Source: Frankiales bacterium (GTDB lineage: Bacteria; Actinomycetota; Actinomycetes; Mycobacteriales; Jatrophihabitantaceae). From it: a DNA stretch of 64,000 bases. Positions 1-64,000 of the stretch are shown one piece after another. Below the pieces are notes generated by a model. The model saw nothing but the letters and a program-made list of their open reading frames with translations. It was not told where the DNA came from and made no database searches. The first letter of the stretch is position 1, and each line of letters starts with the position of its first letter. Both the position numbers and the translations under genes were made by a program. The DNA lies in the NCBI GenBank assembly GCA_025966315.1, contig JAOPUZ010000022.1, forward strand, positions 1-64,000, written 5' to 3'.

Positions 1-12
1 CCGCCGAATCGA

Positions 13-47
13 GCAACATCTGGCATCCCTGAGATGCCAGATGTTGC
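13..47. repeat. Perfect 14-bp inverted repeat upstream of the response regulator
   Basis: The arms at 13-26 and 34-47 are exact reverse complements separated by 7 nt. The element ends 21 nt before the response-regulator start. A near-identical element sits at 18147-18185, upstream of the acetamidase/formamidase gene. It could be an operator for a shared regulator, the terminator of a gene lying left of the window, or a small dispersed palindrome. There is no T-run after the hairpin on the plus strand, which weakens the terminator reading. Confidence 0.7.
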
Positions 48-68
48 ACGACCGGCCTTACCACGCCG

Positions 69-758
69 ATGACCCATCTATTGGTCGTCGAGGACGAGCC
101 CGATCTGCTGTCCATGCTGATTCTCAATCTCACCAGCCGCGGATTCCAGGTCAGCAGTGCCACCGACGGCGCAACCGCCTTGCAGCGCGCGGCCGAGCAA
201 CATCCCGACCTGCTGCTGCTTGACCTCGGGCTGCCCGACATCGACGGACTGGAGGTCATTCGGCAGCTACAGGTGAACGAGCCCACGCTGCCGATCGTGG
301 TGCTGTCGGCTCGTAGCAGCAGTAACGACATCGTCCTGGCGCTCGACCTCGGTGCGACCGACTACGTCACCAAGCCTTTCGAGATGGCGCAACTACTGGC
401 CCGGGTCGGCGCCATCACGCGCCGGCCTAGTTCGGACCGCCGCAAAGAAGTCGTCCGGCTCGGGGATATCACGGTCGATCGAGATACTCGCACGATCACC
501 CACGCCACCAACGGTACCCACACGCTCGTTCATCTGACCCCTACCGAATGGCGCATTCTCGATATTCTGCTCGACCGCCCCAATGCCCTGGTCAGTTCCA
601 CCGAACTGCTGACCAGCCTTCGCGGGGACGCCATTCATACCGACGCCAGTTACCTGCGCATCTACCTGGCCCAACTTAGACGCAAGCTCGAACCCGTCCC
701 GAGTCAGCCGCGTTACCTGCTCACTGATCCCGGGCTCGGCTACCGCTTCCACCCTTGA
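69..758 (+). CDS. OmpR/KdpE-type two-component response regulator
   Basis: This 229-residue protein has a receiver domain (about 1-115) followed by a winged-helix DNA-binding domain (about 128-228). The acidic pocket is E8/D9, the predicted phospho-acceptor is D52 in LLLLDLGLPD, and S80 and K102 (in TKPF) match the conserved switch residues, so the receiver looks functional. The C-terminal segment with LTPTEWRILDILL and a final GLGYRF motif is typical of Trans_reg_C. By family it would be phosphorylated by a membrane histidine kinase and regulate transcription. No kinase is visible in the window; it may lie to the left. The ATG start is 21 nt after a strong palindrome. Confidence 0.9.
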   Translation: MTHLLVVEDEPDLLSMLILNLTSRGFQVSSATDGATALQRAAEQHPDLLLLDLGLPDIDGLEVIRQLQVNEPTLPIVVLSARSSSNDIVLALDLGATDYVTKPFEMAQLLARVGAITRRPSSDRRKEVVRLGDITVDRDTRTITHATNGTHTLVHLTPTEWRILDILLDRPNALVSSTELLTSLRGDAIHTDASYLRIYLAQLRRKLEPVPSQPRYLLTDPGLGYRFHP

Positions 759-791
759 GCCGCAGCCCGTCCAGCGATAGGCGTTACCACC

Positions 792-1220
792 ATGAAGATC
801 CGTCGCCGTGCAAGGTCGAATTCGTCGGGCATCGATCTGGACGACGCGGCCCGGCGGGTAGCGCGGATCGGGTCCATTCGGTGGTACTCGCACGTCCGCC
901 CCGGCAAGACGCTCTGGCGTTCGGAAGCGGGCGAGTTCCTCGATCGACGCTTTCGGATACACCGGTCCATGGTCGCCCGGCCTTACTCCCTCAATATTCC
1001 GATTCTCAGCCGCAGAGATGAACAGATCGGCGGAATTCTGCTCTACCGGGGCGGGTGGGTGGACCTCTGGCTGCTGACCGACGGTCACATCGAGTCCGAC
1101 TCGCGAGAGATCAGTTCCGCGAGCGAGTTCGAGATGTTTCTGCAAGGGATTCTGCTGAGTTTTACTGTCAATCGGCACAGAAGGCAGTTCTATCTCAATT
1201 ACCTGGACCAAGCCAGCTAG
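792..1220 (+). CDS. Hypothetical protein, 142 aa
   Basis: I do not recognise this protein. It starts with a basic stretch (MKIRRRARSN), has no signal peptide or membrane segment, and contains an aromatic-rich middle (LLYRGGWVDLWLL). It lies 33 nt after the response-regulator gene on the same strand and could be cotranscribed with it. Codon usage is GC-rich like its neighbours. The overlapping minus-strand frames over 393-1529 show no recognisable domain. A small cytoplasmic protein of unknown function is the most that can be said. Confidence 0.5.
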   Translation: MKIRRRARSNSSGIDLDDAARRVARIGSIRWYSHVRPGKTLWRSEAGEFLDRRFRIHRSMVARPYSLNIPILSRRDEQIGGILLYRGGWVDLWLLTDGHIESDSREISSASEFEMFLQGILLSFTVNRHRRQFYLNYLDQAS

Positions 1221-1276
1221 TCGAGCCGTTCGATAATCGAGCCCGTCCGGTAGCGCGCGCTTGGATAGCCCAGTCG

Positions 1277-2206
1277 TCAGGCGGCCGAGACTGCCGCCGG
1301 AAAGCGATCGGCCTCGCGGTTCATACGGACCCGGTAAAGGTGACTCAGCAAGGCCATTTGCAGGATCGGCAACCTCAAGAGCAGAAGTCCGACGCCGCCA
1401 CCGAACGGAGCGACGAGCCACAAGGCCAATGCCGTGTACAGCAACGCGGCGCGACGGGACTGCGGCTCTTTCCGGCGGCAGAACAGGTACAAGGCAACGG
1501 ACAGCACCAAACTCAGCGCCGACCACCACAGCACCAGCAGCGCTTGATCATGAAGAACCACGTTGGCCGGGATCGCGCCGACGGCCAACGCCGCCAACAC
1601 GGTCGCCCGCACAATAAACCGTCGGTACCGGCTGACCTCTGACGCCGACGGTTCATAGCAGTCCAGCCGGCTCAGCTCGTAGTCGTTCAACATGGCGTTC
1701 TTGTCGAGATAGATCTGGCTCTGCTGATACTGCTGGGCGACCTCCGCGGCGAGCGACGGCGGCACCCGGTCCGACATCCAGACCGCCGCTATCCGGGCGT
1801 ACTGCGCGCGAACGCCGCGCGTGCCGGCGATGACGCGGCCCCAGCACGCCACCACCGCCAGGACGTTGCGCGCTTGCGGATACTGTGCGGCGCTGGCTTC
1901 ATCTGCGTAGGCGTAATAGCCGCAGCTACAGTCCGGCTCCGGGGTGGCGTGCACCAGCCGACGGATCGCCGGGTCCCCGAAACGACTGGCGCCACCGCCA
2001 CCGCCGACGCCGGGGCCACCGCCGACGGCACCGACCGACTGGAGCGCGCGGCAAGCGGCGGTATTCGTCCCGGCCGTCCACGGAGTCGCACCGAACAATG
2101 GGTAAAGCAGGCCGCCCGGCCCAATGCGGAAGGTCCGCAACGCGCGGATCTCCCCGACCTGAGGTTCGAAACCGGAATACGGCTGCCCGCCTGCGGGTCG
2201 AGTCAC
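1277..2206 (-). CDS. Actinobacterial membrane protein of unknown function
   Basis: This 309-residue protein has a soluble N-terminal half and about four hydrophobic segments in the C-terminal 120 residues (from about residue 198). The N-terminal part contains EIRALRTFRIGPGGLLYPLF and a Cys-containing CSCGYYAYAD stretch followed by VVACWGRVIAGTRGVRAQYA. I recognise this pattern from uncharacterised actinobacterial proteins in which an aromatic/Cys module precedes a W-G-R segment. A Gly-rich run near residues 60-72 probably is a linker. No enzymatic motif was found. It is convergent with the gene ending at 1220, separated by 56 nt. Confidence 0.65.
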   Translation of the reverse strand: MTRPAGGQPYSGFEPQVGEIRALRTFRIGPGGLLYPLFGATPWTAGTNTAACRALQSVGAVGGGPGVGGGGGASRFGDPAIRRLVHATPEPDCSCGYYAYADEASAAQYPQARNVLAVVACWGRVIAGTRGVRAQYARIAAVWMSDRVPPSLAAEVAQQYQQSQIYLDKNAMLNDYELSRLDCYEPSASEVSRYRRFIVRATVLAALAVGAIPANVVLHDQALLVLWWSALSLVLSVALYLFCRRKEPQSRRAALLYTALALWLVAPFGGGVGLLLLRLPILQMALLSHLYRVRMNREADRFPAAVSAA

Positions 2207-2699
2207 GGCGCCGGCGCTACCTGCTCGCCGTCGAGCACCTCCGACTCCGAGGCTGCGGAAAGCACGCTGTCCACGTCGACCGGCTCAGTGTCTGGTCGGC
2301 TGAGAGCATGTTGCGAAAGAACGTCCAGGTGTTGGCGTTCCGTACCGATGTTCCCCAATGTCGCCACCCGCTTTCTACTCACGGCTCGTCCGAGACGAGG
2401 TCGACCTTCGCACCTTGCCTCGGCAGCTCGCCTGCTAACCCTGCCCTCGAGCGTAGGCGGTTACACCGGCGACGGCTCCCTTTCAGCCGCGAGGAAGTCG
2501 TGAAAATTTCGTGACCTTCACCGGCTCGCCCGAGCGCTCAATCGACCAGACGCCCTGGCGCTCGGAGGCGACTTGCTGGCTGAACACGCGCCATCGGTCA
2601 ACCGCGGGATGAGGGTCAGCGGATCGGCGACACCGGGTAGCCGACGCTCGAGGTAACTGTTCACAAGTGGTATCTCCATAACGGTATTCAGGATCCTGA
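2207..2699. other. Gene-poor stretch between the membrane protein and the YjbR gene
   Basis: No intact gene is convincing here. Open plus-strand frames run in from the antisense of the preceding gene and lack domain signatures. The right half (2483-2679, minus strand) holds a short frame that looks protein-like only if one frameshift is allowed; it is listed separately. The left part must contain the promoter of the minus-strand membrane protein gene, but I could not assign boxes. Confidence 0.4.
2483..2679 (-). pseudogene. Possible frameshifted small gene
   Basis: From an ATG at 2679 the minus strand reads MEIPLVNSYLERRLPGVADP and continues plausibly to about 2600. There the sensible reading moves to another frame, giving DRWRVFSQQVASERQGVWSI and further charged residues to a TGA at 2483. 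Neither frame alone looks like a complete protein. If real, this is a roughly 64-residue protein broken by a single-base shift, or the 3' remnant of a longer gene. I do not recognise the family. Confidence 0.25.
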
Positions 2700-3089
2700 T
2701 CATGAATCGAGTTGCGCGACCAGCCGCTTGGGCGCGATTCGGCGATAGCCGTCGCGGACGATCTCGGCGATCTCGTCCCAGTCGGGATCAAGGTCGATCC
2801 GGACACCGACCCAGCCGCGGTGTCCGACATACGGCGGCCGGAAGAACTGCGCCGGGTCGGCCGCGATGAGCTCTTCCTGGGCGCCAGCTGCGGCCGGACA
2901 CCAGAACGCCAACCGATCAGCTCCGTGGTGGTGGTCATCGACGGCGACGAACTGCCGGCCGACAAAGAAGGACACCTCGCCGTGACTGATCCGCTCGGTC
3001 GCCCCGGGCAGCGCCAGGCAGATCTCCCGCAACCGCGCCACGGCGTCGTCGCTGGACCTCGCGTCGCCGCTCTTGGATGAATCCTGCAT
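2700..3089 (-). CDS. MmcQ/YjbR family protein
   Basis: The family features are visible: an N-terminal helix with LREICLALPGATERISHGEV, a FFVG strand, a central FWCPAAAGAQ segment, then YVGHRGWVGVRIDLDPDWDE and a final helix ending in RLVAQLDS. These are small single-domain proteins with a CyaY-like, DNA-binding-type fold whose function is not settled. The frame is open to 3338, but I chose the ATG at 3089 (129 aa) because the domain begins about 14 residues after it and a longer form would collide with the divergent gene at 3245. The two genes diverge from about 155 nt. Confidence 0.8.
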   Translation of the reverse strand: MQDSSKSGDARSSDDAVARLREICLALPGATERISHGEVSFFVGRQFVAVDDHHHGADRLAFWCPAAAGAQEELIAADPAQFFRPPYVGHRGWVGVRIDLDPDWDEIAEIVRDGYRRIAPKRLVAQLDS

Positions 3090-3244
3090 GACCCCATCAT
3101 CGCGGAAGCGAAGCCGGCCGCCGGATCTTGCACCGCTCGCTTCAACGAGCTGCTTGCTGCTCGACCAGTGGCCCCTCGGAGTGGCGTTCAGCCTAAACTC
3201 TGAACCGAGGATCAGCCGATCCGAACGCCGGGAGGGCTTGCACT

Positions 3245-3865
3245 GTGGCGCGGTATCTCGACGTACATCCCCACGATCCGCAGCCGCGCATCGTGGCCCA
3301 GGCGGTGGCCATGCTGCACGACGACGCCTTGATCGCATATCCCACCGATTCCTGTTACGCCCTGGGGTTCGAGCTCGACAGCCGCACCGGTGCCGACCGG
3401 ATCCGCCGGATCCGCCACCTCGACGAGCGTCACCATTTCACCTTGGTGTGCTCACATTTCGCGCAGCTCGGGGAGTTCGTCCAGCTGGACAACGCCGCGT
3501 TTCGCAGCATCAAGGCGGCGACCCCGGGTCCGTACACCTTCATCCTCGCCGCGACCCGCGAGGTGCCCAAGCGCCTGGCTCATCCGCGCAAACGGACCGT
3601 CGGCGTACGCATTCCCGATCATCCCGTCGTCCGAGCCCTGCTGCGCGAGCGGGGCAAGCCGCTGGTGTCGAGCACGCTCCTGCTGCCCGGCGAGGACGAG
3701 CCGATGACCGACGGTTGGACGATCAAGGAACGCCTTGATCACGAGGTCGACGCGGTCATCGACTCAGGCGAGTGCGGGACGGAACCGACCACGGTCGTCG
3801 ACCTCTCGAGCGGATTGCCAGAGGTGCTACGCGTCGGCGCGGGCGATCCTGCACTCTTCGACTGA
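3245..3865 (+). CDS. Sua5/YciO/YrdC family protein (threonylcarbamoyl-AMP synthase-like)
   Basis: This 206-residue protein is a single YrdC domain. Visible signatures are IAYPTDSCYALGFELDSR near residues 30-47, the FTLVCSHF segment, and GPYTFILAATREVPK followed by TVGVRIPDHPVVRALL. The family makes L-threonylcarbamoyladenylate for tRNA t6A modification. The short form without a Sua5 C-terminal domain and the overall pattern resemble the YciO branch, whose physiological role is less certain. It starts at GTG 3245. An essential tsaC copy probably exists elsewhere, which I cannot check. Confidence 0.8.
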   Translation: MARYLDVHPHDPQPRIVAQAVAMLHDDALIAYPTDSCYALGFELDSRTGADRIRRIRHLDERHHFTLVCSHFAQLGEFVQLDNAAFRSIKAATPGPYTFILAATREVPKRLAHPRKRTVGVRIPDHPVVRALLRERGKPLVSSTLLLPGEDEPMTDGWTIKERLDHEVDAVIDSGECGTEPTTVVDLSSGLPEVLRVGAGDPALFD

Positions 3866-3951
3866 ACGCTGGCAGGACAAGACGCCGTCAGCTGTATTCG
3901 CCTTGCCGCGCAATGTCGATGGGCTCGGCACCGGGAGCTTGGCCGCAGTGA

Positions 3952-4257
3952 TTAGGCCGACGGCTGGTCACCCGTTTGAGTGTCGGCCCAATCTCCGTGG
4001 GCCACGATCGCGAGGTCCTCGAGTTCCAGATCCCTCCCGGATACGGTGCGTGGGCCGATCACGACCGGCTCACCGGTGCCTCGTTGCACCAGGCGCAGTG
4101 GTCCGCCGTCCTTGCCTTGAAGGTGTTTGTTGCCCCACTGCATCAGCGCGAATACCGCAGGAAGTAAGTCGCGACCCATCTCGGTCAACAGATATTCATA
4201 ACGGCTTCGCTTGCCCGGCTCCTGATAACGCCGCTTCTCGAACAATCCGATATTGAG
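3952..4257 (-). pseudogene. HxlR-family regulator, C-terminal remnant
   Basis: The frame reads GLFEKRRYQE, then YEYLLTEMGRDLLPAVFALMQWGN, which is the end of the winged helix and last helix of an HxlR regulator. The N-terminal roughly 55 residues, including the recognition helix, are missing. Upstream, around 4250-4260, the sequence switches into a piece of an epimerase gene in another frame. The only available starts are non-ATG codons inside the domain. It should be non-functional; an intact HxlR gene is at 40968. Confidence 0.75.
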
Positions 4258-4471
4258 CCAGGATCTTCGGCGATCCGCTCTGCCTGGCCGCGTCGATGAG
4301 ATTCTGGTTGCCCTCGGTCCGGATGCGGGCGTTCAGCTCGGAATGATCACCGATCTTTCGTACGTCGTCGGGTAGATCGGTCAGCTCGTTCAGAATGATG
4401 TCCGGTCGGAAGTCACGAACCGCCTCGATCAATGCCGCGCGGTCGAAGACGTCACACATCCTGCCTTCCAT
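4258..4471 (-). pseudogene. NAD-dependent epimerase/SDR, internal remnant
   Basis: The segment reads CDVFDRAALIEAVRDFRPDI, then ILNELTDLP and ending SGSPKILAQ, which matches the stretch after the first two Rossmann strands of extended-SDR (NAD-dependent epimerase) proteins. The N-terminal nucleotide-binding loop is absent upstream and everything after ILAQ is replaced by HxlR sequence in another frame. The gene is therefore truncated at both ends. The frame runs a further 60 nt into the HxlR remnant before stopping at 4196. Confidence 0.7.
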
Positions 4472-4502
4472 AGTGTCAAGTCAGAGTCGTCAACCACGCC
4501 GA

Positions 4503-5342
4503 TCAGTCGTCATGCTTTACCGCGGTGCGGTAGTCACCGAACTGCGCGTCCCGCGCGTCCAACGCCTTGGTCAGACCGTCGCGCAGTGTCGAGGTGTAGG
4601 CCTGGGAGGCCTTGGTCGCACTGCCCAGCGACTGCATCTCGGTGGTCATCCGGATGCCGTTGCGAATTCCCATAGCTTCCATCGCCCGGTGCACCGTGCG
4701 CTTGTTCAGCGCGAGAAGGTCCGGCGGGATCAGTGCTATCCGCTCGGCCTTTTCCAGGACCCGCGCCTCGAGTTCTTCGATCGGGTAGGCCGCGTTCGCG
4801 TAACCCCACTCGGCCGCCTCGGTGCCCGACATCGCATCGCCCGTGAGCATCGCTTCCATTGCGCGGCGCATCCCGAGCAGCCACGGCTGCCAGGTCATGT
4901 CCGGGGGCGAGATCAGCCGGACGGGCGGGTATCCGATAACGGCGTCCTCGGCGACGTAGACCAGATCGCAGGCGGCGGCGAGTTCACTGCCCCCCGCCAG
5001 GCAGAAGCCATGGACCTGCCCGATGATCGGCGTCGCGTAGTCCCACATTTCCATCCAGCCGTCGACGAGGTGCCGCGCCCAGAATCCGTTCTTGAGCGCG
5101 GCATGGCGAGGCAGTTCCTCACTGGGGTCCTGATTGAGGTCATATCCCGCAGACCAACAGGTGCCGGCGCCCCGGATGATGATCACCGATACGTCATCGT
5201 CCAGATCGGCCCGCCGCATCGCATCGAACAACTGCGCCCGCAACCCGTTCGACAGCGCGTTGCGCTTCTCGGGCCGATTCAGGGTCAGTCGACGGACGTG
5301 GGCCGCTGGGTCGTCTTCGAGGATCAACTGCGCGTCGGACAT
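4503..5342 (-). CDS. Enoyl-CoA hydratase/isomerase (crotonase) family protein
   Basis: This 279-residue protein has the crotonase core: RRLTLNRPEKRNALS near the N-terminus, the first oxyanion-hole segment GAGTCWSAGYDLNQ, and the second, QVHGFCLAGGSELAAACD. A C-terminal trimerisation helix region follows. The family acts on acyl-CoA thioesters (hydration, isomerisation, hydrolysis). The usual second catalytic Glu position is not obvious: the region reads DAVIGYPPVRLISPPDM, so the precise reaction is unclear. The ATG at 5342 follows an AGGAGG-like ribosome site. No other beta-oxidation gene is adjacent. Confidence 0.85.
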   Translation of the reverse strand: MSDAQLILEDDPAAHVRRLTLNRPEKRNALSNGLRAQLFDAMRRADLDDDVSVIIIRGAGTCWSAGYDLNQDPSEELPRHAALKNGFWARHLVDGWMEMWDYATPIIGQVHGFCLAGGSELAAACDLVYVAEDAVIGYPPVRLISPPDMTWQPWLLGMRRAMEAMLTGDAMSGTEAAEWGYANAAYPIEELEARVLEKAERIALIPPDLLALNKRTVHRAMEAMGIRNGIRMTTEMQSLGSATKASQAYTSTLRDGLTKALDARDAQFGDYRTAVKHDD

Positions 5343-5401
5343 GCCTGCCTCCTAGAGTCACCCAAAGTTTGGGCTCAGCATCAATGCATATCACGCGTCC
5401 G

Positions 5402-6898
5402 CTAGTTGCTCCGATCTCCGTGTTCGGCCAGCGCGACAAGAGTTGCCCGGGCGCCGTGCGAGTGCAGGGAGTCCAGCGCGGTCAGGTACTGGGTGACGAA
5501 CCGCTCATCGTTGATCAGGTCCCCGAACAGGTCCCATTGGGCAATGAAGGCAGTGGGATCCAGGCGTTGCCGCCGCGCCGTGTCGGTGAGTCGCTCACTG
5601 AGCCGATCCTGCACGGTGATCTCATTACCGGCCTCGTCGATGCCTTCGGCATATCGTGCCCAGGATGCCACGACCAGCGTCGCCCGGGAGATCTCGCCGC
5701 CCACGGCGAGCTGTTCGCGAATGACCGGCAGCACCCACTTCGGGATCCGGTCGGAGCTTTCGGCACAGAGCCGGGCCAAGGTGTCGCGGACCGCGGCGTT
5801 GGCGAATCGCTCGATGAGAGTGCCTTTGTAGGACTCGAGGTCCACCCCCGGCACCGGGTGCAAGGTCGGGGTCGCTTCGAGGTCCATGTAGTCACGCAGG
5901 AACGAGGTGAACAGCGGGTCCTGGCAGACCTGGTGGACGTAACGGTAACCGGCTAGGTAGCCGAGATAACACAATGCCTGATGCGAGGCATTGAGCAGCC
6001 GCAGTTTCATGAGCTCGTACGGCTCGACGTCGGCGACTAGCTGCACCCCGGCGTCCTCGTAAACCGGCCGGCCCAGCCCGAACTCATCCTCCAGCACCCA
6101 TTGGACGAAAGGCTCACAGACCACCGGCCACGCATCGGTGATATCGAAGCGTTCAGCCAGCATGGCGCGGTCCTCCTCGGTGGTGACCGGCGTGATCCGG
6201 TCGACCATCGAGTTCGGGAACTGGACGTGCTGGGCCACCCAATCAGCCAACTCGGCCGAGCGAAGTTGCGCGAACGCGCTAAACATCCGGCGCGCGACGT
6301 CGCCATTGCCTTGGATGTTGTCGCACGACATGACGGTGAACGGCGGCAGCCCGCGTTCACGACGTCGGGTGAGCGCTTCGAGCACCAGCCCGAACCAGGT
6401 GACCGGCACGGCGCCCGGTTCGGCGTCGGCGACAACGGCTGCCGTGCGGCTATCGAACTCACCGCTGACCGGGTGCAGGTTGTAGCCGCCCTCGGTCACG
6501 GTCAAGGACACGATCCGGGTGCCCGGCGCGGCCATCGTTTCGATCACGGCGTCGGGATCGTCGGGGGCGAGCAGATAATCAACGATCGAGCCGATCACCC
6601 GCGGTTCGATCGTCCCGTCCGGGTGCTTGATGATCAGCGTGTAAAGGCAGTCCTGAGCCAGCAGGGCATCCCGGACCGCGCGGTCCTGGGGCAGCACGCC
6701 GACCCCGCAAATTCCCCAATCCATGGCCTTGCCGTCGTTCATGAGACGGTCCAGATACATCGCCTGGTGTGCGCGGTGGAACCCGCCGACCCCAAGATGC
6801 ACGATCCCGACCGATACCTGGGAGCGGTCGTAGGACGGGACGGGCACCACGGCGCCGATCACCTCCAAGGTGGTCGCGCCCAAGGTGGTCACAGGCAC
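5402..6898 (-). CDS. Mannitol dehydrogenase family oxidoreductase (polyol/hexuronate)
   Basis: At 498 residues this has the usual length for the polyol-specific long-chain dehydrogenase family, which includes mannitol 2-dehydrogenase and fructuronate reductase. The N-terminal NAD-binding segment is VGIVHLGVGGFHRAHQ (about 30-45). The catalytic signature MKLRLLNASHQ gives K298, N303 and H306. SCDNIQGNG near 191-199 is also typical. It would oxidise or reduce a sugar alcohol or ketohexuronate with NAD(P)H. Substrate cannot be read from sequence. It lies downstream of katG with a large hairpin between, so it is probably a separate transcript. Confidence 0.85.
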   Translation of the reverse strand: MPVTTLGATTLEVIGAVVPVPSYDRSQVSVGIVHLGVGGFHRAHQAMYLDRLMNDGKAMDWGICGVGVLPQDRAVRDALLAQDCLYTLIIKHPDGTIEPRVIGSIVDYLLAPDDPDAVIETMAAPGTRIVSLTVTEGGYNLHPVSGEFDSRTAAVVADAEPGAVPVTWFGLVLEALTRRRERGLPPFTVMSCDNIQGNGDVARRMFSAFAQLRSAELADWVAQHVQFPNSMVDRITPVTTEEDRAMLAERFDITDAWPVVCEPFVQWVLEDEFGLGRPVYEDAGVQLVADVEPYELMKLRLLNASHQALCYLGYLAGYRYVHQVCQDPLFTSFLRDYMDLEATPTLHPVPGVDLESYKGTLIERFANAAVRDTLARLCAESSDRIPKWVLPVIREQLAVGGEISRATLVVASWARYAEGIDEAGNEITVQDRLSERLTDTARRQRLDPTAFIAQWDLFGDLINDERFVTQYLTALDSLHSHGARATLVALAEHGDRSN

Positions 6899-6937
6899 TG
6901 CTACTTCACCGCCCCGAGGCCAGAACCGAGAAGAACG

Positions 6938-6981
6938 GTCGTCCAGGTCGACCCTCAGGATCGAGGATCGACCTGGACGAC
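6938..6981. terminator. Hairpin downstream of katG
   Basis: A perfect 14-bp inverted repeat (arms 6938-6951 and 6968-6981) with a 16-nt loop begins 6 nt after the katG stop. Its position suggests termination or transcript stabilisation for the furA-katG unit. There is no clear T-run on the minus strand, so an intrinsic terminator is likely but not certain. Confidence 0.6.
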
Positions 6982-6986
6982 GCTGA

Positions 6987-9679
<2,693 letters not shown>

Positions 9680-9700
9680 CGCCTGAGTATGTCGGGCTTT

Positions 9701-9715
9701 CTTGAATCAATCAAG
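9701..9715. promoter_or_regulatory. Candidate FurA operator upstream of furA
   Basis: The 15-nt sequence CTTGAATCAATCAAG is an imperfect palindrome with CTTGA/TCAAG arms around an AT-rich centre. It resembles described actinobacterial FurA/CatR boxes and lies just upstream of furA. The site assignment is inferred from position and resemblance. Confidence 0.6.
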
Positions 9716-9744
9716 TGTGGCGACGAGAACCAGGCCCGGCAACG

Positions 9745-10317
9745 CTAATCGGTGGCGTGGAACCAGGCGTCGTAGACGGTATTGCCGTCCCCGATAAGGG
9801 TCTCGATCTCGATGTCCGGGTCAATGCCTTGCTCGAGGACCTCATACGGCAGCAGCCGGATCCCGAACGACTGCAGAACATCCTTGGCAGCGACACTCAG
9901 AGCTTCCCATCCGGCCGCGGGAACGGCCGCGACTGAATAGAGGTCGGGGAGCGAGCGCGCGCTTCCCGTGGCGTTCCATGACCGCTCTGCATCGGAGTGC
10001 AGCACCGCGAACGGACCCAACTTGCACAGGCACAACGACAAGCCCTGGATTTCGCGGCCATCGAGATACGGGTCGCCGCCGGCCTTGTCCGGATCGGTGA
10101 TCAGAACCTCGCTGAACGACGACCACGGCCAGCCGCCGTCGGGCTCCACGTGTTCGACCGAGATCATCGGGTGGGAGCACAGCCCTTCAATCACTTGCGC
10201 GAGGAAGGCATTCACCGCGTCCGCGCCCTGGCCCCAAGGCACACCGACGGCAGCGATCTCCATTCGGGCCGCCTTGGCGATCGGCTCCCGGGCCAGCGCA
10301 TCACAAACACCAGACAT
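9745..10317 (-). CDS. Hypothetical protein, 190 aa
   Basis: I do not recognise this protein. It has no signal peptide or membrane span. The middle contains GGDPYLDGREIQGLSLCLC and FAVLHSDAERSWNATG, followed by a C-terminal acidic stretch ending in GNTVYDAWFHATD. The residue pattern looks like a soluble alpha/beta protein. It is transcribed toward furA with about 30 nt between its stop (9745) and the furA operator region, so it might read into furA-katG. The ATG at 10317 is the first in frame. Confidence 0.5.
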   Translation of the reverse strand: MSGVCDALAREPIAKAARMEIAAVGVPWGQGADAVNAFLAQVIEGLCSHPMISVEHVEPDGGWPWSSFSEVLITDPDKAGGDPYLDGREIQGLSLCLCKLGPFAVLHSDAERSWNATGSARSLPDLYSVAAVPAAGWEALSVAAKDVLQSFGIRLLPYEVLEQGIDPDIEIETLIGDGNTVYDAWFHATD

Positions 10318-10507
10318 GGGTCGTAACGTCTCCTTGCTCCCATTAGCGAAGCTTTTGACGAAAGCTTAGGGACTTCTGCCGGCCACGAGAGACGCCTGTG
10401 GATAACCAGCGCCGGTATCCGCGATGATCGCAAAGATCCCGGCAATGATCAGTAGGTTCTGCGCGCACGCCCGAGGCGATGTCAGTGGTCTGAGCCAGAC
10501 TCTGGTC

Positions 10508-10942
10508 ATGGTTGTCGAATTCCAGGTGACGTTTGACAGCGCTGACCCTGCAGCGCATGCCGCCTTTTGGGCCGAGGCCTTGCACTACGTGCTGCAACCG
10601 CCGCCGACCGGATTCCCGTCCTGGGATGCCGCGCTGGACGCTTGGGAGGTGCCGAGCGAGCGTCGCAACGATCGCGCGGCCATCGTCGATCCAACTGGCG
10701 CGGGCCCCCGGGTGTTCTTCCAGAAGGTGCCGGAGCCGAAGGCGGCCAAGAACCGAATGCACTTGGATCTGCGGGCCGCTGCGGGACTGACGGGTGAGGC
10801 CCGATTGCTGGCGCTCGAGGCTGAGTGCGCCCGCCTGAGCACCTTCGGGGCTACTCGAGTTCAGCGCTTCGAACCCGATGCCATGTAGGGCGGCTGGATC
10901 GTCATGCAGGATCCGCTGGGCAGCGAGTTCTGCCTGGACTGA
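10508..10942 (+). pseudogene. VOC-superfamily protein interrupted by an in-frame TAG
   Basis: From the ATG at 10508 the frame encodes a single glyoxalase/VOC domain: VVEFQVTFDSADPAAHAAFW, a central FFQKVPEPKAAKNRMHLDLR, and so on. Codon 127 is TAG (10886-10888). The same frame then continues GGWIVMQDPLGSEFCLD and stops at 10942. That tail is the conserved last strand of the family, with the usual Glu in EFC. The gene is thus a 144-codon VOC gene split 18 codons before its end. Loss of the last strand would probably unfold or inactivate the protein. A longer upstream reading from 10424 adds no homologous sequence. Confidence 0.75.
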
Positions 10943-11045
10943 GCACATTGTGCCGTTTCGATGACATGCGCTCACACATCCATAATCGGGAGGGCACGTC
11001 AGTTGAGCCCACCTGCCGGCAGCGGACACCCAGCGCGCGTAGGTC

Positions 11046-11141
11046 TACGTTCATTGACACGAGGTTAAAAGTATACGTTCATTGACATGATGAGGAAGTA
11101 TACGAACATAGACATATGGCGACTGGTATGTGAACCTATAC
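11046..11141. promoter_or_regulatory. Repeated operator-like sites upstream of hipBA
   Basis: Three direct copies of a TACGTTCATTGACAT-like 15-mer begin at 11046, 11074 and 11101, 27-28 nt apart (the third reads TACGAACATAGACAT). A fourth, weaker copy in inverted orientation is TATGTGAACCTATAC at 11127-11141. The TTGACA inside the second copy could serve as a -35 box. HipB-type antitoxins bind several operators ahead of their own operon, so these are good candidates for autoregulation sites. Confidence 0.6.
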
Positions 11142-11181
11142 CTACGATCCATGTTGGCAGACGCAGACAAGGCCGCCAGTC

Positions 11182-11439
11182 ATGAGAGTGACAACCGCGC
11201 AAGACCTAGGCAACCTCGTTCGTGAGAAGCGTGAGGCAGTCGCCATGACTCAACGCCAGTTGGCTGAGCACGCAGGCGTTAGTCGCCTCTGGCTTGTCCA
11301 CCTCGAGGCCGGCCACCCCGGTGCCGAGTTCGGAAAGGTATTGCAGCTTGTCGCGAGCCTCGACCTGACCCTCGACCTCGTGGAGAGGCGCGCGAGCGCA
11401 ACGTGGAGCGACGTGCTCGACACGACGAAGCAGCACTGA
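11182..11439 (+). CDS. hipB: HipB-like antitoxin / XRE regulator
   Basis: This 85-residue helix-turn-helix protein reads LGNLVREKREAVAMTQRQLA, then EHAGVSRLWLVHLEAGHPGA and EFGKVLQLVASLDLTL, which is the XRE/HipB pattern with the recognition helix at about 36-45. By family it binds operator DNA and neutralises the HipA kinase. It is followed 1 nt later by the hipA remnant. Whether it still has a role now that HipA is deleted internally is unknown; it could persist as a stand-alone repressor of its own promoter repeats. Confidence 0.8.
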   Translation: MRVTTAQDLGNLVREKREAVAMTQRQLAEHAGVSRLWLVHLEAGHPGAEFGKVLQLVASLDLTLDLVERRASATWSDVLDTTKQH

Positions 11440-11440
11440 C

Positions 11441-12118
11441 GTGGCTGCCAAGCTCAAGCGGTTGGAAATCGTGCTGGACGGTCGACACGCCGGTCTTCTT
11501 CGGCAAGATGATCATGGTCGGCTGTCGATCATTTACGACGATGGCTATAAACGCGGCGAAGGCGGGCCCGGCGCCAGCCAAATGGCGGCATTGATGCGTC
11601 GCGTCCAATCACCGGCAGCAGCACGAGAATCCGCCGAACATTTCGCCAAAGCCATGGCTTTCAACTGGGTGATTTACGCCCCGGACGGTCACGCGAAGAA
11701 CTATTCAGTACTGCTCCGCGCTCAGGAAGCGGTGCCTGCCCCGCTCTACGACATTTCCTCCGTACTTCCCTACCCAGACCGCTACGATCTTCGAACCATG
11801 GCGATGGCAATGTCGGTAAACGGCAAGTACCAGAACAACCTTGTGACCGGCGGCGACTGGGCGCTACTTGCCGACAAGCTCTTGATCGACCGCGAACTAA
11901 TGTCCACCTGGGTCCGCGACATCGTTGTCAACGCTGCAGACGCATTTGCTGACGCGATCCACGATGACGCCGAGTGGGTCAGTGGACTTTTCGTAGCGGC
12001 CGCACTCGTGGACAACGTCGCGACCCACGCGCATCGCCTCTCCCGCTTTCTCGACACCGCGGCCCCGAGTGCGCGCAGACCTTCTCGCAGCGCAAAACCT
12101 AGGCCGAGCGACTCCTAG
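11441..12118 (+). pseudogene. hipA: HipA-like Ser/Thr kinase with large in-frame internal deletion
   Basis: The frame encodes 225 residues against about 400-440 for HipA. Residues 1-36 match the HipA N-terminus (LEIVLDGRHAGLLRQDDHGR ... IIYDDGY). Residue 37 onward jumps to the middle of the kinase C-lobe (EGGPGASQMAALMRRV). The deleted part includes the ATP-binding loop and lysine. The catalytic loop PDGHAKN (81-87, with D82, H84, N87) and the magnesium-site Asp in LYDISS (D104) remain, as does the C-terminal helical region. The reading frame is preserved across the deletion. Kinase activity is unlikely. GTG start, 1 nt after hipB. Confidence 0.75.
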
Positions 12119-12132
12119 AGCCACCGATGAGG

Positions 12133-12170
12133 AACTGGGCCCGAGGACGGCGAACGCCTCGGGCCCAGTT
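12133..12170. terminator. Bidirectional terminator between hipA and the phosphotriesterase gene
   Basis: A perfect 14-bp GC-rich stem (arms 12133-12146 and 12157-12170) with a 10-nt loop lies between two convergent genes, 14 nt after the hipA stop and 15 nt from the phosphotriesterase stop. The AA...TT ends of the stem allow short U-tracts in both directions. Confidence 0.8.
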
Positions 12171-12185
12171 GACAGATCAGTGCGG

Positions 12186-13181
12186 TCAGTAGGTCGAGTT
12201 GGCCTCGAAGATCTTGCGAGGATTGTCGACCATCATGGCTTGGATCTGATCGTCTGTCACACCGCTGGCCCGCAACGCCGGCAACACGTTCTGGCTTATG
12301 TGCAGGTAATGCCAGTTCGGCATGTCCAGCCGGGTGCCTTGGCGTAATTCCTGCGGGAATTGATCCATCCACGAGGATGTGTCGTGAGAGAGCACCATCT
12401 TGTCCGCGTAGCCGCGTTCACACAGATCCGCCACAACCTTGACCCGCTCATCGAGGGTGAGGAACGAACCGCCTTCGATGCCGAACCGGTCCATGCCCAG
12501 GTAGGAGCCCCGCTTGAGGATCGTCTCGAGATAATCGAGGTCGTTGGTGTCCCCGGAGTGCCCGATGACGACCCGGGACAGGTCGACGCCCTCATTTTCA
12601 AAGATGTCCTGTTGCTCCAGCCCGCGGCGCAAATGGGGATCGGTGTGGGTCGAGATCGGCACGCCGGTGGCGCGGTGGGCGCGGGCAACGGAGCGAAGAA
12701 TGCGTTCGATGTTGGGCGTGACACCCGGCTTATCGGTGCAGCATTTCAGGATCGCCGCCTTCACGCCGGTGTCGCCGATTCCCTCGGTGATGTCCTTGAT
12801 CCACATATCTGCCATCGGGTCCCGGTCCGGGATGGCATTACCCGGCCCGAAAAGCTTCAGAAAGTCAGGCAGCGGGTCGAAGCTGTACAGCCCCGACGCG
12901 GCAATGATATTTATGTCCACCGCCGCGTTGATTTCTTTGATTCGCGGCAGGTGACGACCGAGACCGAGCACCGTGAGATCGACGATCGTATCGATGCCCG
13001 CGTCTTTCAGGTTTTGCAGGTCCTGGATTGCTTGAGCGACTTTCTTGTCCTCGTCCCACCCCACTTGCGCGGGGTAGTCCTGGGCGAACTCGCGCGAGAC
13101 GATGAAGACGTGCTCGTGCATCAATGTCGCGCCGAGCGACTCCGAGGCGATAGGCCCCCGGACGGATTCAACCTGAGACAT
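12186..13181 (-). CDS. Phosphotriesterase-family metal-dependent hydrolase
   Basis: This 331-residue TIM-barrel amidohydrolase has the full binuclear metal site of the PTE family: H22 and H24 (MHEHVF), K146 for the bridging carbamate (AAILKCC), H179 (STHTDPH), H208 (IGHSGDTND) and D267 (LSHDTSS). It contains the GIDTIVDLTVLGLGRHLPRI stretch common to PTE and PTE-like lactonases. Likely substrates are lactones or organophosphate-like esters; specificity cannot be read. I place the start at ATG 13181, preceded by GAAGGGAAC, rather than the upstream ATG at 13223, which has no good ribosome site and adds 14 unrelated residues. Confidence 0.9.
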   Translation of the reverse strand: MSQVESVRGPIASESLGATLMHEHVFIVSREFAQDYPAQVGWDEDKKVAQAIQDLQNLKDAGIDTIVDLTVLGLGRHLPRIKEINAAVDINIIAASGLYSFDPLPDFLKLFGPGNAIPDRDPMADMWIKDITEGIGDTGVKAAILKCCTDKPGVTPNIERILRSVARAHRATGVPISTHTDPHLRRGLEQQDIFENEGVDLSRVVIGHSGDTNDLDYLETILKRGSYLGMDRFGIEGGSFLTLDERVKVVADLCERGYADKMVLSHDTSSWMDQFPQELRQGTRLDMPNWHYLHISQNVLPALRASGVTDDQIQAMMVDNPRKIFEANSTY

Positions 13182-13298
13182 GGTGTTCCCTTCGTGGGTT
13201 GAATAGCTGACGCCTGACCGCATCGGCGACGTGACGCCCGCTACTAGGTGATCGACCTTATCGATACTTCACCATCGCTGGTCAGCCCCAGGTGTGGA

Positions 13299-14381
13299 TC
13301 AGCCCGTTCCGGCGTGTTGGCGGATCCGGTTCCACCACAGCGACAACCCAATTGCCAGCGCGACCAGCAGTCCGCCGATCCCGGCGAACGTGTTGGCCAG
13401 GTCGACGTGTTTGTGGGTGACGGTGATCGTGCTGGGCAGGTCCCTCAGGGCGCTCTGCAGCTGTCCGGCGTCGACCGCACGGTAGTAGCGACCGCCGGTG
13501 GTATCGGCCACCTGCTTCAGGGCGTCCTCGTCGATGATCAACGGATTGACTCCGCCGCGCCCGCCGAAGCCGAAACCGCCGCCACCGCCGCCACCGCCGC
13601 CAAAACCGCCGAAGCCACCACCGTCGGCGATCTGGGAGGGGTCGCAGACCATCGCGCTCGGCGTGGTCGTGCCGAAGCCGATCGTGTACACCCGCACGTG
13701 GCGGGCGGCCGCCTGCTCCGCCGCGGTTTTGGGATCAACGCCCTGGGTATTCGCGCCGTCGGTGAGGACGACGATGGTCGCGGCCGCATAGCCCGACCCG
13801 GTATTGCCGGTGATCTTCGCGCCGGTTGGTGCCACCGACGGGTCGAACTCGGCGATCGCGTCGATCGAGGTGAGAATCGCCTGGCCGATGGCGGTGCCAC
13901 GCGAGGTCGTCAAGTTCTTCATCGCGTCCAGCAGCTTGTCGGTGTCGGTGGTCGGCGGCACGAGCTCCGCGGCAACCCCGGCGAACGCGACCAGGCCGAT
14001 GCGCGATCCGTGCGGCTGGGCCTTGATGAAGTTGGTCGCGGCCTTCTCCGCCGCGACGAGCCGGTTCGGCGAGACGTCGGTCGAGCACATCGATCCCGAG
14101 ACGTCCAGGGCCAGCAGGATCGTCGTCGAGTTGGACGACACCGCCTTGGTTGCTTGCGGACGGGCCGCGCCGATGCCGAGCACGACGAGGCCGAGGACGA
14201 GCAGCGCGGCCGGGATGCGGCGGCGCCACAGGGTCCGCCCGGGCAGCGCACCGCGCACCAGCACGACCGAGGTCACCCGCACGGCCGTCCGGCGCCGTCG
14301 TCGCCGCGACCACCAGGCGATGCCGAGGACGAGGGGTATGGCCGCCAACGCCAGCAGAGCCCACGGCCAGTCGAGGGACAT
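13299..14381 (-). CDS. VWA-domain membrane protein (BatA-like)
   Basis: This 360-residue protein has two N-terminal membrane segments (about 8-25 and 57-73), a von Willebrand A domain (about 85-310) with the MIDAS motif DVSGSMCSTD, and a C-terminal membrane helix. A Gly/Phe-rich run around residues 255-275 is an inserted loop. The family works with MoxR ATPases in metal-dependent chaperone or cofactor-insertion roles at the membrane. It is the last gene of a five-gene minus-strand operon, overlapping the gene before it by 1 nt of start codon (ATGA-type junction). Confidence 0.85.
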   Translation of the reverse strand: MSLDWPWALLALAAIPLVLGIAWWSRRRRRRTAVRVTSVVLVRGALPGRTLWRRRIPAALLVLGLVVLGIGAARPQATKAVSSNSTTILLALDVSGSMCSTDVSPNRLVAAEKAATNFIKAQPHGSRIGLVAFAGVAAELVPPTTDTDKLLDAMKNLTTSRGTAIGQAILTSIDAIAEFDPSVAPTGAKITGNTGSGYAAATIVVLTDGANTQGVDPKTAAEQAAARHVRVYTIGFGTTTPSAMVCDPSQIADGGGFGGFGGGGGGGGGFGFGGRGGVNPLIIDEDALKQVADTTGGRYYRAVDAGQLQSALRDLPSTITVTHKHVDLANTFAGIGGLLVALAIGLSLWWNRIRQHAGTG

Positions 14382-15346
14382 CAGACGATCCTTCCCGTGC
14401 GCAGGACGGTGAGGGTCGCACCGGCGGCGAGCAAGGCGATGGCGAACGCGGTGAACGCTCCGGCCAGCGGCAGCGGCTGGTTGTGGGTCGTTAGCCGCAG
14501 GTTGATGGTCGAGGCAATCCCGTCAAGTTCGGCCGTGTCCGACGCGGGGTGGTACGAGCCGCCCGTCGTCTTGGCTATATCGGTGAGGGTGTCCTCGTCC
14601 AGCGCAGTCTGGATCCGGTATCCGTCGACCTCTACTGTCGCCCCACCGCTGGTGCCGACCCCTACTGTCTCGATGTGGACGCCGGCCGTCTGGGCGGCGG
14701 TCGCAGCGGCCGTGGTGGCGTCGGCGCTGCCCTCGTCCCCACCGTCGGAGAACAGCACGATCGTCGCCGAACCCCAGTAGCCCAGGTTCGGCACGGTGCC
14801 GTCCTTACCGATCGCGACAGCCTTGCCGGTGATGGCCGACAGCGAGGTGAGGATCGCGGCGGCTAGCGACGTACCGCCCGCCACCTGCAGACGGTTGATC
14901 GCGGCGGCGGCCTGCGTGTGGTCGGCACTCGGTTGATTGGTAGTCAGCGCTCCGGTCTGGAAAGCGACCACGCCGATGTCGACGCTGGCCGGCTGGGCGT
15001 CAACGAACGCGGCCGCTGCCTTCTTGGCCGCTGCCAGCCGGCTGGGCGCCACATCGGTCGCCGACATGCTGTTCGACACGTCCACCGCGATGATCACGGT
15101 GCCAGCCGCCCGCGACACCGGGACGGACGCCGCCGGCCCAGCCACGGCTACCGCGAGGACCGCGATACCGGCCAGGCTGAGCCACAATCCGAGCGGGCGT
15201 TTCCGGGTGCCACCGACCACGCCCGCCGCGGCCAGCGCAAGTCGTCGCCGGCGGGACGCGATGACAGCGCCGACAACCAGCGCCGCCAGGATCAGCGCAC
15301 CGAGCACGAGCCACCAGGGCGAGGTGATGCTCACGCTCGCCGCCAA
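14381..15346 (-). CDS. VWA-domain membrane protein, second copy
   Basis: This 321-residue protein has the same layout as its downstream neighbour: an N-terminal anchor segment, a VWA domain with VDVSNSMSATD as MIDAS and FSDGGDEGSADATT further on, and a last helix (FTAFAIALLAAGATLTVL). It is a divergent paralogue of the 13299 gene, probably from an old tandem duplication, and would form a heteromeric VWA pair with it. Its start overlaps the end of the DUF58 gene by 16 nt, consistent with translational coupling. Confidence 0.85.
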   Translation of the reverse strand: MAASVSITSPWWLVLGALILAALVVGAVIASRRRRLALAAAGVVGGTRKRPLGLWLSLAGIAVLAVAVAGPAASVPVSRAAGTVIIAVDVSNSMSATDVAPSRLAAAKKAAAAFVDAQPASVDIGVVAFQTGALTTNQPSADHTQAAAAINRLQVAGGTSLAAAILTSLSAITGKAVAIGKDGTVPNLGYWGSATIVLFSDGGDEGSADATTAAATAAQTAGVHIETVGVGTSGGATVEVDGYRIQTALDEDTLTDIAKTTGGSYHPASDTAELDGIASTINLRLTTHNQPLPLAGAFTAFAIALLAAGATLTVLRTGRIV

Positions 15347-16212
15347 CGAGTACTCGCCACGACCTCGACCAGCGCATCAACCACGTCGCGATCGGTGTCG
15401 ATGCGGTGCAGCGGCACGTTCGCCCGGCGCATCCGCTGCGCCAGCACGGAGTCGCGCTCATCGACGCCGGCCCGGTACCGGGCGCGGAACAGCGGGTCGC
15501 TGGAGTCGACGATCAGCTGCTCGCCGGTCTCGGCATCCTCGACGACGATCAAGCCGGCGTCGGGCAGCTCGTCGTCCGTCGCGTCCATCACTCGCAGCGC
15601 CACGACCTCGTGACGGTGCACCAGCCGCAGCAGCTGCTTATCCCACTCGCCCGTGCCGATGAAGTCTGAGACCAGGATAATCAGCGACCGGCGCCGAGCG
15701 AGTGAGGCGGTGGCATCGAGCATCGCGGCGAAGTCGGTGGTGCTGGTGACGGGAGCGATCGCCCGGCCGAGCTCGTGGCCGATGCGCAGCGCGTGGCCCC
15801 GTCCGGTGCCCGGCGGCACGATCTGGGCGGTGTCGCCGTCGTGCAGCAACGCGCCCACTCGATTGCCGCCCCGGCCGAACAACCGGGCCAGCACCAGGGC
15901 CAGCTCGACCAGCATGTCGTGCTTGCCGCGACCGGTTCGGCCAGCCGCCATCGACGCCGACCGGTCCAGCACCAGCCACACGGTCAGCTCCCGGTCCTCG
16001 GTGAACTGACGCACCTGCGGGCTGTTCAACCGGGCGGTGGCGTTCCAGTCGATGTGGCGGGCGTCGTCGGTCTCGACGTATTCGCGCAGGCCGGCGAAGT
16101 CCAGGCCGGAGCCGCGGTAGGGCGTGCGGTACCCGCCCTGGATGCGTCCGTCCACGCGTCGCAGCACCCGCCACTCCAGACGGAGCAGCAGGCGGTCGGG
16201 CGCGGTCGTCAT
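15331..16212 (-). CDS. DUF58 domain protein
   Basis: This 293-residue protein shows the DUF58 hallmark stretch YVETDDARHIDWNATARLNS (about 64-85), followed by the VWA-like core LTVWLVLDRSASMAAG with a DxSxS motif and LIILVSDFIGTGEWD. Unlike many DUF58 proteins it lacks the N-terminal membrane segments, so it is probably cytoplasmic. It acts with MoxR ATPases; the biochemical role is unknown. It lies 3 nt after moxR and overlaps the next VWA gene. Confidence 0.88.
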   Translation of the reverse strand: MTTAPDRLLLRLEWRVLRRVDGRIQGGYRTPYRGSGLDFAGLREYVETDDARHIDWNATARLNSPQVRQFTEDRELTVWLVLDRSASMAAGRTGRGKHDMLVELALVLARLFGRGGNRVGALLHDGDTAQIVPPGTGRGHALRIGHELGRAIAPVTSTTDFAAMLDATASLARRRSLIILVSDFIGTGEWDKQLLRLVHRHEVVALRVMDATDDELPDAGLIVVEDAETGEQLIVDSSDPLFRARYRAGVDERDSVLAQRMRRANVPLHRIDTDRDVVDALVEVVASTRWRRA

Positions 16213-16215
16213 CGG

Positions 16216-17202
16216 TCAGCGGCCCTGCAGCACGACTTCGGGCATCCGGACGGCCTGCAGCACGCCGGCGATGACCGTGTCGGGATCGATGTCGTCGGCC
16301 AGCGCCTCGTAGGAGAGCACGAGGCGATGACGCAGCACGTCCAGGGCGAGTTCGCCGACGTCCTGGGGCAGGACATAGTCACGTCCACGCAGGAACGCCA
16401 GCGCCCGGCCGCCCAGCAGCAGCGCGATCGACGCGCGGGGGCTGGCGCCATAGGTGACGTAGCGATCCAGCTCGCCCAGGCCAACCGTCCCGGGGGCTCG
16501 GGTGGCCGCGACCAGGCGGACGGCGTATTCGACGACGGCCGGGTCGGCGTAGACCTGCGCGACCTGGGCCTGCATGCGGACGAGGTCCTCGGGCTGCATG
16601 ATCGATTGCGGGCCAGGTCCTGGGTGCAGGGCCCGCTCGACGATGGCGTGCTCCTCCGGCATCGTCGGGTAGCGCACGATGACCTTGAGCATGAAGCGAT
16701 CGACCTGGGCTTCCGGCAAGGGATAAGTGCCCTCGGACTCGATCGGGTTCTGCGTCGCCATGACCAGGAACGGGTTCGGTACCGCGAAGCTCTCCCGTCC
16801 GATCGTCACCTGTCGCTCCTGCATGACCTCCAGCAGCGCACTCTGCACCTTGGCCGGGGCCCGGTTGATCTCATCGGCCAGCAGCAGGTTGGTGAAGACG
16901 GGGCCGCGGGACGTCTCGAACTCGCCGCTGTGCTGGCGGTAGACCCGAGTCCCGGTCAGGTCGGCCGGCACCAGGTCTGGGGTGAACTGGATGCGCTGGA
17001 ACTGGCCGCCGATCGCCGCCGCCAGCGACTTGACCGCCAGCGTCTTGGCCAGGCCCGGGACGCCCTCGACCAGCAGATGCCCGCCGGACAGCAGCGCGAT
17101 CGCCATCCGCTCGAGCAGGACGTCCTGCCCGACGATCGTGCGTTTGACCTCAAACAAAACCTGCTCGAGCGGAGTCTGCGGATTCTGTGCACTGGTCGTC
17201 AT
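16216..17202 (-). CDS. MoxR-family AAA+ ATPase
   Basis: This 328-residue AAA+ ATPase has the Walker A segment EGVPGLAKTLAVKSLA (about 46-61), Walker B LLLADEINRAPAKVQSALLE with the MoxR-typical DEIN, sensor 1 in VMATQNPIESEGTYPLPEAQ, and the C-terminal lid (ALAFLRGRDYVLPQDV). MoxR proteins remodel partner proteins together with VWA/DUF58 partners, all encoded directly downstream here. The target is unknown. It is followed 3 nt later by the DUF58 gene. Confidence 0.93.
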   Translation of the reverse strand: MTTSAQNPQTPLEQVLFEVKRTIVGQDVLLERMAIALLSGGHLLVEGVPGLAKTLAVKSLAAAIGGQFQRIQFTPDLVPADLTGTRVYRQHSGEFETSRGPVFTNLLLADEINRAPAKVQSALLEVMQERQVTIGRESFAVPNPFLVMATQNPIESEGTYPLPEAQVDRFMLKVIVRYPTMPEEHAIVERALHPGPGPQSIMQPEDLVRMQAQVAQVYADPAVVEYAVRLVAATRAPGTVGLGELDRYVTYGASPRASIALLLGGRALAFLRGRDYVLPQDVGELALDVLRHRLVLSYEALADDIDPDTVIAGVLQAVRMPEVVLQGR

Positions 17203-17295
17203 CGGGCATCCTCCGGAACGGGCTGTTCTTGGTTGTCGGCGGGAGTGGCGTGTTCGCGTCGGTCCTCCGCGCGGCGTTCCCGTCTGCTGGCGCGG

Positions 17296-18084
17296 TCATA
17301 TTTGGGGTCCGTTTCCCTGGCCGGTGCCGCCGCCGCCCACGGCCGCTCCGATCGGCACGGCAAAGGCGATGCCGGCGAACGAGTCGTCGCCACCGGGGTC
17401 GGCGATCGAAATCACGATGCCGATGACGTTGCCTTTGCTGTCGATCAGCGGGCCGCCGGAACTGCCCGGATTCACCGACGCATCGAACTGGATCAATCCG
17501 CCGAACTGTCCGCTGTCGGTTTTCGCCGTGCGGTTCAACCCCGACACCACCCCGGAGGACACGCTGTAGGTGAGCCCGAGCGGATTGCCGATCGCCACGA
17601 CTTCGCTGCCAACCGGGGCGGCGCCACCGATCGTGGCCGGAACGATCGGCTGCGGCAGGGTGGCCGGTGTGAGGACTGCGGTGTCGGTTTTCGCGTCCGC
17701 CGAGGCCACGGTGGCGGTGGATTTGGTGCCGTCGGCGAAGACGATGCTGATCGCGCTTCCGTCGGCAATGACGTGATCGGCGGTCAGCACGGCACCGGTC
17801 GAGGTCGCGATCACGCCCGTTCCCAAGGCCCCTTTTGCCGTCCGCACGATCGTGACGGACGGGCCGACGCGCTGGAATATGTCGCTGACGCTGGGGGTGG
17901 CCGTACTGCTGGGGCTCGGGGACGCGCTGCGGCCAGGGCTGGCGACCTTCGGATCAGAGCCATCCCTGATGGCGAGCAGCGCGATGGCCACGACCAGCGC
18001 CAGGATGACCACCCCGCATCCGATCAGCAGCACGGGGGTGCTGCGCAAGCGCGACACCGCTCGGGTGTCGCAGCCGGGGGCCAT
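17296..18084 (-). CDS. Trypsin-like serine protease, HtrA type without PDZ domain
   Basis: This 262-residue protein has one N-terminal membrane anchor (TPVLLIGCGVVILALVVAIA, about 16-35), a Ser/Pro/Thr-rich linker and an S1C protease domain. The catalytic triad is visible: His in TADHVIAD, Asp in DAKTDTAVL, Ser in NPGSSGGPLI. The protein ends in a Gly-rich tail shortly after the protease fold, so the PDZ domain of HtrA/DegP is missing. It would act outside the membrane. It heads the minus-strand moxR operon (93 nt gap), suggesting a role in quality control of the envelope complex encoded downstream. Confidence 0.87.
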   Translation of the reverse strand: MAPGCDTRAVSRLRSTPVLLIGCGVVILALVVAIALLAIRDGSDPKVASPGRSASPSPSSTATPSVSDIFQRVGPSVTIVRTAKGALGTGVIATSTGAVLTADHVIADGSAISIVFADGTKSTATVASADAKTDTAVLTPATLPQPIVPATIGGAAPVGSEVVAIGNPLGLTYSVSSGVVSGLNRTAKTDSGQFGGLIQFDASVNPGSSGGPLIDSKGNVIGIVISIADPGGDDSFAGIAFAVPIGAAVGGGGTGQGNGPQI

Positions 18085-18146
18085 GGCGACAGACTAGGAG
18101 TCATCGCTGTGTACCGGGCGGCCGAGCGATCAAACCCACCCGGATT

Positions 18147-18185
18147 GTGCAACATGTGGCATCTCAGCGATGCCAGATGTTGCAC
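18147..18185. repeat. Inverted repeat matching the one at 13-47
   Basis: The arms (18147-18162 and 18170-18185, 16 nt each, one mismatch) flank a 7-nt loop. The right arm contains the same ATGCCAGATGTTGC as the copy at 34-47. It sits 86 nt upstream of the acetamidase/formamidase GTG and about 60 nt upstream of the divergent protease gene, in the position of an operator. Confidence 0.7.
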
Positions 18186-18270
18186 GATTATGCCAATCGA
18201 TCTTCGAGAAGAAAGGGATTTGAAATCTCGTGGACGTCAGCCGGAAATGCGTTTTGCCTAGCGTCCAGAC

Positions 18271-19395
18271 GTGACCAAGCATTCTGTATTCGTTGACCGT
18301 CCCACGCCGCTCGCCGAGCACCCCGACCAGGGACACAACCGCTGGCATCCACTCATCCCGCCGATGGTGACCATCGCCGACGGCGACGAGGCCGAGATCC
18401 ACACCCGGGACGGCTTGGACAACCAGATCACCTTCGGCATGGACGTCGCCGACCTGGCCACCATCAGCATGGGCCGCGGGCACGCCCTCACCGGACCGGT
18501 CTACGTCGAGGGCGCCGAGCCGGGCGACCTGCTGGCCGTAGACATTCTCGACGTCACTCCGCACACCGAGGCGTTCACCGCGATCGCGCCTGGTTTCGGT
18601 TTCCTGCGCGACCTGTTCGAGAAGCCGGCGCTGCTGCACTGGTCGATCATCGGCGGCGCCGAAGGGCATGCCGTCTCGGAGCAGCTGCCCGGAGTCAAGA
18701 TTCCCGGCGCGCCGTTCTTCGGAGTGATGGGCGTCGCGCCGTCGCTGTCGATGCTCGACACGATCACCGCCCGGGAACGAGCGCTGCTGGAGCGCGGCGG
18801 GGCGGTGCTCTTGCCGGACGCACACGACGCGGTGCCGAGCGACCCGGCGATCGCCTCGACGGCCCTGCGGACGATCCCGCCGCGCGAGAACGGCGGCAAC
18901 CACGACATCAAGCAGTTCGTGAAAGGCACCACCGTCTATCTGCCGGTGTTCGTCGAGGGCGGCCTGTTCAGCGTCGGCGATGCCCATTACGCACAGGGCG
19001 ACGGCGAATCGTGCGGCACCGCAGTCGAGACCTCCGCGGTGCTGAACGCGCAATTCCGGGTGCTGAAAGGTGAGGCGACGCGACGGGGCCAGCAGGACGT
19101 GTCGTACGGCAGCACCGCCGGCGGGAACCGCGCGCCGCTCGACCCGACGACGAACTTCTACGCGACCAGCGGCATGTGCATCGCAGCCGACGGCACCAAC
19201 TACTCCGAAGACCTGTCACTGGCCGCCCGAAATGCGCTGATCAACATGATTGGCTACATCACCGACACCTACGGCTACGACCGCGAGCAGGCCATGATGT
19301 TGTGCAGTGTCGCGGTCGATCTGCGCATCAGCCAGGTCGTGGACGTACCGAACCTCACCGTTTCAGCGTTCCTGCCGCTCGACATCTTCGCGTGA
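18271..19395 (+). CDS. Acetamidase/formamidase family protein
   Basis: This 374-residue protein fits the FmdA/AmdA family, zinc-dependent amidases that release ammonia from short amides. Supporting segments are DGDEAEIHTRDGLDNQ, GPVYVEGAEPGDLLAVDILD near the N-terminus, and the characteristic LPVFVEGGLFSVGDAHYAQG with DGESCGTAVE after it. Those Asp/His/Glu residues are the likely metal and active-site region. The start is GTG at 18271 with only a weak ribosome site. It is monocistronic with a hairpin after it. The duplicated palindrome upstream suggests specific regulation. Confidence 0.88.
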   Translation: MTKHSVFVDRPTPLAEHPDQGHNRWHPLIPPMVTIADGDEAEIHTRDGLDNQITFGMDVADLATISMGRGHALTGPVYVEGAEPGDLLAVDILDVTPHTEAFTAIAPGFGFLRDLFEKPALLHWSIIGGAEGHAVSEQLPGVKIPGAPFFGVMGVAPSLSMLDTITARERALLERGGAVLLPDAHDAVPSDPAIASTALRTIPPRENGGNHDIKQFVKGTTVYLPVFVEGGLFSVGDAHYAQGDGESCGTAVETSAVLNAQFRVLKGEATRRGQQDVSYGSTAGGNRAPLDPTTNFYATSGMCIAADGTNYSEDLSLAARNALINMIGYITDTYGYDREQAMMLCSVAVDLRISQVVDVPNLTVSAFLPLDIFA

Positions 19396-19417
19396 GCTGG
19401 CCCGCGCCGGTTTTGCT

Positions 19418-19449
19418 GGCCCGGGCCGGTTTTTGACCGGGCCCGGGCC
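19418..19449. terminator. Terminator between convergent genes
   Basis: GGCCCGGGCCGGT (19418-19430) pairs with ACCGGGCCCGGGCC (19436-19449) with one bulged base; the loop is TTTTG. It lies between the convergent amidase (stop 19395) and serine hydrolase (stop 19461) genes and can serve both. Confidence 0.65.
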
Positions 19450-19460
19450 GGACGCCCGCG

Positions 19461-20702
19461 TCAGTCGGTGATGGCCTGATAGACCAGCGCGCGGAAGTCG
19501 AGTTCGGGTTGAGTTAGCCCCACCATGAACTGCGTCATGAGCACGCCGACGACCTCTTCTTTCGGATCCACCCAGTAGTACGACTTCGCCGCACCGGCCC
19601 ACCCGAATTCACCGACCGAGCCGGACACCGCCATCTGGCCCAGATCCATTCCTACCCGCGAGCCAAGGCCGTAGCCCCAGCCGGGGCTGGGAACTCCGCC
19701 CGAGCTGTAGGGCAGCAGCGCCGGCGCCAGGTGGTTCGTGTGCATCAGTTCGAGCGTCTTTCGACCCAGGATCTTGGTGCCGCTTTCGGAGCTGCCGGTC
19801 AACAGCATCTGTGCGAAACGCAAATAGTCGCTGGTGGTCGAGAAGAGGCCGATACCGCCGCGCTGGAAGACCTCGGGCTGGTCGGACGGATAAGTCTCCT
19901 CGACGTCGCGCCGTGCGACGTCGCCATTCGCGAATGCCTGCGCGATCGTCGCGATTGTCATGCTCTTAGCGAACAGATCGGGAAGGCCGTACATCGCAGC
20001 CAGCCGGTCGCGCTTTGATTCCGGGACCCCGAAAGCGGTATCGGTCATGCCCAGCGGCGCAAAGAGCCGTTCTTGGAGGAAATCGCCGACCGGCTGCCCC
20101 GAGATAACTTCGATAAGGCGCGCCGCGACATCGATTCCCAGGCTGTAATGCCACATGGTGCCGGGCTGGAACGCGAGCGGAATCGTGGCCAGCACCTCGA
20201 CCACGTCCTCGAGCGAGCGCGTCGGGTCGTTCATCAGCCGAGCCTGCCGGTACTGCTCCGCGACCGGAAAGTCCTCAGAGAAGTCATAGGTGAGCCCGCT
20301 GGTGTGCGTCATCAGGTCACGCACCTGCAGCGGCCGAAGCGGGCGCTGGCTCTCAAGCTGACCGTCGCCGGCCCAGACCTGCGTCGAACCGAATGCCGGA
20401 ATGTATTTCGCGACCGGATCGGTTAGTTGGAATCGTCCCTCTTCGTACAAGGTCATCAGCGCGGTACAGACAATTGGTTTGGTCATCGAATAGACGCGGA
20501 AGATGGAATCCGCGGACAGCTCCACGCCGGCCTCACGGTCCTGCCAGCCGACCCGGCCCTCGTGAACGACCTTGCCTCGGCGCGACACCAGCGTGCTGAA
20601 ACCGGGGTAACCCTGGTCGATGTAGGACTGAAGAGCGGGTTCGATGCGTTCTAGCCGGCTGCTGCTCATCCCGACCGTTTCGGGCGACTCGATTTCGGGC
20701 AT
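19461..20702 (-). CDS. Beta-lactamase-type serine hydrolase (class C/EstB-like)
   Basis: This 413-residue protein has the class C beta-lactamase fold signatures: the nucleophile motif SMTK (SxxK) in FRVYSMTKPIVCTALMTLYE near residues 69-88 and the YxN-equivalent YSLG in TMWHYSLGIDVAARLIEVIS. No signal peptide is visible, so it is probably a cytoplasmic esterase or peptidase of the EstB/LpqK-like group rather than a secreted beta-lactamase. DLMTHTSGLTYDF is another typical segment. Substrate is unknown. It is monocistronic. Confidence 0.87.
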   Translation of the reverse strand: MPEIESPETVGMSSSRLERIEPALQSYIDQGYPGFSTLVSRRGKVVHEGRVGWQDREAGVELSADSIFRVYSMTKPIVCTALMTLYEEGRFQLTDPVAKYIPAFGSTQVWAGDGQLESQRPLRPLQVRDLMTHTSGLTYDFSEDFPVAEQYRQARLMNDPTRSLEDVVEVLATIPLAFQPGTMWHYSLGIDVAARLIEVISGQPVGDFLQERLFAPLGMTDTAFGVPESKRDRLAAMYGLPDLFAKSMTIATIAQAFANGDVARRDVEETYPSDQPEVFQRGGIGLFSTTSDYLRFAQMLLTGSSESGTKILGRKTLELMHTNHLAPALLPYSSGGVPSPGWGYGLGSRVGMDLGQMAVSGSVGEFGWAGAAKSYYWVDPKEEVVGVLMTQFMVGLTQPELDFRALVYQAITD

Positions 20703-20795
20703 GCCACATCACCTTTCGCTAAGGGACTCCGTCGATACCAAGTTATACAGGTGCCAATATTCACGATCTCGCAATAGCCCGGTCACCGACCCTGG

Positions 20796-23700
20796 TTAGC
20801 GGCCGACCAGCGGTTGTGAGCGCCCGATCGACGCACTGACCAGCACGGCCGTCATTGCGTCGGAGTCGACCGGCCGAGAAAAGAGATATCCCTGACCCAA
20901 CCGGCAGCCCATCGCCCGCAGCTCGTCCCGTTGAGCGACTCGCTCGATTCCTTCGGCAACCACCTCGAGGTGAAGCGAAGCACTCAGCGAGATGATCGCC
21001 TCGACCAACGTGCTGCCGTCGGCGTCGCCATTGCCGAGCCCGTCTACGAATGATTTGTCGATCTTCAGGATGTCGAGCTGGAGCTTTTGCAAGTACGCCA
21101 GGCTCGAATATCCGGTGCCGAAGTCGTCCATGGCTATCTTGATCCCCAGCTCGCGCAGGCCGCGCAGTTGAGCTGATATCTCAGGAGAGTCCAGGGCAAA
21201 AAGGCTTTCGGTGAGTTCCAGAACAAGCTGGTCCTTCGAAATGTCGTAGCGACCAAGGGCCGCGCGCAGGTCATCAACGAAGGTGGATTCGCGCAGTTGC
21301 CGAGCGGAGACGTTCACCGCCATTCGTACCGGCGGCAGCCCCGCGTCGGCCCAGGCGCGCAGTTGGGCGCATGCCTGTTCGAGCACCCATCGACCGATGT
21401 CGACGATAAGTCCGGTCTCTTCGGCCAGCTCGATGAAATCGAGCGGCGGCACCAGGCCACGACTCGGATGCTGCCACCGGACCAGAGCTTCGCAGCCGAC
21501 GGGCGCTCCGGTATCGACCAGGACAATGGGCTGGAAATGCAGGACGAATTCCTCGGCCTTGATGGCCCGTTCTAGATCGGATCGTCCGTTCAGGCGATCG
21601 AGCATCAGCGTGTTCAGGTCGGAGTGGTAAAGCACGACTTGTTGCTTTCCACGCCCCTTGGCCGCGTACAGCGCGACATCGGCGCAGCGCATCAACTCGG
21701 TCATATCGAACCAGTCGTATACCCCGCCGGTGACGACCAGTCCGATGCTGGCGCGCACCGTCACGGCCTCACCCTGGATCGTGAACGGGGCGGCGAAGAG
21801 ATCCAGCGCCCGCTCGGCGAATCTTTCGGCCTGCGACACCTCAGTGAGGTCTTCGACCAGGATCGCGAACTCGTCACCGCCGAACCGAGACACCGTGGCC
21901 CCTGAGCGCACCATTTTCTGCAAGCGCGACGCGAGCTCCTGCAGCAGCTCATCACCGGCCGCGTGGCCTCGGGTGTCGTTGATGTTCTTGAAGTCATCGA
22001 GGTCGAGCATCAGCATCGCGACGATTGTGCCGATCCGGGCGACTCGGGCCAGCGCGTGTTCAGCCCGATCTTGGAAGAGCGCACGGTTCGGCAGACCGGT
22101 TACCGAATCGTGGAAGGCCTGGTGCTTCAACTCCACTTCCAGTGCCCGGCGCTCGGAGACGTCACGCATGGTCAGGACGATCCCGCTGACGTGGGGGTCG
22201 GCGAGCAGGTTGTTGGACAGCACCTCGAAGGCCATCAGGCGGCCGTCGCGGTGGCGTAGGTGCCAGTCCGCGACCGCCTCGGCCGGTTCGGCCCGGACGC
22301 CGAATTCGCTGAACATGGTCAGGGCTTGGGCGGCGTCGGCCTCGTGCAGGAATTCGGCCAGTTCGTGGCCCAGCACCTCGTCGTCGTGCCGTCCCAGATT
22401 GCGGGCCAGCGATGGCGTGCTGTACGTGATCTGGCCGCGCACGTCGACGATGACGACAATGTCGGAGGCGTTCTGCAGGATGCCGCGAAAGCGTGCTTCA
22501 CCTTGCCGCTGGCGCAGGTCCGCACCAAGCTGGGCACTCGCCACGGCCAGCGCCACTTGGGCGGCGAGGATGGCCAGGACGTCATGTTGCTCCAGGGTCA
22601 TCGCCACCGCACTGTCGACGACCAGCATTCCGCGGTCCTGCGAGTCGTACCTGATAGGCGTGACGCTCACGGTTCCGCTCGCGGTCAGCCGACCACCGGA
22701 CTCGGCCATCTGGCGCAACTGCTCCGGCCGCCTGGCGCTGGGTTGGGCCCCGGAATGCGCCACGCACGTGGGGTCGTCGTCGCCCTGGATCAGGTAGATC
22801 GAGGCATGCGTGCTCGCCGGGCCCGAGATCAGCGCTAGCGCCCCGTCCACGGCGACCTGATAAATCTCCGCCAACCCCTGCGCGGCGACCAGCGCCTCGC
22901 TGGAGGCACGCAGAATGCGTTCGCGCCGGATCGACTGCTTGTGGACCTCGAGAAGGATCCACAACCGCGCGATCACGAGCAGGAAGAGTGCGGCGGAAAA
23001 CACCGCGATCGTCGTCGCTTCGACGGTCGATTGGCTGGTCGATTCGATGAACAGGATCGCCGGCGCGATGAGGCTGACCAGCGTCAGCGCGGCCACTCGC
23101 CAGCCGCCCATCCGCTGATTGCGCCGGGGCACGATGTCGCTGAGTCCGGCCATCGAGGGCTGTAGGCCCGCACAACCCCAGGCCAGGTAGAACAACAGCC
23201 AGCCGATGTCGACCGGGCCATTCTCGTGCCAGTCGCCATTGAGTTGGATGAGCCCGTACAGGACGTCGGAAACCAGCAGCCCGATAGCGCCGAGCACCAG
23301 GAATTGCATCGACCGTTGACGCAGGCCGCCACCGCCGATCAGTCGGACCAGCATGGCGACCACCAGCACGTCCCCGAGCGGGTAGCCGACCGAGATAAGG
23401 CGTTGCAGAGCGCTGAGTCCTTCGGCCTGAAAGTTCGGGATGACCAGATAGACCCACGACAGCAAGGCCAAGCCGGCTGTGACGATCAGTGCGTCGATCA
23501 GGTCGGCCCGGTCTCGGCCGGCCGATCGGGCGCGGATGAACAGTAGTAACCCGGCCGCGAAGCATGGATAGGTGAGCAGATAGAACACATCGGCCAGCGA
23601 GGGGAACGGGTTGGGCTCGTGCAAGACGACCCGCGCAATGGTGTACGTCGTATCGCCGGCGATGAAAAAGAACTCGGCGGCGGCGAGCAGGTACCACGCC

Positions 23701-23897
23701 ACGATTTGGCGGGGCCGGTGCCGTCTGATCCCAACTACCGTCGCGACGACGGACGAAAGACCCAGTGGTGTCCAGAGTTCGAGATGGTAGGCCGGGAATT
23801 CGAAGTAGAGCGCCGCGACGATCAGTCCGAAAGTCAAATACCGCTGTGTCGGCGTGATACGCGCGGCGACCTTGCGGAATCGGGTCGGCGCTGGCAC
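20796..23897 (-). CDS. Membrane-bound PAS-GGDEF-EAL protein (cyclic di-GMP turnover)
   Basis: This 1033-residue protein has nine or ten hydrophobic segments in the first ~320 residues, a GAF-like region, a PAS domain (ILQNASDIVVIVDVRGQITY), a GGDEF domain (about 615-775) with intact FGGDEF, and an EAL domain (about 781-1020) with CEALVRWQHP and MDDFGTGYSS. Both catalytic motifs look intact, so it could make and degrade cyclic di-GMP; domain balance is unknown. I place the start at GTG 23897, preceded by GGGGAGAGG, rather than an in-frame ATG at 23948 lacking a ribosome site. Confidence 0.92.
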   Translation of the reverse strand: MPAPTRFRKVAARITPTQRYLTFGLIVAALYFEFPAYHLELWTPLGLSSVVATVVGIRRHRPRQIVAWYLLAAAEFFFIAGDTTYTIARVVLHEPNPFPSLADVFYLLTYPCFAAGLLLFIRARSAGRDRADLIDALIVTAGLALLSWVYLVIPNFQAEGLSALQRLISVGYPLGDVLVVAMLVRLIGGGGLRQRSMQFLVLGAIGLLVSDVLYGLIQLNGDWHENGPVDIGWLLFYLAWGCAGLQPSMAGLSDIVPRRNQRMGGWRVAALTLVSLIAPAILFIESTSQSTVEATTIAVFSAALFLLVIARLWILLEVHKQSIRRERILRASSEALVAAQGLAEIYQVAVDGALALISGPASTHASIYLIQGDDDPTCVAHSGAQPSARRPEQLRQMAESGGRLTASGTVSVTPIRYDSQDRGMLVVDSAVAMTLEQHDVLAILAAQVALAVASAQLGADLRQRQGEARFRGILQNASDIVVIVDVRGQITYSTPSLARNLGRHDDEVLGHELAEFLHEADAAQALTMFSEFGVRAEPAEAVADWHLRHRDGRLMAFEVLSNNLLADPHVSGIVLTMRDVSERRALEVELKHQAFHDSVTGLPNRALFQDRAEHALARVARIGTIVAMLMLDLDDFKNINDTRGHAAGDELLQELASRLQKMVRSGATVSRFGGDEFAILVEDLTEVSQAERFAERALDLFAAPFTIQGEAVTVRASIGLVVTGGVYDWFDMTELMRCADVALYAAKGRGKQQVVLYHSDLNTLMLDRLNGRSDLERAIKAEEFVLHFQPIVLVDTGAPVGCEALVRWQHPSRGLVPPLDFIELAEETGLIVDIGRWVLEQACAQLRAWADAGLPPVRMAVNVSARQLRESTFVDDLRAALGRYDISKDQLVLELTESLFALDSPEISAQLRGLRELGIKIAMDDFGTGYSSLAYLQKLQLDILKIDKSFVDGLGNGDADGSTLVEAIISLSASLHLEVVAEGIERVAQRDELRAMGCRLGQGYLFSRPVDSDAMTAVLVSASIGRSQPLVGR

Positions 23898-24124
23898 GGC
23901 AGCCTCTCCCCTAGAATTGTGGCCATAAATTAGCCTGGACGGCTGCACGCATGTGCCGCGGTCGCAGTCTGGCGCACACCATTATCTTCGGCGGCGATTA
24001 CGCAAACTTGAGAATTTGCGCCAAATCCTGATGATCTTCGCGGGGCCACATCATGCACCGTTACCTGCCCTAACGCCTGACTGCACCCACTTCGCATCGG
24101 GCTGGACGGCGCTGCGCGCTGCGT

Positions 24125-24934
24125 TCAGGCAGCGCCAAGTTCCTTGACCTGCTCGGCGAACCAGCGGCAGATGTCCTCGCCGGCCTGTGCTCCGACCGAA
24201 CCGGTGCTCTCGACGCCAGCGCAGGTCCAACCAGACTCGGTGATCTCGCCGTGGGCCGGATGAATTCCGCGATCCGCCAGCTCCAGAAGATCGATGTCGA
24301 GCAACGAGTCTCCCGCGGCCAGCACGACATCAGCGCCAACCCGACGAGCTACCTCACCCACCGCAGCCGACTTTGTGAGCGGACGCGGTACGACATAGAG
24401 CTTGCTTCCCTGCAGTGATGTCGACCACCCACGAGCGGCGGCCCAAGCGGTGATCTCGACCAAGAAATCTTCCGGGACGTCGGCACGACGCACGACGGCG
24501 TAGCAGAACATGTCCTCGGCATTGCGGAGTTTCAGCGTCCAGTCCGGCTCGCAGACCGCCTGCAGGTGCAGCCAGATTTCCGGCAGCGGAGCAGCGAGCC
24601 GAAGCACGCCCGTGACCGTTCGTTGCCAGTCTTGGTCGATGACTCCGTCGACGAGCAAGACACCGCCATTGGCCGCGATCGCAAACCGCGGCGATCCGCT
24701 GGGCAGGGTCACGCGTTGCAGTTGAGCCGGTATGCGAGTGGTGACCGGCACGACTTCCGCGACCTGAGCAAGCCAGACCAATAGCCGAGCGGCCGTCATC
24801 GTCATGAAGGACGAGTCGCTGCCTTCGTAGCGTTCGACACACGCCAGGTCCGGGACGACTTCGGGGGCCAGCGCCAGCGCTGCACGGGAGTAGATCAGAG
24901 TCCGATCAAGGTCAGCGGCGACGATGATCCTCAC
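24125..24934 (-). CDS. HAD-superfamily phosphatase of the Ter locus
   Basis: This 269-residue HAD hydrolase has motif I as VAADLDRTLIYS (nucleophile and acid Asp at about 8 and 10), a C2-type cap in the middle, the motif III lysine in RPLTKSAAVGEV, and motif IV in LAAGDSLLDIDLLELAD. The fold is of the sucrose-phosphatase/Cof type. In Ter loci this HAD co-occurs with PRTase and CitE-like genes and is predicted to dephosphorylate an intermediate of nucleoside-like metabolite synthesis. Its start overlaps the PRTase stop by 4 nt, so the proteins are translationally coupled. Confidence 0.85.
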   Translation of the reverse strand: MRIIVAADLDRTLIYSRAALALAPEVVPDLACVERYEGSDSSFMTMTAARLLVWLAQVAEVVPVTTRIPAQLQRVTLPSGSPRFAIAANGGVLLVDGVIDQDWQRTVTGVLRLAAPLPEIWLHLQAVCEPDWTLKLRNAEDMFCYAVVRRADVPEDFLVEITAWAAARGWSTSLQGSKLYVVPRPLTKSAAVGEVARRVGADVVLAAGDSLLDIDLLELADRGIHPAHGEITESGWTCAGVESTGSVGAQAGEDICRWFAEQVKELGAA

Positions 24935-27591
24935 GCCGGCGGCTCCGCGGTATCGAATCCCGATCGTGCCGTCGTTCCGGATGCGCTGCCGGCGGTCTGG
25001 GTGTAACCGGGGTGGATGAGCCCGACGCAGCTATAGGTCAGGTCGTCGACCAATTCGACGTCGACGCCGCGCTGCCTGGCCAGCACGATGACGTGTTCGA
25101 GTTCGGCTACTCGGTCGGGACGCATGAGCACCTTCCAGGGCATGCGGCGCAATAGCACGCGCGTCGTTTCGCCCACTCCGGGTTTGATCAGGTTGACCTC
25201 ATCGATCCCGTAGCGACGCCCGAGCTCCTCTACCATTCTCCAGCCCTGCCAGGTCGGTTCGGTCAGGATGCGCCCAGCCGCGCGGTCGGCCATCGTTTGC
25301 GAGACGGCGCCTTGTACCTCACCGAACCGCACGCTGATGGCGGCCAGGAAGCTGTTCGACAGATCGGCGTCCTCGAGGTGTCGGTAGAACTTTGCCCCGT
25401 GAAAATCCGACGGACCGACGAGGCTGTCGTTCAGGACGGTACGGGACACCAGACCGGACACGGTCGAGTTCAGACATGCCGACGGGATCAGGTAGTCCTC
25501 GCGAGTGCCGAACAGGCGAACGCACGCGCCGGTGTCAGCCAGTACCGCTAGTTCCGCGGAGAATTCGGCGCCGGCGGACAGTCGGAGGGCGGTATTGGCC
25601 TGCCGTACGGCGACAGCCAATTCCCGAGCTATGGCGCCCTTGCCGGTCCAGCCGTCAACGAAGACGATCCCCGACGGATCGTGTCGCGCGGCCAGATACC
25701 GCAACGCCGTCATGTCGATGCCGCGTCCGCGCACGATGCTCGCCGCGTAGTGCGGCAGTTCGATGCCGTGCAGCCGCGCAATCCATCGCCGGATCAGTAT
25801 TCCGACTGGTGTGCCGGCACGCGCGAGCGATACCAGAACCGCTGAGGGCCCGCGCTCGGCCAGCACGAGTTCTGCCACCACGCCGACGGCATGCGCGACC
25901 TGCACCGACGAACGCCGCAACGCGTTGCGGTAGAGCTGTTGATACTCCGCGCTGGGCTGATATTCGATCGGCAACGACGACGCGTAGTGGGCGCCGCGAG
26001 TTTGAATCGCTTCTTCGCGTTCCTCGGTCGGCGCCTCCAAATCAACATCGGACAGGTCCTTCAACAGCCACAAGACCTCGTCGGCGGCGTAACTGCCGAA
26101 CCGCGGTCCGTGCAGCGGGACGCCTGCGGGCAGTCGGGCCGGAATCCACACCAGGTGGACCTGGTCGGCCGCACCCTGCAGCAGCGGAACCAATCCCCCA
26201 GCCGAGCAAAGCGTCTCGGAGTCCGACATGTCGTCGACGACGAGCACGATGTCACTGAAGCGCCGGGCCGGATCGGCTCCTGCGAGCACGTTGTAGGCGT
26301 ACCGCGGTCCGGATCCGTCGTCGGGACTGTCGTGAGCCGGAAACGTCAGGCACGTGCGTATGGCGTAAGCCGGTTCGTCCACGGCCAACACCGGTGACCG
26401 GGTGGTCGTCGAATACCAGACGGTGACGCCGGGCTCGCCTGAGTTGGTCTGGCTCGGCAGTAGTTCCTGCAGCGCGAGGGCGATACGTAAGGGCGCGTAC
26501 ATCAATTCCTCGGTGCCGAGAACGAGCACCCGCCGGGTACTTCCGTCGGCGCTCGAATCCTTCCTGATGGCATCGGCCACCTCCGCGGCGCACGCTTGTG
26601 CGGCCGAGGCCATGGCCAGGCTGTCCTCGGAGTCGAATCCGTGCCTTCCGCCTTCGGCGACGCCCGGGGGCCAGCGACGGACCTCGTGTAACGCACGACC
26701 GGTGGCAGGAGCAGGGCCGGGCACCGAGCCCGGTCGGGGCGCACCATAGCTGGCGACTAACGCGGCTCCGCGTTCGAGCACGGCGGGGTGCAATTCCAGC
26801 CGAGCATCAACCAGGGCAACCACGATGATGGTCAGGCCCCTGCGCTCGGCCCACGCCGACATTCCTTCGCGGTCCTCGTCCGAACGCAGGTCAACCAGAC
26901 TGGCCAGGACGTAGGTCCGACGCGGTGACTTCCGGTCCAGCGCAGCGATGGTGTTCAGGATGGTCCGGCCAGTAGAGAGCTCATCGTCGACGAGAACGAG
27001 AGGTGCGGCACCAGCGAGAAAGCGGCGGTCGGCAGGTAGCAACAGATGCCCGGTGGCGTGGGAGTGTTCCTCCTCAAAGCCGCTCACCGGATCCAGGCCG
27101 ACAACTTTGCGGCGGGTGGAATGCAGGTAGCTGGCCCCGAGTGAATCAGCCACGGCGTGGCCAAGACCGGTCGCGGTCTCGGCATAGCCGAGGACGACAG
27201 GCGGATCTGCCCACGGGGCCAGTTGATCGCGGTGGCACGAGCACCGTTGCAGCAACTGCTCCGCCGCGGCGCCGGACCCGTCCAGCGCTTGGACCAGGGC
27301 CAGTTCTGCCTCCGCTCGGATGCCTGAATCCAGCCCGGTCAGCGCATCGGCGACCAGCGCACCCAACAGGCGACCCGCACCGTACACAACCCTCGGGTCA
27401 GTTGGAACATGCTTACCGAGCACGGTGGAAACCAGTAGCTGCGCACGTTTCGGGTTGAGACGCAGTGCCATTCCCACCAGGTGCTGCGGGGTCAGCCCCC
27501 CGCGCGGTCTGACGTCCGTGCCGCTGCAGGCGGCCGCTAGTTTCGCGTTCAGCCGATCAGCTACCCAGTCACCGCTCCAGGGCATCGTCAC
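24931..27591 (-). CDS. Fused PRTase-TRSP-StiP-PELOTA protein of the Ter locus
   Basis: At 886 residues this is a multidomain fusion. A first phosphoribosyltransferase (about 30-285) has the PRPP loop VDDELSTGRT (201-210). A TRSP-like region (about 350-500) contains LGTEELMYAPLRIALALQE and VVDDMSDSET. A second, StiP-type PRTase (about 500-770) has VSLARAGTPVG and the loop VFVDGWTGKGAIARE (644-658). The C-terminus (about 795-860: EVNLIKPGVGETTRVLLRRM ... LTYSCVGLIHPGY) resembles the PELOTA RNA-binding module. These modules are often separate genes. Published Ter-system analyses predict a role in nucleoside-like metabolite synthesis. Domain names are from memory of those families. ATGA overlaps join it to both neighbours. 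Confidence 0.82.
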   Translation of the reverse strand: MTMPWSGDWVADRLNAKLAAACSGTDVRPRGGLTPQHLVGMALRLNPKRAQLLVSTVLGKHVPTDPRVVYGAGRLLGALVADALTGLDSGIRAEAELALVQALDGSGAAAEQLLQRCSCHRDQLAPWADPPVVLGYAETATGLGHAVADSLGASYLHSTRRKVVGLDPVSGFEEEHSHATGHLLLPADRRFLAGAAPLVLVDDELSTGRTILNTIAALDRKSPRRTYVLASLVDLRSDEDREGMSAWAERRGLTIIVVALVDARLELHPAVLERGAALVASYGAPRPGSVPGPAPATGRALHEVRRWPPGVAEGGRHGFDSEDSLAMASAAQACAAEVADAIRKDSSADGSTRRVLVLGTEELMYAPLRIALALQELLPSQTNSGEPGVTVWYSTTTRSPVLAVDEPAYAIRTCLTFPAHDSPDDGSGPRYAYNVLAGADPARRFSDIVLVVDDMSDSETLCSAGGLVPLLQGAADQVHLVWIPARLPAGVPLHGPRFGSYAADEVLWLLKDLSDVDLEAPTEEREEAIQTRGAHYASSLPIEYQPSAEYQQLYRNALRRSSVQVAHAVGVVAELVLAERGPSAVLVSLARAGTPVGILIRRWIARLHGIELPHYAASIVRGRGIDMTALRYLAARHDPSGIVFVDGWTGKGAIARELAVAVRQANTALRLSAGAEFSAELAVLADTGACVRLFGTREDYLIPSACLNSTVSGLVSRTVLNDSLVGPSDFHGAKFYRHLEDADLSNSFLAAISVRFGEVQGAVSQTMADRAAGRILTEPTWQGWRMVEELGRRYGIDEVNLIKPGVGETTRVLLRRMPWKVLMRPDRVAELEHVIVLARQRGVDVELVDDLTYSCVGLIHPGYTQTAGSASGTTARSGFDTAEPPA

Positions 27592-28745
27592 TGCTGCAAT
27601 CCGGCACCGAGGAGGTCGACGAACGACGTCGTCTCGTTGGCAACTCCGAAGATATTCGCGCGATCGATTATCCGATTGGCCCAGGCCGCGTGGGGCTTGG
27701 ACTCGTTCATCTTGTTTCGATAGGACGATGCGCGGACCCCGCCGCCGGCTCGGTCCAGAATGTCGACGGCGTCGCTGTACTCCTCGTGGGTCACCACCGA
27801 CAGCGCATGCACCGCCCCGACGTGCGTTGGGTGGATGACCGTCTTTCCGACGAGTCCGTTCGCCTTGTCCAGCACGAACTCCCTGATGAGGCCGTCCAAG
27901 TCCTTGGCGATGATCCCGGCGCGCAGTGAGCGCTCCGAATGTTCGACGAAGGGTGACTCGCGCAGTTGAGGTTTGAACAGGCGCTCGCTGCCGGAAAAGT
28001 ACTCCCAGACCGGGCCGGTCACCGTATAGCCGGCGTCGCCAGCGCGGCCGAGAATGTTGACCACGTCGGCGATCACGTCGGCAAGTATCCGTACGTCGTA
28101 CACCGTGAGGTCGCGCGAGCGTCGAAGCCCGTACACCGCACTGAGATCAGTCGCTCCTATCCGCAGAGCGAGTATCAGGTGCCGATACTGCTCCAGCAGA
28201 CAACGCACTTTCATCAGCTCATCGATCCGGGTTTCGGCGTGCATGATGTCGTTCGACTCCAGCACTGGCATGGCGAGTATGCGTCGGTGCGTCAGGTCGG
28301 CGGCTTCGACGACCGCCTCCAGGAAAGCCGGTCCCCGCTTTGCTGTGAATTTCGGGAGCACAAAGCCGGTTATCACGTCGGCGTGATCACCGAGCCCGTT
28401 GATGAGCATCGGGATCTGCTCTGCCGTGCGAACCCGGACGAAGACCAGCGTGTTTGATTGCGCGTTCGCGCTGTAGGCGCGCAATTGCGCGATGACGTTG
28501 CGCTCGGCCGCGATCAGGTCCTTGTCAGCGACGGCGTCCTCCAGGCATACGACCGAACTCTTCACGCCCTCGTCGGCCCGCTTGGCAAGATCGGCCGCGA
28601 GGGTCGGGCGGGTGGCCGGACTGTACAGAGTCGCGCCGAGGGCGACCGCGAGCCGGTTGATAGGAGCCGAAGCGTCGAAGCTCTGCGGTACCCGGTAAAA
28701 AAGGCGCGCCTGCTCCGCGTCGGAGAGGAAGTCGAAATGTCGCAT
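27588..28745 (-). CDS. CitE/HpcH-like C-C bond lyase of the Ter locus
   Basis: This 385-residue TIM-barrel protein resembles citrate lyase beta subunit/HpcH enzymes. [18 protein letters not shown] carries the acidic Mg-binding start, [13 protein letters not shown] and [18 protein letters not shown] follow, and [20 protein letters not shown] and [16 protein letters not shown] are family-typical. In Ter loci a variant of this family is thought to form or break a C-C bond in the locus-encoded pathway; the substrate is unknown. It is the first gene of the three-gene operon (CitE-like, PRTase fusion, HAD), diverging from the TerD-fusion gene across 132 nt. Confidence 0.82.
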
Positions 28746-28877
28746 GCAGGTCCTCGATCATTGACGTACGAGCGCTTGGTTGTGGTGGCTCGGCATCGCG
28801 GGCCGTATCTCAACGCTAGTCGAGCAGGCATCGGACGCACGAACAAACGCGTCCCTTTGTCTGGCACCATCTATGTC

Positions 28878-30197
28878 ATGACCACGATGGCCAAGGGATC
28901 CAACGTCGCCCTTTCCGCCGCGTCCGTGCGAGCCACGCTCACGTGGAGCGCCTTGCCCGGGGTACCCGACATCGACTTCTCCGCTCTGTTGCTCACCGCC
29001 GAGGGCAAGGTCCGCTCGGACGCGGACTTTGTCTTCTACAACCAGCCGCAGCACGCGGTTTCCGCCGTTCGGCATCTCGGCAAGAGCCGCAACGCTGACG
29101 CTCTGCAGGTCACGTTCAACGGTATCGAAGCGGACATCGACCGCGTCCTGTTCGCCGCGTCGGTCGACGGCGGCACCTTCGGCGCGGTTCCGGATCTGCA
29201 GGTCGTGCTGACCGACGATGCGAACTCCGCTGAGCTTGCCCGGTTCGCCATGACGGCGACGACCGAGACCGCCTTCCTCACCGGTGAGCTGTACCGGCGG
29301 TCCGGGCAATGGAAATTCCGCGCGGTCGGTCAGGGCTATTCCACCGGCCTGGCTGGGCTGGCGACCGACTTCGGCATAACGGTTGAGGCCGAACCAGAAT
29401 CCGTGCCGCCCGCGCCTATCCCGCCATCGACGGCGCCGCCCTGGCAGGCCGGCCCTCAAGTGCCGCCCGCGCCTGTACCGCCATCGACGGCGCCGCCCTG
29501 GCAGGCCGGCCCTCAAGTGCCGCCCGCGCCTATCCCGCCGTCGGCGGCGCCGCCCTGGCAGGCCGGGCCCCCCACTGAGGCAGCAGCCGCTGCGCCGGCG
29601 GCGCCGAGCGGTCCAGTGAATCTCGACAAAGGCCGGGTCAACCTGCGAAAGAACGAGCGGGTCAACCTGGTAAAGAACGGTGCGCCGGCGCTGACCCAGG
29701 TGGTGATGGGGCTGGGCTGGGATCCTGCTGCCGGTCGACGCGCGATCGATCTGGACGCCTCGGTCATCGCCTTCAACGCTCAGCTCACGCAACTCGAAGT
29801 GGTCTGGTTCATGAACAAGAAAGCGTTTGGTGGAGCGATTCGGCATACCGGAGACAACGTGACCGGTGCGGGTGAGGGCGACGACGAACAGATCAAGATC
29901 GACCTGTCAAAATTGCCGGCCGACGTTGCCTACTTGATGTTCACCATCAATTCCTTCCGTGGCCAACAGTTCACGGAGATCGCTCGGGCGTTCTGCCGAC
30001 TGGTCGACGGACGCGGTGGGAGCGAACTCGTTCGGTTTGAACTATCCGGAGCTCAGCCGCGCACCGGTGTCCTGATGGCCGTGCTGTCGCGCGCATCGGC
30101 TGGCACCTGGGACATGCGCGCGCTGGGCGAGTTCCACGACGGCAAGACGGTAAAGGCAATGGTGGGACCGGCAGCGGAACTGCTGCGTCGCGGTTAG
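28878..30197 (+). CDS. Double TerD-domain protein with repetitive Pro-rich linker
   Basis: This 439-residue protein consists of TerD domain 1 (about 1-172, starting [10 protein letters not shown]), a Pro/Ala-rich linker (about 173-245) made of three 19-residue repeats, and TerD domain 2 (about 250-437). Domain 2 has the acidic calcium loop [16 protein letters not shown]; in domain 1 the equivalent region ([14 protein letters not shown]) has lost it. TerD domains bind calcium and take part in tellurite/stress responses. I chose ATG 28878; the frame is open to 28458 but that part is antisense to the lyase. It is the only plus-strand gene in the ter locus. Confidence 0.85.
29403..29573 (+). repeat. 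Three 57-bp tandem repeats in the TerD linker
   Basis: Units begin at 29403, 29460 and 29517, each encoding [19 protein letters not shown] or a close variant. Copies 1 and 2 differ at only a few bases; copy 3 is slightly more diverged and ends differently. The repeat preserves frame, so copy number can change linker length without disrupting the protein. Confidence 0.92.
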
Positions 30198-30207
30198 CGC
30201 TAAGTCG

Positions 30208-31245
30208 TTAACGCTCACCGATCAGCGGCCGGCGATGGTCCACCCAGCTGATCCGATCGAATCCGTAGGCAGTGACGGCGGCTTGAACCCCGCCCTCGAA
30301 TTGCTCCATCTCAGCCCGCACCACGAATTCGCCGCGGATGTTGTAGACCGATTGCAAGACGCTGACCCGCGCCGATGGTGGGCGGTTCAGCAGTAGCTCG
30401 ATCTGGTCACCTCCCGTCGTGGTCGTGACCAGGGTGCCGGCCCAGTTCAGCGTGCCGCCGCTCTCGGAGAAGGCGTACACGATAAGGCGTTCGATCGTTC
30501 GCGACTGGACGAGGTCGATGGTTAGCCGCTCGAACTCGGTGTGTCCGGCGATGATCACCGGACGGCTTGAGTCGGCAGGCGCGGTAACGATGCCGCTCGA
30601 ATGCTGAACCACAGAAGACAGGCCGGACGACAGCTCGTAGGCGCAACCAAGCCTCAGGTCGCCGACGGCCGGCGAACAGACGGCCTCAATGCTGATCACA
30701 CCGACGCCGGACTGGATGCGGCTCAACGTCACGACGGGTTCGTTCGGGCTCAAAACCGTTGGCATGCCGCGGCGGGGCCGGCGCAGGTGAAGCCGTGCCG
30801 GTACCTGGCCGGGCCGCGGATCCACGCCCGGCGCAGCGGCCGTCGGCGCCGGAACGGACGACGCGGCAGCAGGCGGCGCGGGATCCGACCGTGGCGCACC
30901 GAGCGAGGTCGGAATCGATAGGTCGAGCTCATTGGTGACGACCGGCTGCGGGGCCGGAGCGGGAGCCGTTGTGGTCGTCGGAGCGAGAGCCGCGGCGGGA
31001 GCGGTTGCGGGAGTCGCTGCGGTCGTCGGAGCGGGAGTCGCTGCGGGAGCCGCGGCGGGAGCCGTAGTGGTCGTCGGAGCGGGAGCCGCTGCGGTCGTCG
31101 CAGCCGCGTCCGCACGGCGACGCGTGCGCGAATGAATGAAGTCGGCCACGGCGCTGAGCGCGGGATCGGCGGAGGGCGGTTTCGATCGGTGCCGTAGAAA
31201 GGCCAGATCGTCTCGCCGCGGCGCGATTTCTGGTCTGGCGATCAT
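30208..31245 (-). CDS. Divergent TerD-like protein with Ala/Pro/Thr-rich N-terminal region
   Basis: This 345-residue protein begins with about 45 charged residues, then a low-complexity region (about 46-105) of APTTTTAPAAAPAATPAP type, another Pro-rich stretch, and a C-terminal TerD-like domain (about 165-340). The domain is recognisable by DLRLGCAYELSSGL, which parallels DLDLGCLYELTNGR in the gene at 36704. The calcium loop is absent (APADSSRPVIIAGHT). It is the last gene of the long ter operon, overlaps the preceding terD by 4 nt and ends 10 nt from the convergent double-TerD gene. Confidence 0.7.
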   Translation of the reverse strand: MIARPEIAPRRDDLAFLRHRSKPPSADPALSAVADFIHSRTRRRADAAATTAAAPAPTTTTAPAAAPAATPAPTTAATPATAPAAALAPTTTTAPAPAPQPVVTNELDLSIPTSLGAPRSDPAPPAAASSVPAPTAAAPGVDPRPGQVPARLHLRRPRRGMPTVLSPNEPVVTLSRIQSGVGVISIEAVCSPAVGDLRLGCAYELSSGLSSVVQHSSGIVTAPADSSRPVIIAGHTEFERLTIDLVQSRTIERLIVYAFSESGGTLNWAGTLVTTTTGGDQIELLLNRPPSARVSVLQSVYNIRGEFVVRAEMEQFEGGVQAAVTAYGFDRISWVDHRRPLIGER

Positions 31246-31805
31246 AGGGTGATGCCGTAGTCGGTGGCGATCCCCACGATGCCTTTGGAATATCCGTCAC
31301 CGATGACCTTGAACTTCCATTCGACGCCATGCCGGTAGAGCTCGCCCAATACCAGCGCGGTCTCCGATGTCAGCATGGGGGCGAGGTCTTCCGACCGAAC
31401 AAGTTCGGCGTTGTCGACGGCGTTGAGAACCCTGATACGGCAGCTCCGCAACTGCCCCAGGGAACGCCGTTGGGCGATGCCCTCGTTGAGATACATCACG
31501 ACCACGATGCGCTCCACGTCAGGCGGGACGCTCGGCAGGTCGACCTCGATCTGCTCGTTGTCCTCCCCCAGCGCCGCATCCCGCTGGGCAACGGATTCGT
31601 CCGGCGAGCTCAGCTGATTGAAGAAGACGAAATGCTCGTCGGACAGGGCTCGGCCGGCGTGGTCGCACAGGATTGTGGCGACGACCAAGTTGTTGGTCAG
31701 GACCTTCTCTGCGCCCGCCGTGAACTCGACCCCCAGGACGATCGAGCGAAGCGACGGAATCTCCTGCGTCAGAGCTACGTTCGAGCCACGAATCATGTCT
31801 GCCAT
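31242..31805 (-). CDS. TerD-family protein with degenerate calcium loop
   Basis: This 187-residue protein has normal TerD length. Recognisable parts are IRGSNVALTQ at the start, DEHFVFFNQL, and the C-terminal LGELYRHGVEWKFKVIGDGY ending in GIATDYGITL. The calcium loop, normally HTGDNxTGxGxGDDE, reads SVAQRDAALGEDNEQ, so metal binding is doubtful. It directly abuts the stop of the 31806 gene. The protein probably serves as a structural partner of canonical TerD proteins. Confidence 0.88.
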   Translation of the reverse strand: MADMIRGSNVALTQEIPSLRSIVLGVEFTAGAEKVLTNNLVVATILCDHAGRALSDEHFVFFNQLSSPDESVAQRDAALGEDNEQIEVDLPSVPPDVERIVVVMYLNEGIAQRRSLGQLRSCRIRVLNAVDNAELVRSEDLAPMLTSETALVLGELYRHGVEWKFKVIGDGYSKGIVGIATDYGITL

Positions 31806-32306
31806 CTAGAGATCCAGATCCGAACCGGCGAACTTGGTCCGCAGAAAGGTCCCTTGGGTCATCAGCGCGTCGATGTCCAGGTTCCGCGCCGCGGTCAGCA
31901 CCAGGTCGGCCGAGATCTGCAGGGCCTCTATCTGCTCCAGGAGCGACTGGGTGGCCGTCAGCGCCGAGGGACGAGGTGAGTCGCGCAGTTCCTCGTCGAC
32001 CGCAAGATATGTTCGTATGGTCGTCGGGAGGTAGTCCGTAAGCGTGCTCCGGATGTTGATGACGGCGTAAACGTCGAGCGGACGAACGTCTGAGGTGCTG
32101 ATGATTTCGCGCAGGGTATCGGTCACGCGTCGGGCGTTGACGACCGCCTCGCCGGGTAGCCGCCCGGAGTTCTGGTTGATCATCCGGACGGCGTCGAACA
32201 CCAGACCGCGCAGGGCGTCCGGGCTATCGCTTACATCGGGCTCAGCCGACGCCGACGCCGATGGCAACCCGGCAGCAGGCCCTCGCTCTCTCCGAAATCG
32301 GCTCAT
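31806..32306 (-). CDS. TelA-associated protein of unknown function
   Basis: This 166-residue protein is mostly helical, with DYLPTTIRTYLAVDEELR in the middle and SLLEQIEALQISADLVLTAA near the end. In many bacteria telA is paired with an xpaC-type gene that has a comparable helix with a YLP motif, and this protein occupies that place, 71 nt after telA. Homology to XpaC is an inference from position and a short motif only. No membrane segment or enzymatic motif is visible. Confidence 0.6.
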   Translation of the reverse strand: MSRFRRERGPAAGLPSASASAEPDVSDSPDALRGLVFDAVRMINQNSGRLPGEAVVNARRVTDTLREIISTSDVRPLDVYAVINIRSTLTDYLPTTIRTYLAVDEELRDSPRPSALTATQSLLEQIEALQISADLVLTAARNLDIDALMTQGTFLRTKFAGSDLDL

Positions 32307-32377
32307 ACTTCAGTTCCCACATCTCGCGACTGAATGGCGTATTTGCAACCGGCAACCCGCAGCCCGCGGAAGGAGAT

Positions 32378-33598
32378 TCAGGCCGATAGCTCGCCGCGAC
32401 GGGTTCGCTCCAGGTACGGCTTGGCGCGTTCAATCTGTCCCTCCAGCGCGTTGACCGTCTGGGCCATCGAGTCGACCGCCTGGGCACGAAACGTGTCCAC
32501 CGCGTCCATGGTTGCAAATACATTGTCGAATGCAGCTTGCAGCTTGGCCACTTCGATGGTTGAGGAAGCCGCCTGTTCGTTGATGGCGCCACCCTGCAGC
32601 TTGAGTTGTTCGGAGGTGGACTCGATCAGGTTGGACGTGACGGTGTTCAGCGCATTGATCTGATCGAGGACCAATTTCTGGCGGGACAGGGCCTGCGAGA
32701 CGATGACGGCGATGCGCAGCGCAGCGATTGTTGTGGTCTGCGCGCGATCGACCCCCTTGATCAGCTCGATGTTGTTCTTACGGATCAGGTCGAGCGCCAT
32801 GTAGCCCTGCACGTTGACTGCCATCTGGGTCATGAGGTCCTGGCGGCGTTGCCGGATCGGGAACAGTGCGTCGGACCGCATGATGTTGGCGTTCTCGGTC
32901 TGGCCGGCGGCTTCCAGTTCGCCGACCTTGCGCTCAACGGCGCCGTCGAGAGCACTCGCCAGCGTGTTGTACTCGCTGATCTTGCCCATGGTGGTCCACA
33001 TGTTGGCCTTCTCGGTGTCGATGGCCGCATTGTCTTTGCGCAGCTCGTCCTGACCGGAGGCCAACGCCTTGATGATGGCGTCGATATGGGACTGGGCGGA
33101 GCGGTACTTGTCGAAGTACCGGTCCACCTTGTCCCCTCCGGGCAGCCACTTGAGCAGTTTCTTTACCCCGGACAGGTCCGATCGCTTCGGGTCCAGGTCA
33201 GTGACGGTGTGCCGCAGATCGACGAGGGTGTTCGAAACTCGACTCTGGGCGTCGCCACCCTTACCCTTGCCCACCGCCGCGGCCGGACGGTCGAGCATCC
33301 GGTTCGACATGGCTGCGGCCGCGCGCATGTCGTTGTCACCCATCGTGGTGATCTGGGCAACCTTCTGCGAAAACTCCGGAGATTTCGGATCCAGCGCGGC
33401 CAGGCCGTCGACGAACTGTTCCGCCTTCGACCGGAGTTCCACCTGCTTGGCGTCGTCGACCGGTAAGGCGCCGGCGGCCTGTTCGGCCTCGACGACGACG
33501 ACCGGAGCCGGCGGCTGGAGGACGAGGACGGCGCCTGACGGCTGGGCCGGTGCGCTGGTCGGGGTGGCAGGGGTGGATCCGAGATCAAGTTCGGACAT
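32378..33598 (-). CDS. telA: Toxic anion resistance protein TelA
   Basis: This 406-residue protein matches the TelA (toxic anion resistance) family. A Pro-rich N-terminus is followed by long helices: AEQFVDGLAALDPKSPEFSQ, the KLLKWLPGGDKVDRYFDKYR signature, LFPIRQRRQDLMTQMAVNVQ, GVDRAQTTTIAALRIAVIVS, and a long coiled-coil end. TelA is linked to tellurite and envelope-stress resistance; the mechanism is unclear. It lies in the long ter operon between terD (33691) and the probable partner gene (31806). Confidence 0.95.
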   Translation of the reverse strand: MSELDLGSTPATPTSAPAQPSGAVLVLQPPAPVVVVEAEQAAGALPVDDAKQVELRSKAEQFVDGLAALDPKSPEFSQKVAQITTMGDNDMRAAAAMSNRMLDRPAAAVGKGKGGDAQSRVSNTLVDLRHTVTDLDPKRSDLSGVKKLLKWLPGGDKVDRYFDKYRSAQSHIDAIIKALASGQDELRKDNAAIDTEKANMWTTMGKISEYNTLASALDGAVERKVGELEAAGQTENANIMRSDALFPIRQRRQDLMTQMAVNVQGYMALDLIRKNNIELIKGVDRAQTTTIAALRIAVIVSQALSRQKLVLDQINALNTVTSNLIESTSEQLKLQGGAINEQAASSTIEVAKLQAAFDNVFATMDAVDTFRAQAVDSMAQTVNALEGQIERAKPYLERTRRGELSA

Positions 33599-33690
33599 GC
33601 TGGCGATCTCCTTGGGACGTGTTGAAACATGCGAGGGGACAATCTTCTCGTACCACTACCGCTGAGCCACCCGCCACACAGATTTTGGCG

Positions 33691-34269
33691 TCACAGCTGG
33701 CCGGCGAGCGCCGGGAGCAGGTCGTGAAAGGTCCGCCCGGTGGCCGGTATGCCCAGCGCGGTCATGGTCCAACCCGAACCGTCTCGCGACAGCTTCGCCA
33801 TGATCTGTGCCGTATGGGCGCCGCTGCCGGTGAGGTTGTACTTGGCGATTTCGGCATCTGCCGACGTCTCGTCCAGCAGCCGACAGTGGGCGTTCTCGAT
33901 CTGCGAGAAGGTCTGGCCGGTGAAGGAGTTCACGGTGAAGACGAGGGTGCTGATCTGTGCCGGCACGTGAGCAAGGTCGACCTGGATCGATTCGTCGTCC
34001 CCCTCACCGGCGCCGGTCCGGTTGTCGCCGGTGTGGTGAACGGAGCCATCCTTGGAGTCGAGTTGCTGGAACCAGATCTGATCGACCAGGCGGCCGCTTG
34101 CGTCGAACAGCAGGGCGGAGGCGTCCAGGTCGATGCTCTGGGACTTCGAGCCGAACAGCCCGCGCTTCTTGACGGCGTCCCACCCGAGCCCCATCCGGAC
34201 CTTGGACAGCGTGCCGCCACCCTGCTTCTCGAGCGAGACCCGCTGTCCCTTGCTCAAATTCACCGTCAT
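33691..34269 (-). CDS. terD: TerD, canonical calcium-binding form
   Basis: This 192-residue protein is a canonical TerD: NLSKGQRVSLEKQGGGTLSK, GLGWDAVKK, SIDLDASALLFD and the intact acidic loop [16 protein letters not shown], then FTVNSFTGQTFSQIENAHCR. I prefer ATG 34269, which gives the standard length, over a GTG at 34281 whose ribosome site would overlap the start codon. It lies between the DUF475 and telA genes. Confidence 0.93.
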   Translation of the reverse strand: MTVNLSKGQRVSLEKQGGGTLSKVRMGLGWDAVKKRGLFGSKSQSIDLDASALLFDASGRLVDQIWFQQLDSKDGSVHHTGDNRTGAGEGDDESIQVDLAHVPAQISTLVFTVNSFTGQTFSQIENAHCRLLDETSADAEIAKYNLTGSGAHTAQIMAKLSRDGSGWTMTALGIPATGRTFHDLLPALAGQL

Positions 34270-34314
34270 TACACCGGTCACCCTTCGCGAGATGGATCGC
34301 CGCCACGGGCGCCG

Positions 34315-35487
34315 TCAGGGCGCCTGCCGCGATGCCGTCTCCAGATTACTGCCCAAGTCCGCAGTCCGCGCTGAGGTCGTATCCGAGCTGTCTTCGCGAA
34401 GTGCGCGCCGGTTTCGGATGGTCGAGGAGATCAGGGCCAGCAGGATGAAGCCCACGCCAACGAGGCCGGTGACGACCTCGGGCACCTCATAGGTGATGGT
34501 GATGAGCAGAATTACCGCCAGCGCCCCAATCGCCCAGTGCGCGCCGTGCTCGAGGTAGCGGAATTCGCTCAGCGTGCCCTTGCGAACCAGGAAGACGGTC
34601 AGCGACCGGATGTACATCGCCCCGATACCCAGCCCGATAGCGATGATGATCGGATCGGAGGTGATGGCGAATGCGCCGATGACGCCGTCGAAACTGAAGG
34701 TTGCATCGAGCACCTCGAGGAACAGGAAGACCCCGAACGCGGCGCGTCCGGCCAGGCCGACCATGACCTTGGCGGACCCTGGCGTGCGGTCCGTGCCAAC
34801 CCCGGTTCCGGACTCCTCGGCGCCAGAATGCTCGGCGTTGTCCAGGTCGGCTTCGAACATCCCGCCCAGGCTGTTCACCACGAGGTAGGTGATTAGACCG
34901 AAGGTGCCGGCGAGAAAGACGCTCGAAGTCTTGTCCTCGTGAGCGATGAAGGTGGCGGCGAGCGCGAGCACGATACCGGACACCACGACGGCAATACGGT
35001 CCACGCGTCCGATACGGGCCAGCGGTCGCTCCAGCCAGGACAGCCAGGTGATCTCACGCTCCTCGAATACGAAGTCGAGGAACAGCGTCAACAGGAATAT
35101 GCCGCCGAAGGCCGCGATCGCCGGGTGCGCGTCATGCAGCAGGTTTGCGTACGTACCCGGAGTGTGGACGCTGCCACCATCCAGGGCCAGGTGATAGGCC
35201 GTCACCGGACTGATCTTGGCGGTGAGGCAGACGATGACGACGGGGAACAGCAGCCGCATACCGAATACAGCGATGAGCACGCCCACGGTAAGAAACAACT
35301 TCTGCCAGTAGGCGTTCAGCCGCGCCACGTGTTTGGCATTGACGACCGCGTTGTCGAATGAGACCGAAATCTCGAGGATCGCCAGAATCAGCGCGACCGT
35401 GAAGCCAGTCATCCCACCATAGAAATAGGCCAAGACCAGCCCGATGGCGGTGACGCCGAGGGAGGCTCCGAACGTTCTCAATAACAT
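34315..35487 (-). CDS. DUF475/TerC-superfamily membrane protein
   Basis: This 390-residue protein has about nine membrane segments. LEISVSFDNAVVNAKHVARL carries the membrane-embedded acidic residues (E, D) typical of TerC-type proteins, and a second copy in the C-terminal half reads LEVLDATFSFDGVIGAFAIT. The middle cytoplasmic loop is rich in acidic residues (EADLDNAEHSGAEESG). TerC-superfamily proteins are proposed metal transporters or membrane hubs for Ter complexes, and related ones export manganese. It would anchor the soluble TerD/TerB/TelA proteins at the membrane. Confidence 0.9.
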   Translation of the reverse strand: MLLRTFGASLGVTAIGLVLAYFYGGMTGFTVALILAILEISVSFDNAVVNAKHVARLNAYWQKLFLTVGVLIAVFGMRLLFPVVIVCLTAKISPVTAYHLALDGGSVHTPGTYANLLHDAHPAIAAFGGIFLLTLFLDFVFEEREITWLSWLERPLARIGRVDRIAVVVSGIVLALAATFIAHEDKTSSVFLAGTFGLITYLVVNSLGGMFEADLDNAEHSGAEESGTGVGTDRTPGSAKVMVGLAGRAAFGVFLFLEVLDATFSFDGVIGAFAITSDPIIIAIGLGIGAMYIRSLTVFLVRKGTLSEFRYLEHGAHWAIGALAVILLITITYEVPEVVTGLVGVGFILLALISSTIRNRRALREDSSDTTSARTADLGSNLETASRQAP

Positions 35488-35545
35488 TTAGATTCCTTGC
35501 AGATAGGAGCCCGCGGGCGGGTAACTTCGTTTTCGCGGGGACTCA

Positions 35546-35609
35546 ATGGCGTGGTTAGTCGATGGCGTGGTTAGTCGATGGCGTGGTGAGTCAATGGTGT
35601 GGTGAGTTA
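35546..35609. repeat. Four 16-bp tandem repeats between the ATP-grasp and DUF475 genes
   Basis: Units ATGGCGTGGTTAGTCG begin at 35546 and 35562 (identical); units at 35578 and 35594 carry a few substitutions. The last unit contains the ATP-grasp stop codon (35607-35609). The array fills about half of the 119-nt space between the genes. The 16-bp unit is not a multiple of three, so copy number changes shift frame beyond the stop. Confidence 0.88.
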
Positions 35610-36707
35610 GTGGTGCTGTGCGATCGCCGGCACCGATCTCGCACCGCGCTGTGGTCGCAACGCCGGGACGGTCGTGTAGCAGATGTCGTGTCGTGTCGGG
35701 CCGACCGACGGGTCCTGACCGAGGACCATCCGCACGGCCGCCCAAGCCAGATTGACCCCGGCCAATGCCGTCTGAAACAGACCGGCCGACATCCGCGTGT
35801 TGACCTCGAGCAAATATGGCACCGGTGCTGCGTCCTGCGGAGCCTGCCAGTAACGAAGTTGGGTGTTGGAGACATAGCTCAGCCGATGCGCACGCACCAA
35901 CGCCTCGGCCACGTCCTGCGCGGCCTGGTCGAAAACGATGGCGCGCTGTCGGCACGATTTGCTACGCCCGACTGAGGCAATCGTGATCCCATCGGTGTCG
36001 GCGAGTAGGTCGACGCTGATCTCGGGACCGGGTAAGTAGGGCAACATCAGCAACGGTGGAATCGAACGACCTGCTGCCGCCGCGCAATCGATTGCCTCGG
36101 CGACCGCCCGAACGGACACGGTCGGGCTGAGCGGCCCCAGGATGTCGACTAGCAGCGGCGCCCGATGGTCAAGAATTCGGAACCCCTCTGCACCCGCACC
36201 GGTCACGGGCTTCAGGCAGATCTGCCCATACGCGAAAGACATTTCGTCGTACGCATCGAGCAGAGCCTGCGCCGACGTGATCACCCGATGGGGCGGAACC
36301 GGCAGGCCGCGCAGGGCGGCGTCAGCGTAGGTTTCTGCCTTATCGGCGAAGTGCCGTATCGCCGCGGCGGGTGGGGCCATAAGGGCCACGCCTTGGGCCG
36401 CGAACAGCTCACCGGCGCCGGCCAGCGAATCCATCTCCACGCGGGGTATGAAAACGTCGACGCCGTGCCTGGCCGTGAACTCCAACGCCCAAGAAACGTA
36501 GTCCTCGCCGGTGACATCGGCGTCCGGCTCCGCCGCAGCGACATCGCTGGCCTGCAGCATGGGCGAAGTCGGGTCAGAGTGAGTGGCAATCACCTTGACG
36601 GCCCGGCCATCCGGGTTGTCACGTAGCAGATCGATGACGTGCACGTTCGTGGCGTAGGTGCGGTTGAAGTAGATCGTCAACGGCGTCCGGCCGGACTGGA
36701 CGGTCAC
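35607..36707 (-). CDS. ATP-grasp domain protein of the ter operon
   Basis: This 366-residue protein begins PLTIYFNRTYATNVHVIDLL (preATP-grasp Rossmann part). ATP-grasp features include HFADKAETYADAALRGLPVP, ICLKPVTGAGAEGFRIL, LMLPYLPGPEISVDLLAD and LLEVNTRMSAGL, the last carrying the metal-binding Glu and Asn. ATP-grasp enzymes ligate a carboxylate to an amine or thiol via an acyl phosphate. In Ter loci they are predicted to act in metabolite synthesis with the PRTase and lyase genes. I chose GTG 36707, which overlaps the preceding stop as GTGA; the frame's upstream ATG lies inside the TerD-like gene. Confidence 0.85.
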   Translation of the reverse strand: MTVQSGRTPLTIYFNRTYATNVHVIDLLRDNPDGRAVKVIATHSDPTSPMLQASDVAAAEPDADVTGEDYVSWALEFTARHGVDVFIPRVEMDSLAGAGELFAAQGVALMAPPAAAIRHFADKAETYADAALRGLPVPPHRVITSAQALLDAYDEMSFAYGQICLKPVTGAGAEGFRILDHRAPLLVDILGPLSPTVSVRAVAEAIDCAAAAGRSIPPLLMLPYLPGPEISVDLLADTDGITIASVGRSKSCRQRAIVFDQAAQDVAEALVRAHRLSYVSNTQLRYWQAPQDAAPVPYLLEVNTRMSAGLFQTALAGVNLAWAAVRMVLGQDPSVGPTRHDICYTTVPALRPQRGARSVPAIAQHH

Positions 36708-37378
36708 TTGCGGCCGCGGGACCAGTTCATGCCCCAGCCGTAGGCCTTGTCCAGAGCATCCTGGGCTCCCTGGATGTAGCGCACCTCGCGGCGGACGGAT
36801 AACTGCCCGCCGTTGCCCTCGATCATCGCGATGGCACACATTCGGGAGCCGCCGGCCTGTTCGTCCAGACGTACCTCGATCGGTGCACCGTCGGCCGGTT
36901 CCAGGGTGACGACACCGTTGGCCTGATCGAAACTCGCGACACCCGTGTAAATGTTGGCGAAAACGAGGATTCGGCGGATGTCCTGGGCATGCGCGAGGTT
37001 GATATACATGTCTTCCCCGCCGACGTCCGCCCCCGACCGGTCATCACCGCTCAGGAGAATGAACGGTTCGCTGTCGAAGCTACCGAACATGTTGCCCAGC
37101 GCCTGTACGGCGCCTTTTCTTCCATTGGTCAACTCGTACAGGCAACCCAGATCGAGGTCGATACCGCTCGGCTCGTTCCGCCGCTTGAAAATGCTGGTAG
37201 TTGCGGGCGGCAGCGTGCGCGCGTCCCAGTTGAGGTTCACCCGCATTCGACCCGTCTGCTTCTTCAGCGAGACTGACGGGCTGGCCTTGGTCAGCGTGAC
37301 TTTAGTGAGCGACGCCGCCGCGGTCTGCGAAGCGGGACTGGAAGGGCTGGACGGCCGCTTGGTGTAGTCAATCGCCAT
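36704..37378 (-). CDS. TerD/TerA-like protein
   Basis: This 224-residue protein has a Ser/Thr-rich start, then TKASPSVSLKKQTGRMRVNL, GIDLDLGCLYELTNGRKGAV and a degenerate acidic region DDRSGADVGGEDMYIN in place of the canonical loop, ending in a positively charged tail after GWGMNWSR. Acidic residues remain, so altered metal binding is possible. The overall pattern resembles TerA/TerF-type members of the family. It follows a strong stem-loop after terD and overlaps the ATP-grasp gene by 4 nt. Confidence 0.82.
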   Translation of the reverse strand: MAIDYTKRPSSPSSPASQTAAASLTKVTLTKASPSVSLKKQTGRMRVNLNWDARTLPPATTSIFKRRNEPSGIDLDLGCLYELTNGRKGAVQALGNMFGSFDSEPFILLSGDDRSGADVGGEDMYINLAHAQDIRRILVFANIYTGVASFDQANGVVTLEPADGAPIEVRLDEQAGGSRMCAIAMIEGNGGQLSVRREVRYIQGAQDALDKAYGWGMNWSRGRK

Positions 37379-37416
37379 CAGATCTCCGCCTTTGGTTAAT
37401 GGCTATCACTTCGAGG

Positions 37417-37467
37417 AGCGTGCTGGTCCCTGCGCCTGCTTCCGGCGCAGGGACCGGCTAGCACGCT
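37417..37467. promoter_or_regulatory. Large stem-loop inside the ter operon
   Basis: GGTCCCTGCGCC (37425-37436) pairs perfectly with 37444-37455 across a 7-nt loop. After a 4-nt bulge, the outer AGCGTGCT (37417-37424) pairs with 37460-37467, giving 20 bp in all. It begins 8 nt after the terD stop on the minus strand. No T-run follows, so it is more likely an mRNA processing or stability element, or a partial terminator, setting TerB/TerD levels above downstream genes. Confidence 0.75.
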
Positions 37468-37474
37468 GAGCTGG

Positions 37475-38050
37475 TCAGATGTTGACGCCGTAATCGCGTG
37501 CAATTCCCGCCAGGCCCGAGGCATAGCCCTGCCCGACGGCACGGAACTTCCACTCTGCCCCGTTTCGGTACAGCTCACCGAAGACCATCGCCGTCTCGGT
37601 GGACGCGTCCTCGGTCAGGTCGTAGCGCGCGAGCTCGGTGCCTCCGGCCTGATTGACTATGCGGATGAAGGCATTGCGCACCTGGCCGAATCCCTGGGCG
37701 CGAGCCTCGGCATCATAGATACTCACCGGAAAAACGATCTTGTCGATTTCGGCTGGGACTGCGGCGAGATTTACCTTGATGCTCTCGTCGTCACCTTCGC
37801 CTTCACCGGTGAGGTTGTCCCCCGTGTGCTCGACTGATCCGTCCGGCGACACCTTGTTGTTGAAGAAGACAAAGTGGGTGTCGGACAGCACCTTGCCGTC
37901 TGGCTTCAGCATGATCGCCGAGGCGTCGAGGTCGAAGTCGGTACCGGTTGTAGTCCGCGCATCCCAGCCCAGCCCGACGAGGACCGCGGTGAGACCGGGC
38001 GCCTCCTTGGTCAGAGATACATTGCCACCTTTGGTGAGGCTCACTGCCAT
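37475..38050 (-). CDS. terD: TerD, canonical calcium-binding form
   Basis: This 191-residue protein is the most typical TerD of the locus: [40 protein letters not shown], the full acidic loop [16 protein letters not shown], and the ending [20 protein letters not shown] with RDYGVNI. It is a soluble calcium-binding beta-sandwich protein. It is the second gene of the operon after terB, with an unusually strong hairpin behind it. Confidence 0.96.
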
Positions 38051-38191
38051 GATGTCTTGGTTCCTTTCCTTGACGGTTCAGGTGTTGGTTCTTGCATTTG
38101 GCGCAGGACATGCCCAAGGCATGCGGCCCGCGCGGATCACTACGAATGAGCTGATCTTGCGAGGGTCCAGCCGAGGTTGCTTCGTCAACCG

Positions 38192-38647
38192 CTACAAATC
38201 GAACTCCGTCGGCGGGATGCCGACGGCGAAGCAGACATCGCGAACGGTCTTGCGCTCGTGTTGGTCGAAGTCACCATCGGCCCCACCGATGATTATGCCG
38301 ATCGAGATCACCGCCCGCGCCTGTTCTGGCTTGGATTTCAGCTTGCCGACGGTAGCGACCGCCTCAACCTTGCCGAAATCGAAATCCTGGTTGAGCTTGT
38401 CGCAATACCAGTCGAACTTCTGGCGAAGCTCGGCGGCGTCAAAGATCGAAAGAATCTCATTATTGGCGATCAGTGCCGCCGTCTTTTGCCGCTCCGTGGG
38501 CTCGATCGATCCGTCGGCCGCCGAGATCAGCGCGCACATCGCCATGCTGGCGTTGGCGAACTCCTTGTTGCGAAACTGGTCCGACTTGGTCTTGAGCTGA
38601 GCGCTCATGGTCTGCGTTCGCGACCTCAACTGGTCCCAGAGGGCCAT
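38192..38647 (-). CDS. terB: TerB
   Basis: This 151-residue all-helical TerB domain has two acidic metal-binding turns, AADGSIEPTE and GADGDFDQHE, and typical segments MALWDQLRSRTQTM and TVGKLKSKPEQARAVISIGI. TerB binds divalent metal and links TerD proteins to the membrane component. It starts at ATG 38647 after AAGGAGCAGGGA and is the first gene of the ter operon, so the promoter should lie in 38648-38816. Confidence 0.95.
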   Translation of the reverse strand: MALWDQLRSRTQTMSAQLKTKSDQFRNKEFANASMAMCALISAADGSIEPTERQKTAALIANNEILSIFDAAELRQKFDWYCDKLNQDFDFGKVEAVATVGKLKSKPEQARAVISIGIIIGGADGDFDQHERKTVRDVCFAVGIPPTEFDL

Positions 38648-38816
38648 TCCCTGCTCCTTAGCGGCATTGCTATCGACTGTTGGGCTGGCTCGGGGGACGA
38701 ATCCGCATTCGTCCGTGCCTCTTCAGCATGCCTGCCCGGTTCCGACAGCGCAGGAGCAAATTCCGGCTTTGTTCTGCCCACTACTTTGCCGATAGTCGGC
38801 AATTAGAGCTTGCAAG

Positions 38817-40019
38817 CTAATTGCGCGCTGCGCTCGGCCAGTCGAGTAGGCGCGCGCCCAATACGGCGACGTGGAGCGCGAAGCGATCCTGGGCTCCGGT
38901 TGGATCGAGGCCGGTAAGTTGGCGGACACGATCTAGCCGATACGCCACCGAGCGCACCGACACATGCAAATCGCGAGCGGCTCGCGTGGTGTTCGACCCG
39001 GCCGAGAAATAGGCCTCGAGCGTTTCCAGCAGCGGCTTCGCGCCACCGCGGACGTGCCGGAGCGGGGTCAGCAAATTGTCCACCAGATCGAGGATCGCGT
39101 CGTGGTCGCGCAACAGCACCGTGTAGACGAGAAGGTCCCGCGCCTTGACGACCGGGGACGTCAACTTCAGCCGAGTCGCGAGGTCCAGAGCATCACGAGC
39201 CTCCTGGTAGGACAGCACGACGCCACGTACACCCGGCGAGGACCGGCCAACCCCGACCTGCCATGAGCCGACCGGTGCCGATAACCGGCCACCCACGGTG
39301 CGTGCGGAGTCGACGTCGAGTACTTCGCTGAGCCGAGTCGTGACGTGCTCGACGGCGTCGAGGTCAGGCGACGGGAACACTATGACCAGCAGGCCTTGCT
39401 TGCTGGCCACCAGGGAATCGGCGTCGCCCTTCGTGCCCTGTACCGCTCGTTCGATCACGCCGATCAGCGGCGTGCCGTCGGCGAAGGGACCTTCGGCTCT
39501 GACGACCGCCACCGAGTGCGGAGCGGTGAGGTCTAGCCCATACTCTGCTGCCCGGCGAAGAACGCCGGCTACGTCAGAACCGCCAGTCAGCAGGTCGTCG
39601 ATGAACTCCCATCGCGCTGACTCCTCATGTCGTACCAAGCTCCTGCGAGCAAGCTGATAGCCCTCGGCGAGGGCGGCCACCGCATCGTCTACCGCGTGCA
39701 ACATCACCTCGCCCGCGACGACCACCGCCTGCGGATCGCTTTCGGAGTTGCGCACGATCGGAAGATGGCGCCACAGCCGCCAGGCCGAAGACAGATAGAG
39801 GTCGAGCAAGGCTCGCAGGGCCACTCCCTTCCTGGCTGCATCGTCGCCAAGGGCCTCGTAGCGCATCATCTGGTCGGCCGACAGGGGCTGCCCGTGCGTC
39901 ACGGCCGCTGTGACCGCCTCAAGGAAGTCACCCAGCAACGAGACCGGCAAGCCGCCGGCGTCGGCGGCCCCACTCGCCGCGACCTCAGCGAGGACAGCGG
40001 GCGCGACGGGGTCCGACAT
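38817..40019 (-). CDS. PucR/CdaR-type helix-turn-helix regulator
   Basis: This 400-residue protein has an N-terminal helical region, a GGDEF-like/CdaR middle domain (about 150-290) and the C-terminal PucR HTH: LLETLEAYFSAGSNTTRAAR, then LHVSVRSVAYRLDRVRQLTG. Such regulators respond to small metabolites or cell state. It is upstream of the ter operon on the same strand (169 nt before terB), so it could regulate that operon, but position alone is weak evidence. ATG start at 40019. Confidence 0.88.
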   Translation of the reverse strand: MSDPVAPAVLAEVAASGAADAGGLPVSLLGDFLEAVTAAVTHGQPLSADQMMRYEALGDDAARKGVALRALLDLYLSSAWRLWRHLPIVRNSESDPQAVVVAGEVMLHAVDDAVAALAEGYQLARRSLVRHEESARWEFIDDLLTGGSDVAGVLRRAAEYGLDLTAPHSVAVVRAEGPFADGTPLIGVIERAVQGTKGDADSLVASKQGLLVIVFPSPDLDAVEHVTTRLSEVLDVDSARTVGGRLSAPVGSWQVGVGRSSPGVRGVVLSYQEARDALDLATRLKLTSPVVKARDLLVYTVLLRDHDAILDLVDNLLTPLRHVRGGAKPLLETLEAYFSAGSNTTRAARDLHVSVRSVAYRLDRVRQLTGLDPTGAQDRFALHVAVLGARLLDWPSAARN

Positions 40020-40241
40020 GCATGCCAGCTTCCCACCTCACGTTTTGAAAGCCAGCATCCAGCGGTCCCGATCGGTCAGCCTCGCCCGATCCCCCGGAAT
40101 CACGCCCCGGCTCGACCGGCTCGACACCCGCATCGACGACCGGGTCCGGCCCGATCATGCCGGCGCCCGAGCAGCTGCGGCAGCAGCCGACGGCATTGTG
40201 AGGGCCGCAATCGAGTGTTTACAGGCTCACCGCGGCTTCGG

Positions 40242-40832
40242 CTAGACGGCGGTACGCGCTGCGCTCAGGGTTGTCGACCACCAGACGAGATCGTCGAACA
40301 TCGCCTCGACCGACGCCTTGATGGCGTCCTCGATGTCACTGATCGGTGCGTTGCCGCCGAAAGGGTGAACCTTGAACATGTCGCTGCCGCCGATGTGCAC
40401 ACCGAACTTCGAGGGCACCATCTGAAGTTCGACACCGATACCGCGTAGATGCTCAACCGCGCGAGCCCCGCCAGTGCTCCCGTAACCGAAGGCCGAGAAC
40501 GGCTTACGGACCCACTCGACGTAGGCCTGATCCAGTGCATTCTTCAACGCTGCGGTGAGGGAGTGGTTGTACTCAGCGACGATGAAGATGTAGCCGTCGT
40601 AGGGCCTGATCGCGTCCTGCCAAGCGAGCACCTTCGGATCGACGCTGGGCATATGCAGGTTCGAGGAGGCCTCGGCGAAGAACGGCAAATCGAAGTCGCG
40701 CAGATCCAGCCGGTCCAGGGTGAAGTCATCCCGCTTGGCCGCCTGCTCGATCAGCCAGTCGGCGGGCTTGTCGGCGAAGCGCTGGGGACGGGTCGAACCG
40801 ATGATTAGGGCCAGGCGAGGTGCGGTGCTCAC
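40242..40832 (-). CDS. NADPH-dependent FMN reductase family protein
   Basis: This 196-residue flavodoxin-fold protein reads RLALIIGSTRPQRFADKPAD (phosphate-binding loop), LDLRDFDLPFF, and YIFIVAEYNHSLTAALKNAL with the family-typical PEYN-like AEYN and FGYGSTGGARAVEHLR. It would reduce FMN, quinones or azo/nitro compounds using NAD(P)H. Start is GTG 40832 behind GAAGGA; the frame extends to 40928 but no residues there match the fold. It diverges from the HxlR regulator gene, a pairing common for redox- or electrophile-responsive systems. Confidence 0.9.
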   Translation of the reverse strand: MSTAPRLALIIGSTRPQRFADKPADWLIEQAAKRDDFTLDRLDLRDFDLPFFAEASSNLHMPSVDPKVLAWQDAIRPYDGYIFIVAEYNHSLTAALKNALDQAYVEWVRKPFSAFGYGSTGGARAVEHLRGIGVELQMVPSKFGVHIGGSDMFKVHPFGGNAPISDIEDAIKASVEAMFDDLVWWSTTLSAARTAV

Positions 40833-40930
40833 AAGTCGTCCTTCAACTTTCGGGTAGGTAGTAGGTTTCCTCTGGTGACTACTCTGGTCCAGGAAAACCC
40901 ACCCCGCAAGAGGGCACTTACTGAACACTA

Positions 40931-40948
40931 GGTCACCTCAAGGTGACC
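40931..40948. promoter_or_regulatory. Palindromic operator between the FMN reductase and HxlR genes
   Basis: GGTCACC-TCAA-GGTGACC is a perfect 7-bp inverted repeat with a 4-nt centre, 20 nt upstream of the HxlR start. A related half-site GGTGACTACTCTGGTCC occurs at about 40873-40889. It fits a dimeric HxlR binding site controlling both divergent genes. Confidence 0.75.
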
Positions 40949-40967
40949 ACCTGCTAGGAGATACACG

Positions 40968-41366
40968 ATGGTCGACAGCCGCACCTGCGCACGACACCAA
41001 GGAGACCCCGAGGTCCGCGGTGCGATCTCCGACATGCTCGCCCGCATCGGCGACAAATGGTCCCTGCTCATCGTCTCGACCCTGGGTCAGGGCCCCCTGC
41101 GCTTCAACGAGCTGCGACGCCACATCGCAGACATCAGCCAGAAGATGCTCGCCTCGACCCTGAAAGTGCTCGAACGCGATGGCCTGGTCAGCCGGACCGT
41201 GATCCCGAGTGTCCCGCCGCAGGTCGACTACGCGCTCACCGATCTCGGCCGCGAACTGCTGCAACCGGTCAGCGCGCTCGCCGAATGGACCGCCGCCAAC
41301 ACGCCACGCATCATCGCCGCCCGAGCCCAGTACGACTCCCGCACCCAAGCGCTCCCAACCGCCTGA
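40968..41366 (+). CDS. HxlR-family transcriptional regulator
   Basis: This 132-residue winged-helix protein has RIGDKWSLLIVSTLGQGPLR, FNELRRHIADISQKMLASTL (recognition helix region) and ERDGLVSRTVIPSVPPQVDY, then the last helix LQPVSALAEWTAANTPRI. A Cys near the N-terminus (residue 5) is at the position that senses oxidants or aldehydes in HxlR/HypR-type members, though the sensing role here is inference. ATG 40968 follows TAGGAG. It likely controls the divergent FMN reductase through the palindrome at 40931. Confidence 0.92.
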   Translation: MVDSRTCARHQGDPEVRGAISDMLARIGDKWSLLIVSTLGQGPLRFNELRRHIADISQKMLASTLKVLERDGLVSRTVIPSVPPQVDYALTDLGRELLQPVSALAEWTAANTPRIIAARAQYDSRTQALPTA

Positions 41367-41397
41367 GTCCTGACGCGTCGACCAGGATTCTGACCCG

Positions 41398-41442
41398 ATC
41401 GGCACCATCGGCACCATCGGCACCATCGGCACCATCGGCAAC
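41398..41442. repeat. 9-bp minisatellite
   Basis: Five units of ATCGGCACC (the last ends AAC) are arranged in tandem after the HxlR stop and 22 nt before the lipoprotein start. The array lies in the spacer that should contain the lipoprotein promoter or ribosome site region. Confidence 0.92.
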
Positions 41443-41464
41443 GTCCGGCTAGACACGACGCATC

Positions 41465-42586
41465 ATGAAGGTCGTGACCCCGCGCAAAGTCGCCGCCTTG
41501 CTTGTCTCGTTGTTGCTGGTGTCGTCGTGCAATACCACAGACCCGAAACAGGTTGTGCCCGCTAGGCGACCGGCCGTGGTCGGGTCGGATCAGTTTGTGG
41601 CCGTACGGCCGCTGCCCGGGCACACCGGCAGCCGCGCGGTCACGCTGTCCGATCTCGAGACGGGCCAGCTCACAAGCGTCGTCCTTCCCCAGCCCTGGCA
41701 CGGCATGACGGTCAATGCCACCGCCGTAGACGAGGCCCGACGCATCTGGGTGAGTCTGTCCAGCGGCCCGAACTGCACCAGCAACGTCGCCGGCTGCGGG
41801 CCGCAGCCAGGTTCTTGCCACGGTCAGATCGTTCAGATCAATCCTGGGACCGGCAAGCCCACCGTCGTCGTCACCGCCCCAGCCGGACAGCTGATCGGCG
41901 ATGCGCAACCGAGCCCCGACGGCAAGCTCGTCGCCTATCTGGAAGGAACCTGCGATCGGTCCTACTTCAACCAGCACATCCGGGTACGCAGCCTCGCCAC
42001 CGGCGCATCTTGGACCATCGGAGCCGGACTCATCGTGTGTCACACCTTGAACAGCCTTGCCTGGACGCCCGACTCGACGACGCTGGCGGTCGTCTACGGC
42101 GCGTCCCTAGTCACCGGAACGCACACCGAGTACGGCCGCGGCAGCTGCGCCGAAACCGCGCCGAACGAGCTAGCCACGGTCCCCGCGCTCACGGGCGCCA
42201 CCGGCCTTCCCGGCCGGTTGATCGCCGTAGACCCAGGCTGCGAGGCGAAAGCTGCCACAGCCACCGGGACCGGCTACGCCGCCATCGAGGCGTGCTCGGC
42301 GAAAGCCGGCAGTAGCGACTACCTCGGCGGCCCAGCCTGGCTGCTGGTCTATAACGCGACAGCCCGGGTGAGCCGACGGACACCCATCGGGTCGTGCCTG
42401 GACGGTGCCGAACTTCGGACCGACACCACCCACACAAGCCTGCTCGGAAGCAGCTACCAGTTCTGCAACCCACCCGGCACAACCGACCCGCATACAGTCA
42501 CGTTCACCGCTTCAGGGCCAAGACTCAGCACCATCATCAACGAGCCCAATGGCGGGGAAGACAGCATCAGCGCAATCAGCGGCTGA
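41465..42586 (+). CDS. Lipoprotein with beta-propeller-like repeats
   Basis: This 373-residue protein has a lipoprotein signal peptide (VTPRKVAALLVSLLLVSSC) with lipobox LVSSC, Cys at residue 22. The mature part has several blade-like segments (DAQPSPDGKLVAYLEGTCDR; LNSLAWTPDSTTLAVVYGAS) as in WD40/TolB-like propellers, and many Cys residues that could form disulfides. Function is unknown; it would sit on the outer face of the membrane. ATG at 41465. Confidence 0.75.
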   Translation: MKVVTPRKVAALLVSLLLVSSCNTTDPKQVVPARRPAVVGSDQFVAVRPLPGHTGSRAVTLSDLETGQLTSVVLPQPWHGMTVNATAVDEARRIWVSLSSGPNCTSNVAGCGPQPGSCHGQIVQINPGTGKPTVVVTAPAGQLIGDAQPSPDGKLVAYLEGTCDRSYFNQHIRVRSLATGASWTIGAGLIVCHTLNSLAWTPDSTTLAVVYGASLVTGTHTEYGRGSCAETAPNELATVPALTGATGLPGRLIAVDPGCEAKAATATGTGYAAIEACSAKAGSSDYLGGPAWLLVYNATARVSRRTPIGSCLDGAELRTDTTHTSLLGSSYQFCNPPGTTDPHTVTFTASGPRLSTIINEPNGGEDSISAISG

Positions 42587-42633
42587 GTTTGAGCCCAGCT
42601 GAGAACAAGCGAGCTAGCGGGTGATCGCCCGGA

Positions 42634-44562
42634 CTACCGCGTGATCAGCACGACCACCCGGCGGTTGGCTGCGCGGTCGGCCGGGTGGCCGCCCACGACC
42701 GCAGGATTGTTGCCGCCGAAGCCGACGGATGCCGTCCGGATCCGGGCGCCGTCCCGAACGAGTTGGGCGCACACCGTGCGGGCCCGGGCCACGCTCAGCG
42801 CCTGCTGGTGAGCGATCTTGTTGCCGTAGTCGGAGTAGCCCTCACAGGTCACCGCGCCGGCATAGCGAACACTGGCGGCCAGTTTGCGCACCGCGGCGCG
42901 ACCGGTTGCGCTCAACGCCGAGCCGTCGAAAGAGAAAATGACGCCGGAACCGAGGGAAACCGCTTGGCCCGCCTGCACTTGACGACCACGCAGCCGAGAC
43001 ACGTCGATGGCGACGCTCCCGTTGTGGCTGCGGTGATAGCTGCGAGTGGGACGCAACACGCCACGATAGTTGGCCGGCACCGATGGCACGGCGATCAGCG
43101 AACGCCGCTTCGCCGCGCTCAGATCATCGGCGAACCACTGCTTGAGTTTCGCGGTGACGACCGCGGACCGCGCACCGACGCCCTGGTGGTTGACGGCTGC
43201 CAACAGCACTCGGTAGCTGGCCCCGTCACGCAGGCCGGTCAGCGTGATCTTCCGAACGCCGCTGGCCACGCCGCTCACTGCTGCCTTGCTGAAGGTGCGG
43301 CCGCCGTCGAGGCTGATCCGGTAACTCGTGATCGGGCTGCCGCCGTTGTTGGCTGGGGTCCGGAAGCTGACGACCAGCTTGCGGTCCCCGGGTGCGGTGT
43401 GCACTTGCCGCGGAGCCGAAGGCCGGCTGACGACCGGCGCGGCCGGGGTGGTCGGGATGGCGTAGACGGTCCGCGGGCTGCTGGTCTCCGCGGCGTAGTA
43501 GGTGTCGCCGGCGTAGACCGCGGTGACCTGGTTGTACCCCGCCGGCAGGTTGACGGTTGTGAACGTAGCCGTTGCCGTTGAGTCAAGGGGCGCGATACCG
43601 ACGGTGGTCGATCCTGACTTGAACGTCACGTTTCCCGTCGCGGCCGGGCCCTGGTAGCCCGCGAGTTGCAGCTGCGCGGTCAGGGTGATCGGGCTGTGCG
43701 GTCCGGTCGACGCGCTGGCCGACAGCTCCGGTGTGACCGACGCCTTCGTCACCGTCACCGTGCCGACGTTCGTCGTGATCGGGTTTTGCCGAGCGTCACC
43801 CGGGTAGCTGGCCGACACCGGATAGCTGCCGGGGGCCAGGACAGGGCCGAAGTAATCGTTGGTGTAATTCCACGAGCCGTTCGAATTCGTATGCCGGTAA
43901 TAGGCGATTTCGCTGTGGCCGGCTACCGCGACCGTGGTGTATTCGGTGGGCTCGGTCGTACCGGCCCAGTCGATCGACAGCGGGATGGGGTCGGCCCAGG
44001 ACACCGTCTGGGTGTTGGACGTCGTGGTGGTCAGGTTGCCGCGCACGGTCGGGGCTCCGACGAGGGCTCCGGCGGCCACGTTGCGGTACGGGGCGCAGTC
44101 GTAACACTCATAGCTGCCGTTCGTGTCGAGCGTGACGGTGTGGTTGCTCGCCGGCCCGATCAGGTCCGCGCCTTCGAGGTTGAGCAACCGCAGACCCGAA
44201 GACTGCTGCATGAAGCTGACCTGGGTTGCGGTCTGTTGATTGCCCTGGAAGTTATTGGCCGGGGAGTACGTCAGCGCCGGGTAAGTGGTGGTGTCACCGC
44301 CGGCCACCGAGATGCTGAAATCGTTGATGATGCCGCTGGAGCTGACTTCGAACCAACCGGTGGCGGTGCCTCCGTCGACGAAGGTCACCCCCGAAAACTG
44401 GTACGTCTCGTAGGTGACGGGGTCGGCGTGGGCAGCCGTGGCGAACAGTCCGCTGACCAGCACGGCGCCGGTGGCCAGCACTGCGGTGAGCGCGCTGCGG
44501 CGGCCATTACGCGGGCGACGTTCCGGCCCAGGGGCGGAGGTGGATCGGCGGAGCAACGACAT
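42634..44562 (-). CDS. Secreted Ig-like/FN3 protein with OmpA-like C-terminal domain
   Basis: This 642-residue protein has a signal peptide (about 1-46, ending TAAHA), an N-terminal beta-rich region (about 47-250), a Big_3-type Ig repeat (about 265-370; GNVTFKSGSTTVGIAPLDST), an FN3 domain (about 385-470; ITSYRISLDGGRTFSKAAVS) and a C-terminal OmpA-like domain (about 540-642) with CEGYSDYG, ALSVARARTVCAQL and RAANRRVVVLI. OmpA-like domains bind peptidoglycan. It is probably a cell-wall-anchored or secreted protein. It diverges from the flavin monooxygenase gene across 400 nt. Confidence 0.82.
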   Translation of the reverse strand: MSLLRRSTSAPGPERRPRNGRRSALTAVLATGAVLVSGLFATAAHADPVTYETYQFSGVTFVDGGTATGWFEVSSSGIINDFSISVAGGDTTTYPALTYSPANNFQGNQQTATQVSFMQQSSGLRLLNLEGADLIGPASNHTVTLDTNGSYECYDCAPYRNVAAGALVGAPTVRGNLTTTTSNTQTVSWADPIPLSIDWAGTTEPTEYTTVAVAGHSEIAYYRHTNSNGSWNYTNDYFGPVLAPGSYPVSASYPGDARQNPITTNVGTVTVTKASVTPELSASASTGPHSPITLTAQLQLAGYQGPAATGNVTFKSGSTTVGIAPLDSTATATFTTVNLPAGYNQVTAVYAGDTYYAAETSSPRTVYAIPTTPAAPVVSRPSAPRQVHTAPGDRKLVVSFRTPANNGGSPITSYRISLDGGRTFSKAAVSGVASGVRKITLTGLRDGASYRVLLAAVNHQGVGARSAVVTAKLKQWFADDLSAAKRRSLIAVPSVPANYRGVLRPTRSYHRSHNGSVAIDVSRLRGRQVQAGQAVSLGSGVIFSFDGSALSATGRAAVRKLAASVRYAGAVTCEGYSDYGNKIAHQQALSVARARTVCAQLVRDGARIRTASVGFGGNNPAVVGGHPADRAANRRVVVLITR

Positions 44563-44963
44563 GCGGCATCCCTCAGAGTGTGAACCATTCCGCCCCGGGG
44601 CCGGGTAGTGGCGGTGTGCGTCGATCGGCTACGTCGCGTTCTCGCTGCTGAGGGCGTCGAAAAACAGGATCAGACCGGCAACTACTACATCGACCGCACC
44701 GGCCCATTCCTGAGGCATGCACCGGTGCGGCGATGACTCACACAACCGCGGAAGCGGACTTGTCTTGGCCCACGGCCGACAGGGCCTGGTCTCCGCATCG
44801 GTCGAAACAAGTCGTGTGATTCAGCGACTCGGTTCGGCGTATCGCCGCCAACAGCCGCCTGCAGGTCATTGTTCACGCGGATTTCTGACGCCGACTCCGG
44901 CGTAATTCCGGGGAAATACGGCAGCCACATCGCAGAAATCGGCCGCCCCGAACCTTGCCGGGT
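44563..44963. other. Intergenic region between divergent genes
   Basis: This 401-nt spacer should hold the promoters of the OmpA-like gene (minus) and the flavin monooxygenase (plus). A 40-codon plus frame at 44614-44736 (GTG start) reads like protein (GNYYIDRTGPFLRHAPVRR at its end) but has no ribosome site or known domain. No clear hairpin or operator was found. Confidence 0.4.
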
Positions 44964-46274
44964 ATGAGCGCGAAACCTTTTCATCTCGGTTGGTTCATGA
45001 GTTTCGCCGTCGACGAGTGGAACAGCCCGTTCTCGGCATCGGGTGGTTCGCCCTGGTCGGGCGAGTTCTACATCGAGATGGCGCAGGCGCTGGAACGAGC
45101 CTGCTTTGACTACATCATGATCGAGGACACGCTCATGGTGTCCGATGTCTACGGCGGCACGTCGGAGACTTATCTCAAGCACGCGTTGATGGCGCCGAAG
45201 CACGATCCGGCACCGCTGGCCGCGATCATGGCCGCCGCGACGAGCCGTATCGGTGTCGTGGCCACCATGTCGACCACGTTCTACCCGCCGTTCCTGTTGG
45301 CGCGGCTGTGCGCGACGCTGGACCACATCGCCAAAGGTCGATTCGGTTGGAACATCGTGACCTCGGGCGAAGACGCCGCCGCCCAGAACTTCGGCATGGA
45401 CAAGCTCACCGAGCACGACCTGCGCTACGAGATTGCCGATGAATACCTCGACGTGGTGTGCCAGTTGTTCGACTCTTGGGAGCCGGACGCCGTGGTGATG
45501 GATCGCGAGACGAACACGTACGCAGACTTCAAAAAAGTGCATCCGATCAACTTCGAGGGCAAGTACTTCAAATCGCGCGGTCCGCTCAACACCGTCCGTC
45601 CGCCGCAAGGCCGGCCGGTATTCGTACAAGCCGGCGGGTCCCCGCCTGGACGGCAGTTCGCCTCCAAGCACGCCGATTCCATCATTGCCGTCGCCAACGG
45701 GATCGACGGGATGAAGAGCTACCGGGACGACGTGCGGGCCCGCGCCACAGCCCAAGGACGCAACCCGGACGACATCAAGGTGCTGTTCGTGGTCAGCCCG
45801 ATCATGGGCGCAACCGAGAGCGCGGCCCGGGCCACCCAGAAACGGATGAGCGAGGACCCGGCCGCGATCGAGCAGGCCCTGGCCGGCATCGCCTCAGTGA
45901 CCGACATCGACTTCTCGAAGTTCGATCTGGACGAGCCGCTGCCGCCGATGACGACCAACGGCGAACGTGGTTCGCTGGACAAGTTCGCCCAGTGGGGATC
46001 GAACAAAACGTTGCGGCAACTGGTGCTCGACAACGGCAGCCTGTCCGACTCGGTGGAACTCGTCGGCACTCCCGACCAGTGCGCCGAACGGATGGGCGAA
46101 GTCATGGAAGAGGTCGGCGGGGACGGATTTCTCATCTCCCGGCCCGGATTCCACGTCAGCCGCCACTACATCGCCGAAATCACCGACGGCCTCGTCCCGG
46201 CCCTGCAACGACGCGGCCTGAGCCGGAGCGTGTACACCCACGAACAGTTCCGCGACAACCTCCGCGACTTCTGA
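44964..46274 (+). CDS. FMN-dependent monooxygenase (NtaA/SnaA/DszA family)
   Basis: This 436-residue TIM-barrel flavin monooxygenase has HLGWFMSFAVDEWNSPFSAS, IMIEDTLMVSDVYGG, GRFGWNIVTSGEDAAAQNFG and VFVQAGGSPPGRQFASKHAD, all typical of the two-component NtaA/SnaA/DszA group, which uses reduced FMN from a separate reductase. Substrates in the family include chelators, sulfur heterocycles and polyketides. The FMN reductase at 40242 is a possible but unproven partner. I chose ATG 44964 over a TTG at 44955. Confidence 0.9.
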   Translation: MSAKPFHLGWFMSFAVDEWNSPFSASGGSPWSGEFYIEMAQALERACFDYIMIEDTLMVSDVYGGTSETYLKHALMAPKHDPAPLAAIMAAATSRIGVVATMSTTFYPPFLLARLCATLDHIAKGRFGWNIVTSGEDAAAQNFGMDKLTEHDLRYEIADEYLDVVCQLFDSWEPDAVVMDRETNTYADFKKVHPINFEGKYFKSRGPLNTVRPPQGRPVFVQAGGSPPGRQFASKHADSIIAVANGIDGMKSYRDDVRARATAQGRNPDDIKVLFVVSPIMGATESAARATQKRMSEDPAAIEQALAGIASVTDIDFSKFDLDEPLPPMTTNGERGSLDKFAQWGSNKTLRQLVLDNGSLSDSVELVGTPDQCAERMGEVMEEVGGDGFLISRPGFHVSRHYIAEITDGLVPALQRRGLSRSVYTHEQFRDNLRDF

Positions 46275-46398
46275 CCCCGACAGCGTTGCCCGCCACGGGC
46301 ATGGCGAGGCGGTTGCGCCCGAGCATCGGAGCCAACATCCGCAGCACACTTCGGCCTTTCAACGCCGGACGCGGCACGCTAGACCACTCACCACCGAC

Positions 46399-46869
46399 TT
46401 AGTGCGGCTGGTGCACGATCAGCACACTGGTCGTGGAGTGGGATACGACGGCTGCGGCAACATTGCCGACCAGGTGGCCCACTAGCCCGCTGTGCCGGTG
46501 CGAACCGACCACGATCAGGCTCGCCCCTTCGTCGTCGGCGGTCTGGACGATGCCCTTCCAGGTCGGCGCGGATTTGACCGCGACGCTGCGGACCTGAAAC
46601 CCCGCCCGCTCGGCTAACGATGCGCCGTAAGCAGCGGTCTCCTCGGCGGCCTTCCCCACGTCCACGGCCTTGTCGGCGTCAAAGTGCCGCTCGGTGACCG
46701 GCGTGAACCCGACATCAGCCGGTTGCCAAACGCAGACGACAACCGCAGCTCGCGGCACCGCGAGCTGAGTCGCGGCCTGCTCGATCGCGTAACCGGCAAG
46801 ATCGGAGCCGTCGTAGGCGAAGATCACCGGACCCACCGGGCGCACCTCGTCAGAACCAGTCACTGCCAT
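46399..46869 (-). CDS. Universal stress protein (UspA family)
   Basis: This 156-residue single UspA domain has VIFAYDGSDLAGYAIEQAAT at the start and the ATP-binding-type ending SLIVVGSHRHSGLVGHLVGN with VVSHSTTSVLIVH. The G-2x-G-9x-G(S/T) pattern suggests nucleotide binding. The ATG at 46869 lies 1 nt after the MFS stop; a GTG at 46881 is also possible but its ribosome site would be too close. The gene is probably cotranscribed with the exporter. Confidence 0.88.
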   Translation of the reverse strand: MAVTGSDEVRPVGPVIFAYDGSDLAGYAIEQAATQLAVPRAAVVVCVWQPADVGFTPVTERHFDADKAVDVGKAAEETAAYGASLAERAGFQVRSVAVKSAPTWKGIVQTADDEGASLIVVGSHRHSGLVGHLVGNVAAAVVSHSTTSVLIVHQPH

Positions 46870-46870
46870 G

Positions 46871-48358
46871 TCAGTCGACACCTTCCATCACGGGAATCCT
46901 GGCCGGCTGCCTCGAGCCAAGTCTGGCCAATAATGGTGGTGAATACCAGGCCGGCTCGGCACCGCCCAAGAACCGATCAAGGTCAGGTTTTTGCGGACGG
47001 GCCCCGCTGAGGGCGTAGATGGCGACACCGAGGGCGGCCCCAACCAGACAGATGCCGAGTCCGACCCACAACGCGATGGCCGTGCCGTCGTCCACATTGC
47101 CGGCTACCGTCGCAGCGAAGTGCGCGAAAATCGGAGCGATCATGAATGCAGCCACGGCGCGCAGCAACTCCACGATCGCGAAGATGCGCTGCAAGCTGAA
47201 CGACGGCATCGAGAAGCCGGCGACGAACAACGCGGGCGCGACCGTGGCGCCCAGCCCGACGCCAGCCAACGCCGAGCCAACCAGGGTGAGTGCTTGGCTC
47301 GATGGCACCTCAATGCGGAAGACCGCTATGCCGGCGGCCAAAAACAGCATCCCGACCAACGGCAGGTAGTGCATCGCTTTGCGGTTGATGACGGCGCCGA
47401 ACGCGAGCGCCGTGATCACCGCGCCGCCGAGTTCAGGCAGGTACAGCAACCCGATACGGACCGGGCTGTAATGCTCCGCCAGCACCCCGGCGGTGAGCCC
47501 GGTGGCTGACACTGCGGCTGCGGCGGCGAACAGGGCGACAACGATCCCGGCGACCGGGATCGAGCTCCTGAGCAGCGGGCGAACGGTCAGCAGCGGCAAC
47601 TTGGCGCGGTACTGGTAAACCACGAGCACCACGATCGCGGCCAAACCGCCGAACAACGGCGCCAGCACGATTGCGCTGACGAACCGATGGCTGGTGAGTT
47701 CCGACGCGCCGAAGAACGCGGCCACGCAGCCGACCGCGGCCAGCGAGATGGCCGGCAGGTCACGCGGCGAATCAAGGTTCGCCGGCGGTGAGTCCTCGAA
47801 AGTCAGGACCGCCAACACGAGCGCCATCCCAGCAATCCCGGCGACGATCCAGAACAACGGCCGCCACGCGTGGGCCTGGGCCTGCACGCCTCCGACGAAC
47901 GGGCCGAGCGCAACCGCTCCGAAGATGCACATGTTCATGATCACGGCTGTCATCCGAAGCTTGTCCCGCGGGTAACCGATGGCCAGCGGCGGAACGGCCG
48001 CGATCAGCAGCAGGCTGGTGCAGAGCCCTTGGATCACATGACCGGCGATATACATGCCAGCATCCTGAGCCGACGCCGCCAGCACCGAACCCACCACGAG
48101 CAGGGCCGCGTAGCCCAACAGCATCCGGCGCTGCGGCAGGTGCTGGGCGAACTGGACGGCCAGCACGGTGCCCAAGGCGTACGCGGCATTGCCCAGGCCC
48201 GAGCTGAGGCTGAGCGTCTGCGCGCTCATGTGCAGCTGCGCGCCAATGATCGGAGTCAACGGCTCGAGCGCCGCGGACAACGCCAAGTACGGGATCAGTG
48301 CCAGCATGACCATCGCCGCCACCGCGGCGTAACGGCCGGCGAGTGGACCCTGGCGCAT
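46871..48358 (-). CDS. MFS transporter, probable 14-helix drug/metabolite exporter
   Basis: This 495-residue protein has about 14 hydrophobic segments. The N-terminal half carries SAALEPLTPIIGAQLHMSAQ (loop after helix 1) and the inter-helix RRMLLGYAALLVVGSVLAAS, resembling DHA2-type exporters. The C-terminus has a cytoplasmic tail (KPDLDRFLGGAEPAWYSPPL). It pumps small molecules by proton exchange; the substrate is unknown. A universal stress protein gene follows 1 nt after its stop. Confidence 0.87.
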   Translation of the reverse strand: MRQGPLAGRYAAVAAMVMLALIPYLALSAALEPLTPIIGAQLHMSAQTLSLSSGLGNAAYALGTVLAVQFAQHLPQRRMLLGYAALLVVGSVLAASAQDAGMYIAGHVIQGLCTSLLLIAAVPPLAIGYPRDKLRMTAVIMNMCIFGAVALGPFVGGVQAQAHAWRPLFWIVAGIAGMALVLAVLTFEDSPPANLDSPRDLPAISLAAVGCVAAFFGASELTSHRFVSAIVLAPLFGGLAAIVVLVVYQYRAKLPLLTVRPLLRSSIPVAGIVVALFAAAAAVSATGLTAGVLAEHYSPVRIGLLYLPELGGAVITALAFGAVINRKAMHYLPLVGMLFLAAGIAVFRIEVPSSQALTLVGSALAGVGLGATVAPALFVAGFSMPSFSLQRIFAIVELLRAVAAFMIAPIFAHFAATVAGNVDDGTAIALWVGLGICLVGAALGVAIYALSGARPQKPDLDRFLGGAEPAWYSPPLLARLGSRQPARIPVMEGVD

Positions 48359-48702
48359 CAGCCGACCTCTTCCGGCATCCGGCGGGTCGGGCGCTGCTGT
48401 CTAGTTGGTGTCTTCGGGTTACTGGGCGTCTCAGGGTCGCGGGGCAGTTGGTACGAGTGATGCATTTGCTTCCTCACGTGCATTACTGGCACGCCTCGGC
48501 CGTATCCAAAAACGGTCGGCGCTCTAACTCTTGAAGCCTATAAGGGAACGGAGGGTTGCTCCGGTTACCTTGATCACGAACCTGGAGCTCGCGCTACGCC
48601 AGCAAAAGGGGTGCTGCGGTTTGGGTTGCCGCTGGTGACGCGTAACGCTGCTGCGGTGATGCGCACGCACTAAATGCCCTCGCGTTCATAACTTCGAAAC
48701 GC
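48359..48702. other. Intergenic region without a recognisable gene
   Basis: This 344-nt spacer lies upstream of the MFS gene and downstream of the minus-strand hypothetical operon. It should hold the MFS promoter. No ORF with a ribosome site and no strong hairpin were seen. Confidence 0.4.
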
Positions 48703-49035
48703 TCAGCCCTTGAGGACGAGCCGCACGCTGAGCACTGCTCGCTGCGCGCCGCCGGACAGTTCGCCGGTTACCCGCAGCCAGCCGCCGAAGTGCCGGACCC
48801 GACACGCGGTGAGGCCGGGACCGGCCAGGAGACCGGTCGTTCCTTCGTCGATCCAGTGGATCCCGTCGGCCGAAATCTGCACCCTCAGCGCGAGCTGGTC
48901 GAAGTCGGCTTCGTCGTCCTCGACCGTGACGAAGAAAATCGCTTCGTCGGCCCAACCGCACTCGTAGGGTTCGCTGGCTATGGTCTCGGCGAACGGCTGA
49001 CGCAGCTCGACGACCGAGGTGTAGAAGTGGCGCAT
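48703..49035 (-). CDS. Hypothetical beta-rich protein, 110 aa
   Basis: This 110-residue protein begins RHFYTSVVELRQPFAETIAS and contains EAIFFVTVEDDEADFDQLAL, a pattern suggesting a small beta-sandwich such as a sugar-binding or C-terminal accessory domain. I do not recognise a family. It overlaps the 49035 gene by one base, so the two are coupled. It is the last gene of the GntR-led minus-strand operon. Confidence 0.6.
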   Translation of the reverse strand: MRHFYTSVVELRQPFAETIASEPYECGWADEAIFFVTVEDDEADFDQLALRVQISADGIHWIDEGTTGLLAGPGLTACRVRHFGGWLRVTGELSGGAQRAVLSVRLVLKG

Positions 49036-49955
49036 CAGTCCACCGAGACCACGATGGAATCGAGAAAGAGGAACGCGCGCCGGTCGGCGCCGGTCTCAAC
49101 GAAGAACACGGGATTCACCAGGCCTCCTATGCCCTTGTATTCCGGCGCCATCGTTGGCGTCAGCGCCCTCATGTCGAAGATCCGATCCATGCACTGCAAT
49201 TCGAGGTAGCGCCGGTTGGCCACGTCGACGGTCAGCCGCAGGTACATCCAGTTGATCTTGTCGTCGGCCTCGTTCGACACCAGCGACTGTTCCCCGTCCG
49301 GCAGCCAGGCGAATCCGTCCGAGCTGCCATCGGCGTGCCGGCGTCCGTACCACTGGCTGTCAACGCCGACCTTGTGCCAGCCGGCCTGACCGTAGCTCCA
49401 GTCGGCGTCGGTGACACCGTCGGCAACCGAGAAGTACTGCCAACGCTTGACCGATTGTCCGTCGACGGCGTTGAGGTAGCGCACACCGGGCATCCAGCGG
49501 TTGCCTGCGGTCTGCAGGTCGAAGAAGCAGCCGAAGGCCCGCACGTCGGTGTCGCCCAGACCGGGCCGATCCCCCTCTGGTGTGTAGGCCAGCCACGTCT
49601 CGAGCTGGATCTTGTCGTAGCGCCGGTGCTGCGCCATGCGTTTGATGGCCAAACCCATGCTGCCCGGCGCCGGCGGTTGATCGATCGGCGCCGAATTGGC
49701 CCGGGTAGTCAGCTTCAGCGAATAGGTGCCGCTCATTGCGCCGTGGGTGCCCATCATGGCGAAGGTGGCGCTGCTGAGCATCGTCGGACCCCAGTGGATC
49801 AGATCAACCTCTTGCGAATGCGCACCGAAACCGGGCTTGACGAAGTTTGGACGCAGATCCAGCCAGCCCGCCTGCCCGTGGTCGAACTGGTCATAGGTAA
49901 TCACCCGGGACAGTGGGGAGAAGCGGTCGTCGTTGAGCGGCATAGGTCGAGTCAC
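49035..49955 (-). CDS. Hypothetical protein of a sugar-catabolism operon, 306 aa
   Basis: This 306-residue, aromatic-rich protein (GHAQGWLDLRPNF-like start region, DIHWGP-type and WYGRRHADGSSDGFAWLPDG segments, CMDRIFDMRAL near the end) looks like a jelly-roll/lectin-type protein. It may belong to a DUF6772-like family, which I recall only loosely. No signal peptide is seen. It may start at GTG 49955, overlapping a 30-residue ORF as GTGA, or at ATG 49943. Cotranscribed with the GntR gene above it. Confidence 0.65.
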   Translation of the reverse strand: MTRPMPLNDDRFSPLSRVITYDQFDHGQAGWLDLRPNFVKPGFGAHSQEVDLIHWGPTMLSSATFAMMGTHGAMSGTYSLKLTTRANSAPIDQPPAPGSMGLAIKRMAQHRRYDKIQLETWLAYTPEGDRPGLGDTDVRAFGCFFDLQTAGNRWMPGVRYLNAVDGQSVKRWQYFSVADGVTDADWSYGQAGWHKVGVDSQWYGRRHADGSSDGFAWLPDGEQSLVSNEADDKINWMYLRLTVDVANRRYLELQCMDRIFDMRALTPTMAPEYKGIGGLVNPVFFVETGADRRAFLFLDSIVVSVD

Positions 49956-50044
49956 CAGTCGTGAACGGTGGCATCGCGCAGGCGATCCACCAGCGGGTAG
50001 GTGGGTTGATCAGGGAATTCGGCAGCAGCCTCGGTGTCGCGCAC
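49952..50044 (-). CDS. Small ORF or gene remnant between the GntR gene and the 306-aa gene
   Basis: A GTG at 50044, 2 nt after the GntR stop, opens a 30-codon frame ending RLRDATVHDW whose TGA overlaps the next GTG start. The tight spacing on both sides suggests a translated, coupled small gene or a long gene reduced by deletion to its ends. No family is recognised. Confidence 0.35.
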   Translation of the reverse strand: MRDTEAAAEFPDQPTYPLVDRLRDATVHDW

Positions 50045-50046
50045 TG

Positions 50047-50727
50047 TCACTCCTCATGCTCTGAGGCGATCTTCACAATGGCCTCGCGGGCTTCGGTGAG
50101 GATCTCGGTCATGGCCTGTCGGGCCCGGGCTGAATCGCCCAGCTGGATCGCGTGAGCGATCTCGATATGTAGTCGGATGGCCGCGACCTCGGGATGCGGC
50201 GGCATCAGGTGGTGTCGGGTGCGTCCAGATAGCACCTCGGCTACGACGTCGGTAAGGCTGGCGAACATCTCGTTGCCCGAGGCGTGCAGCAGCGCCCGGT
50301 GGAAGGCGATGTCGTGTTCAAGGTAGCGCTCCAAATCGCCGGCCTGCCCGGTCGCCGACATCCCGGCGGCGGCCGTGAGCAGCTCCGCGCAGTCTTCGGG
50401 GCGGGCCCGCTCGGCGGCGAGCGCCGCGGCCACCGGTTCGACCCCGGTGCGCAGCTCGCTCAACGACTGCAGCTGGTCCAGCCGATCGGCGCCGGCCAAG
50501 CGCCAGCGGATGATGCGCGGGTCGAAGACGTTCCAGGCGGCCCGGTCGACGACGGTCACCCCTACCCGTCGTCTGGCCGCGACGACGTTCATCGAGGCTA
50601 GCGCGCGGATCGCCTCCCGGATCACGCCGCGCGAGACCGAGAAGCGCGTCTCGAGCTCTTCAATCCTCAGCACGGTGCCGGGCTGGATCGTCCCGAAAAC
50701 GATCAGCTCGCCCAGCTGGTTGAGCAC
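50047..50727 (-). CDS. GntR/FadR-family transcriptional regulator
   Basis: This 226-residue protein has an N-terminal winged helix (EELETRFSVSRGVIREAIRA LASMNVV region) and a C-terminal FCD all-helical ligand domain with EHDIAFHRALLHASGN and the metal-site His in EIAHAIQ. FadR-type GntR proteins repress sugar-acid and related catabolic genes and release on ligand binding. It diverges from the gluconokinase-oxidoreductase fusion gene, its likely target. The start is GTG 50727; the homologous frame extends several codons upstream (TADLHES) without an ATG, GTG or TTG, so the true start is uncertain. Confidence 0.88.
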   Translation of the reverse strand: MLNQLGELIVFGTIQPGTVLRIEELETRFSVSRGVIREAIRALASMNVVAARRRVGVTVVDRAAWNVFDPRIIRWRLAGADRLDQLQSLSELRTGVEPVAAALAAERARPEDCAELLTAAAGMSATGQAGDLERYLEHDIAFHRALLHASGNEMFASLTDVVAEVLSGRTRHHLMPPHPEVAAIRLHIEIAHAIQLGDSARARQAMTEILTEAREAIVKIASEHEE

Positions 50728-50773
50728 GCTCTCGTGCAGGTCGGCGGTTGAGATGGCGGTTGACCCCTTGCAT

Positions 50774-50806
50774 TAATCATATCTTTAGTGTTCTGTGCCA
50801 TGATTA
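50774..50806. promoter_or_regulatory. AT-rich divergent promoter region with candidate GntR operator
   Basis: In a strikingly AT-rich spacer, TAATCAT (50774-50780) and ATGATTA (50800-50806) form an inverted pair with 19 nt between, suited to a dimeric regulator or to overlapping divergent promoters. It lies between the GntR gene and the fusion gene. Assignment is by position and symmetry only. Confidence 0.45.
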
Positions 50807-50837
50807 GATCAGATTATTAAATGAAAGGCGAGTCCCC

Positions 50838-52760
50838 ATGCCCGACCTGCCAACCCCTTCCCCGCTCTCGTCCGGCCACCTCGTCGTGATGGGCGTTGCC
50901 GGCTCCGGCAAGTCCACCGTCGGCGAGCTGCTGGCTCGCCGGCTCGGGATTCCCTACGCCGACGCCGACGACTTTCACGATCCCGAGGCGATCGCGAAGA
51001 TGCGACAGGGTGCGGCCCTGACCGACGCCGACCGCGGCCCCTGGCTCGAGCGCATCGGTCGTTGGCTGGCCGAGCGTGACGCCGGCGTCGTGAGTTGCTC
51101 GGCCCTTCGCCGCGACTACCGCGACAGCCTGCGCAGCTTCGTGCCCTCGGCCTATTTCGTGCATCTCGCGGGCGATCGCGCCGTGGTCACCGCGCGGGTA
51201 GACGACCGCCCCGACCATTTCATGCCGGCCTCGCTTGTGGCGTCGCAGTATGCCGAACTCGAACCCCTCGGCCCCGACGAGGCGGGTGTCACCGTGGATC
51301 TCGCCATCTCCCCGCCGCAGATCGTCGACGCGGCGGTGGCGGCGTTGGCCCGCCTGGACGAACCCGAGGACGCCGCGCTGGGGCAGGCGACGGTGGCCTA
51401 TGTGCGGGACCTGCCGACCCGAGCCAGCTATGACGTCGTCGTGGTCGGCGGCGGCCCGGCCGGGATCGCGGCTGCGGTCGCCTCGGCCCGGGTCGGCGTG
51501 CGCACCCTGCTGATCGAGCAGAACGGCTATCTGGGCGGGAATCTGACTGCGGGACTGGTCGGGCCGTGCATGACGTCGTACTCCCTGGACGGCTCCACCC
51601 AGCTGATCCGCGGTGTATTCGAAGAACTGGTGCTGCGGATGGAGCAACAAGGCGCCGCGATCCACCCGTCCAAGGTGCCGGCCGGAAGCGCCTACGCCGG
51701 CTTCATCGAGTTCGGCCACGACAAGGTCACGCCGTTCGAGCCGGAGGCGGTGAAGTCGGTCGCCCTGCAAATGTGCCAGGAGGCCGGGGTCGAGCTCCTG
51801 CTGCACACCTTCGTGCCAGACGTACTGGTCGACAGCCGCAGGGTGAGCGCGGTGGTGTGTGCCAGTAAGAGCGGTCTGCAGGTCGTGCCCGCCTCGGTGG
51901 TCGTCGACTGCTCGGCCGACGCCGATGTCGCCACCCGGGCCGGCGCATCGGTTGTCACCGGTCGTAGCTCGGACGGCCTGACTCAGCCGATGACCCTGTT
52001 CTTCCGGGTCGAGAACGTGGATGACGACGAGGTCGAACGCTACGTGCATGCACACCCCGACGACGCGCGACCGTTCGCCTCGATCGTCGCCGCCGGTCGC
52101 GAGGCCGGACGATTCCCATCACCCCGGCGTGGGGTCGGCATGTACAAGACGATGCGACCCGGCGTCTGGCGAATCAACACCACCCGCGTCCTCGGCCAGG
52201 ACGGGACCGATGTCGCCGACCTCACCGCCGCCGAGATCGAGGGGCGCCGCCAGGTTGACGCGCTGCTCAAGTTTTTCCGGGCCGAGCTGCCCGGCTTCGC
52301 CGACGCGCGGCTGCTCGACACCGCGGCCACGATCGGCGTGCGGGAGACCCGCCGGATCGTCGGCGATCACGTGCTTTCGTTGACCGATCTCCAATCAGGC
52401 GAGCACTTCGAGGACACCATCGCGCTGGCCGGGTACCCGGTCGACATTCACGATCCGACCGGCGCCGGCGGCGGTGTCGACGAGGCCTACCGCACGGCCA
52501 ACGCCTACTGCATCCCTTACCGCAGCCTGCTTCCCATCGATCTCGACAACGTGCTCGTAGCCGGCCGATGCATCTCGGCGACCCATGAGGCGCTGGCCGC
52601 GATCCGGGTGATGCCGCCGTCGTTCGCCATGGGCGAGGCCGCCGGGACGGCCGCGGCACTCGCCGTCCGCGACCGGGTGCAGCCGCGCGAGCTCAGCGTG
52701 ACCGAACTACAGAAGCAACTCGTGGCGCAGGGCGCCTATCTCGGAGAGGACGTGGCATGA
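50838..52760 (+). CDS. Gluconokinase fused to FAD-dependent oxidoreductase
   Basis: This 640-residue protein joins two complete enzymes. Residues about 13-175 are a GntK-type gluconokinase: P-loop GVAGSGKST (19-27), DDFHDPEAIAKM, CSALRRDYRD (87-96) and HFMPASLVASQYAELEPL. Residues about 196-640 are a FAD_oxidored-type protein: YDVVVVGGGPAGIAAAVASA with GGGPAG (204-209) and E227 for FAD ribose, YLGGNLTAGLVGPC, and GRCISATHEALAAIRVMP near the end. There is no stop or frameshift between. It may couple phosphorylation and oxidation of a sugar-acid-like substrate. GntR-regulated; its TGA overlaps the HyuA ATG. Confidence 0.88.
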   Translation: MPDLPTPSPLSSGHLVVMGVAGSGKSTVGELLARRLGIPYADADDFHDPEAIAKMRQGAALTDADRGPWLERIGRWLAERDAGVVSCSALRRDYRDSLRSFVPSAYFVHLAGDRAVVTARVDDRPDHFMPASLVASQYAELEPLGPDEAGVTVDLAISPPQIVDAAVAALARLDEPEDAALGQATVAYVRDLPTRASYDVVVVGGGPAGIAAAVASARVGVRTLLIEQNGYLGGNLTAGLVGPCMTSYSLDGSTQLIRGVFEELVLRMEQQGAAIHPSKVPAGSAYAGFIEFGHDKVTPFEPEAVKSVALQMCQEAGVELLLHTFVPDVLVDSRRVSAVVCASKSGLQVVPASVVVDCSADADVATRAGASVVTGRSSDGLTQPMTLFFRVENVDDDEVERYVHAHPDDARPFASIVAAGREAGRFPSPRRGVGMYKTMRPGVWRINTTRVLGQDGTDVADLTAAEIEGRRQVDALLKFFRAELPGFADARLLDTAATIGVRETRRIVGDHVLSLTDLQSGEHFEDTIALAGYPVDIHDPTGAGGGVDEAYRTANAYCIPYRSLLPIDLDNVLVAGRCISATHEALAAIRVMPPSFAMGEAAGTAAALAVRDRVQPRELSVTELQKQLVAQGAYLGEDVA

Positions 52761-54916
52761 GCAGCTCCCGCATCCGGGTCGGTATCGACGTCGGCGGCAC
52801 GTTCACCGACGCGGTGGCGATCGACGCCGACACCTTGGCGCTCATCGGCCAGGCCAAGGTGCCTACAACCCACGACGACCAGGACGGGGTCGCCCGCGGC
52901 ATCGTGCAAGCGCTGGAAGAACTGCTGGCCAGCGTCGATGCCACGGCGGATGACATCGGCTTCCTGGCGCACGGCACGACGCAGGCCACCAACGCCCTAC
53001 TCGAAGGCGACGTCGCCACGGTCGGCATTGTCGTCGGCGGACGGGGGCTGGAGGGAAAGCGGGCCGCGCAGCTGGTGAAGCTGGGCGACATCGAGCTGGC
53101 GCCAGGACGGAATCTGCCTATGCGTACGGCATTCTGGCGAATTCCGGGGCCCGGCGAGACAGCCTCCGACCTTCCCGCGATCATCGCCGGATTGCAGAAA
53201 GCCGGCGCCGAGGTCATCGTCGGCGCTGAGGCGTACAGCGTCGATGACGAGGCCCGCGAGGTGGAAATCACGACCGAGGCGCGCACCCAAGGGCTGTTGG
53301 CCACCGGCACCCACGAGATCACCAAGCTGTACGGGCTGCGCCGGCGCACCCGGACCGCGGTCGTCAACGCCAGCATCCTGCCCCGGATGCTGGCGACCGC
53401 CGACATGGTGGCGGGATCGATTGGCAAGGCCGGCATCACCGCACCGCTGATGGTGATGCGTTGCGACGGCGGGGTGATGTCGCTGGACGAGATGCGCCGT
53501 CGACCCCTGCTGACCATTCTGTCGGGCCCAGCCGCGGGGGTGGCCGGTGCGCTGATGAACGAGCGCATCACCGACGGTGTCTTCCTCGAGACCGGCGGCA
53601 CCTCGACCGACGTCAGCGTGATCAAGCAGGGCCGCGTCACCGTCCGCTACGCACAGATCGGCGGCCACGACACTTACCTGTCCTCACTCGACGTACGCAC
53701 AGTCGGCGTCGGCGGCGGGTCAATGATTCGGCTCGACGGTCGCAAGGTAACCGATGTCGGCCCGCGGAGCGCGCATATCGCCGGGTTCGCCTACTGCTGT
53801 TACGCCGACCCGGGCGCGCTGGACGGGGCCAAGCTGGTTACGGCGGCGCCGTTACCGGGCGACCCGGCCGACTACGTGTTGCTGGAGACACCCGACGGCA
53901 CTCGCTACGCCCTAACCGTGACCTGCGCCGCCAACGTCCTCGGGCTGGTGCCGGCATCTGATTACGCCTACGCCGACAGCCCGGCCGCCCTCATCGGTTT
54001 CGAGATCCTCGGCCGAGAAATGGGAATCTCGCCGGCGGACGCAGCCGAGGCCGTCCTGGCCAAGGCCAGCTCGCGGGTCGCCGGCGTCGTTGAGGCGCTG
54101 CTCAAGCACTACGAGCTGCCGAGCGAGCGGGTCGTGCTGGTCGGCGGTGGCGGCGGCGCGGCCACGATCACGCCGCATCTGGGTCAGACGATGAACCTGC
54201 CGCATCGGATCGCCGCGCACAACGAGGTGATCAGCCCACTCGGGGTCGCGATGGCTCTGGTACGCGAGTCGGTCGAGCGGATCATCCCTAATCCATCTCA
54301 GGAGGACGTGCTCGGCGTCCGGAGCGAAGCCGAGCACACCGTGCTGTTGCAGGGTGCTGACGCCGAATCGATCGAGGTGGACGTCGAGATCGATGCGCGG
54401 CGCAGCGTGGTTCGGGCCACCGCGACCGGAGCGACCCTACTGCGCACGACCGATCGCAGTCACGGCGGCGCCGATGAGGACGAGACCCGCGCGGCCGCCG
54501 CGAAGACGCTGCGGACCACGCCCGACGAACTCCACCTGGTCGGACGTACGCCGCAGATGCGGGTGTACGGCGGAACGGTGCGCCGCTCCGGCTTGTTCGG
54601 GCTGCTCGGCTCGCACGCTGACGCGGTGGCGGTAGTGGACCGCGACGGCTCGGTCGTCTACTCCAGCCGTGATGCCACCTGGACGCAGTCCAACGTCGGC
54701 GGCGCGCGGGCCGGTCTGCAGCAGCTGATGTCCGACCACACCGATTACAGCAGCGGGGGGCCTCGGATTCCGGCCATTCGGATGGTGATCGGTGGTCGCC
54801 TGATCAGCCTGGCCGGCCTGCTCACTGCCGATCAGGTGGTGAGCATGGCCGGTACCGACCTGGCCAACCGCGCCCAGGACGAGGCCGCCGTGCTGATCGC
54901 GGAGCTGAACCGATGA
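52757..54916 (+). CDS. Hydantoinase/oxoprolinase A-type ATPase (HyuA-like)
   Basis: This 719-residue protein has the HyuA N-terminal actin-like ATPase start VGIDVGGTFTDAVAIDADTL, GFLAHGTTQATNALLEGDVA, and MVMRCDGGVMSLDEMRRRPL then SGPAAGVAGALMNE. The C-terminal domain includes LVGGGGGAATITP. The family hydrolyses ATP to open lactam/hydantoin rings or carboxylate ketones, usually with HyuB. No hyuB is present here. It overlaps its neighbours by 4 nt on each side, so the reaction probably belongs to the same pathway as the gluconokinase-oxidoreductase. Substrate unknown. Confidence 0.88.
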   Translation: MSSSRIRVGIDVGGTFTDAVAIDADTLALIGQAKVPTTHDDQDGVARGIVQALEELLASVDATADDIGFLAHGTTQATNALLEGDVATVGIVVGGRGLEGKRAAQLVKLGDIELAPGRNLPMRTAFWRIPGPGETASDLPAIIAGLQKAGAEVIVGAEAYSVDDEAREVEITTEARTQGLLATGTHEITKLYGLRRRTRTAVVNASILPRMLATADMVAGSIGKAGITAPLMVMRCDGGVMSLDEMRRRPLLTILSGPAAGVAGALMNERITDGVFLETGGTSTDVSVIKQGRVTVRYAQIGGHDTYLSSLDVRTVGVGGGSMIRLDGRKVTDVGPRSAHIAGFAYCCYADPGALDGAKLVTAAPLPGDPADYVLLETPDGTRYALTVTCAANVLGLVPASDYAYADSPAALIGFEILGREMGISPADAAEAVLAKASSRVAGVVEALLKHYELPSERVVLVGGGGGAATITPHLGQTMNLPHRIAAHNEVISPLGVAMALVRESVERIIPNPSQEDVLGVRSEAEHTVLLQGADAESIEVDVEIDARRSVVRATATGATLLRTTDRSHGGADEDETRAAAAKTLRTTPDELHLVGRTPQMRVYGGTVRRSGLFGLLGSHADAVAVVDRDGSVVYSSRDATWTQSNVGGARAGLQQLMSDHTDYSSGGPRIPAIRMVIGGRLISLAGLLTADQVVSMAGTDLANRAQDEAAVLIAELNR

Positions 54917-55683
54917 AGCGTCGCGCGAACACCATTGCACCGCTCACGATCGAGCAGCTCGGCGCGGCATTGAGCGACTCGGCCGAGAGCGTACGGTCGG
55001 CCTGCATTCCGTTAGCCGGGATGGGCGAGGCCGAGCTCGGGGCCCACCTGCTGCGAGCAGTTCCGGTGCACGCCCAGCGGCCATGGAGCGAGCTGACCGA
55101 GTGGGCCGGCATCTGCCTGGAGTACGGTCGCGAACTGGCCGCTGCTGATCCGGACCCAGCTGATCCCGTCGAGTGGGCGGCCAGCCACGGCGTCGAGATC
55201 GTCGAGCAGGATGCAGACATTCCGGCGGCGATGGTGATCGCGCAGTACACGACCCGGCCCGCCCGCATCGTGCTGTACCCGCAGATGCTGGAGTTCGCCG
55301 AGGCGGTCATCGACACCCTGGGCTGGCGGGCACAGTTCGGCCCGGGCCCGGTGCGATCGCTGGCCATCGAGCATGAGATCGCCCACCGGCTCGTCGAGGG
55401 CCCGGCGTCGCGCGAGCTCAAGCGGCGGTTGCAGTTGACCTCATTGCGGATTGGCCGCTTCGCGGTGAAGGGCCACGTACTCGGAGCCGACGAAGTCGTT
55501 AGTCACGCCTACGCCCAAGCCCGGCTGCCCTTTGCGGGCGGATCGGCCCTGGCGCTGGCGGTCGCTCTCAATCGGGCCGCGCGTATCGCGGTCCACACCG
55601 CACGTCCACCGGTATCTCATCCGGTGTCAATCGCCCCGAACTCGTTCACACCGAGTCGAAGGAGCCTGCCATGGGCATCGTGA
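54913..55683 (+). CDS. HEXXH-motif protein of unknown function
   Basis: This 256-residue protein has the motif HEIAH (SLAIEHEIAHRLVEG, about 152-166), the zinc site of metallopeptidase-like (ImmA/IrrE-type) proteins, preceded by RIVLYPQMLEFAEAVIDTLG. The N-terminal half is helical with CLEYGRELAAADPD. No signal peptide. Whether it is a peptidase or binds metal only is unclear. It overlaps hyuA by 4 nt and the permease gene by 13 nt, so it is firmly in the operon. Confidence 0.7.
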   Translation: MKRRANTIAPLTIEQLGAALSDSAESVRSACIPLAGMGEAELGAHLLRAVPVHAQRPWSELTEWAGICLEYGRELAAADPDPADPVEWAASHGVEIVEQDADIPAAMVIAQYTTRPARIVLYPQMLEFAEAVIDTLGWRAQFGPGPVRSLAIEHEIAHRLVEGPASRELKRRLQLTSLRIGRFAVKGHVLGADEVVSHAYAQARLPFAGGSALALAVALNRAARIAVHTARPPVSHPVSIAPNSFTPSRRSLPWAS

Positions 55684-56975
55684 TCCTGCTTGTCATGCTG
55701 GTGACCGTCCTGCTGATCATCAGTCGACGGTTGCCCACTCTCATCGGTCTGGTCTTGCTGGCCGTCGTCGTTGCCTTCCTCGGCGGGGCGCCGGTGACGG
55801 GCGCGCACAGTGTCTCCGACGGCGTGATCGCGGCCGGGTCGATAGCGCTCGCCTCGACGATGATCGCCATTCTGCTCGGCTCCTGGCTGGCCGCGATCAT
55901 GGAAGAGACCGGGATCGCCACCACTCTCGTACGCAAGATCGTCGAGTTGGGTGGGGAAAGCCCGTACTTCGTCGCGTTGGGCATGTTCATAGCGGCGACG
56001 CTGGTCGGCATGGTCACCGGGTCGGCTCCGGCTGCGATGCTGGTCGGCTTGGTAGGCATACCGACCATGATCGCGGTCGGACTGCCACCGACGACTTCGG
56101 TCGGCGTGATCCTGATGGGCATGGCGGCCGGCGAGCCACTCATGCAGACCGACTGGCAGTTCTACGTGACGACCACCCACGTGCCGCTGTCGACAGTGCG
56201 CAGCTTCGGCCTGAGCGTGTTTCCGATAGGGATAGCGGTCGGGATCGCGTTCGTGCTCATCGAGAGTTGGCGCCGAGGCCGGGTGCGCGCCTGGGCCCTC
56301 GCGGTCGACGCGCCGATCGAGTCCCATGACGAGCCACCGGCCGAGCCGGTCCAGCGCCGTCGGGTGAGCGACGCGCCGTGGTACTCGCTGCTGGCCCCGA
56401 TCGTGCCGATCGTGTTCGCCCTGGGCTTCGACGTAGCGATCACAACGTCGCTACTGCTCGGCGTGGTGTACGCCTTGATCACCACCACGCATCCGAAGCA
56501 ATGGAGCCAACGCGGCCTCAAGACCGCCTACCGCGGCGTGGAAATCGCCGGACCGGCTCTGCTGCTCTACGTGGCGATCGGCATGATCCTGGCCTCGGTG
56601 CAGCTGCCGACCACGGTGGCCAAACTCAAGCCGTACACGTCGGTGCTCGAGCTGCACAACGTGGTGATCTTCGTGGTCGTGCTGGCCATCCTTGTCCCGC
56701 TGGCGCTATACCGCGGTCCATTGAACCTGCACGGCATGGGCGCCGGGATCGCCAGCGTGCTGATCGCCAGCAAGGCCTACGCCCCGGCGACGGTCCTGGG
56801 CATGTTCTGGGGCTTCAACACGGTGCAGACGGCCTCGGACCCGACGACGTCGCAGGCGGCCTGGGGCGCCGGCTATGCCGGGGTCCGAACCGAGCAGGTG
56901 ATGGCTCGCACGTTGCCCTACACCTGGATCCTGTCGATCGCCATCACCGTCGTCACGGCAATCCGCTTCTTCTAA
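55671..56975 (+). CDS. Permease, probable carboxylate/gluconate-type transporter
   Basis: This 434-residue protein has about 11 hydrophobic segments, with GIVILLVMLVTVLLIISRRL at the start, MVTGSAPAAMLVGLVGIPTM and GMAAGEPLMQTDWQFYV in the middle, and NTVQTASDPTTSQAAWGAGY near the end. Repeated re-entrant, Gly/Ser/Thr-rich segments fit the ion transporter superfamily (GntP/CitM-like) that imports sugar acids and dicarboxylates. Its presence next to gluconokinase supports uptake of a gluconate-like acid as the pathway substrate, but the precise cargo is inferred. Confidence 0.75.
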   Translation: MGIVILLVMLVTVLLIISRRLPTLIGLVLLAVVVAFLGGAPVTGAHSVSDGVIAAGSIALASTMIAILLGSWLAAIMEETGIATTLVRKIVELGGESPYFVALGMFIAATLVGMVTGSAPAAMLVGLVGIPTMIAVGLPPTTSVGVILMGMAAGEPLMQTDWQFYVTTTHVPLSTVRSFGLSVFPIGIAVGIAFVLIESWRRGRVRAWALAVDAPIESHDEPPAEPVQRRRVSDAPWYSLLAPIVPIVFALGFDVAITTSLLLGVVYALITTTHPKQWSQRGLKTAYRGVEIAGPALLLYVAIGMILASVQLPTTVAKLKPYTSVLELHNVVIFVVVLAILVPLALYRGPLNLHGMGAGIASVLIASKAYAPATVLGMFWGFNTVQTASDPTTSQAAWGAGYAGVRTEQVMARTLPYTWILSIAITVVTAIRFF

Positions 56976-57019
56976 AGGCACTTCTTCTTGTTCTCAAGGC
57001 ACTTCTCTAGAGGGAAGAC

Positions 57020-57967
57020 ATGAATCCGCTTCGCTTCGGCGTCCACGTCCATACCCACACCTCGCGCGAGGGCTGGTTCGCAACCTGCCGCACGGCCGAG
57101 GAGTTGGGCTACTCGGTCGTCACCGTGCCCGATCACATCGGGCCCGAGGGCGGGGTGTGGGCCGCGCTGGCCAGCGCCACCGCGGTGACCGAGCGGCTGA
57201 GGGTGGGAACGCTCGTGCTCAACAACGACTACTGGAATCCAGCCGTACTGGCGCGGGAGGCCGCGACGACCGATCTGCTGTCGGGCGGGCGGCTCGAGCT
57301 TGGTATCGGCGCCGGGTGGAACCGGGCCGACTACGCCGCCACCGGAATGGCGATGGACTCCCCCGGTACGCGGATCGCACGGTTGGCCGAGACGGTGCAG
57401 ATCCTGCGATCGGGCTTCGACGGCAAGCCGGTGCACCATTCCGGACGGTTCTTCACCCTCGACGGCGATGCTCCCTGGTGCGCGCCGGCCCAGCAACCAC
57501 TGCCACTGCTGATCGGCGGCGGTGGTCGCAAGGTGCTCACCCTGGCGGGCAGTACAGCCGATATCGTCAGCATCAACCGCAACCTGCGGACCACCAGCGC
57601 AGGTCCGGCGACCGCCGTCCTCGCCGCCCAACAAGGTCTCTACGAGCAGGACCTGCGAGACAAGCTGAGCTGGGTCGCCGCCGGTGCGGCCGGACGGGCA
57701 GTCGCACCGGAGCTGCACACCTTCGTGCTGCGGACCATCGTGACCAATGACCGCCGACGCGCGGCCGAAGACGTCGGCCGGGCCTACGGCATCGGCTCTG
57801 AAGATGCCTTGGCCTCACCGCACTTCTTGATCGGGACGCCCGCGCAGATCGCCGATGACCTGCTGGAACGGCGAGAGCATTTCGGGTTCAGCTACTTCAC
57901 CGTGCGTGAAGAGAGCCTGACCGAATTCGCCGCGGTAATAGCCGAGATCAGCGGGCGCGCAGCATGA
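57020..57967 (+). CDS. LLM-class F420-dependent oxidoreductase
   Basis: This 315-residue TIM-barrel protein has RFGVHVHTHTSREGWFATCR, VVTVPDHIGPEGGVWAALAS, LVLNNDYWNPAVLAREAATT, and GRLELGIGAGWNRADYAATG; the last is the phosphate-binding signature of luciferase-like F420-dependent enzymes. Substrate is unknown; homologues act on sugar phosphates or aldehydes and lactones. It starts at ATG 57020 after GAGGGAAGAC, 45 nt after the permease, and may be the last gene of the operon. An 11-nt repeat, AAGGCACTTCT, flanks the spacer. Confidence 0.88.
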   Translation: MNPLRFGVHVHTHTSREGWFATCRTAEELGYSVVTVPDHIGPEGGVWAALASATAVTERLRVGTLVLNNDYWNPAVLAREAATTDLLSGGRLELGIGAGWNRADYAATGMAMDSPGTRIARLAETVQILRSGFDGKPVHHSGRFFTLDGDAPWCAPAQQPLPLLIGGGGRKVLTLAGSTADIVSINRNLRTTSAGPATAVLAAQQGLYEQDLRDKLSWVAAGAAGRAVAPELHTFVLRTIVTNDRRRAAEDVGRAYGIGSEDALASPHFLIGTPAQIADDLLERREHFGFSYFTVREESLTEFAAVIAEISGRAA

Positions 57968-58423
57968 CGGACGTCGAGATCTCAGCCCTGCGCTGATCAC
58001 GCTGATCACGCTGGCCCTGTGAGCATGCAGTCGCCCGCTGCACTTGACGCGGTGAATGGACACCTTCGCGTTCTGCAACGGCCCCGACGGAATCTCGACC
58101 ACCGCACCCTCAAGCCTCACGTTTTCATTCCTTCACGTAGGTCTGTCTCGCCAGGATGTCGGCCTGCTCGCGCAAGCCGGCAACCGGAAGCGCCGAGAAG
58201 TCAGCACTCATTTTGTCTCCTCCTCCATGTTCGCTGAGGACTGTTGATCGCGTCGCGGGGCGCCGTCACACCATGCCGAAGGGCCTAACTCGGCTGCGGC
58301 GTGTTCCGTCGCTCGGGTCCATCCGAGTCGGGACGGGGTTAGCCGCCCCGCGCGTCTTCGATGAGTTCGCCGGTCGCGGCCAGTCAGTATTGGTGCAGCA
58401 GTCACCGACACTCGGGAGGTCAC
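57968..58423. other. Intergenic region with one possible small gene
   Basis: This 456-nt stretch separates the F420-type gene from the PhnB-like gene. Its only gene-like content is the minus-strand frame at 58125-58211. Downstream of it a further GTG frame begins at about 58120 (RLEGAVVEIPSGPL) but runs antisense into the F420-type gene and is not convincing. The PhnB-like gene promoter should lie at the right end. Confidence 0.4.
58125..58211 (-). CDS. Possible small ORF with strong ribosome site, 28 aa
   Basis: An ATG at 58211 is preceded by GAGGAGGAGACAAA, the strongest ribosome site in the region, and opens a 28-codon frame beginning SADFSALPVAGLREQA and ending in TYVKE. It could be a leader peptide, a small protein, or the 5' end of a truncated gene. 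No family is recognised. Confidence 0.35.
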   Translation of the reverse strand: MSADFSALPVAGLREQADILARQTYVKE

Positions 58424-59338
58424 ATGTCCACGATCACGCCCCACCTTTGGTTCGACACCCAGGCACGAGAGGCAGCCGAGTTCTACGCCGTGGTCTTCCC
58501 GCACTCGTCGGTTACGCACGTGACCACCTTGCATGGCACTCCGAGCGGCGACTGCGACCTGGTCGCGTTCCAGGTGTGGGGGCAGGACTTTATGGCCATC
58601 AGCGCTGGGCCAGAATTCACGATCAACCCGTCGATCTCATTCATCGTCAACTTCGATCCGATTCGGGACGCCAACGCCGCGGCCCTGCTTGATCAGATCT
58701 GGCCACAGCTCGTCGACGGCGGGAAGGTCCTGATGCCGCTCGATGCGTACCCGTTCAGCTCACGCTACGGCTGGGTCCAGGATCGGTACGGCGTGTCCTG
58801 GCAGCTGATGCTGACCAATCCGGCCGGTGAGCCCCGACCGGCGATCATCCCGGCACTGACGTTCGTTGGCGACGTGGCCGGCAAGGCGGAAGAAGCGACC
58901 GACTCCTATCTCGACGTGTTCGCTCAGGCTGCTGGCGGGTCGGAGCGCGGCCAGCTCGTCCGGTATCCCGAGGGCATGGCGCCCGACGTCCCGGGGACGG
59001 TCGTGTTCTCTGACCTCCGGCTCGGTGACACCTGGCTGACGGCCATGGACAGCGCCCGCGAGCACGACTTCGCTTTCAACGAGGCCGTATCACTGGTGGT
59101 GCAATGCTCGGATCAGACGGAGATCGACCGCTACTCGGACCAGCTGTCAGCCGTCCCCGAAGCCGAACAATGCGGCTGGATCAAGGACCGGTGGGGCGTG
59201 TCCTGGCAGATCACCCCGATAGACATGAACGACATGCTCGTGAACGGCACGGACGAACAAGTCGCCCGAGTCACCGAGGCATTCCTGAGTATGAAGAGAT
59301 TCGATGTGGCTACTTTGCGTGCCGCATACTCGGGATGA
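58424..59338 (+). CDS. Duplicated PhnB-like (VOC/3-demethylubiquinone methyltransferase-like) protein
   Basis: This 304-residue protein is two PhnB-like VOC domains in tandem. Copy 1: ITPHLWFDTQAREAAEFYAV, then YGWVQDRYGVSWQLML (about 105-120). Copy 2: IPALTFVGDVAGKAEEATDS, then CGWIKDRWGVSWQITP (about 258-273). Each ends in the typical D-R-x-G-V-S-W-Q pattern. These proteins are often annotated as 3-demethylubiquinone-9 methyltransferases but lack the SAM-binding fold; the function is unknown. ATG 58424 follows GGGAGGT. Confidence 0.9.
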   Translation: MSTITPHLWFDTQAREAAEFYAVVFPHSSVTHVTTLHGTPSGDCDLVAFQVWGQDFMAISAGPEFTINPSISFIVNFDPIRDANAAALLDQIWPQLVDGGKVLMPLDAYPFSSRYGWVQDRYGVSWQLMLTNPAGEPRPAIIPALTFVGDVAGKAEEATDSYLDVFAQAAGGSERGQLVRYPEGMAPDVPGTVVFSDLRLGDTWLTAMDSAREHDFAFNEAVSLVVQCSDQTEIDRYSDQLSAVPEAEQCGWIKDRWGVSWQITPIDMNDMLVNGTDEQVARVTEAFLSMKRFDVATLRAAYSG

Positions 59339-59534
59339 GATGTCGGCGCAGTGCTCGCCGCTCGCACTGACTACGTTGCGGACCGATCCGCATAGGTAAG
59401 GTAATCGCCCTTCGCTCGCACGCCGCAGACCCGATCGAGATCTACGGCGTCAACGCCATCACCGCTCGGGTGCGCGCCGACACGGGCTGACCAGTTCGCG
59501 CCCGCGCCGCCCGGCCCGCTTCGTACCGGCCGGC

Positions 59535-60710
59535 TTAGCCGAGTTCGGCGTAAAGCGCTAAATGCCGATCGACGATGTTAGGCCAGCTCATCGCGGGATA
59601 CACCGCGGCCCGGGCGCGGTTGGCCAGATCGGACAGGTAGGCGGGTGACTTGGAAAGTCGGCAGACCGCCTCGGCAAGGTCAGCGGGCGAATTCCCGTTC
59701 GCGACCAGATCGGGCGAGAGTAGCGACGCCACCTCAGGATTTGCGCCGGACGGGGTCACCAGACAGGGCCGGCCGGAGGCCAAGGCCTCGGCGGTGACGA
59801 GGCCGAAACCTTCGTGCTGTTGGCTCGGCGTGACCACCAAATGCGCTCGCCGATACCAATGCCCGAGGAATGGCTGGTCTACCCGGCCGAGCAGGCGAAC
59901 CGAGTTTTGCAAACCGAGCGCAGCGATCGCGGCTTCAATGACCGGTTGCTGCAGACCGGAACCCGCAACGGCGAGCTTGGCGTTGGGCTGGCGGGCCAGG
60001 ATTTGTGGCATTGCCTGCACGAGCTGCAGCACGCCGGTGTGTGGTACCAACCGGCGGGCGGTGAACAGCAAGGGATACGCGTCCGCGGACCATGACTCGG
60101 CCGGGAAGGAGCCGGGCTGGAATTCGTCGGTGTCGATCCCGCCGGCAATCACGCGGGTGTTGTCACCGGCTTTCGCGCTGAGCTGACGCACCTCGCTGCG
60201 CATGAATTCGCTCAGGGTGATCACCCGGCTGGCGCGGGCCACGACCAGGGCTTCGGCCGCCCGCAGGCCGCCCACTGCAACTCGTTGTAACGGTCTGGGC
60301 AGCGCGTACGAGCCTTGGTGCTCACTCAGCAGCTCACGATAGACGGGAGCGTGCAGGGTGTAGACGTAGCGAGCGCGGCGCAACGCCGGGGCCAGCGTCG
60401 GCACCGGAAAGTGCCCGTGCAGGATCGTCTCGGACTCGTGTCCGCGCAGGGCCTTGCGCACCGCCGCGGTCACGATCAGCGGATACCGTAAGGCGAAACT
60501 CGGATCTCGCTTGCTCGGCGCATCGTGCCGCAAAATTCGGACGCCGTCGAAGCCGGTCTCGTCCGGTGCGTGTTCCTGGTCGACCCGCTTGGCGATGACG
60601 GTGACACCGCAACCGGCTTTTACAAGATGGATCGACAGCTCACGAACGTATCGCTCCAGGCCGCCTATCTTGTCCGGCGCGATCGCGTTGGTGAGCATTA
60701 CGACATGCAT
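59535..60710 (-). CDS. Family 4 glycosyltransferase
   Basis: This 391-residue GT-B enzyme has HVVMLTNAIAPDKIGGLERY at the start, the linker helix region, and the C-terminal nucleotide-sugar-binding motif in VTPSQQHEGFGLVTAEALAS with LVTPSGANPEVASLL after it. GT4 enzymes transfer a sugar from NDP-sugar with retention, often in polysaccharide, glycolipid or glycoprotein synthesis. ATG 60710 follows GGGGGAAG; an in-frame ATG to 60953 adds residues without homology. It is transcribed alone. Confidence 0.9.
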   Translation of the reverse strand: MHVVMLTNAIAPDKIGGLERYVRELSIHLVKAGCGVTVIAKRVDQEHAPDETGFDGVRILRHDAPSKRDPSFALRYPLIVTAAVRKALRGHESETILHGHFPVPTLAPALRRARYVYTLHAPVYRELLSEHQGSYALPRPLQRVAVGGLRAAEALVVARASRVITLSEFMRSEVRQLSAKAGDNTRVIAGGIDTDEFQPGSFPAESWSADAYPLLFTARRLVPHTGVLQLVQAMPQILARQPNAKLAVAGSGLQQPVIEAAIAALGLQNSVRLLGRVDQPFLGHWYRRAHLVVTPSQQHEGFGLVTAEALASGRPCLVTPSGANPEVASLLSPDLVANGNSPADLAEAVCRLSKSPAYLSDLANRARAAVYPAMSWPNIVDRHLALYAELG

Positions 60711-61020
60711 CAGTACTTCCCCCCGTGCCCGGTCTCGACCGACGTCTGAATGGAACAGACGCCGATCGATCCGTATTTTTTGATCCGCCCGCGTGCTCGC
60801 GCTCACGGGGGTTCGATAAGAACCTGACGGCCCCGAGACTAATAACGGGCAAGGTGTTGATTCACCGAGACACGCGGGGCCGCTGTGACGTCGACAGCCT
60901 ATCCCCGAAGCCGAAACTGCGCGCGCCGGAAGAGCACAAAGATCAATAGTCAAGGCCAGACTTACCCCAGCCGTACCAAGTGTTAACTGTCCGTCGGTGG
61001 CAACTGACGGTGAGTAGCGA
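60711..61020. other. Intergenic region upstream of the glycosyltransferase
   Basis: This 310-nt stretch holds the glycosyltransferase ribosome site and presumably its promoter. Minus-strand frames are open but have no ribosome site or domain. No hairpin or repeat was recognised. Confidence 0.4.
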
Positions 61021-61656
61021 CTATGGCGGGCTGATTTCGAAGAAACCTAGCTGTGCGGCTCGACGGCGAGGCTGCCTCGATAGGTGGCCACGCTGAGCAG
61101 CACCAGTCCGCGGACATCGGTTTCCAGATTGGCTGGCGCCGTTTTGACCACAGCAGAGACTGCCGCTCTCATGGCTGATCAGCGACAGGTCGTCCAGGGC
61201 GTCGTAGCGCGCACGCACGGTGCTGCGGCCGGCGGCCTCCCCGAGGCTGACGATCTGCTCCACTCCGAGCAACGTCTGCGCTGGAGCGCGGCCGACCTGG
61301 CGCTCAAAGATAATTGTGTTTCGGGCGGCATTGTTGTGTTGAGCGGCATTGTTGTGTTGAGCGGCACCGTTGTTTCGTGCGGCATTGCTGTCTTGAGCGG
61401 CATTGCTGTCTTGAGCGGCATTGTTGTCTTGGATGGCATCGTTGTTTCGAGCGGCATTGTTGACTTGGGTGGCATTGTTGTTGCCGCGCGCGCCGGTAGC
61501 GTTACTGCGCGCGTCGTCGTAGCTGATCCGCAGCACGCTCAGTTCCCACCTCCGTGGTGAACAGCGCACCTTGAGTTCCAGGTAGGTCGCCTTGTCGGCA
61601 TGATCGACGATCCGGTACCTACGGCGCTCGGCCAGGTCGGAGCCGAACGGCGTCAT
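61021..61656 (-). pseudogene. Gene with hexapeptide repeats and a probable frameshift
   Basis: The frame from ATG 61656 encodes YRIVDHADKATYLELKVRCS and RRWELSVLRISYDDARSNAT, then nine 6-residue Asn-rich repeats (residues 60-113), then TIIFERQVGRAPAQTLLGVE and LDDLSLISHESG. Past about 61165 the residues become odd (Cys, Gln and Arg-rich), whereas the neighbouring frame reads AAVSAVVKTAPANLETDVRG followed by LVLLSVATYRGSLAVEPHS and a stop. That suggests a single-base shift. I do not recognise the family. Its start overlaps the stop of an upstream remnant (ATGA). Confidence 0.55.
61318..61479 (-). repeat. Nine 18-bp repeats encoding NNAAQH-like hexapeptides
   Basis: Residues 60-113 of the 61656 frame consist of nine 6-residue units such as NNAAQD, SNAARN and NNAAQH. 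The 18-bp DNA units are AT-richer than their surroundings because of AAC/AAT (Asn) codons. The unit length preserves frame, so copy number can vary. Confidence 0.9.
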
Positions 61657-61805
61657 TGCGTCGGTGCGGTAAAGAAGGGCGCGATCGGTCCAGCGTCCAC
61701 GCCCGACAGCGAATCCCGTCCCGTTAGCAGGATCTCGTCGGTGTGCGGGTCGAGGAGATCAGCGCCTCCGGGGCCGTCTTGTCGATCCGAGACGCCGTAC
61801 GACCA
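61653..61805 (-). pseudogene. Fragment of an unknown gene
   Basis: A minus-strand frame without a start codon, bounded upstream by a stop at 61806-61808, reads ADLLDPHTDEILLTGRDSLS then GVDAGPIAPFFTAPTQ and ends in TGA overlapping the ATG at 61656. The ATGA junction indicates that it was once coupled to the next gene. The rest of the gene upstream is not visible. Family not recognised. Confidence 0.4.
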
Positions 61806-62020
61806 TCACACCCCGGAACATAGGATCGTCGTCGGTGCCGTGGCGCTCATCGCCGGCGCGCCTGCGCGAGTCGACGCTGGGATCCCTGCGGGCGCTATTC
61901 GGCTCAACGATGCGCTTCGATCACAGCTGTTCTGTGATGCGGTCGAGGATGTGGCCCTGGCAGGGCGCGGCAACGGCGCCACGGCCGGAACGTGGGGCGC
62001 CACCCTGGCCGCCGTCATCG

Positions 62021-62635
62021 TCATCCTGGCCGTGCTACTCGACCGCGCTTGCGCCGGCCGGGTACCGCTGCCGTGGGGATGGCATTGTCGACAAGAACGG
62101 CTGCGATTGCGGCGGCGGTCGCGAGGGTCTCGGTGTTGAGGACTCGGCTGCGGGCCGAGGCACCATCCAGCAGCAACGCCAGTTGTTCGCCGAGCCGTTC
62201 GGGGTTGGTGGCGCCAGCGTCGCGGGCGGTATCGGTAAGCCGCGCGGCAAAGGCTTTCTTGTAGTCGCGGGCGAGTACGCGTGCTGGGTGGCCCGGGTCG
62301 GGGATTTCGACGGCCGCCCCGATGAACGGACACAGGGGCGCATGGACGTCGAAAACGGCGAGGAGGCGTTCGCGAGGTGTGAGGTCGGTGCGGTCGAATA
62401 CTTCGGGCAAGACGTCGGGATCGAATCGGCGTAGATACTCGGCGATCAGCTCGTCCTTGCTGGCGAAGTGCTGGTACAGCGTGCGCTTGGACACTTCGGC
62501 GACCGCGCAGAGCTGGTCCATGCCGGTGCCGTTGATGCCCTGATCGCGGAACAATTGTGTTGACGCGCTCACGATTCGCTCTCGTGCGCCCCTGCCGCGG
62601 CGCAGGCCTCGCGGCCCTTTCTCCAACTCTGTCAC
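62021..62635 (-). CDS. TetR-family transcriptional regulator
   Basis: This 204-residue protein has an N-terminal HTH: ARERIVSASTQLFRDQGING, then MDQLCAVAEVSKRTLYQHFA and SKDELIAEYL. The C-terminal domain is helical with a basic tail. I chose GTG 62635; the open frame extends to 62734 but that segment lies between the divergent promoters. It diverges from the SDR gene at 62761, a likely target. The 126-nt spacer contains an AT-rich TAAGTAGGTAGATCGGTGTA stretch. Confidence 0.88.
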   Translation of the reverse strand: MTELEKGPRGLRRGRGARERIVSASTQLFRDQGINGTGMDQLCAVAEVSKRTLYQHFASKDELIAEYLRRFDPDVLPEVFDRTDLTPRERLLAVFDVHAPLCPFIGAAVEIPDPGHPARVLARDYKKAFAARLTDTARDAGATNPERLGEQLALLLDGASARSRVLNTETLATAAAIAAVLVDNAIPTAAVPGRRKRGRVARPG

Positions 62636-62760
62636 ACGCCCAGCGTAGCCCAGTTGGGTACCGACCGGTGTGCATAGCTTGCGCTTCGCATCCCCGACCC
62701 CTACGGTAAGTAGGTAGATCGGTGTACATAACATCGGCGCGGCAATTGAATGGAGCAGTC

Positions 62761-63495
62761 GTGGGAAAGCTCGATGACAAGGTCGCGGTGATCACAGGCG
62801 GGACAAGCGGTATGGCGCTGGCTGGTGCCAAGTTGTTCGTTGATGAAGGGGCTCACGTCTTCATCTCGGGCCGAGGAAAAGACGCGCTGGACGAAGCCGT
62901 CAAGCTGATCGGCCGGAACGTGACCGGCGTGCAGGGCGATTCGGCCGACCTCGACGATCTGGACCGACTGTTCGAGACGGTCAAGCAGGAAAAGGGCGCG
63001 GTCGACGTGTTGTGGGCAAGTGCCGGGACGGGCGAGCAGGGCAGGCTCGGCGAGATCACCGAGGAGCAGTTCGATGCCGCCTTCTCGCTGAATGCGCGCG
63101 GCACACTGTTCACCGTTCAGAAGGCGCTGCCACTGTTCAACGATGGCGGTTCGATCTTCATGACCGGGTCAAACGCTTCGCTTCGGGGCTACCCCGATTG
63201 GAGTGTGTACGCAGCGAGCAAGGCGGTGCTGCCCGCCTACGCACGGGTGTGGGTGTCCGAGCTGAGGGACCGGAAGATCCGGGTGAACGTGCTGACCCCC
63301 GGCCAGGTCGCCACGCCGATTCTGGAGGCGGTGATGGACGAGCAGATGAAGGCGCAGTTCGAGTCCGTGATCCCGCGGCGAGAGATGGGCCGCCCTGAGG
63401 AGATCGCGTCAGTCGCGTTGTTCCTCGCCTCGGACGACTCGAGCTACGTCAATGGCATGGAGCTGGTTGTCGACGGCGGCACCACCGTGATCTGA
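62761..63495 (+). CDS. Short-chain dehydrogenase/reductase (SDR)
   Basis: This 244-residue classical SDR has the cofactor loop VITGGTSGMALAGAKLF (a TGxxxGxA-like variant with GMA instead of GIG), NAG-equivalent WASAG, catalytic Ser in TGSNASLRG and YAASK (Tyr, Lys), and the usual SDR ending DDSSYVNGMELVVDGGTT. It reduces or oxidises a carbonyl/alcohol with NAD(P)(H). Start is GTG 62761. It is divergent from a TetR gene and probably TetR-regulated. Confidence 0.92.
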   Translation: MGKLDDKVAVITGGTSGMALAGAKLFVDEGAHVFISGRGKDALDEAVKLIGRNVTGVQGDSADLDDLDRLFETVKQEKGAVDVLWASAGTGEQGRLGEITEEQFDAAFSLNARGTLFTVQKALPLFNDGGSIFMTGSNASLRGYPDWSVYAASKAVLPAYARVWVSELRDRKIRVNVLTPGQVATPILEAVMDEQMKAQFESVIPRREMGRPEEIASVALFLASDDSSYVNGMELVVDGGTTVI

Positions 63496-63553
63496 GCGCG
63501 CCAGCAAGACCCCAACGACCAACTGATCCACACACAACAAGGGAACACACGTC

Positions 63554-63844
63554 ATGACCACCATCAGCATCATCGGCTCGGGCAACATGGCCACCGCCAT
63601 CGGCACCCGGGCAGCGAAGCACGGCCACACCATCGAGATCATGAGCCGCAACACCGCCAAGGCTCAGGCGCTCGCCGACCAGATCGGCGACAGAGCCACC
63701 GTCGGCACGTTCGGCGCAAGGCCGGCGGGTGACATCGTCATCGTGGCCGTCCTGCACACCGGCGCGGTTGAAGTGGTCGCGCACTACGGCGATGCGCTGG
63801 CCGGCAAGATCCTCGTCGACATCACCATGAACCGCCCCGGCTAG
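63554..63844 (+). pseudogene. F420H2:NADP oxidoreductase-like gene cut by an IS3-family insertion
   Basis: The frame encodes ISIIGSGNMATAIGTRAAKH (NADP-binding Rossmann start), IEIMSRNTAKAQAL and ILVDIT, then ends MNRPG. Family members continue after DIT with NP and about 100 more residues. The break coincides with the presumed IS left end at 63828, so about half of the gene is missing from this side. The remaining product is a lone Rossmann half, probably inactive. It follows the SDR by 58 nt. Confidence 0.8.
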
Positions 63845-64000
63845 TCCGGAGACTCGATCCTTTGAGGAGGATGGGGTCATGTCATCAGCGTCGTCGAAGA
63901 GGTACCCGCCTGAGTTGCGTGAGCGGGCGGTTCGGATGGTGGCCGAGTGCCGGCATGAGCACGGCTCGGAGTGGGCGGCGATCGAGTCGGTCGCGGCCAA
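63828..64000 (+). mobile_element. IS3-family insertion sequence, left part
   Basis: The left end TGAACCGCCCCGG at 63828, which resembles actinobacterial IS3-type inverted repeats, is followed by a transposase orfA frame from 63879. The element runs off the right edge, so its right end and target duplication cannot be seen. It interrupts the 63554 gene. Confidence 0.75.
63879..64000 (+). CDS. IS3-family transposase orfA, partial
   Basis: From ATG 63879 (after GAGGAGGATGGGG) the frame reads SSASSKRYPPELRERAVRMV and continues AECRHEHGSEWAAIE, the N-terminal HTH region of IS3-family OrfA. The gene is cut by the window edge. OrfB (DDE transposase) should follow to the right. Confidence 0.85.
   Translation, partial: MSSASSKRYPPELRERAVRMVAECRHEHGSEWAAIESVAA

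Follow-up and report, generated by a model that had tools for sequence, protein, structure and literature searches.

Ter loci are very common, and Anantharaman, Iyer and Aravind (2012) reportedly described a Ter-dependent system for stress response that includes a biosynthetic arm. What chemistry might such an arm carry out in the genes considered here, and is their assembly out of the ordinary? The window, that is, the whole stretch of 64,000 nucleotides analyzed, contains 14 open reading frames (ORFs) at positions 24125–38647, 13 on the minus strand and one on the plus strand (ORF list and Pfam search). Pfam and profile matches confirmed the initial annotation, which had proposed a 14-gene block with exactly these limits combining TerB, TerD, TelA and DUF475 with a lyase, a PRTase fusion, a HAD enzyme and an ATP-grasp enzyme.

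Gene content and arrangement of the block

From the right-hand end, minus-strand genes encode TerB (38192..38647; Pfam, 2.8e-24), the genome's best TerD match (37475..38050; Pfam, 4.3e-87), a TerA-like protein (36704..37378), an ATP-grasp ligase (ATPgrasp_Ter, 35607..36707; Pfam, 1.3e-26), a DUF475/TerC-family membrane protein (34315..35487; Pfam, DUF475 3.8e-122 and TerC 5.1e-19), a TerD protein that retains the acidic motif (33691..34281; Pfam), TelA (32378..33598; Pfam, 1.3e-86), a small protein, P7, whose gene adjoins that of TelA (31806..32306), a TerD protein with a degenerate acidic motif (31242..31805; Pfam) and a TerA/TerD-like protein whose N-terminal half is of low complexity (30208..31245). 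The ATP-grasp gene sits within the Ter arm, between the DUF475 and TerA-like genes and apart from the other enzymes; a GTG start at 36707 would give a 4-nt overlap with the upstream stop, in an ORF that opens at 36839. A TerD-TerD protein with a repeated proline-rich linker follows on the plus strand (about 28878..30197; Pfam), where the start at 28878 is our choice within an ORF opening at 28458. This gene is convergent with 30208–31245 (gap of 10 nt) and divergent from the gene of a CitE-like C-C bond lyase (PF15617; 27588..28745, minus strand; Pfam). The latter gap is 132 nt. Also on the minus strand, the lyase gene overlaps by 4 nt that of an 886-aa PRTase_2/TRSP/StiP/PELOTA fusion (24931..27591; Pfam and AF2 model), and a trehalose-/sucrose-phosphatase-like HAD phosphatase completes the block (24125..24934; PDB and NCBIfam matches).

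Because the TerD-TerD gene lies on the plus strand, the block is not a single operon. From gene spacing we infer three transcription units: one running leftward from TerB to 30208, one comprising TerD-TerD rightward, and one comprising the lyase, fusion and HAD genes leftward from 28745. Sigma-70 promoters and terminators showed no excess in the block over shuffled sequence. The gene set exceeds chance, since much of the same order was found again in related genomes.

The block contains five TerD domains spread over four proteins, and a genome-wide profile search placed all five TerD matches of the draft genome within it. The two TerA-like products had no Pfam match; by hhalign, 30208–31245 matched the TerA-like family (99.1%, 6.9e-19) and 36704–37378 matched TerD (92.1%, 6.3e-7), the family of the latter taking in a 388-aa TerD-family protein of Pantoea pPag2. 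TerD-domain proteins and a TerC-family membrane protein, the pair by which a Ter system is recognized, are thus both present. Homologues of P7 adjoin TelA in all 13 other loci that hold one, and locus L145 has TelA without such a homologue. The Pfam search assigned P7 to no family; its DYLPTT motif is suggestive of XpaC, and the Halogen_Hydrol (XpaC) profile score was weak (6.8%, E 0.005). Among 12 well-assembled StiP-bearing relatives, TerB was found at the locus in the window only. Membership of a known anti-phage defence family was rejected, as PADLOC, applied to 10 of the 14 block proteins, matched only TelA, and weakly (0.0021).

Distribution of the core enzymes

Among 26 well-assembled relatives (genomes at least 90% complete), StiP, TerD and a strong C-C lyase match (E < 1e-100) occurred in the same 12. 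This agrees with the earlier proposal that the block matches the Ter system, including an arm for synthesis of a nucleoside-like compound, as described in the accessible parts of PMC7824862 and PMC8115787. The core enzymes were found in 67/67 long loci from other genomes, picked by StiP similarity, and also on plasmids, as split genes; StiP relatives occurred in 2,567 of 72,556 plasmid records. The core consists of the C-C lyase, PRTase_2/TRSP/StiP/PELOTA and HAD, with ATP-grasp, TelA and TerB optional. The suggestion that the block stands out because it holds the complete set together was therefore not borne out: the block is an ordinary chromosomal member of the published system, known in general form.

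The lyase (Pfam match, 1.1e-119) keeps R104, R106, E163 and D200 invariant in 12/12 rows, and was not detected in variant loci L146 and L147 or in phage ME3. In the ATP-grasp protein, K162, R281, E297 and N299 were invariant in 8/8 rows. ATPgrasp_Ter was found at E ≤ 1e-26 in seven of the 12 related genomes; distant homologues occurred in six of the eight g33 genomes, with no Ter neighbours in the five stretches looked at. An obligate ATP-grasp step was rejected on these grounds. As the lyase is not always detected and ATP-grasp is often missing, the 'one pathway' may be several. A PucR-type gene was found beside one of 99 loci (E ≤ 1e-10), which gives no conserved regulator among loci of which many may end short of that position.

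The phosphatase and the fusion protein

The HAD protein had no Pfam match at E 0.01 and matched HAD-type families in NCBIfam below the family cut-offs. Its sequence matched a trehalose phosphatase in the PDB (4.5e-13), its profile matched trehalose phosphatase 6d3v at 3.7e-65, and the full catalytic set (D8, D10, T65, K188, D209 and D213) was invariant in 11/11 rows. The Ter HAD of plasmid pPUV-4, about 29% identical to that of the window (74/251 alignment columns), contains only two cysteines, at positions 85 and 231, and the accessible part of PMC6838324 names Cys85 and Cys231 in the extrachromosomal trehalose-6-phosphate phosphatase of P. aeruginosa (Paer-ecTPP). Because both positions agree, Paer-ecTPP can very probably be equated with the Ter HAD encoded on a plasmid like pPUV-4, which would place it in the family of the window HAD. 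The pair is not unique to one protein, since the HAD of L139 has both as well as a third cysteine at 121. Paer-ecTPP has thus far been assayed as a trehalose-6-phosphate phosphatase, the Ter locus is nowhere mentioned in that part of PMC6838324, and activity of a Ter HAD on trehalose-6-phosphate could be promiscuity.

The fusion comprises PRTase_2 (residues 38–263; Pfam, 3.9e-63), TRSP (313–461; 4.8e-32), StiP (499–752; 2.3e-102) and a PELOTA/L7Ae-like tail (781–860; PELOTA_1, 7.6e-33), and 96 of 135 domain-bearing ORFs carry all four. VIA-align of the whole AF2 model (pLDDT 88.9), in which the rows were filled by PRTase_2 and not by TRSP or PELOTA, indicated an APRT-like fold for PRTase_2 (Z 13.0, 3.4 Å, 177 aligned). 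Each residue of its PRPP motif (D166, E167, T170, G171 and T173) is conserved in 95% or more of 30 rows, and the domain also matches PyrR, weakly. TRSP matched the PRTase_2 profile at E 1.5e-4 over 58 columns, at a probability of only 52%, a suggestion that it may be a degenerate PRTase copy.

None of the 123 StiP ORFs examined (116 of them distinct) lacked the RNA-binding-type tail. It contains the G-x-(N)-E-x-x-K/R motif (L7Ae-type; KPGVGETTRVLLRR vs IKKGANEVTKAVERG) and matches the L7Ae profile, weakly (best E 4.8e-4; 3 of 44 chains at E ≤ 0.001). L7Ae-like domains may also bind proteins or serve regulation.

StiP (model pLDDT 91.6) is predicted to have a PRTase fold. Its best VIA-align matches were 8a0c (Z 11.9, 4.4 Å, 200 aligned) and 8a0m (Z 11.6), a capsule multienzyme containing CriT; 7shg, a polysaccharide ribofuranosyltransferase, followed (Z 11.1, 4.0 Å, 194 aligned), about 1 ahead of PyrR 1ufr (Z 10.0, 4.1 Å, 150 aligned). 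The Foldseek top 50 were nearly all PyrR, HGPRT and relatives, and 8a0c and 7shg were absent from them, so that the predicted StiP structure most resembles PRPP-dependent ribofuranosyltransferases by one of two aligners. Proof at the sequence level was attempted and failed: the StiP profile matched no PRTase or ribofuranosyltransferase chain in the PDB up to E 10, and hhalign against PRTase_2 gave nothing (0.6%, E 0.1). Two StiP motifs, R104-A-G-x-P108 and F157-V-D-G-W161, were invariant across 28 rows. According to the accessible parts of PMC10299916 and PMC11127046, ribofuranosyltransferases of the 8a0c/7shg type act together with HAD phosphatases, and two acidic residues of CriT, D680 (loop 1) and E818, serve for ribose. 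StiP D159 may correspond to E818 and D680 has no evident StiP equivalent, in a comparison made without residue-level superposition.

A possible route, its rivals and known systems

Given the computed gene content, catalytic-residue conservation, co-occurrence and predicted folds, we favour, at a probability of about 0.5, a locus of two halves, in which a sensing and metal-handling complex accompanies PRPP-based ribosylation and subsequent dephosphorylation of an acceptor. TerD, TerA-like proteins, DUF475/TerC, TelA with its small partner, and TerB would form the membrane-linked complex. PRTase_2, APRT-like and with its PRPP motif, would convert PRPP to a ribosyl-5-phosphate intermediate; StiP would move phosphoribose to the acceptor, a small molecule or RNA that is bound by the tail or arrives together with it; and the HAD enzyme would strip the 5-phosphate. 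PRPP would be the donor for both PRTases, with the reactions in this order and an O-linkage formed. The lyase might supply or trim a carbon unit, and ATP-grasp, where present, might add a carboxylate or amino acid. Gene neighbourhood suggests that sensing is coupled to synthesis in Ter systems. The accessible parts of PMC8115787 link one Klebsiella Ter locus to fitness in the gut and state that terZ-F by itself is enough for tellurite resistance there; the biosynthetic arm is therefore dispensable for that resistance.

In the published model, as given in the accessible part of PMC7824862, the product of the arm is a soluble nucleoside or nucleotide derivative that serves as a threat signal and is detected by TerB and TerD, and action at the membrane falls to TerC, TelA and TerF. 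An N-nucleoside would be a natural product of an APRT-like PRTase_2; however, the model accounts neither for the tail nor for a second PRTase fold of divergent type, and the accessible Ter literature reports no product found, consistent with the earlier statement that product and trigger are unreported. We consider this model possible, though not probable. Alternatively, StiP-PELOTA and the HAD enzyme would modify RNA, placing phosphoribose (perhaps on a 2'-OH) on tail-bound RNA and then dephosphorylating it. The constant tail with its L7Ae-type motif and the VIA-align similarity to O-ribosyl transferases are consistent with this, but no RNA target is known, the tail could be protein-binding or regulatory, and 8a0c and 7shg, which StiP resembles, have glycan substrates, so that we regard it as unlikely. 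We hold it quite unlikely that the arm is an RNA-ribosylating machine leaving a stress-made O-ribosyl mark, the 'nucleoside-like compound' being part of RNA and not a soluble signal.

The fusion might instead be a PyrR-like RNA-binding regulator with PRTase domains as sensors, as the Foldseek ranking, the weak PyrR match of PRTase_2 and the tail could suggest; the retained PRPP motif and the accompanying phosphatase and, in most loci, lyase, both with intact catalytic sites, make this improbable. That the enzymes ribosylate an envelope glycan or teichoic-type polymer would suit both the membrane-linked Ter half and the structural resemblance of StiP to ribofuranosyltransferases for capsules and polysaccharides, but we think it very unlikely given the RNA-type tail, a block in which Pfam finds no glycan-making family, and phage and plasmid stretches without an annotated glycan-making gene, many of whose genes are hypothetical. 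The cysteine protease that Pfam and GenBank name StiP after, here processing a Ter component, was rejected as highly improbable, since across 28 diverse rows no cysteine reached even 90% conservation (best column, Cys in 22/28) and a PRTase fold is predicted.

What is new here is the evidence that StiP and the HAD enzyme resemble known two-step ribose attachment. PRPP-dependent ribosyl transfer with dephosphorylation is a concrete chemical hypothesis, assayable on purified proteins, for which a HAD enzyme probably already expressed, the questionable naming of StiP as a protease and the RNA-binding-type tail are helpful pointers.

The block shares TerD, TerA-like, TerB, TerC-family and TelA proteins with the Anantharaman-type Ter system, as well as PRTases, TRSP, PELOTA, HAD, C-C lyase and ATP-grasp. 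It differs in joining PRTase_2-TRSP and StiP-PELOTA in one polypeptide, as do many actinobacterial copies, in having ATP-grasp within the Ter operon, and in the plus-strand TerD-TerD gene that splits the halves. The ter loci of Pseudomonas pPUV-4 and Pantoea pPag2 share ATP-grasp, PRTase, HAD, StiP, C-C lyase, TerB, TerC and TerD with the window; unlike the window, they have the enzymes as separate genes and, in the stretches compared, no annotated TelA, and the pPUV-4 locus has an additional trypsin-like gene and a second HAD. CriT/CrpP and gPRT/PRP, each a ribofuranosyltransferase with a HAD phosphatase, resemble the window in the predicted PRTase fold, in flanking helices (for StiP, predicted from the aligned range 639–939 of 8a0c) and in the HAD partner, which for StiP is a separate polypeptide from the neighbouring gene. 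The window differs in lacking sequence similarity and a glycan context and in its RNA-binding-type tail, and the acidic pair is at best partly matched. StiP is not filed as a gPRT/CriT member, because it has no profile similarity to the solved members up to E 10; its link to the ribofuranosyltransferases is one of predicted structure only.

Layout and distribution of the Ter/Tel block

The initial annotation had correctly spotted a Ter/Tel locus with a biosynthetic arm at positions 24125–38647 of the window (contig 9 of a 4.56-Mb genome in 77 contigs), and 14 ORFs were found there. All 14 genes indeed lie within this interval, as had been claimed, but they do not form one co-directional block: 13 run on the minus strand and one, encoding TerD-TerD, on the plus strand. 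The spacing of the genes suggests three transcription units, namely a leftward unit from TerB to 30208, the rightward TerD-TerD gene, which ends 10 nt from the unit facing it, and a leftward unit of lyase (27588–28745), fusion protein (24931–27591) and HAD phosphatase (24125–24934) genes with 4-nt overlaps. The divergent gap between the lyase and TerD-TerD genes is 132 nt, given a TerD-TerD start at 28878, and a count of sigma-70 promoters against shuffled sequences found no excess in the block. In the TerD-TerD protein (28878–30197), the two TerD domains are joined by a proline-rich linker made up of three near-identical units, and the first half of the TerA-like protein (30208–31245) contains a long low-complexity stretch of Ala, Pro and Thr. 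A PucR-type regulator gene (38817–40019) precedes TerB by 169 nt in the same orientation; since it was matched (E ≤ 1e-10) in only one of 99 loci (L039), many of which may end short of that place, it is probably not a general Ter regulator, as judged from sequence. A PAS-GGDEF-EAL protein (20796–23948), encoded directly downstream of the HAD gene, had one weak partial match in the 99 loci.

A Ter locus with a biosynthetic arm is a known and common kind. Of the 41 genomes in the relatives set, 21 carry StiP (PF11202), and of 296 phylum-drawn genomes 15 do (14 above the cut-off, three divergent), the window's own genome being counted in both. Relatives were also present in 2,567 of 72,556 plasmid records and in 3 of 50,697 phage records, two of which are the same phage, ME3, and the scan of named genomes gave at least 580 stretches with a confirmed StiP relative. 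The best 80 of these, which were kept, are 66–72% identical, and their hosts are actinobacteria, among them Streptomyces, Micromonospora and Sanguibacter, which points to an actinobacterial source for the window as well.

Among 26 well-assembled relatives (≥90% complete, ≤5% contaminated), StiP and TerD were present in the identical 12 genomes and both absent from the remaining 14 (Fisher's test, 1e-7, ignoring shared ancestry). The C-C lyase at E < 1e-100 was found only in those 12, of which nine have TelA, seven the ATP-grasp (E ≤ 1e-26) and four TerB, away from the locus in three of the four. Mismatches occurred in less complete genomes: G015 has StiP without TerD, and G009 and G020 have TerD without StiP. 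TelA was present in two genomes of the same genus (G003, G006) with no TerD or StiP match, and relatives of the Ter ATP-grasp were observed in two genomes without a StiP or TerD match (G038:C18:26669-27073, 4.4e-33; G024:C2:363467-363811, 1.4e-18).

Core and accessory genes

The core was examined in the 67 of the best 80 named-genome loci that exceed 15 kb (up to 10 kb on each side), using our own profiles at E < 1e-10. In these loci, which were selected by StiP similarity, PRTase_2, TRSP, StiP, PELOTA, HAD and lyase were each present in 67/67 and a TerA-like gene in 66/67. The profile of 30208–31245, which also finds TerA-like genes, matched 48 loci, and TelA and the small protein at 31806–32306 were each found in one. 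By the same profiles and within the same flanks, neither the ATP-grasp nor TerB was found in any of the 67. When whole genomes were searched, six of the eight from a single genus (g33) proved to have an ATP-grasp relative (E 3e-59 to 4e-66), located on a different contig from StiP or at a great distance from it, and in the 13.5-kb surroundings of five of the six no other protein of the window's Ter locus was matched at E 1e-3. Because it was not matched in the long loci and its relatives in this genus are remote from StiP and, in the five surroundings examined, without other Ter matches, the ATP-grasp was rejected as an obligate step at the locus.

R104, R106, E163 and D200 of the lyase, which matches CitE (1sgj) at 1e-11, are kept in 12/12 rows of the alignment; from the CitE family we take the arginines to be catalytic and E163 and D200 to bind metal. 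The ATP-grasp, which resembles carbamoyl-phosphate-synthase-like proteins and biotin carboxylases, keeps K162, R281, E297 and N299 in 8/8 rows. In the Ter half, the acidic motif DNxTGxGEGDDE, presumably calcium-binding, is retained in the TerD proteins at 37475 and 33691 and is missing from that at 31242. In Bacillus, exported enzymes are reported to receive their metal from TerC-family proteins (PMC10550928, PMC12096827), and terZ-F is enough for tellurite resistance in Klebsiella (PMC8115787).

PRTase_2 and StiP are retained in the distant members L146, L147 and phage ME3, HAD adjoins them in L147 and ME3, and a profile search detected no C-C lyase in the three. L147:5398-15916, together with L146, represents a variant Ter locus in a distant family of the same phylum; L147 holds four AIM24-like genes and a TerC-type gene (both recognized by eye), HAD, StiP, PRTase_2/TRSP, a TerD gene, a TerD-TerA fusion and two further TerD genes, with neither C-C lyase nor ATP-grasp detectable. 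An unverified 'Bacteriophage sp.' record (L145, MT836648.1), which may be bacterial DNA, contains PRTase_2, StiP, lyase and TelA. In the ter locus of the Pseudomonas plasmid pPUV-4 (L159), the interval between lyase and TerD also contains genes for a trypsin-like peptidase and a second HAD (5885-7024, 11003-11731).

The HAD phosphatase and ecTPP

The catalytic residues of the HAD protein are invariant in 11/11 rows, including phage ME3 and L147, and its profile matches a trehalose phosphatase (6d3v) at 3.7e-65 (223 bits), the next family scoring 37 bits. Cross et al. reportedly found in 2018 that the extrachromosomal trehalose-6-phosphate phosphatase (ecTPP) of P. aeruginosa is active on trehalose-6-phosphate. 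PMC6838324 describes its assay as such a phosphatase and gives Cys85 and Cys231 as particular to it. In the Ter HAD of pPUV-4, positions 85 and 231 hold the only two cysteines; placed at random, the two cysteines of a 252-residue protein would hit two given positions with a chance of 1 in 31,626. As a second family member (from locus L139) has cysteines at 85, 121 and 231, the coincidence identifies the family more securely than the single protein. The assayed ecTPP is very probably the pPUV-4 Ter HAD or a near-identical protein. No mention of Ter was found in the text of PMC6838324 that was examined, and literature searches, largely outside the subscription journals, listed no paper that connects the enzyme with a Ter locus.

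The fusion protein

A PELOTA-like tail was found in 123/123 StiP ORFs from 123 loci, some of which overlap (116 ORFs distinct), in 117 by motif pattern and in six, with variant motifs, by eye. A tail profile built from 25 rows picks up L7Ae proteins (1sds, E 4.8e-4); of 44 PDB chains listed up to E 10 (3 at E ≤ 0.001, 10 at E ≤ 0.01), 43 belong to the L7Ae family, with S12, p38 and one 'ribonucleoprotein' counted as members, and the exception is 4m7o. The conserved KPGVGETTRVLLRR of the tail aligns with IKKGANEVTKAVERG of L7Ae, a stretch that presumably contacts RNA. That the Ter biosynthetic arm modifies RNA is the boldest reading compatible with the evidence and has a low probability.

Pfam and GenBank label StiP a cysteine protease. 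This reading was rejected, since among 28 diverse rows no cysteine is invariant or reaches 90% conservation. The highest count, in a column within SACLNS, is Cys in 22/28, and G or S takes its place in the rows from plasmids, phage and viral contigs and in the distant ones. Three histidines (48, 127, 244) reach 90%, and the invariant residues include R104-A-G, P108, S131, D139, F157-V-D-G-W161, G165, D199, S229 and R230.

The whole fusion was modelled with AlphaFold2 on 36 rows (mean pLDDT 88.9). In the predicted model, the N-terminal PRTase_2 domain matches adenine phosphoribosyltransferases (Foldseek 2.6e-6; VIA-align Z 13.0, 3.4 Å, 177 aligned), and it keeps VLVDDELSTGRT, which we take to be the PRPP motif. 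TRSP may be a degenerate PRTase_2 copy, given a profile comparison at E 1.5e-4, although the probability was only 52%.

For the StiP domain modelled alone (pLDDT 91.6), the top Foldseek match was PyrR (1.2e-4), and 8a0c and 7shg were not among its 50 matches. VIA-align ranked PyrR (Z 10.0, 150 aligned) below 8a0c (Z 11.9, 200 aligned), 8a0m (11.6) and 7shg (11.1, 194 aligned); the first and second of these three represent a CriT-containing capsule multienzyme, and 7shg is a polysaccharide ribofuranosyltransferase. The aligned range of 8a0c (639-939) includes helices that flank the catalytic core according to PMC10299916, and covers more of StiP than PyrR does.

The analysis adds a testable chemical route for the Ter arm and puts two labels in doubt, StiP as a protease and ecTPP as a trehalose enzyme. 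PRPP is the donor from which CriT moves ribose-5-phosphate, and the phosphate is taken off by CrpP, a HAD enzyme (PMC10299916); gPRT and PRP follow the same scheme in two steps (PMC11127046). As the lead in Z is small and a StiP profile search of PDB up to E 10 found no sequence similarity to them, we say only that StiP may work like such PRPP-dependent ribofuranosyltransferases, without calling it one.
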